NCBI RefSeq assembly: GCF_008831285.2
Contig: NC_045139.1
Coordinates: 21,000,412 to 21,064,411 of the forward strand
DNA length: 64,000 nucleotides
DNA from: Nymphaea colorata
Lineage: Eukaryota; Streptophyta; Magnoliopsida; Nymphaeales; Nymphaeaceae
Reading direction: 5' to 3'
Of the stretch, positions 1 to 64,000 are shown piece after piece. Numbering within the stretch: position 1 is the stretch's first letter; every line of letters begins with the position of its first letter. The notes beneath the pieces were generated by a model, which searched no databases, was not told where the DNA came from, and saw only the letters and a program-made list of their open reading frames with translations. A program made the position numbers and the translations under genes.

Positions 1-70
1 AGATATTAAAAGTTTAAACCAACCAACTTCAGAGGACCGCCTCTCAAGGGAAAAGAAGTGATTTTTGCAG

Positions 71-478
71 CCAAGTACCACCATTCCTAAGAGACACACT
101 TTCAAGGAGCCACAGTGCCAGGGAACTGAAATAATCAGGATAGAAGGAGAAATGACAGTAAATTGGTCAGTGAATGGCTCTGCCAAAATACTTCTTATTC
201 AGTTCATTAGCAATCATTCTCACTTTGAAAGGGAGAAAGAAACAGTCAAGTTAGTGAATCGTGAAAAAATGACCCCTGGAGCATCACAAGAGGAATCTTT
301 GAAAGGTCACAAGAGTAATGTCTCAATGCAAACTTGTGATTCAAAGGTTACACCTAAAGCTTTCGTGGAATTGGGATTACCACTCGTTCATAAAACTCAA
401 TGTTCCAAATTATACACTAATATGCTTTTTCAACACTCACCACCACAAGTGATGATCCTAGATCAATTCTCAAGGTAG
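71..478 (+). CDS. possible terminal exon of an unrecognised gene entering from the left
   Basis: Seen: an open frame of 136 codons ending in TAG at 476-478, directly preceded by a splice-acceptor-like tract (TGATTTTTGCAG, ending at 70) with phase 0. The composition (mixed charged and polar residues, low AT bias) looks more like coding sequence than the spacer around it. I recognise no domain, signal peptide or membrane segment. Inference: the last exon of a plus-strand gene whose other exons lie left of the window. It could equally be a chance ORF or a pseudogene remnant. No transcript evidence is available from sequence alone. Confidence 0.28.
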   Translation, partial: PSTTIPKRHTFKEPQCQGTEIIRIEGEMTVNWSVNGSAKILLIQFISNHSHFEREKETVKLVNREKMTPGASQEESLKGHKSNVSMQTCDSKVTPKAFVELGLPLVHKTQCSKLYTNMLFQHSPPQVMILDQFSR

Positions 479-504
479 CCATTGGCTAGCTCCAATAACT
501 CCTT

Positions 505-910
505 TGGGAGGGTAGCTGCCGGCCTCCTTCAAGTTTTTACTTCATTTTCTAATCTCTGTTGCCTACAAATGAGTCTTTCACAGTTGTAAGGGTGCTGCTT
601 TACTTTTAACGGGTTTGACTGTTATTTCACTAAAGCTTTTCTTTTAACATTGCCGTTCAGCACTTCGTACCTTTGTTAAGAACTTATTATTATATGTATA
701 AATATAGTATGTATAAAAATATAGATGTACAGCCATACCCCCATACCCGTAACTATTGATCTTGGTCTGTACTTGTACCCGATCCTGCACCCATACCCAT
801 GTGACATAGGAATGGAGTTGTTTTCGCCCTTTCTTAGACAATTTCATTGGAGAACAGTATTGTCCTTCAGAGCTGCTGTTTTCCTAAGGTCCTGTATTGG
901 TGCTGCTTTG
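505..910 (+). repeat. diverged direct repeat, copy A (partner at 2488-2730)
   Basis: Shared blocks include TTCATTTTCTAATCT, GTTATTTCA...AAAG, a TTGCCGTT(C/T)AG block, and a GCTG/TTTTCCT.../GGTGCTG block, in the same order as at 2488-2730. Copy A is longer because of an AT-rich insert around 670-800. The copy may be the 3' untranslated region of the exon candidate at 71-478. There is nothing else recognisable up to 1087. Confidence 0.4.
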
Positions 911-1087
911 TGATTGAAGTGATGCCTATTTCTTCAAAAATTGGCTGTTCTATTACTGAGAAAACAAGTAAGAAGAGCCAATCAAATAGCTTTACTATTA
1001 GCCTGCTGGTTAAAATTTCTGTTGCAAAGAAAACTATTACAGCCAATTCCCTTAACATCTTAATCTATAGAAGACTCCAAAAAATCC

Positions 1088-1610
1088 ATGGATCCCGGAA
1101 GTTATGCTGCTCCATTCAATCTTGGAGGAACCAACTACATACTTTGGGCAAAGTGTCTCAAGATGTATCTAAAAGCAAACATCTTTGTGGTGAGACTTTA
1201 ACAATAAACAGTCAACCACTAGTTTTTGTATTTTCTAGTTGAGACCTTGATTTCATGGAAATGCCAAAAGCAGCAAAAAGTCTCTATCTTTCACAAAGGC
1301 TGAGTACAGAGTCATGGCCTCAGCAACAATGAAAATTATTTGGCTATGGCAACTTTTCTGGATATGAGAACTGAAATTAAAAAACCTACTAAACTTTGCT
1401 GCGATGACAAAACCTTTATCTATATTGCCAGAAAATCACACTTTTTATGAACACGCTAAACACATAGAGATGGATTATCACTTTGTTCAAGAAAAATTTT
1501 TTGAGAAGAATATCAACTTACCATATGTGGCCTCAGAATTTTTTAGATTATTGACTTCTTTGAAAAGGTTCTTTTCTCTCTGGGGGGGTAGGGTGTTAGA
1601 ATATACCTAG
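1088..1610 (+). mobile_element. Ty1/copia remnant: gag start joined directly to RNase H
   Basis: Seen: from ATG 1088 a short frame has the copia gag opening pattern (...FNLGGTNYILWAKCLKMYL...) and ends in TAA at about 1200. From about 1265 the sequence matches the end of copia pol: an AEYRVMASAT block, then HAKHIEMDYHFVQEKF, the usual (R/K)TKHIE(V/I)D(C/Y)HF(V/I)RE motif of copia RNase H. The protease, integrase and reverse transcriptase are missing, and at least one frameshift separates the RNase H blocks. A G-rich tract and a TGTTAGAATATAC sequence follow at 1581-1606, as at a polypurine tract/3' LTR boundary. Inference: an internally deleted, dead element. Confidence 0.7.
1581..1606 (+). 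other. polypurine tract and start of a copia 3' LTR
   Basis: A G7-TAGGG purine run ends at 1593 and is followed by TGTTAGAATATACC, a start typical of copia LTRs. The far LTR end could not be located. The 5' LTR was not found. Confidence 0.5.
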
Positions 1611-1619
1611 ATCTTTTTA

Positions 1620-2487
1620 TGTATACATATGTTTATGTGTATATACATCACTATAACAATCACGTTTTGTTCGACAGATATGACTCAGCTGGAAAAAGTC
1701 CATAAAATGCGTCTTTTGGAAAAAGACACCAGAAAATAAGAGAACGTGAAAAAAACTCATTTTTTTGCCTTTTTTACTGCACATGAGAATTTTTTTGAAA
1801 GTGTTCAGCCAGACCATTAGTTTCTATCTTCTAATTTCGATTTGTTCTGATAGCATATGCTATCAAAGGTATGTGTAGTAATGAAGATTAATTAGCAACA
1901 GATGTAATAAAGAAGAGAGAGATGATTATCCAGAAAATTAAGGGCAACAAAGAAGAGAAAGGCAACCCAACTTCTCCTCAATTAACGAAATTCTAATTCC
2001 ATTGCATTAACTCCCTCACTAACTTAGCCTTTATATCATGCGGCTGAGTAAAGTCGGTCTAGCATAGTAGGACCAATAGAATTAATTACATTTTGACCCT
2101 ACCCATGGCCATTATTTACTTTTAAGTTTTAACCTACTATTTCTCACGCACATCCTATTATCTTTATATATTCATTTTCACTGTCTCCTTATTAACTTTT
2201 TATTTATTTTACTTTTACCTAATTTTTAGAATTTTTTTAGTTTTTCTATTTTTTAAAATTTGCCGAGATTTTCTCGAAAAATACAATTTTTTTGTATTAT
2301 GCGAAAGAAGAAGTATCCCGCTGTATAATACCCATAAATGATATAAGTGACAATGATACATATAGCCATTTTTGTAATTTCACACTTTTATACAATTTTT
2401 TTACCTATTTTTTTGTCTTTTCTTTTTTGTATTATTTTGTCTCAGCCACAGCCTGGTCGACCTTGATCTTTGACCAGTTGGAGCCGT
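1620..2487. other. AT-rich spacer, probably including the rest of the copia LTR
   Basis: Strongly AT-rich, with many T-runs between 2150 and 2420. The only open frames are short and low in complexity. I see no domain, RNA gene or clear repeat boundary. Confidence 0.4.
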
Positions 2488-2730
2488 TGTCTTCTTCTTC
2501 ATTTTCTAATCTGTTTTGCTTATGAATAAGTGAATTTTCCATAGTTGTGAGCATGCTATTTATAACAGCTTCGAGTGTTATTTCAATAAAGGTCTCATTC
2601 TAATGTTGCCGTTTAGGCCTTAGTCCCTTTCTGAAGAACATGTGGCGGTTTTGAAACAGCTTTCTTTTCAGCCTGAGCTTCCCTGTGGTGTTGTACTGGT
2701 AAAACTTGGCGCTGGGGCTCACCTTTGTTT
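2488..2730 (+). repeat. diverged direct repeat, copy B (partner at 505-910)
   Basis: The blocks run in the same order as in copy A and contain an AATAAA at about 2585, which fits a transcribed 3' end. On the other strand the segment 2640-2730 has a short coding-like frame rich in Lys and Arg, but I could not join it to the split gene at 3033-3426. Confidence 0.4.
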
Positions 2731-2993
2731 TAAAAAAAAAAAAAACATCTTATGCTCACATCTTGTATTCACATTTCAAAATGTGGCTCTCACTTTGAAT
2801 GAAGTTCGGAAACTCTGAATTCCAAGAATGGAGAAAAAAGGAAAGGTAGTGCATGAAAGTACAGGAAAATAATGACAAAAAGTTGCATACTAAGCCAAAG
2901 GAAACGATAAAGCTGGAATTTCAAACCCTAATATCGCGTTTTGCGTGGAATTCGGTAGTACGTATTGGTTTGCATAGGCAAACAGAAAAAAAA

Positions 2994-3019
2994 AAAAAGA
3001 GAGAGAGAGAGAGAGAGAA
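2994..3019 (+). repeat. poly-A and (GA)n simple repeat
   Basis: An A-run followed by about ten GA units. On the minus strand it lies just inside intron 2 of the split gene as a pyrimidine tract. Confidence 0.8.
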
Positions 3020-3032
3020 ACCAGGCGCTCAC

Positions 3033-3426
3033 CGTTCATCAGTCCCTTCTAAAGCGCGTCCATCACCTTCGGCGAGATCCAGAGCAATCTGTAGCAAAAA
3101 AAAAACGGTTCAACAGAAAAATGCACAAAGTCATACAATCAAGGCCTAAAAGCAACAGCCGAACGACGCATAAATCTATCTAGAAACCCAAGCAACATGG
3201 GAAAAAAAATATCTAATCAAGAGAAAGAGATGAAGTGGATTGCCTGCTTCGCAAGCAGCTCTCTTTCTGCATCTCCAGAGGAGAAGAATGGGTGATCAGG
3301 AACATATCGCCTTCGGCAAGCGGCCCAATATGGAAACGCCAGTTCCCTCTTCGGCTCCTCTTTCTCCTTTTGTTCTTCTTCTTCTTCTTCACGCTCGACG
3401 ATCGCCACGTCTTGCGGCTCTTCCAT
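3033..3426 (-). CDS. 5' exons of a split gene with an acidic N-terminus, possibly ZNF511-like; rest not found
   Basis: Seen: exon 1 runs from ATG 3426 down to 3244 (61 codons): a Glu/Lys-rich stretch (residues 11-27), then FPYWAACRRRYVPDHPFFSS and GDAERELLAKQ. A 155 bp intron (3243-3089) has a GC rather than GT donor and a T-rich TTTTGCTACAG acceptor. Exon 2 (3088-3033) continues IALDLAEGDGRALEGTDE and ends at a strong CG/GTGAGC donor in phase 2. An upstream in-frame ATG at 3477 would add 17 residues. Family knowledge from memory: plant homologues of zinc finger protein 511 carry a similar (F)PYW..RRR..P..PFF..G..ERELLAKQ(V/I)ALDL N-terminus; I hold this loosely. No zinc-finger exon was seen further left, so the gene is either long-introned or truncated. 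Confidence 0.5.
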
Positions 3427-3815
3427 TCTAAAGAAGCCCGCTCTGTTCCTGATCCCGGCTGAACTGAACTGGGGCAAGATTCGAAATCTTGGCTTGCACC
3501 GGAAAATTCGAAATCCTGGCCCTTATATCTGGTGGATTCGGATGGAACATGTCCGTCAGCATTTGATCCGGTCCCGACCCGGAGCTCGGGGTCGACAACT
3601 AATGCTGTGGGGGCCTGAGAGGCTGGGACTCGTACACTCGACTGTCGTAAAAATCGATTGATTTAAGAGAATCATCTTAAACAAAAAAATGCAAAAAATA
3701 CGAAAAAATAACATATTTTAAAATAATTTAAAAGCAATTAAAAGCTTACAATCAGTTGTATCTCCTTTTTCTCCTCAATAACATACATGATACAAAGTAA
3801 CTTGGTCAACTATTA
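3427..3815. other. upstream flank of the minus-strand split gene
   Basis: This covers the probable 5' leader and promoter of the gene starting at 3426 and then AT-rich spacer. I see no clear TATA box at the expected distance. ATTCGAAAT(C/T)(C/T)TGG occurs twice at 3478-3520. Confidence 0.3.
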
Positions 3816-4056
3816 AAGGCGCATTTGATTCTTCCAAATTTGAAATTCATAGATCTCATGTGGATAGAACAAAAGATCCAACGTAAAATCTATGGTTCAG
3901 ATCTTAAATCAACTTAAGATTCATGCTTAAGATCATTATTTTACTTATTTAAAGGAGAAAGAGTTGAATTTAAGAACGAAGGGGGGAGGATCTGATTTTG
4001 AATCCACGGTTTTCAGATCTTGAACGTCTTAAACCCGATGCCATCAAATGCCTCCT
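3816..4056. mobile_element. MITE candidate with GGC-ATTTGAT inverted ends
   Basis: The left end AAGGCGCATTTGATTC and the reverse complement of the right end (AGGAGGCATTTGATGG) match imperfectly as terminal inverted repeats about 240 bp apart. The interior has no coding potential. The flanks are TATTA and TATAA, so a 3 bp TA-rich target duplication is possible but not exact. The ends resemble those of the better-defined MITE at 40962-41372. Confidence 0.45.
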
Positions 4057-4809
4057 ATAAGACCCACTTTAGACAGGAGCTAGGTTCACCTTCTCAGACC
4101 TTTTTTGGTGGATGCTACACAAAGGGAGTATGTTTTGAGTACCCTCAAAAAGAACGGAGAAATTTCCATATGACCCGATATCTCCGACAGGCCACACTAT
4201 ATATGTCAAACCCAAACAGCGTTTTCCTCTCCAGGGCTCCAAGAAAGGACTTTTGGAACATCTTTGGGCATTATGCCAAAAAAAGATAGGACAAGTTATT
4301 ATACAACTTCATTTTGATGTGGAAACGTAATACTGGGTTTATTGTGCTTTATAATATCTATGTTTATCATATGTTATCCAAGGATTCGAAGTCTCATGTA
4401 GTAATAGAGAGTGAAAAAAGGAAAAATCTTTAAGGAGATGTTGAGGCTAGAAAATTAATAAGTTTCTCTTCCATGACAACTCACAACTAACTTTTGCATG
4501 CAAAATGTAATAAGAAGTAAATGGGACGGCAAAGCATAAAGTTGGAGTCAGTTTGATCGATGGACACTGCTAAAAAACAGAGCGTTTTGTATCAAGTGTT
4601 TCACGATAAGATTTGGACGGGATAGAGAGAACGCAGTAAATGGGGAGCACTTTATCACAATAGCGACTTCAACTTGACTCACTTTTAGATCTTGGTGAGA
4701 GTGAGTGGGTGCGCTTGTGGAGTGAGTGCATGCTTGCATTCATGAATAAACTATATGTTCATTCATACTTGTCTCTGTTTCTCTCCATGCACAATTTAAT
4801 TAGATCTCA
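4057..4809. other. spacer, no recognised feature
   Basis: AT-rich, with open frames of at most about 90 codons and no recognisable domain on either strand. No repeat boundary was identified until the retrotransposon homology begins near 4810. Confidence 0.4.
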
Positions 4810-5798
4810 AGGGGCATAGTATTCCTTAGAGAAAGTTTTAAAAACGCATCAAAATTTCTAAAATTTTCAAACTTAGCCCATGTCTTGAGGACAACTGCAA
4901 GGGCATTGGCTTGAACTATACAAGAAATTTCAATAAATTTGAGGGATTTATGTACAAAAATTAATGTTGGTCTTGAAAATTGAGCACTTGTAAAGATCTA
5001 GCATGAGATGCCATAAGAAAAAGCCCATGTGACCCAAAAGACCTTGGCAAGATGCTATTAAAAGCTATCAAACAAAATGAGTTGAGCGATGAGCTCGGGG
5101 TGAATGTAGTTGTTTCTCTGGTTCGAAGCTTTGCAAGCGTGGGTGGGCATATGACCTATGCTTACGCCGTGAAGAGAAAAAGCGATCCATGAACATTTTG
5201 CTCATATTAAGTCTCCTAAAGCCTTCTGAATTCGAGTTCGAGGAGTGTTTCATACTTAGTACCTTAAGGCCAACTGGTTTGGGAGTTTTCAGCCCAAAGC
5301 TCGCTACAAGGGTTCAGAAGAAAGCCCGATAGACTTGATATTGCACAAAGCAAACTACACAAAACCACTAAAGCGATGGAACTCCATAGTAGTTTTTGGG
5401 GTGGTGAAGAATTTCCCCCAAGAGTGGACATTGGCTAAAAGAGAAAAAAATCAAAACTCAAAAGATAAAAACCATTAGGTGAAAAGCTTAGTAAAAAAAT
5501 GAAAAAAAACACTTGCCAATGGTCAAGAAGGCGTCAAGGGCTAAGTTCTCCAAACATCAAATGCAAAAACTTTCACAATTGTAAAATTTTCCAACCAAAA
5601 TTAATTCCTCTACAGAGTCACTTGTGAGATAGAGGAAAAACTTCTTATTTCAGGTCTATGCCTAGCATTTCCCCTCGAGTGAGAATGACTCAACATTATT
5701 CAAAAAATAGATTTTGCAAACCATTTGCAAAAATTTGGTGTGTAAACCTTTGCTATTAAGCAAATTCTTTGACTTGATTAACAGCAAAGAAAGACATC
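4810..5798 (+). mobile_element. old gypsy fragment: 3' internal region, opposite orientation to the large array
   Basis: The sequence is a diverged reverse complement of the non-coding internal region at 41847-42835. Examples are the AGACCTTGGCAAGATGCT block (5039-5056), the GGCATATGACCTATGCTTACGCC block (5145-5167) and the GCTCGCTACAAGGGTTCAGAAG block. It ends in a purine-rich tract (ACAGCAAAGAAAGACATC) directly before the LTR start at 5799. The coding region of the element is absent, so this is a truncated insertion. Confidence 0.8.
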
Positions 5799-7334
5799 TG
5801 TTAGCACCCCAAATTTTTCCAAATCGGAATTGAAATGATGTCAAAATTTTACAAAAAAAACAGTGAAAAAATGCAATTTCAAAGCCAATTTTGAATCTAA
5901 AGAATAATTTAGATTCAAATCATGAATTTAACTCGTGACATGAATCCTAATGCAGGATTATGAGTCCAAATTATGTTCAAATTAGGATTTGAAATCCAAA
6001 ACCAATTACAAATGTCATTTGAAATGCAAATCCAATTACAAATGTCATTTGAAATCCAAATCCAATTGCAAATTGATTTAGATCCGAGAATTTGATCTAA
6101 TTCAGTCTAGAATGCTATGTGGGACCCACCTATCCCATGTGGTCAAGAACCCCCATCCCAAGAGGTCACACACCCCACTTTTTCAAAAATATTTCCTCTC
6201 ATTTACTTCAAAAATTATTTTCAAGGAGAAATGAATGATATCATAGCTAGAAACCTAGGAAAAGAGAGACATAAATGTCTCTCATTCTTCCTTAACTAAG
6301 TCCTCTTTAAAGAGTGGTCAATCTCCAAGAAGCAATAACTAAGCTGGTCAAACCTACTTAATTCAAGTAGGTTCGACCCTAGTGCACCCAAATATGGCGT
6401 CAATCTCAGTTAGGCTCAGCCAAGAAGAGTTCAGCTCAGTCAAAAGGGTAGGAGGGAAAAGCCAAGGAGGAGAAGGAAAATTGGTCCAAGCCCTCTTCCC
6501 CCTCTTTCTCAATCTCTTCTTCATTTTACCTATTCTCTCTATCGAATTTGCTAAGTTAGGGTGTTTAGGTGAACCCTAACTTACGATTTTCGTAGTGAGA
6601 AACTCTCTCTTCCCTACTGCAATTTTCAGCAAGCAAGTCATTCTTTTTCTAGCTTTGCTATGCAAGAATCCAAGCTTGGATTCTTGCTTAGGATTGTTTG
6701 ATTTAGAAAACAAGTAAAGAAGAATATCAAACATTAAGAGTGACCACAAGGTAGGTGATATTACATTTATCATCTATTTCAGCTGCTTGTTAGTTTATTT
6801 TAATTTCAGCAATTTGTAGGAGGGGTTTATTTTCATTTATTTTATGACTAATGTCCAACTAGGGAAAAACTACAATTAAATGTACATGTTAATGCATAAT
6901 GCATGCATAAGTCAGTTTTTCTAAAAGATGAACCCATAAATCAAATTTTGAAAAGGGCCCCAAGGCCACGTCCCTTACAAAACAACCAACTTAAACCCAT
7001 TTTGAACTTTCCACCATGAGAGAATCCTACAGTGAGAGAGTAATTTTGCTGCAACATATATGACGAAAAAACCTATTAAGGATGAATGTATTCTGATGAA
7101 TGTGATCTACCTTTGCATGGCGAAACTAAGAAATAATTAGCTTAAGCATTCGTTTATCTCTTTCTATTTAAATTCATTTTGTTTCATGCTTTTTCATTTG
7201 ATCAAGGGTGGTAGGGAAGATTAAAAACAAGTTTTCAGTTTTCCTATGTAAAAGAACCTAGCTATGAATCATCATGATTCATGAGTTATGCAGTCCCTTG
7301 ATAAAATTTTTAATTTTGAAGAGTAAGATACGTA

Positions 7335-7382
<48 letters not shown>

Positions 7383-8243
7383 TATATATATACACGTGCA
7401 ATCTTTTGTTAAAAGTCATTTTTCTTTTTTAAAATCTGGTTGGAACACGTTTCCAAACCGGTTTTAAGAAAATGGATCATTTTATTGATTTTCGTAGTAT
7501 AAAGCTATGAAATCACTTTCATTTGATCTTAAAATTTGCTTAATTTCAGCAATCCATACGTGAAGTGCATGCGAGTTGCTGAAATCAGACCATGTTTCAT
7601 AGAGATTAGCTTAAAAATGACGAAGTTTATATATTTGAGATGCCAATTTTCAGCTACAAATTGGCTATGCTTTGAGGAACAATAAAAAAAAATCTAAACC
7701 TATCCAATCATCATCCTAAAGCTTATTCTATGGGTTGTTGATCTCATTCTTAAATTTTCAGAGATTAATCCTCTCCTAAAATGCTGAAAATTTTCATTTT
7801 TCATTTCCCTAAAAGGGAAACCAACTATTCTAAAATCATAAAAAAAAAAGTGGACGATTCCGTTGGTATGAAATCTGGAATTTGAGTAGATTTGAGGATA
7901 GAAAGTTTTCTAAGCATCGTGATCGAAACCCAACGTGCATATTTGGCACTAAGGGAAACATATTTTCAAAAGGTGCATTCCTCTTGTTGATTTAAACAAT
8001 CAACTCATGAAGAATCTAGTTAATTTCCAAAGGCTTCTCGTCTTTGTCTAAGAAACAAGCTCTCTTTTTTGGACTCAATGTCTACATTTTTCAGCTATTT
8101 AAATCAGCCCAAAAGCTGATTTTTTTTAACTTTCATACAAAAGTAGATATCATCCAGGTCTCCCATCTATTTTAAAAGCTGATTTTGGCATCACTTATAT
8201 ATTCTTCATTATTTTGATAATTTTATGTTAAGCCTCAAGCTTA
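5799..8243 (+). mobile_element. truncated 3' LTR of the old plus-strand gypsy copy
   Basis: It starts TGTTAGCACCCCAAATTTTTCC right after the polypurine tract, matching the reverse complement of the end of the 37609-41846 LTR (TGTTAACACCCC...). Collinear blocks continue (GTGGGACCCA at 6119, the TGCATAATGCATGCATAAG block at 6891, GATTCATGA near 7275, the TTTTGATAATTTTATGTTAAGCC block near 8212). Homology stops at about 8243, before the conserved U5-side block, so the LTR is truncated. It lacks the MITE present in the 37.6-41.8 kb LTR and so preserves the empty site near 6310. No intact ORF is present. Confidence 0.8.
7345..7392 (+). repeat. (TA)n microsatellite
   Basis: About 23 TA units, interrupted by one GA, preceded by (TG)n. 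The equivalent place in the younger LTRs (39058-39085) also has a short TATATA tract. Confidence 0.9.
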
Positions 8244-8563
8244 TAGACTGCCTGAAGCTTATAGCTTATATACTATTCTACCTACCACAGAACTCATGGC
8301 ACTATTCAGGCTTTTTGCTTTTACAAAAAAATGAGACCCTGCCTTTTTGCAATAAGTTGGGAAATGTTGGCTTATTCTTCTCAACCAAAAAAAAAACATT
8401 TTTTGCCTGAAGAAAAAATTATTGTCCTTTGTCCTTCGCTCAACCAACATATGTTTAGCATGAGCTGAAAAGTTAGGTGCTTGTTCGACAGCCAGCAGAA
8501 AAACTATTTGTTGTGTGTAAAGAAATTCAATAGCAAAATCCTGTTTGTGGATTTAAGTATTTG

Positions 8564-8598
<35 letters not shown>

Positions 8599-9430
8599 CT
8601 GGACCCTGTTGTGATTTTTAAGTGATATCTATATGGTGTTTGCTTTAAATTATTGCTAAAACAAGAAATAGGAATATGAGAAATTGCTAAAAACTAGTAA
8701 GCTCATGAAAGAGACAAAAAACTAGACCCATTAAAAAAAATTTTAAAGTTTTTTTTATTAGCCAACTTTATGGATATGATCTTATAAATGATTTGATAAG
8801 GAACATGTATTAAGTTAGTTAATTTTTTTGTACTTTAAAAAGTTTTATAATGAAAAATGAACGACTCATTTAACATCAAAATGTTGATAATAGAAAATTA
8901 ATTTTTTTACATGATTTATATTAAATTAGAATTTATGAATACATTAGGGTGTTCACATTTGGTTTATAATATTCTTGAACTTAAAATTAGGTGGTCTGCT
9001 TTCTGTTTGTTACCTAAGTGGTCTTGTTTGCCAATTGACAGCTTAAGTTAAGAGCATTGAAAAGGGTCTTCCAATGAGCAGTATTCCGCATGTGGTCATC
9101 AACTTAAATCATTCTTTCATATATATTATTATTGTAAACAATAATCGTACGGCCAAAGAAAGAAGAAAACAAAAGTTGAAAGGACGGAAACCAAAACCGG
9201 GATAAGTTTTCATTTTGGAGCCTACCATTTGTTAATCATTTCGAAAGGAGAATTAAGTCTCTGAATTTAGCCATAGGCTAAATAGAGTAAGTTAATAATA
9301 TATGTACCAAAGAGTAAGATAATTACAATAATACCGTTTCATTTGGGTTTATAACAACGAGAATTCTCAATAAAAAATATTATATGAAAAGAAGATAAAC
9401 ATTAACTTTGGTGCAGATGAGCGACCAAGC
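8244..9430. other. AT-rich spacer with a 34-nt poly-T run
   Basis: The T-run spans 8565-8598. A few short frames occur, none with a recognisable domain. No inverted or tandem repeat of note was found otherwise. Confidence 0.45.
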
Positions 9431-9436
9431 TAACGG

Positions 9437-9798
9437 TAAGGGTGGGCACCGGGCCGGGCCGGGCCGGGCTGGCCCGATAAAGAACCGTTGGGAACGGCCC
9501 GACGGGCCGTTGGGTCGGGCTCGGGCCCGGATATATGAAACCTGAGCCCGGGCCTAGCCCGGTTATAATAAAATAATATTATTTTTAATTTATAAAATAT
9601 TTTTTTAAAAATAAAATAATATTTATTGGTGATAAATATATAATATTAAAATAAAAAAATTTAAAAAAATTATATTTTAATTTTTAACGAGCCCAATTAA
9701 CAGTTTTTTTTCGAACTGAGCCCCACGCAGCCAACTTTTTCGGGCCCGAGGCGGGTCGGGTACGGGGTACCCGGCGGTGGCCCGGCCGGTGCCCACCC
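9437..9798. mobile_element. small element with GC-rich inverted ends (hAT-like MITE candidate)
   Basis: The left end TAAGGGTGGGCACCGG and the reverse complement of the right end (TTAGGGTGGGCACCGG) form 16 bp inverted repeats with one mismatch. The flanks share CTAACGG on both sides (left copy 9430-9436; right copy 9798-9804, overlapping the TIR edge). The arms are GGGCC/CCCGG-rich and the core (about 9560-9690) is AT-rich, so a long imperfect hairpin could form. GGGTGGGCA ends are common in plant hAT-type non-autonomous elements. It has no coding potential. Confidence 0.6.
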
Positions 9799-10136
9799 TA
9801 ACGGCCACTATATTGACAATTTTTAAAAAGATTCAAGCTCCCGTCTGGGTCTACGGGAAAGAGAAAGGTCTCGAGTTGAAAATTTTCTACTAAACAACTT
9901 CGATGCACGGCAGATTCACACGGTTCGCTCGCTCCTTCCCTCGTGCAGGTGGGACCCACCCTGACACTGTACCCTGCCAACGCCACACACAGCCGCTCCT
10001 CTCCGAACCACACCCCCCGCGGTCCCCACACGCCACAAAGACCCTTCTCTGTCCAATCTGGTCCAGAGATTCCTCTTCCCTTATCGCCCTTCTCCCCAAA
10101 ACGGACTTCCCTTTCCCTGTAACAAACAATAGGTTT
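9799..10136. other. GC-richer block, possible promoter or leader
   Basis: Rich in C and CT tracts (CTCCTTCCCTCG, CCCTTCTCC) between 9915 and 10115, unlike the AT-rich DNA on both sides. Open frames run on both strands but none resembles a known protein. It may be the 5' flank of the exon candidate at 10137-10192. Confidence 0.3.
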
Positions 10137-10192
10137 ATGGTTCCCCCGAATCGATCTCCTCCAATGCTGAATCCGACGAATCTGCCTTTCAG
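10137..10192 (+). CDS. orphan first-exon candidate
   Basis: An ATG at 10137 opens a short Pro/Asn-rich frame (MVPPNRSPPMLNPTNLPF) that ends exactly at a good donor, CAG/GTGAGA (GT at 10193). It sits at the 3' edge of the GC-richer block. No matching downstream exon was found before the acetolactate synthase promoter, so it may be a chance match, a non-coding first exon or a gene remnant. Confidence 0.22.
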
Positions 10193-10810
10193 GTGAGATT
10201 AACAATTAACTGCTCGAAGAAAATCTAATGCCCAACGATATCTTGATATGATATATGACTTGAGTAGAGTACAATCTTATCTTTTACCATCCAAAAGATT
10301 GACATTCAAAAGAATCAAACAGACCATGAGAACCAATTTTGTTTTCTCTCTTTCTTTTCATATACATAAACTGAAAATAATGTTTCAATAAAAATGCTAA
10401 AACAGAAAGAAAATGCTGTAGCTACAGTATAATGCTAAGTTATTGGAATTATATCACTTTCATTGTTCAAAAGATGAAGACCAAATTCAACAAAGCAGGG
10501 GAGGGGCAGCATCGCCCTCTTCAACTACCTACAAGAGGAGGTGCTTTTTGTAGAACTGAATCACACGTATCTCGTGCAGCCTAGTTCATACGGTGAAACT
10601 GGCACACGGTCATACATGGCACTCAATATGCATGAATGCAGAAAGCCACTAACCCATCGAAGGAATAACAGCTCCTGCTAAAGAGCAAAGCGTGCCATAT
10701 TTGTCCGATACGAGTCGTCTTCCTTCCTAAACGCCTGTTGAACAGCACCCTCTTCCGCAAAGGAAGGTAAAGTTCATGGCCAATTTCGTAATCTCTGCAA
10801 TCCAAACGAT

Positions 10811-10818
10811 TATAAATT
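10811..10818 (+). promoter_or_regulatory. TATA box of the acetolactate synthase gene
   Basis: TATAAATT lies 90 bp upstream of the ATG at 10901. A start about 30 nt downstream would give a leader of roughly 55-60 nt containing a (GT)6 tract at 10871-10882. Confidence 0.6.
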
Positions 10819-10900
10819 TAAAACCCTACTCTCCGTCCAGCTGGGAGAGAAAGCTAGGCAGGGAAAGGGGGTGTGTGTGTGTGCAGTGCCACCGTCTCCA

Positions 10901-12910
10901 ATGGCGTCCGCCTCCACTTCTGCGACGACATTCGCCGCCACCAAGCCCTTTTTCAACCGCTCTAACCATCGCCTCCATTACCATCACGCGTTCGCGCTAT
11001 CCCCGTCATACCCATGTCGCAGGACCTCCGCCCTGCGCGCCAGAAGCGCCGCATCGTATCCCCAACCGAGCCCTTCCAACCCCAACCCCGCCGTTGCTAC
11101 CAAGCCGGCCGTCCGGACGGAGCAGCGTGACCACCAGATGGTTCCCCCGCCCTTCCCTTCCCGCTTCGCTGCGGACGAGCCGCGCAAGGGGGCGGACATT
11201 CTCGTGGAGGCACTCGAGCGCGAGGGCGTCTCGGACGTCTTCGCTTACCCGGGAGGCGCTTCCATGGAGATCCACCAGGCGCTCACCCGCTCCTCTTCCA
11301 TCGCGAACGTCCTCTGCCGCCACGAGCAAGGTGAGATCTTCGCCGCCGAGGGATATGCCCGCTCCACCGGTCGTATAGGCGTCTGCATCGCCACCTCTGG
11401 CCCTGGCGCCACCAACCTCGTCAGCGGCCTGGCCGACGCCCTCCTCGACAGCATCCCCCTTGTCGCCATCACTGGCCAGGTCCCTCGCCGGATGATAGGC
11501 ACCGACGCCTTTCAGGAGACCCCCATCGTTGAGGTCACCCGCTCCATCACCAAACACAATTACCTCATCCTCGACGTTGACGACATTCCCCGCGTCGTTC
11601 GGGAGGCCTTCTTCCTGGCCTCCTCCGGCCGCCCCGGCCCAGTGCTCATCGACATCCCCAAGGACGTGCAGCAGCAGCTCGCCGTTCCCAATTGGTTTCA
11701 GGAGATGAAACTGCACGGCTACATCCATAGGTTGCCCAAGCCCCCTGTCGATTCCCAGCTAGAGCTCATCGTCGATTTGATTGCCCGTTCCAAAAAGCCC
11801 GTTCTGTACATCGGCGGCGGATGCGTGAACTCCAGCTCGGAGCTCCGCCGGTTTGTCGATCTCACCGGCATTCCAGTTGCTAGCACTCTGATGGGTCTCG
11901 GCGTCTTCCCTTCTTGCGACGATCTGAGCCTGCAAATGCTCGGTATGCACGGTACCGTTTATGCAAATTACGCAGTGGATAAGGCCGATCTTTTGCTTGC
12001 TTTTGGAGTGAGATTTGACGACAGGGTTACCGGAAAATTGGAGGCTTTCGCGAGCCGCGCGAGCATTGTTCATATTGACATCGATCCGGCCGAGATCGGG
12101 AAGAACAAACAGCCTCATGTGTCTCTCTGTGCCGATATCCGGTTGGCATTGGAGAGGCTCAACGGGATGCTAGTGGAGAAGGAAGAGGTTATCAGAAGTT
12201 TGGATTTCACAGCATGGAGGAATGAACTAGATGAGCAGAAGAAGAATTGGCCAATGAGCTTCCTGAACTTCGGTGAAGCGATTCCTCCGCAGTATGCCAT
12301 CAAGGTGCTCGACGAATTGACTAACGGCGAGGCGATAATCAGCACTGGAGTTGGGCAGCATCAGATGTGGTCAGCTCAGTGGTACAAGTATAAGAGACCG
12401 CGGCAGTGGCTGACCTCCGGAGGGTTGGGGGCGATGGGCTTCGGTCTACCAGCCGCAATCGGTGCTGCTGTCGGCAACCCCGGCTCGGTAGTGGTTGACA
12501 TCGATGGGGACGGTAGCTTCATCATGAATGTGCAAGAATTGGCCACAATTAGAGCTTACAACCTCCCTGTCAAGATGATGGTACTGAATAATCAGCACTT
12601 GGGTATGGTGGTACAGTGGGAAGACCGATTTTACAAGGCCAACAGAGCGCACACATATCTCGGAAACCCAGCAAAGGAGTCGGAAATATTCCCGAACATG
12701 CTGAAATTTGCAGAGGCTTGTGACATTCCGGCTGCTCGCGTAACTAGAGTATCGGAAGTGAAGGGCGCGATCCAGAAGATGCTGGAAACCCCGGGACCTT
12801 ACTTGTTGGATGTGATCGTTCCGCATCAGGAGCACGTTTTGCCAATGATCCCAAGCGGAGGAGCTTTCAAGGATGTGATCACAGAAGGGGATGGCAGATC
12901 TAGTTACTGA
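10901..12910 (+). CDS. ALS: acetolactate synthase (acetohydroxyacid synthase) catalytic subunit, plastid precursor
   Basis: Catalyses the first common step of Val, Leu and Ile synthesis: TPP/FAD-dependent condensation of pyruvate with pyruvate or 2-oxobutyrate, in the plastid. The 669-residue protein has one exon, as is usual for plant catalytic subunits (about 670). Residues 1-85 are rich in Ser, Pro, Arg and Ala with no acidic run: a transit peptide. Three TPP-enzyme domains follow at about 95-260, 285-415 and 475-640. Seen: catalytic Glu142 in [22 protein letters not shown] (191-208), [16 protein letters not shown] (368-383), and the TPP/Mg motif GDGS at 536-539 with NN at 563-564. The herbicide-contact positions hold the sensitive residues: Ala120, Pro195, Ala203, Asp374, Trp573, Ser652. 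The ATG at 10901 is preferred; the frame opens upstream only from a GTG in the leader. The 5' third is much GC-richer than its surroundings. No lesions. Confidence 0.98.
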
Positions 12911-13258
12911 AGGTGGTTCAGCGCCTTGTGCTTATTAGGTCTGTACATAAGCTGCTGTACTTTTTCTGCTGCTAGTGCTTGGGTTTCTCTGTTCTTGGCT
13001 GGATGAGGTTTGGTTTTCTTGCTAGTTGTTCGCAATATGTAAACTATGTCTTTTCAGTAGGTTGAAACTTCTGATTAGGCCAGAGAGGGTTAGGTCGCCG
13101 CCGTGCTAATTATTGTCGAGGTATGAGTAATCTAATGGCTTGTGCTGCTCGTTTCTTCTGTAATTGTAAGTGAAGCTGCTGAAGACTATGGAACTGGCAT
13201 CTTTGTTGTTGCTGTTGCTATTGTTGTAAAGCCCGCATCTTGAAGACATCGAGCAGTT
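12911..13258 (+). other. 3' untranslated region of acetolactate synthase
   Basis: T- and GT-rich transcribed-type sequence (TTTTCTGCTGCTAG, TTGTTGTTGCTGTTGC) with no frame of its own. An AATGAA at 13267-13272, in the first duplicated block, is a candidate polyadenylation element. Confidence 0.5.
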
Positions 13259-13482
13259 GAATTATTAATGAAATCTATCTCATATGCTTCTCTTAAATGT
13301 GGTGCTTCTCTTAAATGTGGTATGTATTTTTATAAAATCGTTTGATCTGGCCATGTAAGAAAAGTAGGAGCATCAAATGTCTTCTTATACCTTTTCCTGG
13401 TTTCTTATTCCCCTTTGTTATAGATATCTGAGACTACCTTGCGCCTATGGTTTTTTTATCATCAACAGTGTGTCTCTTGGCA
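13259..13482 (+). repeat. direct duplication downstream of ALS, copy 1
   Basis: The segment from GAATTATTAATGAAATC to CTCTTGGCA is repeated at 13545-13764 with few differences, for example TGTTATAG/TGTTACAG and GCGCCTATGG/GCGCCCATGG. The unit is about 222 bp and the period 286 bp. The following TAATGC(G/C)GTATG is also shared, so the duplication extends slightly further. It contains no ORF of note. Confidence 0.85.
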
Positions 13483-13544
13483 GAATCTACTTTAATGCGG
13501 TATGATTGTTTTTTTTTTTATTTGTGTGCACCGAGGAAAGGCGT

Positions 13545-13764
13545 GAATTATTAATGAAATCTATCTCACATGCTTCTCTTAAATATGGTGCTTATCTTAA
13601 ACGTGGTCTGTATTTTTATAAAATCGTTTGATCTGGCCATGTTAGAAAAGTAGGAGCATTAAATGTCTTATACCTTTTCCTGGTTTCTTATTCCCCTTTG
13701 TTACAGATATCTGAGACTACCTTGCGCCCATGGTTTTTGATCATCAACAGTGAGTCTCTTGGCA
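13545..13764 (+). repeat. direct duplication downstream of ALS, copy 2
   Basis: Second copy of the 13259-13482 segment. It carries the same AATGAAATCTATCTC element and so could offer a second transcript 3' end. Confidence 0.85.
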
Positions 13765-14279
13765 CCATAATGCCGTATGCTATCATGGTTGATGACATAC
13801 AACAGGGTTCTTGTTTTGTTTTTTTTAGTGAGCTGGAGGTTCATCCCTACTGCTCTAAAGGAGTTCAAAGGCTCTTAAACTGCGTTGGCATCAACGATAG
13901 TAGTGGCACACTCATCAACTTGAATGGGCACACTTGAATGGGCACAGAAACATAACACTCATAAGAATCGAATTGGAAACCTACTATTAACAGGCCCCTC
14001 AGCCTGACCAGCAACGCTATGTCCTTCATGTCATTTGAATGCACGACATGGAACAATGGGTACAAAAGGCCACGGCGTTCCAATGTGTTCTGTGGTTTAC
14101 CATGGAACAGCGCCTTGAGGAACATCTCATTCACTCCCTGCAGCCTCTCCCTCCCGTGCCTCTCCTTTCCTCGCAAAATATCCTCACTGCTTCCCTCTCC
14201 CTCCTACGGTGGATTTCTTCGACAATGGTGATCTCCAGCACTTGATCTATCCTACAAGTATGGCCGATCTCTCTCTCTC
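13765..14279. other. spacer, no recognised gene
   Basis: A 103-codon minus frame (13865-14176) overlaps plus frames of 68-79 codons, but no domain is recognisable and codon use is unremarkable. I do not call a gene. Confidence 0.35.
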
Positions 14280-14690
14280 TCTCACACTCACATTCTAGCT
14301 CACTCTCTCGATCTGTGGCCCTAATCAGGCATAACGGCTCATCTGCTCTTTCTCACACTATCTCACTCTCTCGATCTGTAGCCCTAATAAGGAAAAACGG
14401 CTCATCTTGTCTCTCTCGCGTTCTCTATCTCACTCTCTCGATCTGTAGCTCTAATAAGGAAAAACAGCTCATCTGCTCTCTCTCGCGTTCTCTATCTCAC
14501 TCTCTCGATCTGTAGCCCTAATAAAGGAAAACAGCTCATCTGCTCTCTCTCGCGTTCTCTATCTCACTCTCTCGATCTGTAGCCCTAATAAGGAAAAACT
14601 GCTCATCTGCTCTCTCTCACATTTTCTATCTCACTCTATCTGTAGCCCTAATCAGGCAAAATGCCTCATCTGCTCTGGTAGCACATTTCT
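14280..14690 (+). repeat. 67 bp minisatellite, six units
   Basis: The anchor CACTCTCTCGATCTGT recurs at 14301, 14364, 14431, 14498, 14565 and (degenerate) 14632, a period of 63 then 67 bp. Each unit ends GTAGCCCTAATAAGGAAAAAC(G/A)GCTCATCTG. The strand is strongly pyrimidine-rich (CT runs). The period is not a multiple of 3, so the array is unlikely to be coding. Confidence 0.9.
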
Positions 14691-16680
14691 CTATTTGATA
14701 AAATATGCAGCCTTAATGCATCCCTAACATGCGGTATGATGCATCCCTTTCCATTTGCAGCCTTGTGTTACTCTGTTCCTTGTTTCTTTTTCTGAATTTT
14801 TTTTTTTCCTTTTTTTGTCTTTGGCAACGCAATATTCGATCCTCCATTGGAAGAGTACTGGACAAAAAAGCTTGAAGTTGGTTAATTCTGTCCATTTGAT
14901 AGCTCAATCGGTTTGGTTCATTCATAGGCTTCCTTGCGATTTTTCTTGCAGCTGGTTAATATCAAGGCAAAAAGTTTGGTCACCTTTAGTTCCGAACTTT
15001 TTATTGTTTAGGGGCTTTCGTTTTACTCTTTTCCTTGTGGTTTAACCGAATTCACTGCTTCATTGTGATTTTTCTTGACCAAGTATTAATTTGATGCATG
15101 GTACCAGATTAAAATACTTTTTTACAACAATATGCGTCAAATATATACAGCATAGTTGCCATCTTCACCAATAAGGTTGAGTACAGGATGGATGATCTCT
15201 TGGACTATTTTGAAATAACTTCATGATCATCAACGGAGAACATGAGCTCCTGATTTTTCAATATATAAAGATTGAATCTCACAATGATGGCTGAGCATAT
15301 GGTATTTGTAGCTTCGAAAACTAATGTTGTAACTGTTATTGAAAAGGAATGCAAATTTCTGCTAGGAGTAATATTTTCATAGTGTCAATTACTCAAGGAA
15401 AAAGAAGCAATTGAATTGATAAGTTCATACGAAAAATACAAATGTTAGACATTACAACCTGTGGAAAACCCACTGTGAAGCTCAAAATAGGTGAGAAATA
15501 GGATACGCCATAACTCCATGCATAAAAAATATAACTTAGTTGTTTGATGTTAAATCCAGATGCATTTGGCAGGATGACCATAAAGCAAGCCTAAGTGAGC
15601 AAATCTACACGGGTATTAACAACCTAGCCTGCTAAAACATAAGCACATAACCTGTGAGAGGCTACGAGGAACAAATCTTTGAAATTTGGTTTTATCAAGA
15701 GCAGCCTCTGATAAATGCCACAGGAAGTGCACAGAATCCACAGCTACAAGTGATCTCCATGCGCACGAGAAGAATTTCCGAGTTCATGCAACAACTTTTT
15801 GCTTTCGGAGTAGTGTGAACAAATAGTTAAACATGTGGATGAGACTAATGAATGACGTGCTACAGTTAAGAATGATCATCCTTCAGCTCTTGCTTCCCTT
15901 TTTATATTTAGCATTTTCCCTTATTTTTTGGGACATCAAATGAAGGACAACCGTAATTCGGATAACAAGGACTAGGAGACATTCATGTGGTTTTGCACTG
16001 GGCACCACCAGGTGATTGGAAACGAAACTCTAGAATGCTCCCATTCCAATATCACCAAAACACCACCATTAGAATGATTCTGTCTTTGGTCTGCGCATAT
16101 GCTCCAAAAAGGAATGCCACGGCACCCTGGATGTTTTCATACATGGAATTTGAAAGCCAAGACCACTGGAGTCTTCTACCTCCTGCACAGACATTTATAG
16201 TTAGTTTTATCAGGAAATTCAACGAATTGGACTAATAAGCACAAGAACTTAAGGAAGCAGGAATTATCAGTGTCATGCAACTTTTAGAACAAAAATTAAG
16301 AAAGTAGAGTGCACATAGAAATGTAGCAGCATCTTAGTAAATAGGCAAGCTTCATAAAGTAAAAATCGAACACCCATTCCAGATAAAGCTACGAGATAGC
16401 AGTAGCTGTCAGAAACTCAGAGGGAAAAAAAAAATGAAAGGAAAAAAAAAAGAAGAAAAGGTAGAGATGGATACTGCAAAAAATACACAGCTAAATGAAG
16501 ACAGAGAAGAAAAACAATGAGAGATTCATGAGTCTACCAACCAGAATTTCCTCGAGCTATTTCTATTGGGAAACATGATTTACATCAGGATCATAATCTT
16601 ACAAAAATAAAATTAGCGAAAGATATACACATACGCTGCTCCAAGGAGAGGAAAAATTGTCAATTGAGATTAACCAACAC
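14691..16680. other. spacer, no supported gene
   Basis: AT-rich with short frames only (up to 96 codons, low complexity). A-rich tracts lie at 16425-16460. The segment 15560-16250 is slightly less AT-biased and could be the 3' untranslated part of the degraded minus-strand gene at 16681-17210, but I see no domain. Confidence 0.35.
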
Positions 16681-17210
16681 TCATCTTGTTGAACTTGCTA
16701 TTTCTGTCAATTCATCACTGGAACTATGATCGTAGTCAGCAGGGTACCCTTTTTTCTCTTCTTCCTTTGTCTCTTTTTTATGTTTCGAGGAACTCTGGCT
16801 GAACTGCTTTCACCTGTCCTATTTCCACCATCATGTGAAGAGCCATCTCGACCTACTAGCGAATATGTGGTAGACTTGCGAACGCCAATCCCATTTCCAA
16901 TGAAGAATGATTCCAATGAATATGGAGATTTACCATTTGCAATGAAGAATGATTCCCATGAATATGAAGATTTACATTGCAAAGCCAAATGGCGAAGCCC
17001 AAGTAATTTCATTCTTGCCAATCTGTTTATTTTCATACATTCCTTCATCAGTGACCAGTGTTTGGCTTCATCCCAAGCTCTATTTATTTTTTAAAGGATT
17101 TCACTGATCATATCTTTTTCCTCAATGTGTTCATCACTCTGCACAAGATGCAACAACTGGCGACCATGATTAATAACTTCATTTGATAGAAGCAATTCAT
17201 CGATTGCTAG
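16681..17210 (-). pseudogene. degraded gene fragment, unrecognised, minus strand
   Basis: Seen: after an acceptor-like CCACACAAG at 17219-17211 the minus strand opens a helical, charged frame (IDELLLSNEVINHGRQLLHL...HIEEKDMISEIL), interrupted by TAA at 17093-17091. The same frame then continues (KINRAWDEAKHWS...) through an internal 14-residue duplication (KSSYSWESFFIANG / KSPYSLESFFIGNG) into a basic stretch (NIKKRQRKKRKKG). There a one-base shift in an A6G3 run would join an acidic tail (YPADYDHSSSDELTEIAS) ending in TGA at 16683-16681. One stop plus one frameshift suggests a pseudogene or consensus errors in a real gene. I cannot name the family. Confidence 0.4.
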
Positions 17211-17496
17211 CTTGTGTGGACATGTACATATATACATTTCCTCCTTCTTTTATCTATATTTCACCTTCTAATATTAAATTAACATGAGAATACTCAATTT
17301 TTGTGGTTCGCAGGAAGCAAATATATGGCCCAAATCAAGTTTACAAGAAGAAGAAAATTATGAGCAGACTCTTGATGGTAACTAGAAGGTTGTTTATACT
17401 TATACGTGCAACTATGAAAAGTTATAATTCATGAACAATGTAACTGTTTTTGTATAAATAGCAAAAATTATTTTTTTCATCAATTGATGATCTCTG

Positions 17497-17500
<4 letters not shown>

Positions 17501-17560
<60 letters not shown>
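17501..17560 (+). repeat. (TA)n(GA)n compound microsatellite
   Basis: TA units at 17501-17533 followed by GA units to about 17560. Confidence 0.95.
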
Positions 17561-17565
<5 letters not shown>

Positions 17566-18230
17566 TGAGAGAAAACTATTGCTTCGTCTTTGGCTATTCA
17601 AATACTTCCTTCGAGTATTCTTATAATGGAACAAACGACTCTAAGAAACAAGATATGACGAACAAGACAGACAATACAAATAGAGATAAAACAAATGTTC
17701 GACATAAGGAATATGGTGTTAGTTCTTAAAATTGTCAAAAACAATATTAATGGGATGGACAAAACAGTAGGGAGGACGTTCATATGGTACAACTATCAAA
17801 TGACCTCTTAAGGCACAAGGTTAGTGTTTTTCATTTGTCGCCCAATAGCGCATGACAGCAACGTTGCAGTGGAGGATGAAGGATTTCAATTGAGGGTTGG
17901 GAGTTAGGTTTGAACTCGAGGACGGAGGCAGTGGTCAACGCACCTTGATCCCCCTTAGCACCAATGGTGCAGGTTCCACAGCGAAGCTTAGCCAAGCTGG
18001 GCCACTTTTTCGCCCAAGGCCTCTATCTCGAATCTGTTTGTCCTCCTCAGACCTCGAGCTTCAGCCGATTGAAGTTCTAAATGTGGACCCTCGGCTATGA
18101 ACACAAATGCATCCTTGTTGGCAATCCCTTCAAAATGCTTAACGGGAAATGGTGGAGCGGCAGTGGGGGAGCAAGAAATTTCTGGCAAATGGACACTTTA
18201 AATTTTAAAATTTTAAAAAACATTTACACA
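17561..18230. other. spacer, no recognised gene
   Basis: Overlapping frames of 60-67 codons on both strands around 17900-18190, none resembling a known protein. Confidence 0.35.
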
Positions 18231-18508
18231 CAGGGGCAGAGCCAAAGCTCACATGGGCGTTGACTCCACCTTAATTTTCTTAAAAAAATTTATATGTAAA
18301 TTTTAAAAAATTTCACTTGTTTTATATAAAAATTTTGAAAAATGATATTTCGGCCCTAGTCAAACTTTAAAAACTTTAATTCGACCTGCCTCATGAAATT
18401 TTTTTGACTCCATCCTTATTTATACATAAAAAAAAATCGACAACTAATAAAGTATCTACATGTAAATAAATGAGTGTGGGCACCAGCTACAACATGGCTC
18501 TGCCACTG
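18231..18508. mobile_element. hAT-like MITE with CAG-GGCAGAGCCA ends
   Basis: The left end CAGGGGCAGAGCCA and the reverse complement of the right end (CAGTGGCAGAGCCA) are 14 bp inverted repeats with one mismatch, 278 bp apart. The core is AT-rich and non-coding. CAGGGGC(G/A)GA ends are typical of plant hAT-type non-autonomous elements. The flanking 8-mers (TTTACACA, TTGCATCG) do not match, so the target duplication has decayed. Similar end fragments occur near 20990 and 21590. Confidence 0.6.
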
Positions 18509-19361
18509 TTGCATCGAGTTGTGTCCTATGTGTTTGAATCAATTATCAGTCATGAGCCAAATCAGTTAACATTTAGTTTCGGGCCCATACCCTAACCCAC
18601 GCTTGATCCGTAATCTATTTAGAGATCTAGATGTGAATTATGGATAAGATCCACACTTGATCTTATATGCAAATTCATCAATCTGCATATTGGTACTTCA
18701 GTTTAAATCTAGGATCTGTTTCACATGCTTATATAGAAATGGATTTATGTCTACCCTTTCCTTCTCAGATTAGATAAATGCATAGAAATGGATGAATTAT
18801 ATTAAGACATTAAAAGAATGACATGATAAACCTTATAGAATTGGTAACCAAATCCAAGGGCCTCAGATTATCCCATTTAAATTAAGATTGATATTTTTGA
18901 AAACTCGAGTCAATTATCTAGGAAAGGTTAGACTCTACGGGATCGGTGTGTCAATAAAATATATTTCCTTGTATTTTCACCTTTTAGCTTTTAGCCTTTT
19001 CATTATTCTTTTCTTTTTTTTACAAAATTTTAAACTTTCAAGATTTTTTTACAAAATTTTAGATTTCAAGGAAAGCCGTGTAGATAAATTGCTAAAATAG
19101 TTGTGAGTATGATCCTCACAAATCCCTAAAAATGAGGTCATTTGCCGAAACTGCTATCGTGTAATTGTCTAGTCTCACTGGACAGTTTGCACAAAGGATA
19201 ATCTCTTAAATGCTGCATTACATGATCTGCCAAATCACATTTTAAAGTGTGATTGAATATCTCTGCCATGCATCTTGGTAAAGAACGGCCACTATCTTCA
19301 GCGTTGATGTGTATCTTGTTTGTTTATGAGACCATCAATTGGCAAGAATGATGGCAATAAG
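18509..19361. other. AT-rich spacer
   Basis: A 70-codon plus frame at 18888-19100 is T/F/L-rich and of low complexity. No gene, RNA or repeat is supported. Confidence 0.4.
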
Positions 19362-19702
19362 TAGGCATGGGCATCGGACGGATAAGAGTCCGGGTTTGAG
19401 TCCACTTAACACTCGAAAATAGAGTTTGGGCTCGATACCCAACTTCTGAACTTGGGTTTGGTTCTACCCGATTAAAATAAAAAAATATTTGTTAAAATGC
19501 AAAATATTTTTTTAAATATAAAAAATATATATATTATTATTAAATAAAAATAATATAAAAAAATAAATCAAGCCGAATCGGGTCTTGTCGAACTGGCCTG
19601 ATACGTTATCAAGCCGATCTGAACTGTTTTTTTCGAGTGCATGCCCGAGTCCGATTGAGCCGGCTACCGAGTACCCATCGGGTACCCGAGTCCAATGCTG
19701 AG
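19362..19702. mobile_element. diverged relative of the 9437-9798 element
   Basis: It has the same layout as 9437-9798: a GGGC-type left arm (GGCATGGGCATCGGAC), an AT-rich core (19480-19570), then a TTTTTTTCGA block and a right arm with a GGGTACCCGAG-type motif. The reverse-complemented right end (CAGCATTGGACTCGG) pairs imperfectly with the left end. It is older and without a visible target duplication. Confidence 0.4.
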
Positions 19703-22354
19703 GCTTAGTAATTAGGATTCAAATTTAAAGAATGGGATTTGACACTAAAGCTATTTCTGCTCTAGTTCTAGGCCAGTTTTCAGTATTAAAAATGAATGAT
19801 AAAATTTTGAATCAACCCTTAAACGTTAGGTGTTAACTAAAAAGACATCTAACCTTTCATAATGTTGAAAGTACACCTAATACTTTTGTAGTTTATCAAA
19901 AAGTTTCATAAACTTATTTCGTTAAGTCAATTTATTAAGTTAGTTAAAAATTACAACCAAACCCTCTAGAGAAAGACTCACAATTATTCCTTAGCTAATT
20001 CTTGCGCAACTTTCTATTACTAGTAAAGAAAAACATTTCCTAAACTAGTTTGATATTTAGCATGGTCGCTAATTAAAATATGGATAAAAATATTAATATT
20101 ACCGGATTATAATAAAAAGGTTTAAGCCAAGCTAATCGATATGAAATTTCTTTATATTAAGAGTGTTTTAGTAATTTGATTTCACAACTCCAACTTAAGT
20201 TAGCGATGACCTACTGTTTAATTGGCAAAAGTTTTTTTTTTTTTTTTGACATTTCACAACTGAAAAGAGTTTTTGACAATGTTGAAAAGTTCCTGTGGCT
20301 TTTCATGGTAAAATTCATTAGGTGTGTTTTTGAAAATTTTCTCAAATTACAACCCGATCATGTTCTTATCTCAAGGCCATTGGCAAAAAGAGTTGGTTTT
20401 GAGAACTTCAAAATGAAAGAAGTCATATCGGTTATGCAATCGTGGCGTAACTGTGTTTTCTGATCCAAAGAAAACAGTTTCACAAAGTTAGGGAGACGAA
20501 CAGGATTTTGTGTTTTTGGTTGCTAACTAAAAGGAATCATGTAATTTACTGTTGAACATGGTCAAGAAAAATAATGTGATTGTGAATATTTGGTTGTTTG
20601 TTAATCTTCCAACACCTACCTGTGCCCAACTGCCTCTACTGTTCCCAAGTCAAGCAAAGCTAAAGATTCACCACCGGTTGACTGATAAGAAAAGTCCCTT
20701 TTTCTTGTTGGTAAAACCCCATTTTGTTCATTGATTTGGACGCTGGACTCGAATTCCTTGCAAGTGGATAAAATCACATTGTGTTCTGAGATGGGTTCTG
20801 TCTCCCTTTCGGCATAGTAGGAACATAAAGAGTTCAGATCAACAAAATTTTTTAAAAAACCAAACTTTGTTTTTTCAAAAGTTTACAGGGACCGAACTAA
20901 TTTTTCTTTTTTTTTAAAAAAATTAATAGGTAAATTTGAAAATTTCAAAGCTTGAGCAGGAGGATGGCCCATGCCGCCCCCCGAGTTCCGACTCAGGTCG
21001 GATCCGCCATTGCCCACGAACGATACAGTCGATCCAATCTTCCTGAATTGGAGCTGGATTAGAATTTTGAACCATACTTGGATTTTTGAGATCGAATCCA
21101 AATCGGACTTGGGTAATTAGATCGGATCTTTACATATAATCAGGTCAGGTCGTTATCAGCTGATGAGAGCTCAAATTGTCCAACCAAACCATACACAGAA
21201 TACTAGTCTCATTAAAATTCAGAATGATTTTTCTTTGCCAGATTTGACTAAACGGGTTTGGTTTCAGGTTAATCTTACTGATCTATCAATGGTGGGTAGG
21301 CCAGCATGGTAGAACCCATACCAGGGTAGCTGAACTCAATGTGATGACCTGGTGTACAAAGACAGCACACGACCAATATGTGATCATGGTGAGCGACCAC
21401 CTACCTCGTGACCTGGTTTGCACTTCAATTGAGTAAATTGTCACCTGATAGCTGCTTGTACAAATTTTTTTTTTTTTGCTTTTTTTTTTCCCGTTACGGC
21501 TACTATAATTTTTTATTCAAACAAGGAAAATTCGGAAAATAAAAAGACCTATAATTTTAGAGTTGACAGACACCGCGATGAAGTCCAATAGCGGAGCCGA
21601 ACATATTTGACTAGGGACACTCAATATACATTTGAAGTGCAATTTATATGTAAAACTTAAGGGTGACCTATATGTAAACAAGGACATTTTATTGGATTCT
21701 ATAAGCAATTGTTTACACATGCCCAATTGTAACTCATAGTTGGCTGATTGGCCGAGTTGGCTTAGAAATCACCCGAGTCAGCTTGGATTGCTAGAAAACC
21801 TGACTACAAGTCATGGTTGGCTTGGCTCACCCTTAACTCGGCCCAACTTCTCCCTGACTCTCATGATTCGGCCTTGACTCGCCCAATTCAGATTATTTAA
21901 AAATTCAATCGAGTCTATGAGTCAACTCGCTGACCCATTGACCTGGGCAAAAGTTTTGTATGGGCAAAAGATTTTGCTTAATCTGAAGTTTTCGCTAGGA
22001 CAAATTTGAGCAAAACTTTTTATTTTCCTTGAAGAGAGAAAAAGAACTTTTGTCAATTATGGCAGAAATGAATATCATGTGCCATGTCTTTGTTAGTTCA
22101 GGGCAAACTACTCAGCGTCTTAGTGAGGATGAGCAAGAACCCACTTGGACCGACCCGTTTTGTGGCATGCATGAACCCATTGCATTAGTTGATCTTCCAA
22201 AGGATGGAGAGAAAGATCCCACATTTATTCTAGAAGAAAAAGATTGGCGCCTCTCCTTCATCTAAGGACTAACAAACGGGTGGTAACTCTGGAACAGAGT
22301 GACACACAATTAAGTGCATTGAAAGGCGTATTTACAATCTCAATAGTAATTTAG
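19703..22354. other. spacer with fragments of small elements
   Basis: hAT-end-like pieces lie at about 20965-21015 (GGATCCGCCATTGCC) and 21590 (AGCGGAGCCGAACA). A 78-codon plus frame at 22029-22265 (acidic, EDEQEPTWTDPF) reads more like protein than its surroundings but matches nothing I recognise and has no visible promoter. No other gene is supported. Confidence 0.35.
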
Positions 22355-22612
22355 CCTCAAGGGGCAATAGAGCCCCATTGGATGGTAACACGACTCGCAC
22401 TCAAGGGATCTGAAGTTCAAATCTGGTGACCACTGTTAGGCTCTGGTGTATTACTCCTGTGAGCTACAAATGGTGGCAAGCGTGACACCCTAGTTGAAGG
22501 ACCTATCATAGGTCTATTGAAACATCGAAGCAAATCAGAACCTTGGAGGTATAAGGATATGACCTTGGGGTTTTTTTTGCTGAAAGCAGTTTTTCCTAAG
22601 CAAACATTAAAA
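22355..22612 (+). mobile_element. SINE-like tRNA-related repeat, copy 1
   Basis: The segment begins CCTCAAGGGGCAATAG and has a B-box-like AGTTCAAATCTGG at about 22414. It shares, in order, further blocks with 26488-26770: CTGGTGTATTACTC/CTCATGTATTATTC, then AAGG(A/G)TATGACCTT(G/A), then GCAGTTT...CCT..A, then CATTAAAA. A tRNA-like head, an unrelated body, about 260 bp of length and dispersed copies fit a SINE; an A box is not clear. Confidence 0.45.
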
Positions 22613-24727
22613 CAAAAATAAAACTCAATATTGATGTAAGTTTTACATTGAGTGGCCTGGACAAAGGAGAGTGCATTTCGGTAAGATGGAAAAAGAAAAC
22701 TCATTAAGAAAGCCCAAGCTGGCATTAGGGTCGCAAATGGCTTGAACCTGACCTGAAAATATTGTCAATTAGTGCACAAAATTTGATTTTGGTTCCAACC
22801 ATGGCTGTCCCTATGGTGCTCACCAGGTAGCTGCCCATAACAAAATGAAGTCCTATGGGGCCATTTGGTAATAAGAATGACAATAAACTGTTCCATAAAA
22901 TTCCATTAATTTACGTGGACCAGTTTGTTATTGTTCTCATTGCTAAATAACTCCTAAGAGGCTGTTTAGCACTAATATGAATTTATGACTGCACAAAAAA
23001 ATTCGTGAACCCCACAACAAAGTATTCCATGAAAAGCCGTAAATATGTTAGGAAGAATCACTAAATAGTAACACTCTATTATAAGTGGCAAACAGCCGTA
23101 AATATGTTAGGAAGGCCATTTCACTTCACATGGCGATATGGGCCCTACACATTTGATTCCGTTAATTAGAATAATATGTCCGATTTGTTTTAAATCTATG
23201 GATAATACTATACGACGTTACAAGACATATGCTTGTCTATAGAAAGTTAAAACTGCTGATCTTTATGACATTATTTTATTATACTTGGTGTAAAACCTAA
23301 CGAATTGTGGTAAAGCATTAATAAGAATAAAATTTTGAATGGTTGAATTATCCCAGATAGGGGTGCACGTACCTGGCTTGGGTTTGTCGAGGATAACGTT
23401 CTTCACCCAGGCAGCAAATGGTGAAGTTTGAGTTGGACCAGGAAAAGGAAAAGCATATTGAACTTAACACATACATTATCTATAAACCTAAATCAAGCAT
23501 ATATTTATGTGATAAACTGTAGAAATAGTGCTTGGATCAGATTGTTCGTATCAGATACCCGAGTAAATTAAACCTTTTAGTGTTTCAGGTTGATGGTGTT
23601 GGTATTTAGGGTTGTAAATGGGTCACACACACACACACACATATATATATAATATTTGGTTTCAACCATATGTTATTTTCCTACACCAAATCCAACTTCA
23701 AGCTGACATCCTACGAGTTCAGCTGGACTGGATCCGAACCAATCACTTCGATATTGGTACCCGACTAAGGACCAGAAAATTGGCAAACCTCATACAAAAG
23801 ATGCTTGAAGTTACAATTCACATATACTGCGTGTGTATACGGACAAGAAACAATGCCTGGTAAGGCATGAATGCCTTCTCAAGGACTTCTCAAGGTTTTC
23901 AATGACTTTGAAGCATCATATTCATAAGGGAAGACTTTACGGACAGTTCGTTGGTAGCTTAACAGCTCCCTCCAGTAAGTGAAAGATACATGAGGTTGAC
24001 TGTATTTTTAAAATGGCAGCTGCCTCAGATTTCTTCCCAATTATTTGCAGGACCAAGTCTGTCATGAACAGCACTCATGATGAGCAACCATCGTTAGGTA
24101 GAACTAGAAAGTGGACTAGGCAATTCATGCTAATCTTTCAGTTTAAACTGCCAAATGTCCGCTCAAATCTGAGCGGTTGGTTGGTAAATTGACAATTCAA
24201 GATCATCACTTAAACCCATGGCTTCTTTACATGATGAATGAAACAGTTAACCTTGCTTTATATGAATATCATGATCTTGTCTTGAATAATAGAAACTGTG
24301 TTATTGGGTATATATGAAGCCAGTGTAAACGACTCTCTCTCTTCAATATACTTTTGATAAATTTGAAACCTTTTACTTTAGGAGTAACAGGAAAGATAGA
24401 TGTAATTTGAACTCCTGATTTCCAATCTCAAAAACTGATCTGTACCTTTCGCTCATCAGAAACGTCACTTTAATAATACCAAACATTTTTTTTTTCTTTA
24501 CTTTTGACATATGTGCATCTTTTTATTTTTATATAAGTATATTCTTAAAGAAATTTTTTGAAGTGGCCCAACCTACCTAATTTATTGCTCCATCAAAATG
24601 TTCAGGACAAAGTTGGTGCCTCAACCCATCTTTCTCTCTATGATCTGCTACTGTTCGGCCCCACTTTCAGGCTTTAAGCTGACGTTTAAGTGACTTGAGG
24701 GACACCAATTCTGGGATGATGCGTGGA
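22613..24727. other. spacer upstream of the peroxidase gene
   Basis: AGCCGTAAATATGTTAGGAAG is repeated at 23033 and 23094. A (CA)n(TA)n tract lies at about 23624-23650. No coding region is supported. Confidence 0.4.
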
Positions 24728-24734
24728 TATATAG
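24728..24734 (+). promoter_or_regulatory. TATA box of the peroxidase gene
   Basis: TATATAG lies 42 nt before ATG 24770, implying a very short leader. A minimal ATG-GAA-TAG reading frame (24758-24766) lies at the expected start region, just before the main ATG. Confidence 0.5.
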
Positions 24735-24769
24735 AGAGGGAGAGGGAAAGGAGAAAGATGGAATAGCAT

Positions 24770-27470
24770 ATGGAGAAGATGGGAGCAGCAGGAGCTCTTG
24801 TGTTCATGTTGGTGTTCATGTATGGAGTTGCAGACGCCAAGTTGGTGCAGAATTTCTACAGCAGCAGCTGCCCTTTGGTCGAGTCCATCGTGAAGCAAGT
24901 GGTCGTCACAAAGATTAGCCAGACCTTCGTAACAGTTCCGGCTACCCTTCGCCTCTTCTTCCATGACTGCTTCGTCAAGGTACCGATGATCATCCCGCCT
25001 TAGTATTATCACCGCTGCATCCAAATATTCGCACAGTAACTGAACCTAACTCTTAATGTTCATTCGATGGGCAAAATCTTAGACAATCACTGTATGTTTT
25101 GAACAAGTTATGTCAATTTTATCATATGGTATACATGTTCGAAAAACAGCATTGAACATCGCATTAATTTTGGACATGTACACCAAATCATGGTGCACTA
25201 ATGGACTTATGGGAACCAACTTCTGCGCAAGCCTAAACAAGTATAAGCCTTAATTAATAGAGGAACAGAAGTACAAACGACGGGGTGTATTTGAAGCTGC
25301 GGAACTGGGATGGCAAAGTCTGAGACCTTTGGTTGCGGTTTTCTCATGTTAAGAAAGAAAGAATCCAGTAACTTATTTTGCCCGGTACAAATTAATTATG
25401 TATTTGGATGTCTTTAGCTCTAAAGTATGGACCAACTAGATGAAAGAAATATGTATTAATCAGTATTTTTCAGAGATCAGTTGCAGGAAAAAAAAGAAAA
25501 GAAAAGAAGGGAATTCAACAAAGAAAAGGTATTAAATTAATAGGTCTAAACGTTCTTGTTTCATGTTTCTGTCCCTGTTGTTCATGCAATATTGCTCAGC
25601 AATATCCTTCTAATTTTCCGTTCTCGGTTTTTAGGTTTACGTATGTTCTTCTCATCTTTATCTCAAGACTCTAAAAGGTCAAAGTACTACATATGATCAT
25701 CATTAATCTAAGCAACGGTTCGTTTTGCATTGTTCAGGGCTGTGATGCTTCAATTATGATTCAGTCTTCTAAAGGAGACGCAGAAAAAGATGCGCCGGAC
25801 AATTTGTCCCTTGCTGGAGATGGGTTCGACACAGTGATCAAGGCCAAACAGGCCGTGGAAGCAGTGTGCCCAGGCGTCGTCTCTTGTGCTGATGTCCTAG
25901 CAATTGCAGCGAGGGATGTGGTTTCCCTGGTAAACACTCACACCCTCACAGAACATTTTCAGACCCGAGTCTCACCCATGCTTCGTTTATCATCTTTCTA
26001 GGATACGATAAAAAGGGATAAAAGAAGCATTGGACATACTTGGGTTTATTGGTTCACTGTGGGAAGTATACCCTAAACAGGCAGTAGTCCATCCCCCCTT
26101 TCCACCTGTTCATCCCCCCTTTCCACCTGTTCAGGAGGCATAGGACTACTTCAAGGCTTGGGTGGGGAGTGAGGTTTGGTTCAGAGAAGTACCATCCACA
26201 AGAATTGAATTTATAACCAGACTTTCACCGGCCAACCAATCTAAGCCCCTCGGTGCGGTTTACTGGCTAGGTATTGGGATCACATCCAGAGGCTTTTCAA
26301 TTTAATTTGCTGTGAGAGTCCCAGTCAACCAAACAAAACCATGAATTCACCCAACCAGGTGGATCTCCAATCACTTTCCTATTTGGAAATAAAAAATATG
26401 GATAGTTGACAAACCTGTTACTTGGGTTATTGGCTTTGGTGGAAGCTAAGAAGATGGATTCCCATCACCTAGTATAAAAATATTGGCCTCAATGGGGGCA
26501 TTGTGCAACCAGGTGAAAAGGCCGTTCACATCTAAGGGAATTGAGGTTTGAATCTCATGACCGCTGCCACGTTCTCATGTATTATTCTTTTTGACCACCA
26601 AACAGTGGTAAACACAAACAACACTCAAACTTAAAAGTTGAAGGGTGTATCATACGTCAATTTAGGCTCTAAAGTAAGGTAGAATGTCATTTTGAGACAT
26701 AAGGGTATGACCTTAAGGGGTTTACACTCAAGGCAGTTTAGCTTCCTCTAAGTAAAGTAAACATTAAAAGAATATATATGAAACTATTGAACCAAGTCCT
26801 CACTCACATTAATATGGACCTTGCAGGCGTTGAACTGGGTGTGACATCGGTTCTGGTTTTTTAATTTAATTTTGGTTTGGGTTCGTGGATGCAGTCTGGA
26901 GGGCCATTTTTCAACGTTGAGCTGGGTCGCCTGGATGGGCTTGTCTCGCTTGCATCAAATGTACCAGGCAATCTGCCGCAGCCGGACTTCAGTCTAAACC
27001 TACTGAGCTGGATCTTCCGAAAGAACAACCTGACGGAGGCCGATATGGTGGCACTCTCTGGAGCCCATACCCTTGGCTTCTCCCACTGCTCCAAGTTCTC
27101 CAGCCGCCTCTACAACTTCAGCTCCAGCAGGACCATGGATCCTACACTCAACCCAGCCTACGCCCAGCAGCTAATGAGCCAGTGCCCGCAGACCGTTGAC
27201 CCCACCATTGCGGTTCAGCTTGATCCAGTCACCAGCCTTACCTTCGACAATGTCTATTACAAAAACCTGGTCGATGGGAAGGGCCTGCTCACCTCTGACC
27301 AGACTCTCTTCAGCAGCCGGCGGAGCAGACAGATGGTGCGTGACTTTGCAGCAAACCAGACTAAATTCTTTGTTGCGTTCGCCAGCGCCATGGTCAAACT
27401 GGGCCGGCTGCAAGCCAAGACTGGGAGCCAAGGAGAGATAAGAAGCAACTGTGCTGCTTTCAATGCTTAA
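24770..27470 (+). CDS. class III secretory peroxidase (three exons)
   Basis: Heme enzyme using H2O2 to oxidise phenolics in the cell wall or vacuole. Exons: 24770-24979, 25738-25929, 26895-27470; introns 758 and 965 bp, both GT-AG and phase 0; 325 residues in all, normal for the family. Residues 1-23 form a signal peptide ending ADA; mature start [12 protein letters not shown]. Seen: distal site RLFFHDCF (Arg61, His65), GCDASI after intron 1, [12 protein letters not shown] before intron 2, substrate-channel LPQP (161-164), proximal [13 protein letters not shown] with His192, and all eight family cysteines: 34, 67, 72, 114, 120, 199, 231, 320. The spacing fits the four family disulfides: 34-114, 67-72, 120-320, 199-231. 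The third intron common in this family is absent. The ATG at 24770 is chosen; Met4 is an alternative. Intron 2 holds a SINE-like repeat. No stop or frameshift; I cannot name the specific isoform. Confidence 0.95.
26090..26131 (+). repeat. 21 bp tandem duplication in peroxidase intron 2
   Basis: CATCCCCCCTTTCCACCTGTT occurs twice back to back. Confidence 0.95.
26488..26770 (+). mobile_element. SINE-like tRNA-related repeat, copy 2, inside peroxidase intron 2
   Basis: Collinear with 22355-22612: it starts CCTCAATGGGGGCA, has a B-box-like AGGTTTGAATCTC near 26544, then the TATGACCTTA and GGCAGTTTAG blocks and a CATTAAAA end. It is diverged from copy 1 and so not recent. Confidence 0.45.
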
Positions 27471-30035
27471 TTGGTAGCTAGAGACTCGTAAAATGATGCA
27501 CCAAACAGGCTGGTAAGGGCACTTCGGCATTTCATGGCGGTCTTGAATTGACCATCTATCGTCGCAGTTAAAAAGGGTTATCCTAAGTTTGGTTTCTTTG
27601 TTTCTGAAAAAATGGTTATTAGTATTTGTCTGGCTATGGGGTTATTCTTCTACATAATGCAGAAACGTCCGCTCCCAAATGAACGGGTGGTTTCCCTTAC
27701 GTCTCTTGAATTTGTATAAGATAAGGTGGCAAAAAATGAAGATTGATGAGCAATAATATTTTGGTCCATGAATCATAAACATTAGTCTTTGTGCTCCATG
27801 AATCTATCCAATATTTGAGACAGAGAAATACTAACACAATGTTCCTATAGCAGAATGCCCACTAAGGATCTCACAGTATACATGTATTACATAGAGTACA
27901 TCTCAAGACTCGCAAAGTTGTCCGAACAGATGCACCCGACCCACTCATGTCAAACACTTTAAAGAGATCCCGAATCCACTGCAAAAATTTCTGAAGTTTG
28001 AATTGCTAATAATAACTAAAAAAATTAAACAAACAAATTAGAGATTTTTCTTTTCTCCAATTGAAAGTGTTGCAAGGACATGGCCAAGCCAAAGTACAGA
28101 CAACGGTCTTGAAACTTCATCCAAGGTCCTCAATTTAAGGTTCCCTTCTTACATATCTTGGGCAACTATTGCTATGAAAAGAGAATATCGGCCATGAAAG
28201 GATAGATCCAGTGACACTCTTCAAATATTTCCGTTAGAATTATACACCATTACTAACATAGCACGAGAAAAACTAAGTTAATAGGAGAATGAAAGTGGCC
28301 ATTTGCTTTGTAATAACAAATGCAGTACTACCATAAAGCAGTGCAAGCTGTTGCATGGGTCTACCAACCAAGCTCATATTATCTATTCAGAAGAATTTAT
28401 TACCCTATTAATAAATTCAAAGCAACCAATGTGATACGTATAAGATTTCATATACACAAACTTCAAAATCATTCTGGGTTTATGCCCCTAATTTATTATA
28501 GAAATACATGCAAAAATATGTCTAAGAAAGTAGCTTTACAAAGAACCAACGAAAAAGCCAAGCCCAGCAGCCATCCAAACCTATTAAGACTTGGCCCATG
28601 ATTAAGGAAACAACTCAGTTGAAAGATATATAGACCAAATTTACAGATAGAAAAGAATCATGGGAGCTCATGACACATCTCAAGCGCTGGGTTAGTAGCC
28701 GAGGCACATGCGGACTTATGTAGGAAATTTCCCACACTGACTTGCATGAATTACTTATTTACATATTAGTGCATATAGATAGTCATTTGTTTAGTCATTT
28801 GCTGGTTTCCATTGACTTTTTTGAAAGGTTTGCTTGTTAGCCAGAAAATCCGGTCTCGACACTGCCCTAGGTTTGTTCAAATAAGAAGGAAGATTGTCTC
28901 AATTCATAGTTGTGTAAAGTGCAGGGTTCAATATGAGCTTACACACCTAAGGGGAGACCTTGTTCCACACAAACCTACAAGCAAGGGCCAACATCAAAAA
29001 ACGGAAAGGAAATGACTTAGACATGACAACAGATTTGGGGTTAGAACACGGGCCTCGCAACATTCAAATCCACCATGTTGAACATAACCACGATGGAAAA
29101 TCATGCCGATGTTACATCTAGAATCATTAGAACAATAAACATGCTGGCGAAAATAACGACATGGTGCTATTTCTGGAAAAATTGAAACACACATAAAAAA
29201 GATAAAGATCATGTTATGGTTGGTGCTGACAAATTCAATTTCAAAATATTGATAAGGGAAAGCTTATCAAGATAACAATATACCTTCCCCATGATTGTTG
29301 TAACTGGTACGTACTTGCATGTTTAAGGGGTGAGTTCTTCATATATTTTCTTTTGTCTGTATTGATTTAGCCTTTCTCCAAATAAAAAATAAACAGCTAT
29401 CTATCTTGCCCTCTCTCATGGATGTCTAAGTGTCTTAGAATTTGTTGCTGTTTTACGAATAGGCAGAATAGACCATCATGTTTTCCATGTCACTGTCATG
29501 TCTCAATAGACAATGGTATGAAATATGTTCATTATTTGGTAGAAACAAAAAAAATGTTTGCTCTGTCTATCATTTGACTCGCAGACGACATATTGGCACC
29601 CACTAGCTCTTTCAAAAGAATTGGCATGATCTAGCAATCAAATGTATTATCACCCAGTGACTAATTCATTCAAAAAAATTGCCATGTGCCAGCAGTCCAA
29701 ATTAACAAGTTGGTCTTCACTAGGTGATATAGAGGCATTTCAGCGAACAATTCATGTGCACCAAAATTTGATATACTAATATGAGAATATGTTGCCCAAC
29801 CTCTAATGCAAATGTCAATGTATAATTTATGGGGCAGCAGAAAATATGAATGAAATATTTGAGTGCACTAGAACAAGAAGACAATCAAGTGCAAAGCAAA
29901 GGGAAGCAGAAAAAGAGACAAAGGGAGGCAGCAAATTGTTCAAAGGGACTGCAATCTTCAAGCTTTTGCCCTCTATTGATGCCTTTTGAAATTTGAAAGA
30001 GGGATAGAGTTTCTTTAATTTTCTTGCAAGAGCTA
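27471..30035. other. peroxidase 3' flank and spacer
   Basis: The first 200 bp are the probable 3' untranslated region; no canonical AATAAA is evident. Beyond that are scattered short frames of under 95 codons, none recognisable, in AT-rich DNA. Confidence 0.4.
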
Positions 30036-30141
30036 TATATATATTTATCTCTATATATAGATATAGAGAGAGAGAGAGAGAGTGGGAGATAGAGAGAGAG
30101 AGGGAGATAGAGAGAGAGAGGGAGATAGAGAGAGAGAGAGA
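30036..30141 (+). repeat. (TA)n / GAGAGG-GAGATA simple repeat
   Basis: A short TA tract followed by GA runs interrupted by three GGGAGATA units with a period of about 24 bp. Confidence 0.9.
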
Positions 30142-31169
30142 ATTTCAAGGTCCAACATAATGTTTGACACTAAAACTGAGTACAAATCCCCTCAATAAAA
30201 CCCAAATAGAAATAGAGAATCAACCATAGCAACAACAAAAAATCAACCAAAATTGAAAAACACATGTGGTATATTCAGCTTAGTGCCCAAAATGTTGTTG
30301 GAAACTAAGTCCAAATTGTCATTCAAGTTAAAAGGGTTGTATGAGACACTTTGTGAAATGTTATGTTTTTTTTTTTTATAAAAGAGCATTCAAAGAAGAG
30401 ATTAGAAAAGGAAAATGTGTATGGCACCCTGGGAGAGAAAAACAGTGAGCAAAAGAGTGAAGAAAAAAGAAGAGAATGAAATTCAAAGGGTAGTGCCTAT
30501 GCCTATCATGAAGGCTTCATGCAAAACGTGAAAGAAGTGATTTTTATGGATTGAAGGTATTTTGCAAGAGTGGAGAACAATGCTTTACCATCATTGAAGA
30601 GAAAGTTTGCATTTTTTTTGTACTTGTCTAGAAAAGGGAATAATGATCCACCTTCATTGAAGAAAAAGTTTACATTCTTATTGTGGTTATTGTATGAGTT
30701 TTAAAAAACCCTTGAGATAAATTCTGAAGAACCTGTCTACATAGTGAATGGATTTGGTATTTAGATATTATCTGTATCCATGGTCTGGTTCCCCATTCAT
30801 AATTGGGCACCGGATAAATGGAAATCATAAAACTAATGCTAATGGTGAACTAATGCTAATGACGAGATCCCATCCATAAATATACAAACAAATTTAAAAA
30901 CTGAAAATGTTGTTTTGTTTTGAGTTGAAGACACATGTTATTGTAGATGCCAAAATATATGTTCCCTTATGTTTATATGCTGAAAGAAGCCAATAGTGAA
31001 AGTATAAACAGTTTAATTTGAATTTTTACTTTTTTTGGCATGTATCCTTTTTTGGGTTGTGATTATTTAAGGCCCAAAAAGTTGGTACCAAAACTTTTGT
31101 AAAGTGCATACTAAGTGTTTACTGATTTACTTCAAAGAAGTTGAAGTTGTGTGGAGATTAAAGGGAGAT
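30142..31169. other. spacer, possibly the 5' part of the copia element
   Basis: A sequence with a related pair of segments (TTTGCATTTT.TTTGTACTTGTCTAGAAAAGG and AAAGTTTACATTCTTATTGTGG) around 30600-30690. No LTR boundary or primer-binding site could be fixed. Confidence 0.3.
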
Positions 31170-33026
31170 GTAGTATGTTTTCCTTTGAATTCCGCACTTA
31201 ACTAAGGCAAATTATGAGAATTGGAGTGCAAATGGATGTTTTGTTGGTATCACAAGAGTTATAAGATATTGTTGAGAAGGGATATATTGAATCTAGTTTC
31301 GAAAGAGATGCTATTTCCAATCAAAATGAGAAAGATGCTCTTAAAGTCTTTCAAAAAAAACTAAAAGAGCATTGTTTTTATATACCAAGGGATGGATAAG
31401 AGTAATTTTGAGAAGATGGCATATGCACCATCATCAAAAGAGGCTTGGGACATATTGAAGACTATAAAGTATTGAGAATGTTATTAAGGCCTAATTGCAA
31501 ATGTTAAGAGCCAAGTTTGAGACTTTGCAAATGAAGGAAGGTGAATTCATTTCCAACTATTTTTTCAAAGTACAAGTAGTAGCAAATCAATTGAAGAGGA
31601 ATGGAAAAAACATTGATGATGCTTGTGTTGTTTCTAAGATCTTTTACTTCCAAGTTTGAGCATATGGTTATGGCTATTGAATACTCTAAATATTTGGACT
31701 ACATGACGGTTGATCAATTGATGGGCTCCTTGCAAGTTTATGAGCAAATAATGAATAAAAAAACAAATAGTTTGGTTGAGGATTCTTTGTAAACCAATCT
31801 TCTATTGATAGATGAAGAGGAGTCCTCTTCAAGTGGCCAAAGAGGAAGGGGACATGGAAACCAAGGAAGAGGTTATGGTTATCGAAATAGAGGTGAACGA
31901 GGCAACTCACATAATGGTGGTTGACATAACTAAAGTTTCAATGCTTTAAGAGGTCATGTCATGGTAGAAGAAACTTCAGTAGCAAAGCTTTGATGAGAAA
32001 CATAAAATGCTTTAATTGTAAAAAATATGAGCATTATAGTTCGGAGTGTAGAATCAAGTCTAATGATGTCAAGGAGCATATGAACTATTTTGAGAAGAAT
32101 GAAAATGAAGCAGAGTCGACACTTTTTCTTGCGTATAATATTGTTGAAAGTGAATCAAATAGTATCTTGACATAGGTACAAGCAATCATATGTGGGGTAA
32201 TAAACAAATATTTGTGGAACTCAATGCAAGTGTCAAAGCAATGATACATTTGGAGATGACAACCAAAGACTAGTAAGAGGCAAAGATAAAATTCATATCA
32301 AACTTAAAGATGAAAGTCAATAATTTATATCTGATGATTATGATGTTCATAAAATGAAGAGTAATATTTTTAGCTTGGGGCAACTTTTGGAAGAAGGGCA
32401 CGGCATTAACATGAAGGATATTTTTCTTTCTTTAAGATATCAAAAGAAAAATTTGATTGCAAGTGTACCTATGAGCAAAAACTTACATGTTTATTTTGGA
32501 GATTGAAAACCATGTATCTAATTTTTTAAAAGCTTTTATAAATGACATCTCTTGGTTGGGTCACTTGCGTTATAGGCATCCAAAGTTTGATTGCTTGAAG
32601 ACTTTAACAGAATTGAATAAGGCGCAAACGCTTCTGGTGATTGACATTCTCATGGCACATGTGAATGGTGCATTCTTTGCAAACAACATAGAAAGAGTTT
32701 CACAAGACATGAAAAAGCCTAAAAGAATGAAAAGCTTGAAAAGACTATAGAATAAAACTGATATTATTGATGAGTATCTAACTCTTTTTTGTTTCTTTAT
32801 AGACTATGATCATATATGCTATGAAAATGCATGAAAAAGAAGTGGCAAGAAACAATGAAAGAAGAAATCAAAGCAATTGAGAAGAATGATAGATGAGAGT
32901 TGACATCACTTCTACAAGTCCATAAAGCAATTGGAGTGAAGTTTATGTACAAATGCAAAAGTTGAAGTAAAAAGTATAAAGCTGGGTTGATGGCAAAGGG
33001 TTACATGCAAAAACAAGACATCAACT
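31170..33026 (+). mobile_element. decayed Ty1/copia element: gag, zinc knuckle, pre-integrase and start of RT
   Basis: Seen in order: the gag opening (IPHLTKANYENWS, about 31191), the UBN2-type gag core (LRSFTSKFEHMVMAIE... and MTVDQLMGSLQVYEQ, 31640-31760), a CCHC knuckle CFNCKKYEHYSSEC (32005-32050), a protease-region block with SNHMWG (about 32185), the pre-integrase WLGHLRYRHPKFDCLKTL (32547-32600), then a jump to the RT N-terminus (EEIKAIEKNDR.ELTSLLQVHKAIGVKF, 32855-32950). The integrase core is deleted, and stops and frameshifts are scattered. The element continues after the solo LTR at 36383 (a YKKV match to the conserved RT stretch) and is then lost. Confidence 0.85.
33022..33026 (+). 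repeat. left target-site duplication CAACT
   Basis: CAACT directly before the solo LTR; the identical 5-mer follows the LTR at 36383-36387. Confidence 0.85.
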
Positions 33027-34616
33027 TGTTTGCATCCCAAAATTTTCATTGGTTTTGGAGTGCTCCAGAAAAATGAGGTTTTGTTTTGAAAGAGGAAAGA
33101 AAAGGACTCGCCCGTCGGTACGAGGATCGACCGTTCCCGGTGCCTTTACTGGGGGTAATCAACCCAAGGGTTATGTTTATCATTGATGCATTTCGTTTTA
33201 ACTTAAACATCTTTTTGATTCTATATGCGGTGTAGAAAATATTGAAAGTTTGATGTTTCAAACTTTTGAAAAGGTTCTTGAAGAGTTGCTTGAAAATGTG
33301 AAATGTTTTGAGGAAAAAGTGGAACTTGTAAATATCATTTGAAAAGTTTGTGAAATCATTTTGAAATCACTTTAGTGTTCTCTTAAGACTTTAAGTAGGT
33401 TTGAGATTTTGCTCTAATTCGGTTACCACCTAGCTAGAGCTTCATCTCATCTTGCTTAAGTTCTTTTAGAGAGGTACTTGTGATCATAAGTGAAATAAAG
33501 TGGGTGAGAATGCATGGATGCATTTATTCTATATGATTGAAAGAATGTAAAACATTCATACCACAACATTCATCTAAAGTCATTCCTACCACACACATAC
33601 ATCTAAGATTTCGTTGTTATAATTATTGTATATAAGAAGGAAAAGTTTTTGAAAAGGGATAGGGATTGTAAACCATCAAGCATGATTCCAATATTGGGTC
33701 ATTACTTGGTTTGTGGTCTTAATGAAGTTGGTAAATAGAAAGTTTGTGAGAGGAGAATATTAAAAGAATACAAGAGATAAAACATTCTTATGAAATGAAA
33801 GAGAGAGAGATAGAGAAAGACATGCATATATGTATACATGCCATCACGTATACACATATATGAAAGCTTAAGAAAAAAGGATGTATTAATTTGAAGAGAA
33901 AAAAGAGGGGTTTTAGAGGAAAAGAAAAATATACATACGTATGTATGGGTATGTATAAGAAATTTTGTAAGTGGAGATATTTGTCTTGAAAAGGGGAATA
34001 AAATATTTGAAAAAGAGGAAATAGAGCACATATGCATGCACATTCATGCATATATGAAAATTTGTAAAACGAAAAGTGAAAGCATAGAGAGAGAAAGATG
34101 GGGGGATCATCATGTGCGCATGGATGTATATAATATATATATATACATACGTGCCTTCATGAGATTAGAAATCAAGGAATAACTTAAGACTACCAACTTC
34201 AAATTTAATGTGAGCCGGAGGGGAGCTTGGACTCATGCAAGAGTCTTAGCTAAGTCCCTAAGGCCATGCTAGAAGATTGTTTTTTAAAATGTTTTGGAAA
34301 ATATGATTTATATAAGCATAGAATGTTGTTATTTAGTTTGTTGTAATGGATATATTTCTTCCACAATTGGGTATGAAAGAAAACAAGCAATATAACGAGA
34401 TACTCATTAGGGTTCCTAATGGGGTGATTAGGAAAGAAACTTATATGCAATGTCATGAGAATGCATTTTTTAACATGTACATATTCGTGAAGGTTTCTCC
34501 GGGTTGAACAAGTCTCAACCTCAAAAATTAATAATAAGATAAAAATGAAGAACCCCAAGCCACACTCTCATTCTCATCATACATTCATGTATAGACGGAA
34601 AACCAAACAACTATTG

Positions 34617-35510
34617 GCCATGGGGAGATAAAGATGAGAAGAAAATGAAGAAAGGAAGACAATGCTACATTCAATAAAAAGGAAAACATGATTCAATCAT
34701 GAAATGAAAGATTATTTCATCTTTCCATGCTCCTGGTGCACTTGAGCATAACCTCTTGTCTCTAAAAAGAGGTTGAGTGCTATCTCCTTTAGCCATGGGG
34801 AGATGAAGATGAGAATGGAAGATGAAAACAATAACAAGACTATGTTCAAGAAAAAGAAATAGCATAATAATAACATATTAATGAAAAATAACAACAACAA
34901 GAATACTTGAAAGAACATGATTTAATCATAAAACAAAATATCATCTCATCTTCTCATGCTCCTGGTGCACTTGAGCATAGCCTCTTGTCTCTAAAAAGAG
35001 ATTGAGTGTTATCTCCTTTGGCCATAGAGAGATGAAGATGAGAAGAGAAAATGAAAAAATCAACAAGACTATGTTTAAGAAAAAGGAATAGCATAATAAT
35101 AATAACATATTAATGAAAAATAACAACAACAATACTTGAAAGAGCATGATTTAATCATAAAATAAAATATCATATCATCTTTTCATGCTCCCGGTGCACT
35201 TAAACATAGCATCTTGTCTCAAAAAAGAAGTTGAGTGCTATCTCCTTTGGCCATGGGGAGATGAAGATGAGAAGACAAAATGAAAACAATCAACAAGACT
35301 ATGTTCAAGAAAAATGAATAACATAATAATAAGAACATTAATGAAAAATAACAACAACAAGAATACTTGAAAGAGCATGATTTAATCATAAAATAAAAAA
35401 TATCATCTTATCTTCTCATGCTCTCGGTGCACTTGAGCATAGCCTCTTGTCTCTAAAAAGAGGTTGAGTGCTATCTCCTTTGGCCACGGGGAGATGAAGA
35501 TAAGAGAAAA
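34617..35510. repeat. 229 bp tandem array inside the solo LTR, four units
   Basis: The anchor TC(C/T)(T/C)GGTGCA occurs at 34731, 34960, 35189 and 35422, so the period is 229, 229, 233. Every unit carries two short palindromes: TGCTC...GAGCA around the GGTGCAC centre, and CCTCTTGTCTCTAAAAAGAGG. GCCATGGGGAGATGAAGATGAGA closes each unit and also begins the array. Frames on the minus strand are repeated hydrophobic shadows. Confidence 0.92.
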
Positions 35511-35776
35511 AAAAAAGAAATGAGAGAGATGATGATTACATACCTCTAATGAGAAATGACCTAAGGAAGATAAACACCTCCACTTGAAGATCCCCTTAAA
35601 GCTCTAAGATGATGACTCCAAGAGGGTTGTAGCTTGCTCCAGGTTGGAGAGGAAAATAGAGAGAGGAAGAGGGAGAGGGAGAGAGTTCAAGAGAAACTCT
35701 AAGTGTTCAAGTGAGAATACACTAGAGTTTCTCCTAAGGGCCAATCTTGCCCAAGAGGGGGGAAGTTAGGGGTACT

Positions 35777-35783
35777 TATAGAA
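35777..35783 (-). promoter_or_regulatory. TATA-like element of the solo LTR
   Basis: CTATAAG on the minus strand, between the 71 bp array (upstream in U3) and a purine-rich leader-like block at 35640-35700. Confidence 0.35.
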
Positions 35784-35820
35784 TATTTTGAAGCTAAAAC
35801 CCTAAATTTAAATTTTTTGA

Positions 35821-36236
35821 CCTAAAAAGACTAAAATCACCCTCTAAAAGGAGACTTTTTGTCAAAAGGAAGGTCAAATGGGTTATGTCCACCTAAAAAG
35901 TCTAAAATCACCCTTTAAAATAAGATTTTTTGTCAAAAGAAAGGGCAAATTGGTCTTGTCCACCCAAAAAGATTAAAATTACCCTTTAAAAGGAGATTTT
36001 TTTGTCAAAGGGGCAAATTGGTCTTGTCCACCCAAAAAGACTAAAATCACCCTCTAAAATGAGATTTTTGTTCAAAAAAAAGGGTAAATTGGTCTTGTCC
36101 ACTCAAGAAGTCTAAAATCACCTTATAAAAGGAGACTTTTTGTCAAAAGAAATGGCAAATGGGTCATGTCCACCCAAAAAGACTAAAATCACCCTCTAAA
36201 AGGAGATTTTTGCCAAAAGAAGAGGCAAATGGGTCT
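35821..36236 (-). repeat. 71 bp tandem array in the U3 of the solo LTR, six units
   Basis: Unit starts at 35821, 35892, 35963, 36031, 36102 and 36173. Consensus pieces: CC(C/T)AAAAAGA(C/T)TAAAATCACC, then AAAAGGAGA(C/T)TTTTTGTC, then GGCAAAT(T/G)GGTC(T/A)TGTCCA. There are no unique spacers, so it is not a CRISPR-like array. Position before the TATA suggests promoter or enhancer repeats. Confidence 0.92.
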
Positions 36237-36382
36237 TAAATGCTTTGTTTGGATTTGAACTTGGGTTTTTGGATCTAATTTGGATTTGGATTGTGGCTTT
36301 GGACCAATTTAGATCCAAAAATTGGGTTTCGTGGTTTTAATAAAAGAGAGCATTCTTTTTGAAAAAATTTGGGGTCATTACA

Positions 36383-36387
36383 CAACT
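36383..36387 (+). repeat. right target-site duplication CAACT
   Basis: Identical to 33022-33026; the copia RT frame continues from here. Confidence 0.85.
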
Positions 36388-36437
36388 ATAAAAAGGTACA
36401 AAATAAGAAAATAAGTTTTGATCAAGGGCAAGAACCA

Positions 36438-37203
36438 TCACTAACAAATATAAAAACCATGCTTAAAAACTTTTAGCCACGGTTCATATCCATACCTAAA
36501 ATTGTTATCAACCATGTGTATTAGCATTGTAGCTAATTTCTAGTATCACAAAACAATCATTTGCTACATGTTTCAAAGGCTAAACCAAAAAAATAAATTA
36601 AGAGAGTAACTAATGAGAAATTAAATTAGGAAAATAAATATTGTTAATCCAATTGAGGAATGAGATAATCATTAAACCAAGCCTTTGAAATTAGAATGTC
36701 GCATTTAAGTACAATATTGTGTGGTGCATGAATGCTCATATTTATCCAAATGCCATTGTAATTAACTATGGTGTTTGATGCAATCAAACCTGCCTTTAGT
36801 ACTTGCTTGGCTATAAAACCAAAATTACCTTATTCAGTTTTCCGGTTTTCAAAAACATAGTTTTTATTTCATGGAAAAATTAATATTTGAAAAAAACTAA
36901 AAATCTAGAGCCACAATAACAAATATCACTTTTAGGAACAACCAACAATCATTTAATAAAGTATGAGTGACTGTTCCAAAAAGTAATTAGGAACGATCAC
37001 TCTTCCATCGGCACTATAAAAAACACTTTAAGGAATGGCCTTTTACCATTGCTAATGACAATCCTTTTAGGAACAGGTTTGTAAATTGTGTTTCTAAAAC
37101 GTCAAATTATACTAATATCTTTCTTCATATAGAAGCAATTTTTATGGCCATTCCTAATACTTTTCATTATATTTAGGAACAATTTTTAGTGATGGTTCCT
37201 ATT

Positions 37204-37205
<2 letters not shown>
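36438..37205. mobile_element. CACTA-like remnant (weak)
   Basis: CACTAACAAATA at about 36438, CACTATAAAAAACAC at 37012 and TTTTTAGTG near 37185 resemble CACTA-type ends. Short motifs such as AGGAAC(A/G)(A/T) and ATTCCTAA recur in both orientations like subterminal repeats. No matching target duplication or transposase frame was found. Confidence 0.3.

Positions 37206-37254
<49 letters not shown>
37206..37254 (+). repeat. (TA)24 microsatellite
   Basis: Uninterrupted TA units. Confidence 0.97.
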
Positions 37255-37256
<2 letters not shown>

Positions 37257-37608
37257 CACCATTTAAAATCATAAATCAAACCACGACCATCCATTTTGAT
37301 GGCCCTGATTTTTACTTTTTACTATGTTGCTTCTCTCCCACCAGCACTGGCAGATCTTCCCATACCATTGCCAACCCGGTGAAGCCCCTATAAGCCTATC
37401 GCAACGGCAGGGAAGCTCGTCGGCACACCCTCCTTTCCTCCACCCACAATGAGTGGAGGGGATGGGGGAGCTTGTATGGCACCGATGATGAGAGGGGGGA
37501 AGCCCCAATGGCTCCATCTCCACTGCTCCAGGTTGTGTGTGTGTAGAGAGAGAGAATTAACATAAAAAATAATAATTTATGTTATCAAAAAAATTATTAT
37601 TTACATAT
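37255..37608. other. short spacer before the gypsy array
   Basis: Includes a GC-richer stretch (37330-37520) with an 84-codon minus frame that matches nothing recognised, then AT-rich sequence up to the LTR. Confidence 0.35.
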
Positions 37609-40044
37609 TTTTCGCACCCCACTCCTTTTTCAAGGAGGTCGAAATGCGAGTCAGCAAAATTCTTTTAAAATTGGGGTTTTGAGAAAATTTTCAAGAGAAA
37701 GGGATCCGCCCGTCGGTACGAGGTCCAACCGTTCCTGCCGCCTTTAACAGGGGTAATTAGACCAAGGACTAAGGATCATTTGGATCATATACGAGTTATA
37801 GATGCAAATCCTATATGCTTATGCATTGAGGTTTTGGATTCAAGAACCGAAATTTATTTACTTATTTTTTGAATAAATGAATTTGAATATTGGGGGGTTT
37901 TCAAGTTGGTTTAAAAACCTTTGTTTTGGTGTTATTTGAAACACATAATTCTTGAGGATTTTGAAGATTCGGAATTGAGTTCTTTGTTGTGAACTCTAGA
38001 TGATGATGATCATCTTATGATCAAAATTGATTTTGAACTCTTCTTTTGTCAAATCATGTGATTTGTAGAATTCATTCTTTTGAAAGAACATAAGTTCCAA
38101 ATTGTTAGAAAACATGTTGTTTTTCAAATGCACTTTGGCCAAAAGATTATGAATGCATTGCTTGTGTTTTCTTTTGAAGTTAAGTGATGTTTACAAATTC
38201 TCATTGCAATATGACTTGGTCACTTTTTGCAACTCAAATTTGAATCACTTAATTTTTTGAGAATGTGCATGTGGTGCTATTGATTTTGAGTTAAAGTGAA
38301 TGCATGAAACGAGAAGGGAAACTATATGGAACATTCATTCTTCTCTCTCTCATAATCTCTCAAGATTCATTCATATGAAACATACATTATTCACTCTCTC
38401 ATAATCTCTCAAAGTCCATATTGCACGTCATACAATCTATGCATCAAGATTGATTAAAATGTAGGACTTTCTCTATATGTGCTCATTATATGATTAAGCA
38501 CATGAATTAGAGATGTAGTCCATAAACTTGAGGTTTGACATAAAATTATCAAAATGATGAAAATATATAAATGATGTCAAGTTCATTCTTTGAAATGAAT
38601 GGGAGACGTGGATGACATCCACTTTTGTCTCAAAATAGCTAAAAATCAGACCTTGTGTTGATTTAAATAGCTGAAAATTGTGGACATTGATTCCAATAAG
38701 GACTTGTTTCTTAGATACAAACAATGAGTTTTTCAAATCTATTCAAATTTCAGATTTCGTAGTAATGAAATCATCAACTCCTTTGGATGATTCTAGGATA
38801 ATTGGTATTTCAAATATGTAAACTTTGACATTCTTAAACCAATTCCTATGAAACATAGTCTGATTTCAACAACATACATACATCTTACATATGGGTTTGC
38901 TGAAATTAAGTAAAAATGAAATGAAAATGATTTCATAGCCTTGCACTATGAAAATCAATCAAAACGATCATTCTTCTTAAAAACTAGTTTGGAAACGTAT
39001 TCCAACCTGATTTTAAGAGAAGAAAAATTATTTTCAACAAGTGATTGGACACATGTATGTATATATATAACAACGTATATATATATACATACCTTACTCT
39101 TCAAAATGAAATTTTATCAAGAGACCGCATGACTCATGATTCATGATGATTCATGGCTGGGTTCTTTTATGTAGGAAGATTGAAAACTTGTTTCCAATCT
39201 TCCCTACTACCATTGATTAATTAAATTGAAAGACATGAATCAAAATGACTGTGAATAAGAAAGAAAATAAAACAATGCTCAAGCTTATTCGTCCATCATT
39301 TCACCATGCAAGGGTGGATCACATTCATAAGAACGTATCCATCCCTTATAGGCATTTTCATCATACACGATGCAGCAAAATCACTCTCTCACCGCGGGAT
39401 TCTCTCATGGTAGGGAGTTCAAAATGGTATTAAGTTGGTTCCTTTGAAAGGGACGTGGCCTTGAGGCCCATTTTAAAATTTGATACGAGGGTTCATTTTT
39501 AAGAAAAACCGACATATGCATGCATTATGCATTAACATGTACATTGAAGCGTACATTTCCCTTAGTTGGACATCATTCCCACCCGTAAGCAAATGAAAAT
39601 AAACCCTCCCACGAATTGCTAGAATTAAAATAAGCCAACAATAAGCTAAAGTAGAAGAGAAGTGAGTTAAAATCACCTACCTTGTGGTCGGTCTTGATGC
39701 TTGTCCTTCGCCTTCACTTGTTTTCTAACTCAAGCAATCCTAAGCAAGAATCCAACCGTGGATTCAAGCTTAGCAAAGCTAGAATAAGAAATAGCTTGCT
39801 TGCTAGAATTTGGAGTGGTAAAGAGGGCTTCTCACCACGAAAATCCTAAGTAAGGGTTCACTTAAGCACCATAACTTAGCAAAATCAATGGGGAGAATAG
39901 AAGAAGAGAATGGGAGAAAAAGGGGAAGAGGGCTTGGACGAACCTCTTCTCTCTTCCTTGGCTTCTCCCTCCTAGCTCCTTGGCTGCAGCAATTTGATAG
40001 AATGCTCCAAAATTTCGTCCTCCCCCTTGATGGCCAAAGGGAGG

Positions 40045-40052
40045 TTTATATA
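40045..40052 (-). promoter_or_regulatory. LTR promoter TATA box
   Basis: TATATAAA on the minus strand in a CTCCTC/CCTCCC pyrimidine context. The same box is in the right LTR at about 63312-63319. Confidence 0.6.
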
Positions 40053-40961
40053 GAGGAGGAGGTGGGTTCAACCACCTTCTTAACTCACCTTGGGAACTTG
40101 CTTAAGACCTTGGGGACTTGTAAAATGAGTTAAATAGACTTTAAAGACTCTAATTGACCATTTTTCAGCCCATTTCCACGAGCTAGGTGGGTTGGGCTAG
40201 GTTTGGTCAACATGGGTTCAGACCTAGGTGACCATCTTGACCAAAATTTTATACGAAAATCCCCTTGCACAGGGTTTTGCCCTTATTTTGTACTTTTTAT
40301 TTATTTTTTGTTTGAAATCGAGCTTGTAAGGTTAAAACCTAGTTACTAAAATCCAAATGCCATTGAATTATAATAATTCAATTTAAATTTAATAAAATTC
40401 GAAAATTTTATCAAATTTGGTTCGAAAAGGGTATTTTCGTCCAAAACTTGATTGAAACTGGATTTCAACTGAATCAAACTTTTGTTTGAAATATTCAATT
40501 TAAATTTGGTATTTGATTCTTGTATTTGACAAATTCAAATGTTTATTTGCCTTCCATAAACCAATTTAGGCTTTTTAATCTTAATTTGACCACAGAAGGG
40601 CAAAATTGTCCAAATTGATCAATTTCGACCAATTGACCAAAGTCAAAGCTCATTTGCGAGTAGTTTGACTTTATTTGAGGTAATTTGAAAAATTTGGGTC
40701 AAGAAAGCTCTTAATTGAGCTAAAATGTACTTTGACTGAGTTTAGTCAAAGTGGGTTTGGTTCGGTCAAAGTCTATTTTCGTCCATTAATTGGATCATGA
40801 GACAGACTTACGTTTTGACTGTGTTGAGCCCGTGGTGACCGAACCTAGCTGGAATTGGCACCACATTTGAGTGCACCCGGGTCAAACCTACTTGGATTAA
40901 GTAGGTTAGGTGAGTTTGATCAGTCTAGTAATTGCTTCCCTGAAAATGATTTTTTTCTTTA

Positions 40962-41372
40962 GGGGGCGTTTGGTTGGCAGGAAAAGCACTGTTCAACAGG
41001 AAAAAAAATTCAAATTTTTAAAACTTTTCCATTTCATTAAACATGGAAAAAAATTTGGACCGTTGGAGATGATTCTGGAAAAATATTTCCGGAAAAATTT
41101 CTCCAGTCAGAGGGGTGAAGAAATTTTTTCAGAAATTTTTTTGTGACCGTTGGAGGAGGAAATTTTTTCTCCCTCCTCCCTCCTTCTCTTCTTCCTCCTT
41201 CTTCCTCACCATTCCCATCAAACAAAGAAATTTTTTTCTAGAAAAATAATTCTTCCATAACAAACACAAACTGGTTTTGGAAAAACGGAAAAATTTTTCC
41301 GTTTCTTCAATTTCAGAAATTTTTTTCTAGAAATTTTTTTCCAGAAACTTTTTTCTGACCATCAAACGCCCC
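40962..41372. mobile_element. Tourist/PIF-Harbinger-type MITE with TTA target duplication
   Basis: The left end GGGGGCGTTTGGTTGG and the reverse complement of the right end (GGGGCGTTTGATGG) are inverted repeats, flanked by TTA on both sides (40959-40961 and 41373-41375). It is 411 bp and non-coding, with AAATTTTT(C/T)C-rich arms able to form a long hairpin. The old LTR copy at 5.8-8.2 kb has a single uninterrupted TTA at the same place, giving the empty site. Confidence 0.8.
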
Positions 41373-41846
41373 TTAAGGAGGACGTGGTTAAAGAAGAGAG
41401 GGAGACATAAATGTCTATCTTTTCCTAGGTTTCTCCTTTATTTCTTCTTGAAAATGACTTTTCTTCAATTAAGTTGAGAGAAAATATTTATTTATTATTT
41501 TTTTTTAAAATGGAGGGGGCGTGGCCCCTGGGGGGGCCTTGACCGCACGGGCTAGGTGGGGCCCACACGTGGGTCCCATGTAGCATTCTAGACTGAATTA
41601 GATCCAATTCTTGGATCTAAGTCAAAATTTGCATTTTGCAATTGGATTTGGATTTCAAATGACATTTGCAATTGTATTTGGACTCGTAATCCTGCATTGG
41701 GATTCGTGTCTCGGGTTAAATTCTCAATTTGAATCTAATTGTTCTTTAGATTCAAAATTGGATTTAAAATTGTAAATTTTCACAATTCTTGTTTGAAATT
41801 TTCACATTGCTTCAATTTTGATGTGGAAAAATTTGGGGTGTTAACA

Positions 41847-41865
41847 GATGCCCCTCTTTGCTGTT
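41847..41865 (-). other. polypurine tract of array copy 1
   Basis: On the minus strand a purine-rich run, AGCAAAGAGGGGCATC, ends directly at the LTR TGTTAACACCCC start. It primes plus-strand synthesis in LTR elements. Confidence 0.7.
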
Positions 41866-42900
41866 AAGCAAGTTGAATAATTTGCTTAATAGCAAAGATT
41901 CACGCACCAAATTTTTGCAGATCGTTTGGAAAATCCATTTTTCAAATGATGTTGAACCATCCTCGCTCGAGGGGAAATGCTAGGCATAGACCTGAAATAA
42001 GAAGATTTTTCTCCATCTCATTGGAGACTTTGTAGAGGAATTAATGTTGGTTGAAAAATTTTGTAATTGTGAAAGTTTTTGTATTTAATGCTAGGAGAAA
42101 TTTGCCCTCGATGCCTTCTAGACCATTGGAAAGTGCTTTTTCTCTCCTTTTACTTAGTTTTTCACATACTCGCTTTTGCTTTTGAATTTTGATTTTCTTT
42201 TTGAGCCACCCTTCACTCTTGGGAGAAATTCCTCACCACCCCAAGAGCTACTACGGAGTTCTGCCACTTTGGTGGTTTTGTGTAGTTTGCTTTGTGCAAT
42301 ATCAAGTCTATCGGGCTTTCTTCTGAGCCCTTGTAGCGAGCTTTGGGCCGGTAACTCCTAGACTAGTTGGCCTTAGGGTACCAAATGTAAAACACTCCTC
42401 GGGCTTACTTGCTCGAATTCAGAAGGCTTTAGGAGACTTAATATAAGCAAAATGTTCATGGATTGCTTTTTAGCTTCACGGCGTAAGCATAGGTCATATG
42501 CCCACCCGTGCCTGCTGAGCTTTGAACCAGAGGAACAACTACACTTACCCCGAGCTCATTGCTCAACTCATTTCGCTTGATAGCTTTTTCTAGCATCTTG
42601 CCAAGGTCTTTTAGGTGACAAGACTTTTTTTATGGCATCTCATGCTAGACCTTTACAAATGCCGATTGTCGGGACCAACATTAATTGCTATACATTAGTC
42701 ACTCACTGTCTGTGAAATTTCTTGCATATTTCAAGACGATGCCCTTGCAATTGTCCTCAAGACATGGGTTGAGTTTGAAAATTTTGATGCATTTTTGAAA
42801 CTTTTCCCTAAGGGATACCATGTCCCTTAGTTGGTTCGAAAATTGTTACAAACGTGCTTATCAAAGCACAACTATTTTGAAATTTTTTTGAATTGCAAAT
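41866..42900 (-). other. long 3' non-coding internal region, copy 1
   Basis: About 1 kb between the integrase stop and the polypurine tract with no ORF of note. It is conserved in copy 2 (from 51891) and in the old fragment at 4810-5798, so it is a regular part of the family. Confidence 0.6.
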
Positions 42901-44178
42901 TCAAGTATAGAATTTTTTGAGATGCAAAGCATTAATTGGATCGGAGATTTCAACCCCATCGACATCAATCAGTCGATAAGAATTGTGAGGTAGAACCTCT
43001 TTGACAACATATGGTCCTTCCCAGTTCGGCGCCCATTTTCCTTTGGGTCTACTCCTGAGTGGAACTATGGATCTTAAAACAAGATCATTTACCTGAAATT
43101 TTCTTTCAATGACTGATTTGGCATAATGTCGGGCAACTCTCTTACGATGGACTTTGGCATGCTCTGCCGCTTGTAGTCTTTTCTCGTCTAAGAGGTCTAA
43201 TTGAGCAAGTCTCTTTTTTTGATATTTGCTAATTGGGAGTTCAATGAGAGCAGCAAATTTCATTGCTGGTTTTTGGACATGTAATGGAAGGACAATTTCC
43301 GTTCCATATACTAATTCTGCTGGTGTAGCATTGGTGGGTGTCCGAATTATGGTTCGATACGCCCAAATTGCATTGTACATTTTCTCGTACCAATCTCGGC
43401 CTGTTTCAACAGTCCTTTCTAAGACACGAATCAAAATCTTGTTGGTTGCTTCTGCCTGACCATTACCTTGAGGGTAATATGGGGCAGAAAAGTGATGTTG
43501 TATTTTGTGTTTGTGACAGAGATTGCGCATTTTCTCATTTTTGAAATGAGTACCGTTATCAGAAACCATATCATGCGGGATGCCAAATCTACACAAAAGA
43601 TTTTTGTGAATGAAGGATACTACGTGTTGTCCTTCGACTGTGTTTAAAGTGATTGCTTCCACCCATTTGGTGAAGTAATCTGTAGCTGCAAGAAAATACC
43701 TGTGTCCATTTGAGGCAGGTGGATTGATTGGACCGACTACATCGAAGGCCCACATGGAGAATGTCCATGGTGAGCTGACCGAATGAAGGTACGCTGCTGG
43801 AGCATGAATTGATGGTGCGTGCAACTGACATTTGATGCATTTCTTGACAAATTGGTGATAGTCTCTTTGCATTGTGGGCCAATAGTACCCTGCTCTGACT
43901 ATCTGCTTGACGAGGGTCTGATACCCTACATGTCCCCCACAAATTCCTTCATGGGCTTCTTGAATGACTTCTAGTGCCTCATTTGCATCGAGACATCTAG
44001 CATATTCTGTGTTGAATCCTCTTCTGTATAGGATGTCGGCTTGAATGAAATATCTTGAAGACATGTGTCTCAAAACTCTTTGCTCTTTTCGAGACATTTC
44101 TGGTGGAAGTGTTTCAGTTTGGAGAAAATCCTTGATGTTCTGATACCATGGTGTTTCTCTACTTTCTGCTTGCAACAC
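42901..44178 (-). CDS. integrase of gypsy copy 1 (intact frame)
   Basis: 425 residues. It inserts element cDNA into the host genome. Seen: an N-terminal zinc-binding HHCC pattern (H..GG HVGY ... CIKCQ, about 82-125), then the catalytic core with Asp in FDVVGP, Asp in VSDNGTHF and Glu in GQAEATNK, the DDE triad. The C-terminal part is basic with a WEGPYVV...Y.L chain typical of gypsy integrases, with no chromodomain. The frame has no stop. It follows the second RNase H by a TAG and about 25 bp, so in the ancestral element it was one pol polyprotein. Copy 2 has the same sequence broken by a one-base deletion. Confidence 0.92.
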   Translation of the reverse strand: MLQAESRETPWYQNIKDFLQTETLPPEMSRKEQRVLRHMSSRYFIQADILYRRGFNTEYARCLDANEALEVIQEAHEGICGGHVGYQTLVKQIVRAGYYWPTMQRDYHQFVKKCIKCQLHAPSIHAPAAYLHSVSSPWTFSMWAFDVVGPINPPASNGHRYFLAATDYFTKWVEAITLNTVEGQHVVSFIHKNLLCRFGIPHDMVSDNGTHFKNEKMRNLCHKHKIQHHFSAPYYPQGNGQAEATNKILIRVLERTVETGRDWYEKMYNAIWAYRTIIRTPTNATPAELVYGTEIVLPLHVQKPAMKFAALIELPISKYQKKRLAQLDLLDEKRLQAAEHAKVHRKRVARHYAKSVIERKFQVNDLVLRSIVPLRSRPKGKWAPNWEGPYVVKEVLPHNSYRLIDVDGVEISDPINALHLKKFYT

Positions 44179-44202
44179 CTATTCTGGTATGACAAAAGAT
44201 GG

Positions 44203-44631
44203 TTATTCGAGTCTTCCAACTTCAAAAGATTTGATAGATTCTCCAGGTTTGAAGGCAATGGTAGAGCCTAAACTGGTTAAACCATCTGTTATTGGGTTAA
44301 ATTCTCTTTTGACATGTAAGAATTGACATTCCTCGAACTGTCTTAAGAGGGAAGCTGCTAACTCTTGATATGGAATCAATTTTTGATCTTTGACTTGCCA
44401 ATCTCCATTGACCTGACTGACAGCTAAGAAAGAATCTCCAAAAATGCTAACTCTCTGCACTTTAAATTTGAGCAACATTTTGAGTCCTTGGATTAGGGCC
44501 TCGTATTCTGCCATATTGTGCGTGCAGGAAAAATTCAATTTGAGAGAGTAAGGAATCATTTCCCTTTCTGGTGTAATGAAAAGTATCCCAATGCCTGCCC
44601 CAACTGTGCTCTTAGATCCATCAAAGTACAT
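44203..44631 (-). CDS. second (archaeal-type) RNase H of gypsy copy 1
   Basis: 142 residues. Seen: YFDGSKSTVGAGIG (first Asp), AEYEALIQGL (Glu), IFGDS (Asp), and VKREFNP.TDGL near the end (last Asp position), the RNase H active-site series. Its place after the standard RT-RNase H and before the integrase is the dual-RNase-H arrangement of the Tat/Ogre group. The frame is separate from the upstream segment (44658-45398), so the polyprotein is interrupted. Confidence 0.85.
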   Translation of the reverse strand: MYFDGSKSTVGAGIGILFITPEREMIPYSLKLNFSCTHNMAEYEALIQGLKMLLKFKVQRVSIFGDSFLAVSQVNGDWQVKDQKLIPYQELAASLLRQFEECQFLHVKREFNPITDGLTSLGSTIAFKPGESIKSFEVGRLE

Positions 44632-44657
44632 CTCCCAAATCGGCTCTGGTTCAGTCG

Positions 44658-45398
44658 TCAGGATTTGCTCATCTGGAAATCATAATTTGTTCTAATTTCT
44701 TCATATAGAGGAAAATCTGCCAATTGGTCTGCAATGGCTTGCCCCTTGATTGATTTTTGTGACACATATTCCAAATCATATTGCATCAGCAAAACCTGCC
44801 ACTTTGCTATCATTCCATTCAGAAATGGCTGTTCGAGGATATATTTGAGTGGATTAAGTTTGGATAAAATTTTAACTTCACAAGCCAATAGATAATGCCT
44901 TAATTTTTGACACATCCACACCAAGGCTAAGCAGGTTTTTTCTATGTGCAAGTAGTTCTTTTCATATTGCACAAATGTCTTACTGATGTAATAAATGGCA
45001 TGTTCTATTCGACATCCTTCTTCATATTGAGCCAGAAATCCACCACAGGCTGAATCGTTAACTGTGATGTAAAGGAGTAGAGGTTCCCCTAAAATTGGAG
45101 GTTTTAAAATTGGTGGGCAAAGAAGATACTTCTTGATCTTTTCGAATGAGGCTTGACATTCATGCCCCCATTCAAATTTGACTCCTTTCCGCAGTAAATG
45201 GTTGAAGGGTTCGCACCTCATGGCGAGATTAGATATAAACCTTCTGATTGACTGAATTCTGCCTTGCATGCTGCGTAGCTCCTTAAGATTTGTTGGGGGT
45301 GACATTTGGATGATCGCCTTTGCTTTGGAAGGATCCATCTCGATTCCCTTTTGCTGACCATAAATCTCAAAAGCTACCGGATTCCACACCAAATACAC
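44658..45398 (-). CDS. RT connection and first RNase H segment of gypsy copy 1
   Basis: 246 residues as an open frame; the recognisable part begins at KGIEMDPSKAKAI (thumb), followed by SMQGRIQSIRRFISNLA, a FEWGHECQASFEKIK block and the RT-associated RNase H (LLLYITVNDSACGG..., HIEKTCLALVWMCQKLRHYL). A frameshift just upstream, shared with copy 2, separates it from the RT core at 45367-46029. The first residues of the open frame overlap the RT end in another frame and are probably not genuine. Confidence 0.82.
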   Translation of the reverse strand: MYLVWNPVAFEIYGQQKGIEMDPSKAKAIIQMSPPTNLKELRSMQGRIQSIRRFISNLAMRCEPFNHLLRKGVKFEWGHECQASFEKIKKYLLCPPILKPPILGEPLLLYITVNDSACGGFLAQYEEGCRIEHAIYYISKTFVQYEKNYLHIEKTCLALVWMCQKLRHYLLACEVKILSKLNPLKYILEQPFLNGMIAKWQVLLMQYDLEYVSQKSIKGQAIADQLADFPLYEEIRTNYDFQMSKS

Positions 45399-46029
45399 AT
45401 TTTTGTGGATTCAATCTAAGTTTGTATTGTAAGAGTCTAACAAAAACTTGAGAAAGAATGTTGATGTGATTCTCCCTTGTTTTTGACTTAATTAGTGGAT
45501 CATCTACATATGCATCCATGATTTGATGCATTTGGTCATGAAAAATAGCTGCCATAGCCCTTTGATATGTTGCCCCAGCGTTCTTCAAACCAAATGGCAT
45601 TACTGTATAGCATAAGGTACCCCATGAGGTTGTAAATGATGTTTTGGCTTGATCTTGAGCTGCCAACTTAATTTGGTTATAACCAGAATATCCATCCATA
45701 AAGGAGAACATAGCGTGACCTGCGGTACTGTCTACCAACAAGTCAATGTTTGGAAGTGGGTAGTCATCCTTTAGTGTAGCCTTATTCAAATCTTTGAAAT
45801 TGATGCAGAGCCGAATTTTGCCATTTTTCTTTAGGACTACCACAATGTTTGCTAACCATTCAGGATAGTCGATTGTTCGGATGAACCCTGCCTTTAGTAG
45901 GTCTTCCAAGCCTTCCTTAACTTGCCCCTCAAGACGAGGGTCTAGTTTCCTCAACTTTTGTTTGATTGGCTTGCATTCTGGTTTCAATGGTAGTCGATGC
46001 TCGACTAATTTCGTATCAAGTCCTGGCAT
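45367..46029 (-). CDS. reverse transcriptase core of gypsy copy 1
   Basis: 220 residues. Seen: GFIRTIDYPEWLANIVVVLKK, INFKDLNKA, PLPNIDLLVDSTAGHAMFSFMDGYSGYNQI (first catalytic Asp), TVMPFGLKNAGATYQRAM, and the YVDD box. This is the Ty3/gypsy order. A TAG lies directly upstream at 46041-46039, where the expected codon of the conserved segment is Trp. The frame ends early at a shift after GVESGSF. Both lesions are also in copy 2. Confidence 0.92.
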   Translation of the reverse strand: MPGLDTKLVEHRLPLKPECKPIKQKLRKLDPRLEGQVKEGLEDLLKAGFIRTIDYPEWLANIVVVLKKNGKIRLCINFKDLNKATLKDDYPLPNIDLLVDSTAGHAMFSFMDGYSGYNQIKLAAQDQAKTSFTTSWGTLCYTVMPFGLKNAGATYQRAMAAIFHDQMHQIMDAYVDDPLIKSKTRENHINILSQVFVRLLQYKLRLNPQKCVFGVESGSF

Positions 46030-46041
46030 GTCCTTATAAGT

Positions 46042-46332
46042 CTATGCAAAGGCTTCTTGATGTTCTTTGAGGAAGTTTATCAACTCTTTTCTTTCTTCTG
46101 CTGAGAGACTTGTTCCAATTTGTAAAATCTTTGGACTCTCTTCCGTGCCAATGTTAATTTCCTCAATCGGATCATTAATCAGAGGTGACGGTTGATCTTG
46201 CTTTCTCATTTGGATGAACTCTGGACATTCTGCCTCAGTGAGTTCTAGATTTATCTCCTTAAAAGCTCTTGATGTTTGATCCTCAGATATCATCCTAAAG
46301 ATTATAAAGAAGTTAGATGAAATTTGAGACAT
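46042..46332 (-). CDS. pol N-terminal linker of gypsy copy 1
   Basis: 96 residues, acidic, ending in the pre-RT motif LSAEERKELINFLKEHQEAFA. It is cut from the RT core by one in-frame TAG. The part before it has no recognisable domain. Confidence 0.7.
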   Translation of the reverse strand: MSQISSNFFIIFRMISEDQTSRAFKEINLELTEAECPEFIQMRKQDQPSPLINDPIEEINIGTEESPKILQIGTSLSAEERKELINFLKEHQEAFA

Positions 46333-46451
46333 TGTTTATGGAAGTAATTTGCATATGCCATTGTATCTTTGAAGGAATTACAAAATGAAGACACTTGGTC
46401 TATTTGAGTACAATGACGACAAAATGACAAAATGATAGCGGTTTTGTTGAT

Positions 46452-46742
46452 TCAAATTGATGGTGAACATCTGCCTATGGTATTGCTCTTGACGAAAGGT
46501 ACTGGCTTGAATTCTTCCTCAACATCCACTTTTTCATAGCTTTGGCACCCCAAGGCTTGAGTGCCTCGTTGTCCTGTCAAAGTAACTGGTTCCAAGATTC
46601 CATTTTCATGTTTGCTAAGGCCAGTAAATGGCTGGTAGCCATGGCGTATGAGTAAATCCAATCCTTTCTCATTCTGGCAGAATTTCTTGAACAACGGATG
46701 ACTTTTGTAACTTGTTTCAGGTTTGGTACCCTTTTCACCCAT
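46452..46742 (-). CDS. G-patch-like linker of gypsy copy 1
   Basis: About 96 residues with GLDLLIRHGYQPFTGLSKHENGI, similar to the G-patch pattern (GY.P..GLGK...GI) seen between protease and RT in some plant gypsy elements; the similarity is partial. One T fewer than copy 2 at about 46734 changes the upstream frame. Confidence 0.55.
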   Translation of the reverse strand: MGEKGTKPETSYKSHPLFKKFCQNEKGLDLLIRHGYQPFTGLSKHENGILEPVTLTGQRGTQALGCQSYEKVDVEEEFKPVPFVKSNTIGRCSPSI

Positions 46743-46795
46743 ACCTGTTTCTTTGGTTTCTGAATGGCCAATCTGCTAAGACTTTGAGATATTTC

Positions 46796-48568
46796 TTACT
46801 CTTTGCAGACTCGAATACTGGGTACCTCAATTGTATATGTTGGTACCGGAATCATTGGGTGTATAAGCCGACTTTCTCTATCCTCTACATAGATGGTTAT
46901 AGAATTCTCGTTGTGAGTCCATTTGACACACTGATGTAGAGTGGAGGGAACTGCATTGGTAGCGTGGATCCATGGCCTGCCAAGCAACAAGTTGATGGAG
47001 GGTTCTATATCCACCACATGAAATAAAACCTGATGATACGCCTCAGAAATATTCAAATCCAGACATATGCATCCTAGGCATGGTTGTCCTGTCCCGTCAT
47101 ATCCATGGATGAAAATTGTGGATGAAGTATCGACTTGTCTTATGCCCAACTCACGAGCTGTTTGTTGTGGACAGATGTTCAGGGTTGCTCCACCATCAAT
47201 TAAAACGTGGGAGACTCTGATACCCCTTGTCACTACCACTATGTGCAAGGCGTCATTGTGCGATGCACCTCCAGTTGGTAGATCTTTATCAGAGAATATG
47301 ATCGGACTATTTTCACATAATTCAAGAGCCCATTCATTTCCCCCGTTAGGGCTAAACCCTCCCTTCTTGACTTCAGGTAGGGGGTCCAATTCATTGAAAA
47401 TGGATCCCAAGGGTTCAGGATCCCATACTTCCAACTTCTGATCGATTTCTATCAGACTGTCTTGTTCAACTGGTCTGATTTGTGCATTGATGGATCCTTT
47501 ATCATGTTTGAAAAGCAATCCAAAGAAATCCAGGGACGCTGTATCCCTTTTGTTTGTCACCATCATTGGATGATTTGTTGAAAATCTGACCATCGAAACT
47601 ATTCCTTTGTCATGTTTAGGAAAAGGATTCTTGAGAATGTCCGGCTGTTCACTGACCTCTTTGATTATTTCTTTGTCAACTACATCTTGCACTATATTTT
47701 TAAGTACAAGGCAGTCTTCTGTATCATGTCCTGGAGCGCGATGAAATTTGCAGAATTGCTCTTTGTTTTTCCCCATCATTGGTGGAGGGTTGGAGACTTT
47801 TGGGAGGAACAGAGTACCTCTTTCGATTAGCATATGCATGACCTCTTCAAAACTTTGTTGTAATGGGGTGAATTTTCTATCGTACCCCCATTCAGGATGT
47901 TTGTTTTTTGTGCCACTACTACTGCCACTAGCTCTGTCCATTACTCCTTTATTCTTGGGATATTCAGACTTTTCTTTCTTGAAAGCTGCAGCGTTGGCCA
48001 CGATGTTGGCTGGAGCATTCTGACTTCTGCTATTCTTCTTTGTATCTTCCCTTACTTTCACCGGGATGACAGCATCAAAAGCTCCATTCTCAATTCTTGC
48101 TTCAATGCATTCTGCCCTCTCAGTGAGATCGATCAAAGACTTGATTGGAGCATTGGAAATGAGACTGTTTAATGGTTGTGTCAAATTGTTTACGATCAAT
48201 CCCAGTGCATGGGATTGAGAGATTGGGTCCCTTATCTTGTTGCAAGAAGACCTCCACCTCTGAATAAAATCTCTCACCTTTTCACCTGGCCTCTGTTTTA
48301 GATAGCATAATGTGGTGATCGTTGGTGCAGTTTCAACGTTTTGAATGAACCTTTCAATGAAAATGTTGATTAACATGTCAAAATTTTTCAATTTCACTGG
48401 GTTGATATGTTCCTGATACCATTGTGCTGCAATTCCTTCTAGGCTTTTGGGGAAACATCGAAAGAGGGCCCTATGATTGTGGCGGAATTTGTAGCATTCA
48501 GCAAAAAACATAGCCAAATGTGCCTTTGGGTCTCCATGGCCATCAAATTTGATAAATTTCTTGGGCAA
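46796..48568 (-). CDS. gag core and protease of gypsy copy 1
   Basis: 590 codons. Residues about 1-180 are a retrotransposon gag domain (FDGHGDPKAHLAMFFAEC, AAQWYQEH, IERFIQN, LCYLKQRPGEKVRDFIQRW). Further on is CKFHRAPGHDTEDCLVLK, the Cys/His-containing segment. An aspartic protease follows at about 450-540: VSHVLIDGGATLNICP, with DGG in place of the usual D(S/T)G, and LLGRPWIH. The frame is uninterrupted and appears identical in copy 2. The true gag start is further upstream in a broken N-terminal part. Confidence 0.9.
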   Translation of the reverse strand: MPKKFIKFDGHGDPKAHLAMFFAECYKFRHNHRALFRCFPKSLEGIAAQWYQEHINPVKLKNFDMLINIFIERFIQNVETAPTITTLCYLKQRPGEKVRDFIQRWRSSCNKIRDPISQSHALGLIVNNLTQPLNSLISNAPIKSLIDLTERAECIEARIENGAFDAVIPVKVREDTKKNSRSQNAPANIVANAAAFKKEKSEYPKNKGVMDRASGSSSGTKNKHPEWGYDRKFTPLQQSFEEVMHMLIERGTLFLPKVSNPPPMMGKNKEQFCKFHRAPGHDTEDCLVLKNIVQDVVDKEIIKEVSEQPDILKNPFPKHDKGIVSMVRFSTNHPMMVTNKRDTASLDFFGLLFKHDKGSINAQIRPVEQDSLIEIDQKLEVWDPEPLGSIFNELDPLPEVKKGGFSPNGGNEWALELCENSPIIFSDKDLPTGGASHNDALHIVVVTRGIRVSHVLIDGGATLNICPQQTARELGIRQVDTSSTIFIHGYDGTGQPCLGCICLDLNISEAYHQVLFHVVDIEPSINLLLGRPWIHATNAVPSTLHQCVKWTHNENSITIYVEDRESRLIHPMIPVPTYTIEVPSIRVCKE

Positions 48569-48774
48569 GTTTTTTATGTGTTTGTCATTTTCGAAGCTTT
48601 CGTAGAAATCTTCGCAAGTGAAATTCCTCTTGTTCTTGCCTTTAAGTTGTACTGCATTTAACTTCTTTTCAACTTCCTGGATTTTTGTTTTCTAGGATTC
48701 TCCCTTCTTCTTTTTCTTGGAAGTTTTCGGTTCTTCCTCACTACTAGGTTCTGTTGTAGCTTCTTCAGAAGAGT

Positions 48775-49014
48775 CTAAACTGCTTGATGAGTACTTTCTT
48801 GTTTTCTTCCTTTCTTTTTGGCTATTTCTGCCTGGGCTTGTTCTTCATTAAACATGATCATGTATTTCCAGAATCTTCTGTATTCCTCAAATTCCGGGTC
48901 ATTTATTTCCAGCTTGGGAGGTGTTTCTGAGGAGGATTCTTCTCCCCTGTCTCCTATAAAAGGTTGATCAAGCTCCATTTCACTCCTCCTACTTTGGCTT
49001 CTAGTTTCAACCAT
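48775..49014 (-). CDS. gag N-terminal piece of gypsy copy 1
   Basis: About 79 residues from ATG 49014 (MVETRSQSRRSEMELDQP), then an acidic EFEEYRRFWKYM segment and a Lys-rich end, stopping at TAG. A neighbouring frame continues (acidic Ser/Glu/Lys) to a second TAG at 48695-48693, beyond which the gag core frame starts. Both interruptions also occur in copy 2. Confidence 0.7.
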   Translation of the reverse strand: MVETRSQSRRSEMELDQPFIGDRGEESSSETPPKLEINDPEFEEYRRFWKYMIMFNEEQAQAEIAKKKGRKQESTHQAV

Positions 49015-49224
49015 AAAGCAGATGTTCACCTTGCAAGAAGAAAAATTGAAAATGTTAGGATGTGAATTGATGAGAAATGACAAATTTTTATTGCATTTAG
49101 AAAGAAAGATGAGAAAACTTAACAAAGTTCAACATAACTTGACAAGACTTGACAAATTTTGGCTTAATGACAATGAACTAGACATGACAATCTAGGACAG
49201 AAGGATAGATGGGTGGACTTCATC

Positions 49225-50401
49225 CTACCATTTTACATATTTGGGACCCATTCTTGGACCAAGGACAAGATACAGGTGAGCAAATAATTCCCAACATTGC
49301 TGGGCATAGGTGTATATCCCGGACCACTCTTCAGTGTCTAGTTCACACTCCACGATGGCTCCTTCCAACTCAATTGGATATGCCTTCCTTTGACGCAGTG
49401 AAAATTGCCTGAGGCAACGCTCTGGATGATATTCAATTATGAAAAACGGTCCCAATAAATGACTTCCCCTGACTGGGTTGTAAGTGTATCTTGATTTGAT
49501 GACCTCTCGATCAAAGAAGTCCCAAATGATGGTGGAGTCATCAACTTCCTCCATCTTTCTGCGATAGTGCTCCATACTGGATAACTGACCGTCTGTGTTT
49601 TGAAAATGACATGATTGTGGCCCACATGTTTGTTGAACCATGCTTGCAGTGCAAAGACACATCCTTCTATCGAGTCTGCATCTCCAATTGAAAATTTGGT
49701 CAACCCTCTGTAAAGGAATGCCAAGGCTGCCATTGTTATGGAAATGTGACGGACTTTGACATGCCCCCATTTTCTGAAGAGGCGAGCTATGCGGAAATCC
49801 ATTATGTATTCTTCATTATTGAAGAAGATAAGACCCATAGTACAAGTCACCATGGAGTTTTTGTACTTGTCTGCAACATTTCTAGATAGTGACGCAGGGT
49901 TGACAAATTGGGAGTATATTTCACCAAGCTCTTGTAGTTGAAGATATTGATGTCCATCTTTCTCTAGAAAAGGCCAACTCCTTTTCCCTGTGAGTTTACG
50001 AATCACTTCTAGAGTTTTGACTTGACCTTGGTTTACAAGGAACTGGTCTTCAATTGGACCTCTTGGGTCACCTTTTGGTTCTGGCAAACCCATAATGTTG
50101 GAGAACTCATCAAGAGTGATTGTCATTTCACCCCATGGAAACCAGAATGTGTTGGTCCTTGGTTCCATCTTTCAGCAATTGCATGGATTAGATTGCCATT
50201 GATAGGTTGTATGGCAAGACTGACTGCATCTTCAAGACCGCAATCCTCTAAGTGATCTGGGAACATACACCGAAAAGTTGGGTACCATGAAAGATACCAC
50301 TGAGGTAGGTAGACTCCACTTGGGATAATGCGAAGTCTGGATCGACCTTGACATGACCCGAATAGGATGTGGTCATATGGGAAGATACTTTCTGAGTCCA
50401 T
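49225..50401 (-). pseudogene. plant mobile domain ORF of gypsy copy 1 (two frameshifts)
   Basis: Equivalent to the intact 392-residue ORF at 58913-60091, split into three frames: 50401-50123, 50168-49437 and 49770-49225. The breaks are one-base losses in G/C runs at about 50160 and 49619. The plant mobile domain motif TNTFWFPWGEMTITLDEFSN and MGLPEPKGDP are preserved in the middle piece. Whether the breaks are biological or consensus errors cannot be told from sequence. Confidence 0.85.
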
Positions 50402-51171
50402 CTAGACAAGAGAAGGTATTAGACTTTGACATGGATTGACCCGAAAGAGACTCGAGAAAGTTTTGACATTGGGTTTGGAACATGGACTTAGAGGCAAAGT
50501 AAAACATCACATGCATCCCAAACAAGCAGTTAATGAAAAATTGATAATGCAACTCCTAGGACTCTTGCCTATATGCATGATTTTGAAAATTGGTCTTGGA
50601 ACCTATGGAAAATAAATGGGTAAATGGTTCCTTATTTATCCAAAATTTATGGTATACCTATATACCAAATTTATGGTACTGGCATGGACTCCTCCAAGGG
50701 TTTTCTAGATTTGGGCTCTCCATTTCTCCTTGTTCACCCATCGATATACCGAGACTATTGTCCGTTTCGGTACTAATGGGGGGACTTCTCAGTCCAATTG
50801 GGTGGTCCAATTGTAAGGCTATATCTTGGATTAATGTCCTAGAAATAGCCCGGCAACATGATGACCGGGATATGATATAGGTAAGGATTTGTTTTTCAAA
50901 ATTCATGAGAAGATGCAAAATAGATGGCTCTATTGCATACATTCCTAAGAGATGGATTTGAAATTTTGAGAGCATACATGGGCTGCATACAATCCTTAAA
51001 TTGAGGAGGGTAGGATAAATTGAAATGAATGAGGTTTCATGAAATCTCCTCAATGTACACTACATGATGTCGGTATGCATTTTTGCGAATTTTTTTTGTG
51101 CAATTGATGTCCGACATTGGTGAAAAATAACTCATATATGATCCAAATAAGTCTTTAGACAAACAATGACG
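50402..51171 (-). other. leader of gypsy copy 1
   Basis: About 770 bp between the primer-binding site and the first ORF. It includes a 96-codon plus-strand frame and a 131-codon minus frame with no domain. A TATGGTATACCTATATACCA-type palindrome lies near 50650. Confidence 0.5.
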
Positions 51172-51189
51172 GTCCCACCGGGTGTGCCA
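51172..51189 (-). other. primer-binding site of gypsy copy 1
   Basis: On the minus strand, TGGCACACCCGGTGGGAC follows the LTR end after two bases; TGG at the start pairs with a tRNA CCA end. The same site is at about 60862-60879. I could not assign the tRNA. Confidence 0.65.
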
Positions 51190-51191
51190 TC

Positions 51192-51790
51192 TGTTCGCAC
51201 CCCACTCTTTTTCAGGAGGTCGAAATGCGAGTCAGCAAAATTCTTTTAAAATTTGGTTTTGAGAAAATTTTCAAGAGAAAGGGATCCGCCCATCGGTACG
51301 AGGTCCAACCATTCCTGCCCCTTTAACAGGGTAATTAGACAAGGACTAAGGATCATTTGGATCATATACGAGTTATTGATCAAATCCTATATGCTTATGC
51401 ATTGAGGTTTTGGATTCAAGAACGAAAAATTCATTTTTTTGAATAATGAATTGAATATTGGGGTTTTCAAGTTTTAAAAACCTTTGTTTTGTTGTTATTT
51501 GAAACACATAATTCTTGAGGATTTTTGAAGATTGGAATTGAGTTCTTTGTTGTGAACTCTAGATGGATGATCATCTTATGATAAAATTGATTTTGAACTC
51601 TTCTTTTGTCAAATCATGTGATTTGTAGAATTCATTCTTTTGAAAAACATAGGTTCCAAATGTTAGAAAACATGTTTGTTTTTCAAATGCACTTTGGCCA
51701 AAAGATTATGAATGCATTGCTGTGTTTTCTTTTGAAGTTAAGTGAGGTTTACAATTCTCATTGCAATATGACTTGGTCACTTTTTGCAAC
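51192..51790 (-). mobile_element. middle LTR of the array, cut by the assembly gap
   Basis: It starts TGTTCGCACCCC and follows the other LTRs for 599 bp. It has an excess of one-base losses in short runs (e.g. TGCCCCTTTAACAGGGTAATTAGACAAGG against TGCCGCCTTTAACAGGGG... in the others). At distinguishing sites it agrees more often with the right LTR than with the left. Confidence 0.85.
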
Positions 51791-51890
51791 NNNNNNNNNN
51801 NNNNNNNNNNNNNNNNNNNNNNNNNNNNNNNNNNNNNNNNNNNNNNNNNNNNNNNNNNNNNNNNNNNNNNNNNNNNNNNNNNNNNNNNNN
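51791..51890. other. assembly gap (100 N)
   Basis: Exactly 100 N. By alignment with copy 1 the left edge corresponds to about 38232 and the right edge to about 42205, so roughly 3.9-4.0 kb is missing if the middle LTR is complete. Confidence 0.95.
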
Positions 51891-52587
51891 CCCTTCACTT
51901 CACTCTTGGGAGAAATTCCTCACCACCCCAAGAGCTACTACGGAGTTCTGCCACTTTGGTGGTTTTGTGTAGTTTGCTTTGTGCAATATCAAGTCTATCG
52001 GGCTTTCTTCTGAGCCCTTGTAGCGAGCTTTGGGCCGGTAACTCCTAGACTAGTTGGCCTTAGGGTACCAAATGTAAAACACTCCTCGGGCTTACTTGCT
52101 CGAATTCAGAAGGCTTTAGGAGACTTAATATAAGCAAAATGTTCATGGATTGCTTTTTAGCTTCACGGCGTAAGCATAGGTCATATGCCCACCCGTGCCT
52201 GCTGAGCTTTGAACCAGAGGAACAACTACACTTACCCCGAGCTCATTGCTCAACTCATTTCGCTTGATAGCTTTTTCTAGCATCTTGCCAAGGTCTTTTA
52301 GGTGACAAGACTTTTTTTTATGGCATCTCATGCTAGACCTTTACAAATGCCGATTGTCGGGACCAACATTAATTGCTATACATTAGTCACTCACTGTCTG
52401 TGAAATTTCTTGCATATTTCAAGACGATGCCCTTGCAATTGTCCTCAAGACATGGGTTGAGTTTGAAAATTTTGATGCATTTTGAAACTTTTCCCTAAGG
52501 GATACCATGTCCCTTAGTTGGTTCGAAAATTGTTACAAACGTGCTTATCAAAGCACAACTATTTTGAAATTTTTTTGAATTGCAAAT
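51891..52587 (-). other. 3' non-coding internal region, copy 2 (partial)
   Basis: Matches 42205-42900 nearly base for base; the first bases carry a 5 bp CTTCA duplication at the gap edge. Confidence 0.8.
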
Positions 52588-53864
52588 TCAAGTATAGAAT
52601 TTTTTGAGATGCAAAGCATTAATTGGATCGGAGATTTCAACCCCATCGACATCAATCAGTCGATAAGAATTGTGAGGTAGAACCTCTTTGACAACATATG
52701 GTCCTTCCCAGTTCGGCGCCCATTTTCCTTTGGGTCTACTCCTGAGTGGAACTATGGATCTTAAAACAAGATCATTTACCTGAAATTTTCTTTCAATGAC
52801 TGATTTGGCATAATGTCGGGCAACTCTCTTACGATGGACTTTGGCATGCTCTGCCGCTTGTAGTCTTTTCTCGTCTAAGAGGTCTAATTGAGCAAGTCTC
52901 TTTTTTTGATATTTGCTAATTGGGAGTTCAATGAGAGCAGCAAATTTCATTGCTGGTTTTTGGACATGTAATGGAAGGACAATTTCCGTTCCATATACTA
53001 ATTCTGCTGGTGTAGCATTGGTGGGTGTCCGAATTATGGTTCGATACGCCCAAATTGCATTGTACATTTTCTCGTACCAATCTCGGCCTGTTTCAACAGT
53101 CCTTTCTAAGACACGAATCAAAATCTTGTTGGTTGCTTCTGCCTGACCATTACCTTGAGGGTAATATGGGGCAGAAAAGTGATGTTGTATTTTGTGTTTG
53201 TGACAGAGATTGCGCATTTTCTCATTTTTGAAATGAGTACCGTTATCAGAAACCATATCATGCGGGATGCCAAATCTACACAAAAGATTTTTGTGAATGA
53301 AGGATACTACGTGTTGTCCTTCGACTGTGTTTAAAGTGATTGCTTCACCCATTTGGTGAAGTAATCTGTAGCTGCAAGAAAATACCTGTGTCCATTTGAG
53401 GCAGGTGGATTGATTGGACCGACTACATCGAAGGCCCACATGGAGAATGTCCATGGTGAGCTGACCGAATGAAGGTACGCTGCTGGAGCATGAATTGATG
53501 GTGCGTGCAACTGACATTTGATGCATTTCTTGACAAATTGGTGATAGTCTCTTTGCATTGTGGGCCAATAGTACCCTGCTCTGACTATCTGCTTGACGAG
53601 GGTCTGATACCCTACATGTCCCCCACAAATTCCTTCATGGGCTTCTTGAATGACTTCTAGTGCCTCATTTGCATCGAGACATCTAGCATATTCTGTGTTG
53701 AATCCTCTTCTGTATAGGATGTCGGCTTGAATGAAATATCTTGAAGACATGTGTCTCAAAACTCTTTGCTCTTTTCGAGACATTTCTGGTGGAAGTGTTT
53801 CAGTTTGGAGAAAATCCTTGATGTTCTGATACCATGGTGTTTCTCTACTTTCTGCTTGCAACAC
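52588..53864 (-). pseudogene. integrase of gypsy copy 2 (one frameshift)
   Basis: Same protein as 42901-44178, but a one-base loss in a C-run near 53346 splits it into 53864-53331 and 53628-52588 frames. The zinc-binding region and first catalytic Asp are in the first piece; the SDNGTHF and GQAEATNK parts are in the second. Confidence 0.9.
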
Positions 53865-53888
53865 CTATTCTGGTATGACAAAAGATGG

Positions 53889-54317
53889 TTATTCGAGTCT
53901 TCCAACTTCAAAAGATTTGATAGATTCTCCAGGTTTGAAGGCAATGGTAGAGCCTAAACTGGTTAAACCATCTGTTATTGGGTTAAATTCTCTTTTGACA
54001 TGTAAGAATTGACATTCCTCGAACTGTCTTAAGAGGGAAGCTGCTAACTCTTGATATGGAATCAATTTTTGATCTTTGACTTGCCAATCTCCATTGACCT
54101 GACTGACAGCTAAGAAAGAATCTCCAAAAATGCTAACTCTCTGCACTTTAAATTTGAGCAACATTTTGAGTCCTTGGATTAGGGCCTCGTATTCTGCCAT
54201 ATTGTGCGTGCAGGAAAAATTCAATTTGAGAGAGTAAGGAATCATTTCCCTTTCTGGTGTAATGAAAAGTATCCCAATGCCTGCCCCAACTGTGCTCTTA
54301 GATCCATCAAAGTACAT
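53889..54317 (-). CDS. second RNase H of gypsy copy 2
   Basis: Identical in translation to 44203-44631, with the same active-site series (YFDGS, AEYEAL, FGDS, TDGL). Confidence 0.85.
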   Translation of the reverse strand: MYFDGSKSTVGAGIGILFITPEREMIPYSLKLNFSCTHNMAEYEALIQGLKMLLKFKVQRVSIFGDSFLAVSQVNGDWQVKDQKLIPYQELAASLLRQFEECQFLHVKREFNPITDGLTSLGSTIAFKPGESIKSFEVGRLE

Positions 54318-54343
54318 CTCCCAAATCGGCTCTGGTTCAGTCG

Positions 54344-55056
54344 TCAGGATTTGCTCATCTGGAAATCATAATTTGTTCTAATTTCTTCATATAGAGGAAA
54401 ATCTGCCAATTGGTCTGCAATGGCTTGCCCCTTGATTGATTTTTGTGACACATATTCCAAATCATATTGCATCAGCAAAACCTGCCACTTTGCTATCATT
54501 CCATTCAGAAATGGCTGTTCGAGGATATATTTGAGTGGATTAAGTTTGGATAAATTTTAACTTCACAAGCCAATAGATAATGCCTTAATTTTTGACACAT
54601 CCACACCAAGGCTAAGCAGGTTTTTTCTATGTGCAAGTAGTTCTTTTCATATTGCACAAATGTCTTACTGATGTAATAAATGGCATGTTCTATTCGACAT
54701 CCTTCTTCATATTGAGCCAGAAATCCACCACAGGCTGAATCGTTAACTGTGATGTAAAGGAGTAGAGGTTCCCCTAAAATTGGAGGTTTTAAAATTGGTG
54801 GGCAAAGAAGATACTTCTTGATCTTTTCGAATGAGGCTTGACATTCATGCCCCCATTCAAATTTGACTCCTTTCCGCAGTAAATGGTTGAAGGGTTCGCA
54901 CCTCATGGCGAGATTAGATATAAACCTTCTGATTGACTGAATTCTGCCTTGCATGCTGCGTAGCTCCTTAAGATTTGTTGGGGGTGACATTTGGATGATC
55001 GCCTTTGCTTTGGAAGGATCCATCTCGATTCCCTTTTTGCTGACCATAAATCTCAA
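54344..55056 (-). pseudogene. RT connection and first RNase H of gypsy copy 2 (frameshift)
   Basis: Matches 44658-45398, but an A-run near 54553 has one base fewer, so the frame stops at 54505 after YLLACEVKI and the rest lies in another frame. At its start (about 55037) there is one T more than in copy 1. Confidence 0.82.
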
Positions 55057-55715
55057 AAGCTACCGGATTCCACACCAAATACACATTTTTGTGGATTCAA
55101 TCTAAGTTTGTATTGTAAGAGTCTAACAAAAACTTGAGAAAGAATGTTGATGTGATTCTCCCTTGTTTTTGACTTAATTAGTGGATCATCTACATATGCA
55201 TCCATGATTTGATGCATTTGGTCATGAAAAATAGCTGCCATAGCCCTTTGATATGTTGCCCCAGCGTTCTTCAAACCAAATGGCATTACTGTATAGCATA
55301 AGGTACCCCATGAGGTTGTAAATGATGTTTTGGCTTGATCTTGAGCTGCCAACTTAATTTGGTTATAACCAGAATATCCATCCATAAAGGAGAACATAGC
55401 GTGACCTGCGGTACTGTCTACCAACAAGTCAATGTTTGGAAGTGGGTAGTCATCCTTTAGTGTAGCCTTATTCAAATCTTTGAAATTGATGCAGAGCCGA
55501 ATTTTGCCATTTTTCTTTAGGACTACCACAATGTTTGCTAACCATTCAGGATAGTCGATTGTTCGGATGAACCCTGCCTTTAGTAGGTCTTCCAAGCCTT
55601 CCTTAACTTGCCCCTCAAGACGAGGGTCTAGTTTCCTCAACTTTTGTTTGATTGGCTTGCATTCTGGTTTCAATGGTAGTCGATGCTCGACTAATTTCGT
55701 ATCAAGTCCTGGCAT
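55053..55715 (-). CDS. reverse transcriptase core of gypsy copy 2
   Basis: Same 220-residue translation as 45367-46029, including the YVDD box and the same early stop after GVESGSF. The same TAG precedes it. Confidence 0.92.
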   Translation of the reverse strand: MPGLDTKLVEHRLPLKPECKPIKQKLRKLDPRLEGQVKEGLEDLLKAGFIRTIDYPEWLANIVVVLKKNGKIRLCINFKDLNKATLKDDYPLPNIDLLVDSTAGHAMFSFMDGYSGYNQIKLAAQDQAKTSFTTSWGTLCYTVMPFGLKNAGATYQRAMAAIFHDQMHQIMDAYVDDPLIKSKTRENHINILSQVFVRLLQYKLRLNPQKCVFGVESGSF

Positions 55716-55727
55716 GTCCTTATAAGT

Positions 55728-56018
55728 CTATGCAAAGGCTTCTTGATGTTCTTTGAGGAAGTTTATCAACTCTTTTCTTTCTTCTGCTGAGAGACTTGTT
55801 CCAATTTGTAAAATCTTTGGACTCTCTTCCGTGCCAATGTTAATTTCCTCAATCGGATCATTAATCAGAGGTGACGGTTGATCTTGCTTTCTCATTTGGA
55901 TGAACTCTGGACATTCTGCCTCAGTGAGTTCTAGATTTATCTCCTTAAAAGCTCTTGATGTTTGATCCTCAGATATCATCCTAAAGATTATAAAGAAGTT
56001 AGATGAAATTTGAGACAT
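55728..56018 (-). CDS. pol N-terminal linker of gypsy copy 2
   Basis: Same translation as 46042-46332, ending at the shared in-frame TAG. Confidence 0.7.
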   Translation of the reverse strand: MSQISSNFFIIFRMISEDQTSRAFKEINLELTEAECPEFIQMRKQDQPSPLINDPIEEINIGTEESPKILQIGTSLSAEERKELINFLKEHQEAFA

Positions 56019-56137
56019 TGTTTATGGAAGTAATTTGCATATGCCATTGTATCTTTGAAGGAATTACAAAATGAAGACACTTGGTCTATTTGAGTACAAT
56101 GACGACAAAATGACAAAATGATAGCGGTTTTGTTGAT

Positions 56138-56458
56138 TCAAATTGATGGTGAACATCTGCCTATGGTATTGCTCTTGACGAAAGGTACTGGCTTGAATTC
56201 TTCCTCAACATCCACTTTTTCATAGCTTTGGCACCCCAAGGCTTGAGTGCCTCGTTGTCCTGTCAAAGTAACTGGTTCCAAGATTCCATTTTCATGTTTG
56301 CTAAGGCCAGTAAATGGCTGGTAGCCATGGCGTATGAGTAAATCCAATCCTTTCTCATTCTGGCAGAATTTCTTGAACAACGGATGACTTTTGTAACTTG
56401 TTTCAGGTTTGGTACCCTTTTTCACCCATACCTGTTTCTTTGGTTTCTGAATGGCCAA
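56138..56458 (-). CDS. G-patch-like linker of gypsy copy 2
   Basis: 106 residues. One extra T compared with copy 1 keeps an upstream Lys-rich start (MAIQKPKKQVWVKKG) in frame with the GYQPFTGLSKHENGI motif, so this copy is probably the more faithful. Confidence 0.58.
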   Translation of the reverse strand: MAIQKPKKQVWVKKGTKPETSYKSHPLFKKFCQNEKGLDLLIRHGYQPFTGLSKHENGILEPVTLTGQRGTQALGCQSYEKVDVEEEFKPVPFVKSNTIGRCSPSI

Positions 56459-56482
56459 TCTGCTAAGACTTTGAGATATTTC

Positions 56483-58255
56483 TTACTCTTTGCAGACTCG
56501 AATACTGGGTACCTCAATTGTATATGTTGGTACCGGAATCATTGGGTGTATAAGCCGACTTTCTCTATCCTCTACATAGATGGTTATAGAATTCTCGTTG
56601 TGAGTCCATTTGACACACTGATGTAGAGTGGAGGGAACTGCATTGGTAGCGTGGATCCATGGCCTGCCAAGCAACAAGTTGATGGAGGGTTCTATATCCA
56701 CCACATGAAATAAAACCTGATGATACGCCTCAGAAATATTCAAATCCAGACATATGCATCCTAGGCATGGTTGTCCTGTCCCGTCATATCCATGGATGAA
56801 AATTGTGGATGAAGTATCGACTTGTCTTATGCCCAACTCACGAGCTGTTTGTTGTGGACAGATGTTCAGGGTTGCTCCACCATCAATTAAAACGTGGGAG
56901 ACTCTGATACCCCTTGTCACTACCACTATGTGCAAGGCGTCATTGTGCGATGCACCTCCAGTTGGTAGATCTTTATCAGAGAATATGATCGGACTATTTT
57001 CACATAATTCAAGAGCCCATTCATTTCCCCCGTTAGGGCTAAACCCTCCCTTCTTGACTTCAGGTAGGGGGTCCAATTCATTGAAAATGGATCCCAAGGG
57101 TTCAGGATCCCATACTTCCAACTTCTGATCGATTTCTATCAGACTGTCTTGTTCAACTGGTCTGATTTGTGCATTGATGGATCCTTTATCATGTTTGAAA
57201 AGCAATCCAAAGAAATCCAGGGACGCTGTATCCCTTTTGTTTGTCACCATCATTGGATGATTTGTTGAAAATCTGACCATCGAAACTATTCCTTTGTCAT
57301 GTTTAGGAAAAGGATTCTTGAGAATGTCCGGCTGTTCACTGACCTCTTTGATTATTTCTTTGTCAACTACATCTTGCACTATATTTTTAAGTACAAGGCA
57401 GTCTTCTGTATCATGTCCTGGAGCGCGATGAAATTTGCAGAATTGCTCTTTGTTTTTCCCCATCATTGGTGGAGGGTTGGAGACTTTTGGGAGGAACAGA
57501 GTACCTCTTTCGATTAGCATATGCATGACCTCTTCAAAACTTTGTTGTAATGGGGTGAATTTTCTATCGTACCCCCATTCAGGATGTTTGTTTTTTGTGC
57601 CACTACTACTGCCACTAGCTCTGTCCATTACTCCTTTATTCTTGGGATATTCAGACTTTTCTTTCTTGAAAGCTGCAGCGTTGGCCACGATGTTGGCTGG
57701 AGCATTCTGACTTCTGCTATTCTTCTTTGTATCTTCCCTTACTTTCACCGGGATGACAGCATCAAAAGCTCCATTCTCAATTCTTGCTTCAATGCATTCT
57801 GCCCTCTCAGTGAGATCGATCAAAGACTTGATTGGAGCATTGGAAATGAGACTGTTTAATGGTTGTGTCAAATTGTTTACGATCAATCCCAGTGCATGGG
57901 ATTGAGAGATTGGGTCCCTTATCTTGTTGCAAGAAGACCTCCACCTCTGAATAAAATCTCTCACCTTTTCACCTGGCCTCTGTTTTAGATAGCATAATGT
58001 GGTGATCGTTGGTGCAGTTTCAACGTTTTGAATGAACCTTTCAATGAAAATGTTGATTAACATGTCAAAATTTTTCAATTTCACTGGGTTGATATGTTCC
58101 TGATACCATTGTGCTGCAATTCCTTCTAGGCTTTTGGGGAAACATCGAAAGAGGGCCCTATGATTGTGGCGGAATTTGTAGCATTCAGCAAAAAACATAG
58201 CCAAATGTGCCTTTGGGTCTCCATGGCCATCAAATTTGATAAATTTCTTGGGCAA
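56483..58255 (-). CDS. gag core and protease of gypsy copy 2
   Basis: 590 codons with the same translation as 46796-48568 throughout: gag core, Cys/His segment, then LIDGGATLNICP and LLGRPW protease motifs. No difference in 1773 bp is visible in translation, in contrast to the outer LTRs. Confidence 0.9.
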   Translation of the reverse strand: MPKKFIKFDGHGDPKAHLAMFFAECYKFRHNHRALFRCFPKSLEGIAAQWYQEHINPVKLKNFDMLINIFIERFIQNVETAPTITTLCYLKQRPGEKVRDFIQRWRSSCNKIRDPISQSHALGLIVNNLTQPLNSLISNAPIKSLIDLTERAECIEARIENGAFDAVIPVKVREDTKKNSRSQNAPANIVANAAAFKKEKSEYPKNKGVMDRASGSSSGTKNKHPEWGYDRKFTPLQQSFEEVMHMLIERGTLFLPKVSNPPPMMGKNKEQFCKFHRAPGHDTEDCLVLKNIVQDVVDKEIIKEVSEQPDILKNPFPKHDKGIVSMVRFSTNHPMMVTNKRDTASLDFFGLLFKHDKGSINAQIRPVEQDSLIEIDQKLEVWDPEPLGSIFNELDPLPEVKKGGFSPNGGNEWALELCENSPIIFSDKDLPTGGASHNDALHIVVVTRGIRVSHVLIDGGATLNICPQQTARELGIRQVDTSSTIFIHGYDGTGQPCLGCICLDLNISEAYHQVLFHVVDIEPSINLLLGRPWIHATNAVPSTLHQCVKWTHNENSITIYVEDRESRLIHPMIPVPTYTIEVPSIRVCKE

Positions 58256-58461
58256 GTTTTTTATGTGTTTGTCATTTTCGAAGCTTTCGTAGAAATCTTC
58301 GCAAGTGAAATTCCTCTTGTTCTTGCCTTTAAGTTGTACTGCATTTAACTTCTTTTCAACTTCCTGGATTTTTGTTTTCTAGGATTCTCCCTTCTTCTTT
58401 TTCTTGGAAGTTTTCGGTTCTTCCTCACTACTAGGTTCTGTTGTAGCTTCTTCAGAAGAGT

Positions 58462-58701
58462 CTAAACTGCTTGATGAGTACTTTCTTGTTTTCTTCCTTT
58501 CTTTTTGGCTATTTCTGCCTGGGCTTGTTCTTCATTAAACATGATCATGTATTTCCAGAATCTTCTGTATTCCTCAAATTCCGGGTCATTTATTTCCAGC
58601 TTGGGAGGTGTTTCTGAGGAGGATTCTTCTCCCCTGTCTCCTATAAAAGGTTGATCAAGCTCCATTTCACTCCTCCTACTTTGGCTTCTAGTTTCAACCA
58701 T
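58462..58701 (-). CDS. gag N-terminal piece of gypsy copy 2
   Basis: Same 79-residue piece as 48775-49014, with the same TAG, frame change and second TAG before the gag core. Confidence 0.7.
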   Translation of the reverse strand: MVETRSQSRRSEMELDQPFIGDRGEESSSETPPKLEINDPEFEEYRRFWKYMIMFNEEQAQAEIAKKKGRKQESTHQAV

Positions 58702-58912
58702 AAAGCAGATGTTCACCTTGCAAGAAGAAAAATTGAAAATGTTAGGATGTGAATTGATGAGAAATGACAAATTTTTTATTGCATTTAGAAAGAAAGATGA
58801 GAAAACTTAACAAAGTTCAACATAACTTGACAAGACTTGACAAATTTTGGCTTAATGACAATGAACTAGACATGACAATCTAGGACAGAAGGATAGATGG
58901 GTGGACTTCATC

Positions 58913-60091
58913 CTACCATTTTACATATTTGGGACCCATTCTTGGACCAAGGACAAGATACAGGTGAGCAAATAATTCCCAACATTGCTGGGCATAGGTG
59001 TATATCCCGGACCACTCTTCAGTGTCTAGTTCACACTCCACGATGGCTCCTTCCAACTCAATTGGATATGCCTTCCTTTGACGCAGTGAAAATTGCCTGA
59101 GGCAACGCTCTGGATGATATTCAATTATGAAAAACGGTCCCAATAAATGACTTCCCCTGACTGGGTTGTAAGTGTATCTTGATTTGATGACCTCTCGATC
59201 AAAGAAGTCCCAAATGATGGTGGAGTCATCAACTTCCTCCATCTTTCTGCGATAGTGCTCCATACTGGATAACTGACCGTCTGTGTTTTGAAAATGACAT
59301 GATTGTGGCCCCACATGTTTGTTGAACCATGCTTGCAGTGCAAAGACACATCCTTCTATCGAGTCTGCATCTCCAATTGAAAATTTGGTCAACCCTCTGT
59401 AAAGGAATGCCAAGGCTGCCATTGTTATGGAAATGTGACGGACTTTGACATGCCCCCATTTTCTGAAGAGGCGAGCTATGCGGAAATCCATTATGTATTC
59501 TTCATTATTGAAGAAGATAAGACCCATAGTACAAGTCACCATGGAGTTTTTGTACTTGTCTGCAACATTTCTAGATAGTGACGCAGGGTTGACAAATTGG
59601 GAGTATATTTCACCAAGCTCTTGTAGTTGAAGATATTGATGTCCATCTTTCTCTAGAAAAGGCCAACTCCTTTTCCCTGTGAGTTTACGAATCACTTCTA
59701 GAGTTTTGACTTGACCTTGGTTTACAAGGAACTGGTCTTCAATTGGACCTCTTGGGTCACCTTTTGGTTCTGGCAAACCCATAATGTTGGAGAACTCATC
59801 AAGAGTGATTGTCATTTCACCCCATGGAAACCAGAATGTGTTGGTCCTTGGGTTCCATCTTTCAGCAATTGCATGGATTAGATTGCCATTGATAGGTTGT
59901 ATGGCAAGACTGACTGCATCTTCAAGACCGCAATCCTCTAAGTGATCTGGGAACATACACCGAAAAGTTGGGTACCATGAAAGATACCACTGAGGTAGGT
60001 AGACTCCACTTGGGATAATGCGAAGTCTGGATCGACCTTGACATGACCCGAATAGGATGTGGTCATATGGGAAGATACTTTCTGAGTCCAT
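58913..60091 (-). CDS. plant mobile domain (MAIN-like) protein carried by gypsy copy 2, intact
   Basis: 392 residues, one open frame, upstream of gag and in the same orientation. Residues about 1-60 are CFPDHLEDCGLEDAV-type lead-in; about 65-330 match the plant mobile domain: AIAERWNPRTNTFWFPWGEM, TITLDEFSNIMGLPEPKGDP, then MGLIFFNNEEYIMDFRIARLF, TMAALAFLYRGL and VFALQAWFNKHV. Family knowledge: this domain occurs in host MAIN/MAIL proteins, which act in genome stability and silencing, and in several plant transposons. It is the first ORF after the primer-binding site, the slot of the extra ORF1 in Ogre-type elements. Its role in the element is unknown. No zinc finger or phosphatase domain is fused to it. 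Copy 1 has two one-base breaks. Confidence 0.88.
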   Translation of the reverse strand: MDSESIFPYDHILFGSCQGRSRLRIIPSGVYLPQWYLSWYPTFRCMFPDHLEDCGLEDAVSLAIQPINGNLIHAIAERWNPRTNTFWFPWGEMTITLDEFSNIMGLPEPKGDPRGPIEDQFLVNQGQVKTLEVIRKLTGKRSWPFLEKDGHQYLQLQELGEIYSQFVNPASLSRNVADKYKNSMVTCTMGLIFFNNEEYIMDFRIARLFRKWGHVKVRHISITMAALAFLYRGLTKFSIGDADSIEGCVFALQAWFNKHVGPQSCHFQNTDGQLSSMEHYRRKMEEVDDSTIIWDFFDREVIKSRYTYNPVRGSHLLGPFFIIEYHPERCLRQFSLRQRKAYPIELEGAIVECELDTEEWSGIYTYAQQCWELFAHLYLVLGPRMGPKYVKW

Positions 60092-60861
60092 CTAGACAAG
60101 AGAAGGTATTAGACTTTGACATGGATTGACCCGAAAGAGACTCGAGAAAGTTTTGACATTGGGTTTGGACATGGACTTAGAGGCAAAGTAAAACATCACA
60201 TGCATCCAAACAAGCAGTTAATGAAAAATTGATAATGCAACTCCTAGGACTCTTGCCTATATGCATGATTTTGAAAATTGGTCTTGGAACCTATGGAAAA
60301 TAAATGGGTAAATGGTTCCTTATTTATCCAAAATTTATGGTATACCTATATACCAAATTTATGGTACTGGCATGGACTCCTCCAAGGGTTTTCTAGATTT
60401 GGGCTCTCCATTTCTCCTTGTTCACCCATCGATATACCGAGACTATTGTCCGTTTCGGTACTAATGGGGGGACTTCTCAGTCCAATTGGGTGGTCCAATT
60501 GTAAGGCTATATCTTGGATTAATGTCCTAGAAATAGCCCGGCAACATGATGACCGGGATATGATATAGGTAAGGATTTGTTTTTCAAAATTCATGAGAAG
60601 ATGCAAAATAGATGGCTCTATTGCATACATTCCTAAGAGATAGATTTGAAATTTTGAGAGCATACATGGGCTGCATACAATCCTTAAATTGAGGAGGGGT
60701 AGGATAAATTGAAATGAAATAGGTTTATGAAATCTCCTCAATGTACACTACATGATGTCGGTATGCATTTTTGCGAATTTTTTTTTTGTGCAATTGATGT
60801 CCGACATTGGTGAAAATAACTCATATATGATCCAAATAAGTCCTTAGACAAACAATGACGG
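60092..60861 (-). other. leader of gypsy copy 2
   Basis: Matches 50402-51171. From about 60630 to the LTR it has several substitutions and indels against copy 1 (e.g. AGATAGATTTG/AGATGGATTTG, AAGTCCTTAG/AAGTCTTTAG), whereas the coding region shows almost none. Confidence 0.6.
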
Positions 60862-60879
60862 GTCCCACCGGGTGTGCCA
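60862..60879 (-). other. primer-binding site of gypsy copy 2
   Basis: Same sequence and spacing from the LTR as in copy 1. Confidence 0.65.
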
Positions 60880-60881
60880 TC

Positions 60882-63800
60882 TGTTCACACCCCACTCCTT
60901 TTTCAAGGAGGTCGAAATGCGAGTCAGCAAAATTCTTTTAAAATTAGGGTTTTGAGAAAATTTTCAAGAGAAAGGGATCCGCCCGTCTGTACGAGGTCCA
61001 ACCATTCCTGCCGCCTTTAACAGGGGTAATTAGACCAAGGACTAAGGATCATTTGGATCATATACGAGTTATTGATGCAAATCCTATATGCTTATGCATT
61101 GAGGTTTTGGATTCAAGAAACGAAATTTATTTATTTATTTTTTTGAATACATGAATTTGAATATTGGGGGGTTTTCAAGTTGGTTTAAAAACCTTTGTTT
61201 TGGTGTTATTTGAAACACATAATTCTTGAGGATTTTGAAGATTTGGAATTGAGTTCTTTGTTGTGAACTCTAATGATGATGATCATCTTATGATCAAAAT
61301 TGATTTTGAACTATTCTTTTGTCAAATCATGTGATTTGTAGAATTCATTCTTTTGAAAGAACATAGGTTCCAAATTGTTAGAAAACATGTTGTTTTTCAA
61401 ATGCACTTTAGCCAAAAGATTAAGAATGCATTGCTTGTGTTTTCTTTTGAAGTTAAGTGAGGTTTACAAATTCTCATTGTAATATGACTTGGTCACTTTT
61501 TGCAACTCAAATTTGAATCACTTAATTTCTTGAGAATGTGCATGTGGTGCTATTGATTTTGAGTGAAAGTGAATGCATGAAACGAGAAGGGAAACTATAT
61601 GGAACATTCATTCTTCTCTCTCTCATAATCTCTCAAGATTCATTCATATGAAACATACATTATTCACTCTCTCATAATCTCTCAAAGTCCATATTGCATG
61701 TCATACAATCTATGCATGAAGATTGATTAAAATGTATGACTTTCTCTATAGGTGCTCATTATATGATTAAGCACATGAATTAGAGATGTAGTCCATAAGC
61801 TTGAGGCTTGACATAAAATTATCAAAATGATGAAAATATATAAATAATGCCAAGTTCAATCTTTGAAATGGATGGGAGACGTGGATGACATCCACTTTTG
61901 TCTCAAAATAACTAAAAATCAGACCTTGTGTTGATTTAAATAGCTGAAAATTGTGGACATTGATTCCAATAAGGACTTGTTTCTTAGATAGAAACAATGA
62001 GTTTTTCAAATCTATTCAAAATCCAGATTTCGTAGTAATGAAATCATCAACTCCTTTGGATGATTCTAGGATAGTTGGTATTTCAAATATGTAAACTTTA
62101 ACATTCTTAAACCAATTCCTATGAAACATAGTCTGATTTCAACAACATACGTACATCTTACGTATGGGTTTGCTGAAATTAAGTAAAAATGAAATGAAAA
62201 TGATTTCATAGCCTTGCACTATGAAAATCAATCAAAACGATCATTCTTCTTAAAAACCAGTTTGGAAACGTATTCCAACCTGATTTTAAGAGAAGAAAAA
62301 TTATTTTCAACAAGAGATTGGACACATGTATGTATATATATAACAACGTATATATATATACATACCTTACTCTTCAAAATGAAATTTTATCAAGGGACCG
62401 CAAGACTCATGATTCATGATGATTCATGGCTGGGTTCTTTTATGTAGGAAGATTGAAAACTTGTTTCAAATCTTCCCTACTACCATTGATTAATTAAATT
62501 GAAAGACATGAATCAAAATGACTGTGAATAAGAAAGAAAATAAAACAATGCTCAAGCTTATTCGTCCATCATTTCGCCATGCAAGGGTGGATCACATTCA
62601 TAAGAACGTATCCATCCCTTATAGGCATTTTCATCATACACGATGCAGCAAAATCACTCTCTCACCGTGGGATTCTCTCATGGTAGGGAGTTCAAAATGG
62701 TATTAAGTTGGTTCCTTTGAAAGGGACGTGGCCTTGGGGCTCATTTTAAAATTTGATACGAGGGTTCATATTTAAGAAAAACCGACATATGCATGCATTA
62801 ACATGTACATTGAAGCGTACATTTCTCTTAGTTGGACACCATTCCCACCCGTAAGCAAATGAAAATAAACCCTCCCATGAATTGCTGGAATTAAAATAAA
62901 TCAACAATAAGCTAAAGTAGAAGAGAAGTGAGTTAAAATCACCTACCTTGTGATCGGTCTTGATGCTTGTCCTTCGCCTTCACTTGTTTTCTAACTCAAG
63001 CAATCCTAAGCAAGAATCCAACCGTGGATTCAAGCTTAGCAAAGCTAGAATAAGAAATAGCTTGCTTGCTAGAATTTGGAGTGGTAAAGAGGGCTTCTCA
63101 CCACGAAAATCCTAAGTAAGGGTTTACTTAAGCACCATAACTTAGCAAAATCAATGAGAAGAATAGAAGAAGAGAATGGGAGAAAAAGGGGAAGAGGGCT
63201 TGGACGAACCTCTTCTCTCTTCCTTGGCTTCTCCCTCCTAGCTCCTTGGCTGCAGCAATTTGATAGAATGCTCCAAAATTTCGTCCTCCCCCTTGATGGC
63301 CAAAGGGAGGTTTATATAGAGGAGGAGGTGGGTTCAACCACCTTCTTAACTCACCTTGGGAACTTGCTTAAGACTTTGGGGACTTGTAAAATGAGTTAAA
63401 TAGACTTTAAAGGCTCTAATTGACCATTTCTCAGCCCATTTCCATGAGCTAGGTGGGCTGGGCTAGGTTTGGTCAACATGGGTTCAGACCTAGGTGACCA
63501 TCTTGACCAAAATTTTATACGAAAATGCCCTTGCACAGGGTTTTGCCCTTATTTTGTACTTTTTATTTATTTTTTGTTTAAAATCGAGCTTGTAAGGTTA
63601 AAACCTAGTTACTAAGCTCCAAATGCCATTGAATTATAATAATTCAATTTAAATTTTAATAAAATTCGAAAATTTTATCAAATTTGGTTCGAAAAGGGTA
63701 TTTTCGTCCAAAACTTGATTGAAACTGGATTTCAACTGAATCAAACTTTTGTTTGAAATATTCAATTTAAATTTGGTATTTGATTCTTGTATTTGACAAA

Positions 63801-64000
63801 TTCAAATGTTTATTTGCCTTCCATAAACCAATTTAGGCTTTTTAATCTTAATTTGACCGCAGAATGGCAAAATTGTCCAAATTGATCAATTTCGACCAAT
63901 TGACCAAAGTCAAAGCTCATTTGCGAGTAGTTTGACTTTATTGGAGGTAATTTGATAAATTTGTGTTAAGAAAGCTCTTAATTGAGCTAAATTGTACTTT
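60882..64000 (-). mobile_element. right (5') LTR of the array, running off the window
   Basis: It starts TGTTCACACCCC and aligns with 37609 to about 40724 of the left LTR. It includes the conserved U5-side block at about 60975-61045 and the TATA box at about 63312-63319. The part that would show presence or absence of the MITE lies beyond 64000. Confidence 0.9.

Follow-up and report, generated by a model that had tools for sequence, protein, structure and literature searches.

A plant mobile domain gene under purifying selection in a Tat/Ogre-type retrotransposon of Nymphaea colorata, and its predicted similarity to VANC21

Results and Discussion

The 64-kb window of the Nymphaea colorata genome (the whole stretch of DNA that was analysed) contains a Ty3/gypsy retrotransposon with a gene for a plant mobile domain (PMD) protein. 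This gene is inherited within the family, has a fixed place upstream of gag and is under purifying selection, which shows that the element relies on its PMD for something. The encoded protein probably shares the fold of VANC21, as judged from structure prediction. VANC21, which is encoded by the MULE transposon VANDAL21 of Arabidopsis, binds DNA and counteracts silencing. The explanation which we favour as a whole, a degenerate Tat/Ogre-type copy with a selected PMD that has the VANC21 fold and would work in a VANC-like manner, has in our view an even chance of being correct.

Classification of the element

The element is almost certainly a PMD-carrying member of the Tat/Ogre type. It contains the extra RNase H beside the one after the reverse transcriptase (RT) that is a feature of the Tat clade, and it has the order RT, RH, aRH, INT of Ogre and Retand elements, which is also present in other copies. 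The provisional assignment to Ogre rather than to Retand rests on the extra open reading frame coding for the PMD. With Ogre, a non-chromovirus lineage of Ty3/gypsy elements (OTA/Tat), it shares this frame, the second RNase H between RH and INT and the very long LTRs, and a comparison by domains and layout gave no feature that distinguishes the two.

In Ogre as well as in Retand elements the second RNase H is reported to lie between RH and INT, and PMDs were described in 57% of the Ogre elements (Neumann et al. 2019, PMC6317226). A primer-binding site (PBS) for tRNA-Arg was also reported for Ogre elements (PMC9289625). PMDs were found associated with MULE and later with Gypsy elements (PMC5418596), and a later survey lists the PMD as the commonest atypical domain in the consensuses of plant LTR elements (PMC9289625). 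The remark in the earlier note that plant transposons can carry such domains agrees with these reports of PMDs in Gypsy elements (PMC6317226, PMC5418596), which likewise mean that the arrangement is known; the earlier suggestion that it deserves description is not supported. The element of the window is a further member, in a basal angiosperm. The function of the PMD is described as unknown (PMC8616336, PMC9289625), even though the domain is reported from more than half of the Ogre elements and from silencing proteins of the host.

Structure of the element and of the assembly

All coding parts lie on one strand in the order PMD, gag-protease, RT, RNase H, a second RNase H of the RVT_3 type and integrase (Table 1). 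The two RNases H and the 4-kb LTRs that had been proposed for this element were both recovered. The LTR termini form the inverted pair TGTTAACACCCC / GGGGTGTGAACA; the outer end of the 3' LTR was set by comparison with the 5' LTR, because its final bases read GCGAAAA. The two LTRs differ at 72 of 3117 compared positions (2.3%; K2P 0.0235), which at substitution rates of 1.3e-8 and 7e-9 would correspond to an age of 0.9-1.7 million years. No tRNA was found within the window.

Table 1. Features of the element and of the assembly in the window.
Feature	Position	Strand	Basis
3' LTR, 4238 bp	37609..41846	-	LTR comparison
TTTGAC motif cluster in LTR, 9 in 360 bp	40527..40886	-	0/500 Markov sequences with as many
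LTR insert, about 400 bp, LTR positions 475-871, ends GGGGCGTTTG.../...CAACCAAACGCC	40976..41372	-	another copy's LTR without the insert
Putative second assembly of the same element, repeats 51898-61506 (unmerged contig overlap, 9.6 kb)	42211..51790	-	self-alignment
100-N assembly gap	51791..51890	.	sequence
Integrase, H2C2 zinc finger and rve core	52591..53864	-	Pfam
Second RNase H, RVT_3 (E 2.8e-16), between RH and integrase	53892..54365	-	Pfam
First RNase H, RT_RNaseH_2 (E 4e-24), RT_RNaseH (E 4.9e-16)	54508..55059	-	Pfam
Reverse transcriptase, RVT_1 (E 1.2e-29); stop codon directly upstream in both contigs	55056..55727	-	Pfam
Gag-protease, ATG near 58701 (counted from translation), main frame 58378-56486	56486..58701	-	Pfam
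Remainder of the family PMD frame, 10 further codons and stop, behind the nonsense codon	58880..58912	-	comparison with other copies
PMD open frame	58913..60091	-	Pfam PMD across residues 55-370
PBS-like sequence TGGCACACCCGGTGGGAC, starts at 60879, two bases from 5' LTR inner end	60862..60879	-	read from sequence
5' LTR, inner 3119 bp; extends past the window	60882..64000	-	LTR comparison

Most of the element is present twice in the window, on both sides of an assembly gap, and we read the 9.6-kb repeat as a single locus that was apparently assembled twice. Over its 9619 columns, the alignment of 42211-51790 with 51898-61506 has 15 mismatches as well as 39 gap openings, many of which lie where the left contig ends. 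In the stretch between 60641 and 51901 the contigs differ by 11 single-base indels and by no substitution, whereas the LTRs of the element differ at 2.3% of their positions, which argues for one locus. A tandem duplication or two nested elements were considered and rejected, as the repeat extends up to the edge of one contig, starts at most 7 bases into the next at the 100-N gap and shows indels without any substitution in the stretch just mentioned. Two of the indels disrupt the PMD frame in the left contig and another one disrupts the integrase in the right contig, while the integrase frame is open in the left contig (42904-44178). An unmerged overlap with such single-base indels calls for caution with any frameshift that this assembly shows in a repeat.

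The copy itself is degenerate, because frameshifts and stops in gag and pol occur in both contigs. The N-terminal part of gag contains one frameshift and one stop in both of them, and stops are also found in both between the end of the gag-pro frame and the start of the RT piece (at 56021 if its N-terminal piece is included). Two separate ORFs, one for gag-protease and one for RT-RH-INT, are a feature of Ogre, but in a degenerate copy such stops may be mere lesions.

By eye, a G-patch-like stretch (GYQPFTGLSKHENGILEP) can be recognized in the frame past the protease (56141-56482). The G-patch is another extra domain reported for Gypsy elements (PMC9289625).

The PMD frame

The frame consists of 392 codons followed by TAG. 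The Pfam profile search assigned it to PF10536 (plant mobile domain) with an E-value of 9.9e-27 and 94.4 bits, the curated cut-off of Pfam being 34.9; the alignment covers positions 1-322 of the 347 profile positions. A second match was obtained to DUF7745 (E 1e-10). The earlier claim of a 392-residue PMD-type frame on the element strand between PBS and gag was therefore correct, and the profile search which had been suggested as a check gave a significant result. The TAG at 58913 is a nonsense codon in comparison to most copies, and among the matches listed a frame of 403 codons is usual. The same stop is carried by one other copy (L043), and the closest protein from Nymphaea thermarum reads past this position. 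No PMD relatives were confirmed in the viral and prokaryote contig collections searched.

Copies of the family and related species

The genome of N. colorata contains at least 119 PMD matches, of which 40 copies were examined, 20 long ones (the best-ranked of the element type) and 20 with the PMD only. The PMD is followed by gag on one strand in all 20 long copies, the presence of the PMD being preselected here since these copies were found through it. Further downstream, 19 of them have RT, 17 have the second RNase H and 15 have an integrase on the same strand. The PMD is intact in 28 of the 40 copies, which were picked by PMD score, and a comparison with the intactness of gag and pol is unusable for that reason.

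The nearest proteins are from N. thermarum (77-95% identity, main subfamily) and Victoria cruziana (49-60%). Among 128 N. thermarum proteins, 11 gene models match both the PMD and the gag of the window element; two of these have a more distant gag (72% and 51%), and the gag alignment of P0047 is only 39% over its length. The joint occurrence of PMD and gag in the long copies and in the N. thermarum gene models indicates that the family carries the PMD as a constant component.

Downstream of one element copy (L027, 7900-8781) lies a second, very different PMD-like stretch with 28.7% identity over 317 columns, in which no open frame of 150 codons was found.

Selection on the PMD

Purifying selection across the family copies, the second check suggested by the earlier note, is clear. 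The pooled pN/pS of the PMD drops with increasing divergence, from 0.58 (359 pairs, dS<0.03) over 0.42 (203 pairs) and 0.32 (110 pairs) to 0.21 (148 pairs, dS>0.2). In comparisons of 4 divergent copies with 21 copies of the main family, including that of the window, the median dN/dS is 0.17 for the PMD (84 pairs, with values of 0.14-0.22 against the divergent copies), 0.12 for gag-protease (84 pairs) and 0.09 for RT (80 pairs). The pairs behind the PMD pN/pS and dN/dS values share branches and are non-independent, and gene conversion among copies may contribute to them. By segment, pN/pS of the PMD ranges from 0.13 to 0.42, with a low pS in residues 111-200 that is perhaps caused by recombination.

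Neutral simulations point in the same direction. Six relatives with 44-53% identity contain no stop where 11-19 would be expected, and their replacements are milder than in 400 of 400 simulations. Proteins in databases are free of stops by construction, so that the argument from stops rests on the existence of full-length frames at all. Among seven close relatives from N. thermarum, replacements are milder in four, for which no more than 6 of 400 simulations were equally mild (no more than 10 under AT-biased mutation), but not in the other three.

It might be argued that the PMD is a fragment of a host MAIN-like gene which was caught by chance and is functionless for the element. Plant elements are known to carry extra frames of doubtful function (PMC6317226), the frame in the window ends in a nonsense codon, and the three N. 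thermarum relatives just mentioned have replacements no milder than under neutrality. Against this stand the low dN/dS in comparison to the divergent copies, the intact distant relatives, the PMD in all 20 long copies, even if these were found by their PMD, and the old split from host-type PMDs described below. On dN/dS, the pN/pS trend and the simulations we reject such a functionless passenger, which is extremely improbable. With a significant family match and purifying selection, neither of the two refutations named in the earlier note applies.

A selected PMD could also be an accessory protein that handles the element RNA, during its export, in the control of its splicing or in its packaging, comparable to accessory proteins of retroviruses. 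The PMD is encoded close to the 5' end of the genomic RNA, its order before gag is fixed and the selection on it is close to that on gag-protease; roles of that kind were moreover proposed for some additional, there antisense, frames of plant LTR elements (PMC7264820). We consider this explanation unlikely, since host PMD proteins take part in silencing genes and in condensing heterochromatin (PMC5418596), and since the closest solved fold, as found by structure prediction, is that of a DNA-bound protein.

Relationship to host PMD proteins

In trees of 39 and 28 proteins, the element-type PMDs from Nymphaea, Victoria and further contigs group apart from the MAIN-LIKE proteins with a support of 100/100. 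Both groups have the Pfam domain in common, at an identity of about 25%. The phylogenetic check proposed earlier thus separates the element PMDs from host MAIN-type proteins, and a recent capture of a Nymphaea host gene, which was also considered, receives no support from the trees; element and host-type PMDs were separated long ago. Gypsy-encoded and apart from MAIN-LIKE proteins, the element PMDs resemble in this respect the PMD-A1 and PMD-A2 clades, which are reported to be encoded only by Gypsy elements and are distinct from PMD-C with MAIN and MAIL (Ikeda et al. 2017, PMC5418596), and they may belong to one of these two clades.

Two further PMD frames of the same genome, L001 (C10:4434361) and L002 (C9:3161004), are found outside the element group on very long branches. 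Their placement is unsure (AU p 0.381 for one alternative; one of two L002 frames was used), and they are candidates for host genes or for another type of transposon.

Predicted fold and possible function

The predicted shape of the PMD matches VANC21 with 7-8% identity over the aligned fold. Foldseek alone gave no significant match for the PMD, searches of PDB sequences with the PMD protein and two profiles no relevant one, and Pfam DUF1985, the domain of VANC, was not detected in the PMD of the window at E<=10. Our literature search found no publication that ties the PMD to the VANC fold or to DUF1985; a paper on structure 9lnj, which lay outside this search, may make the link. Besides the low identity and the missing DUF1985 match, the carrier is different, an LTR retrotransposon here and a DNA transposon (VANDAL MULEs) in the case of VANC. 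VANC lifts the DNA methylation of its own family, and the PMD of the window may do likewise.

That element PMDs counter host silencing was already suggested in print (PMC8616336), and the fold match lends this suggestion new, although indirect, support. A VANC-like anti-silencing function is a serious possibility, which we place somewhat short of probable. The PMD would be translated from the genomic RNA of the element, go back into the nucleus and bind motif-rich noncoding DNA of its own family, probably in the long LTRs and the leader, and would thereby keep the copies of the family unsilenced or reopen silenced ones. Host MAIN and MAIL, in which the same domain is used for silencing, would then be relatives with the opposite job.

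Alternatively, the PMD could act as a decoy which, by mimicry of MAIN/MAIL, enters the MAIN-MAIL1-PP7L complex or blocks it; silencing would then be weakened without any binding to element DNA. MAIN, MAIL1 and PP7L of Arabidopsis interact, and the silencing of transposable elements depends on them (PMC7156037); the element PMD has the same domain as the host proteins, and the published suggestion of counter-silencing would also suit a decoy. However, the deep separation from the MAIN-LIKE proteins at such low identity argues against mimicry, and the fold match points to a DNA-binding protein; we regard the decoy as improbable.

VANC proteins bind arrayed short motifs in the noncoding DNA of their elements, and the TTTGAC cluster in the LTR was examined as a possible target of the PMD. 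Comparable clusters were found in three other LTRs, with 8 motifs in L053 (0/500 Markov sequences), 5 in L055 (1/300) and 7 in L056 (0/300), while the internal region of L014 contains no comparable one. The conservation of the motifs is ordinary. Within the cluster their columns are no better kept than the neighbouring ones (one-sided p 0.23 for L055 and 0.07 for L056), and 11 of 22 motifs are kept in L055 as well as in L056, compared to fractions of 0.48 and 0.51 for composition-matched words. This in-silico check of four LTRs is neutral with respect to a PMD target. TTGAC(C/T) is also the W-box of WRKY factors, and a stress promoter is therefore an equally good reading of the cluster.

Tentatively, and with still less confidence than for the anti-silencing function itself, PMD and the DUF1985 of VANC might form one superfamily of DNA-binding proteins of chromatin state that occurs in both classes of plant transposons. 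The retrotransposon PMDs would be its element-specific anti-silencers and MAIN/MAIL its sign-reversed members. If the fold is that of VANC, PMD proteins become directly testable as sequence-specific DNA binders, and whether MAIN/MAIL derive from transposons becomes a question about an anti-silencing transposon protein that changed into a silencer.

Other observations

The LTR insert has inverted ends (GGGGCGTTTG/CAAACGCC) and by eye looks like a MITE. A fragment of a related element is located on the opposite strand at 4809-8249; it comprises a 3' internal part and part of an LTR, is about 78-84% identical in pieces and seems to be without the insert, because one match stops at 41373, the edge of the insert. 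The window further contains a frame of 679 codons (10871-12910), which by eye resembles acetolactate synthase.
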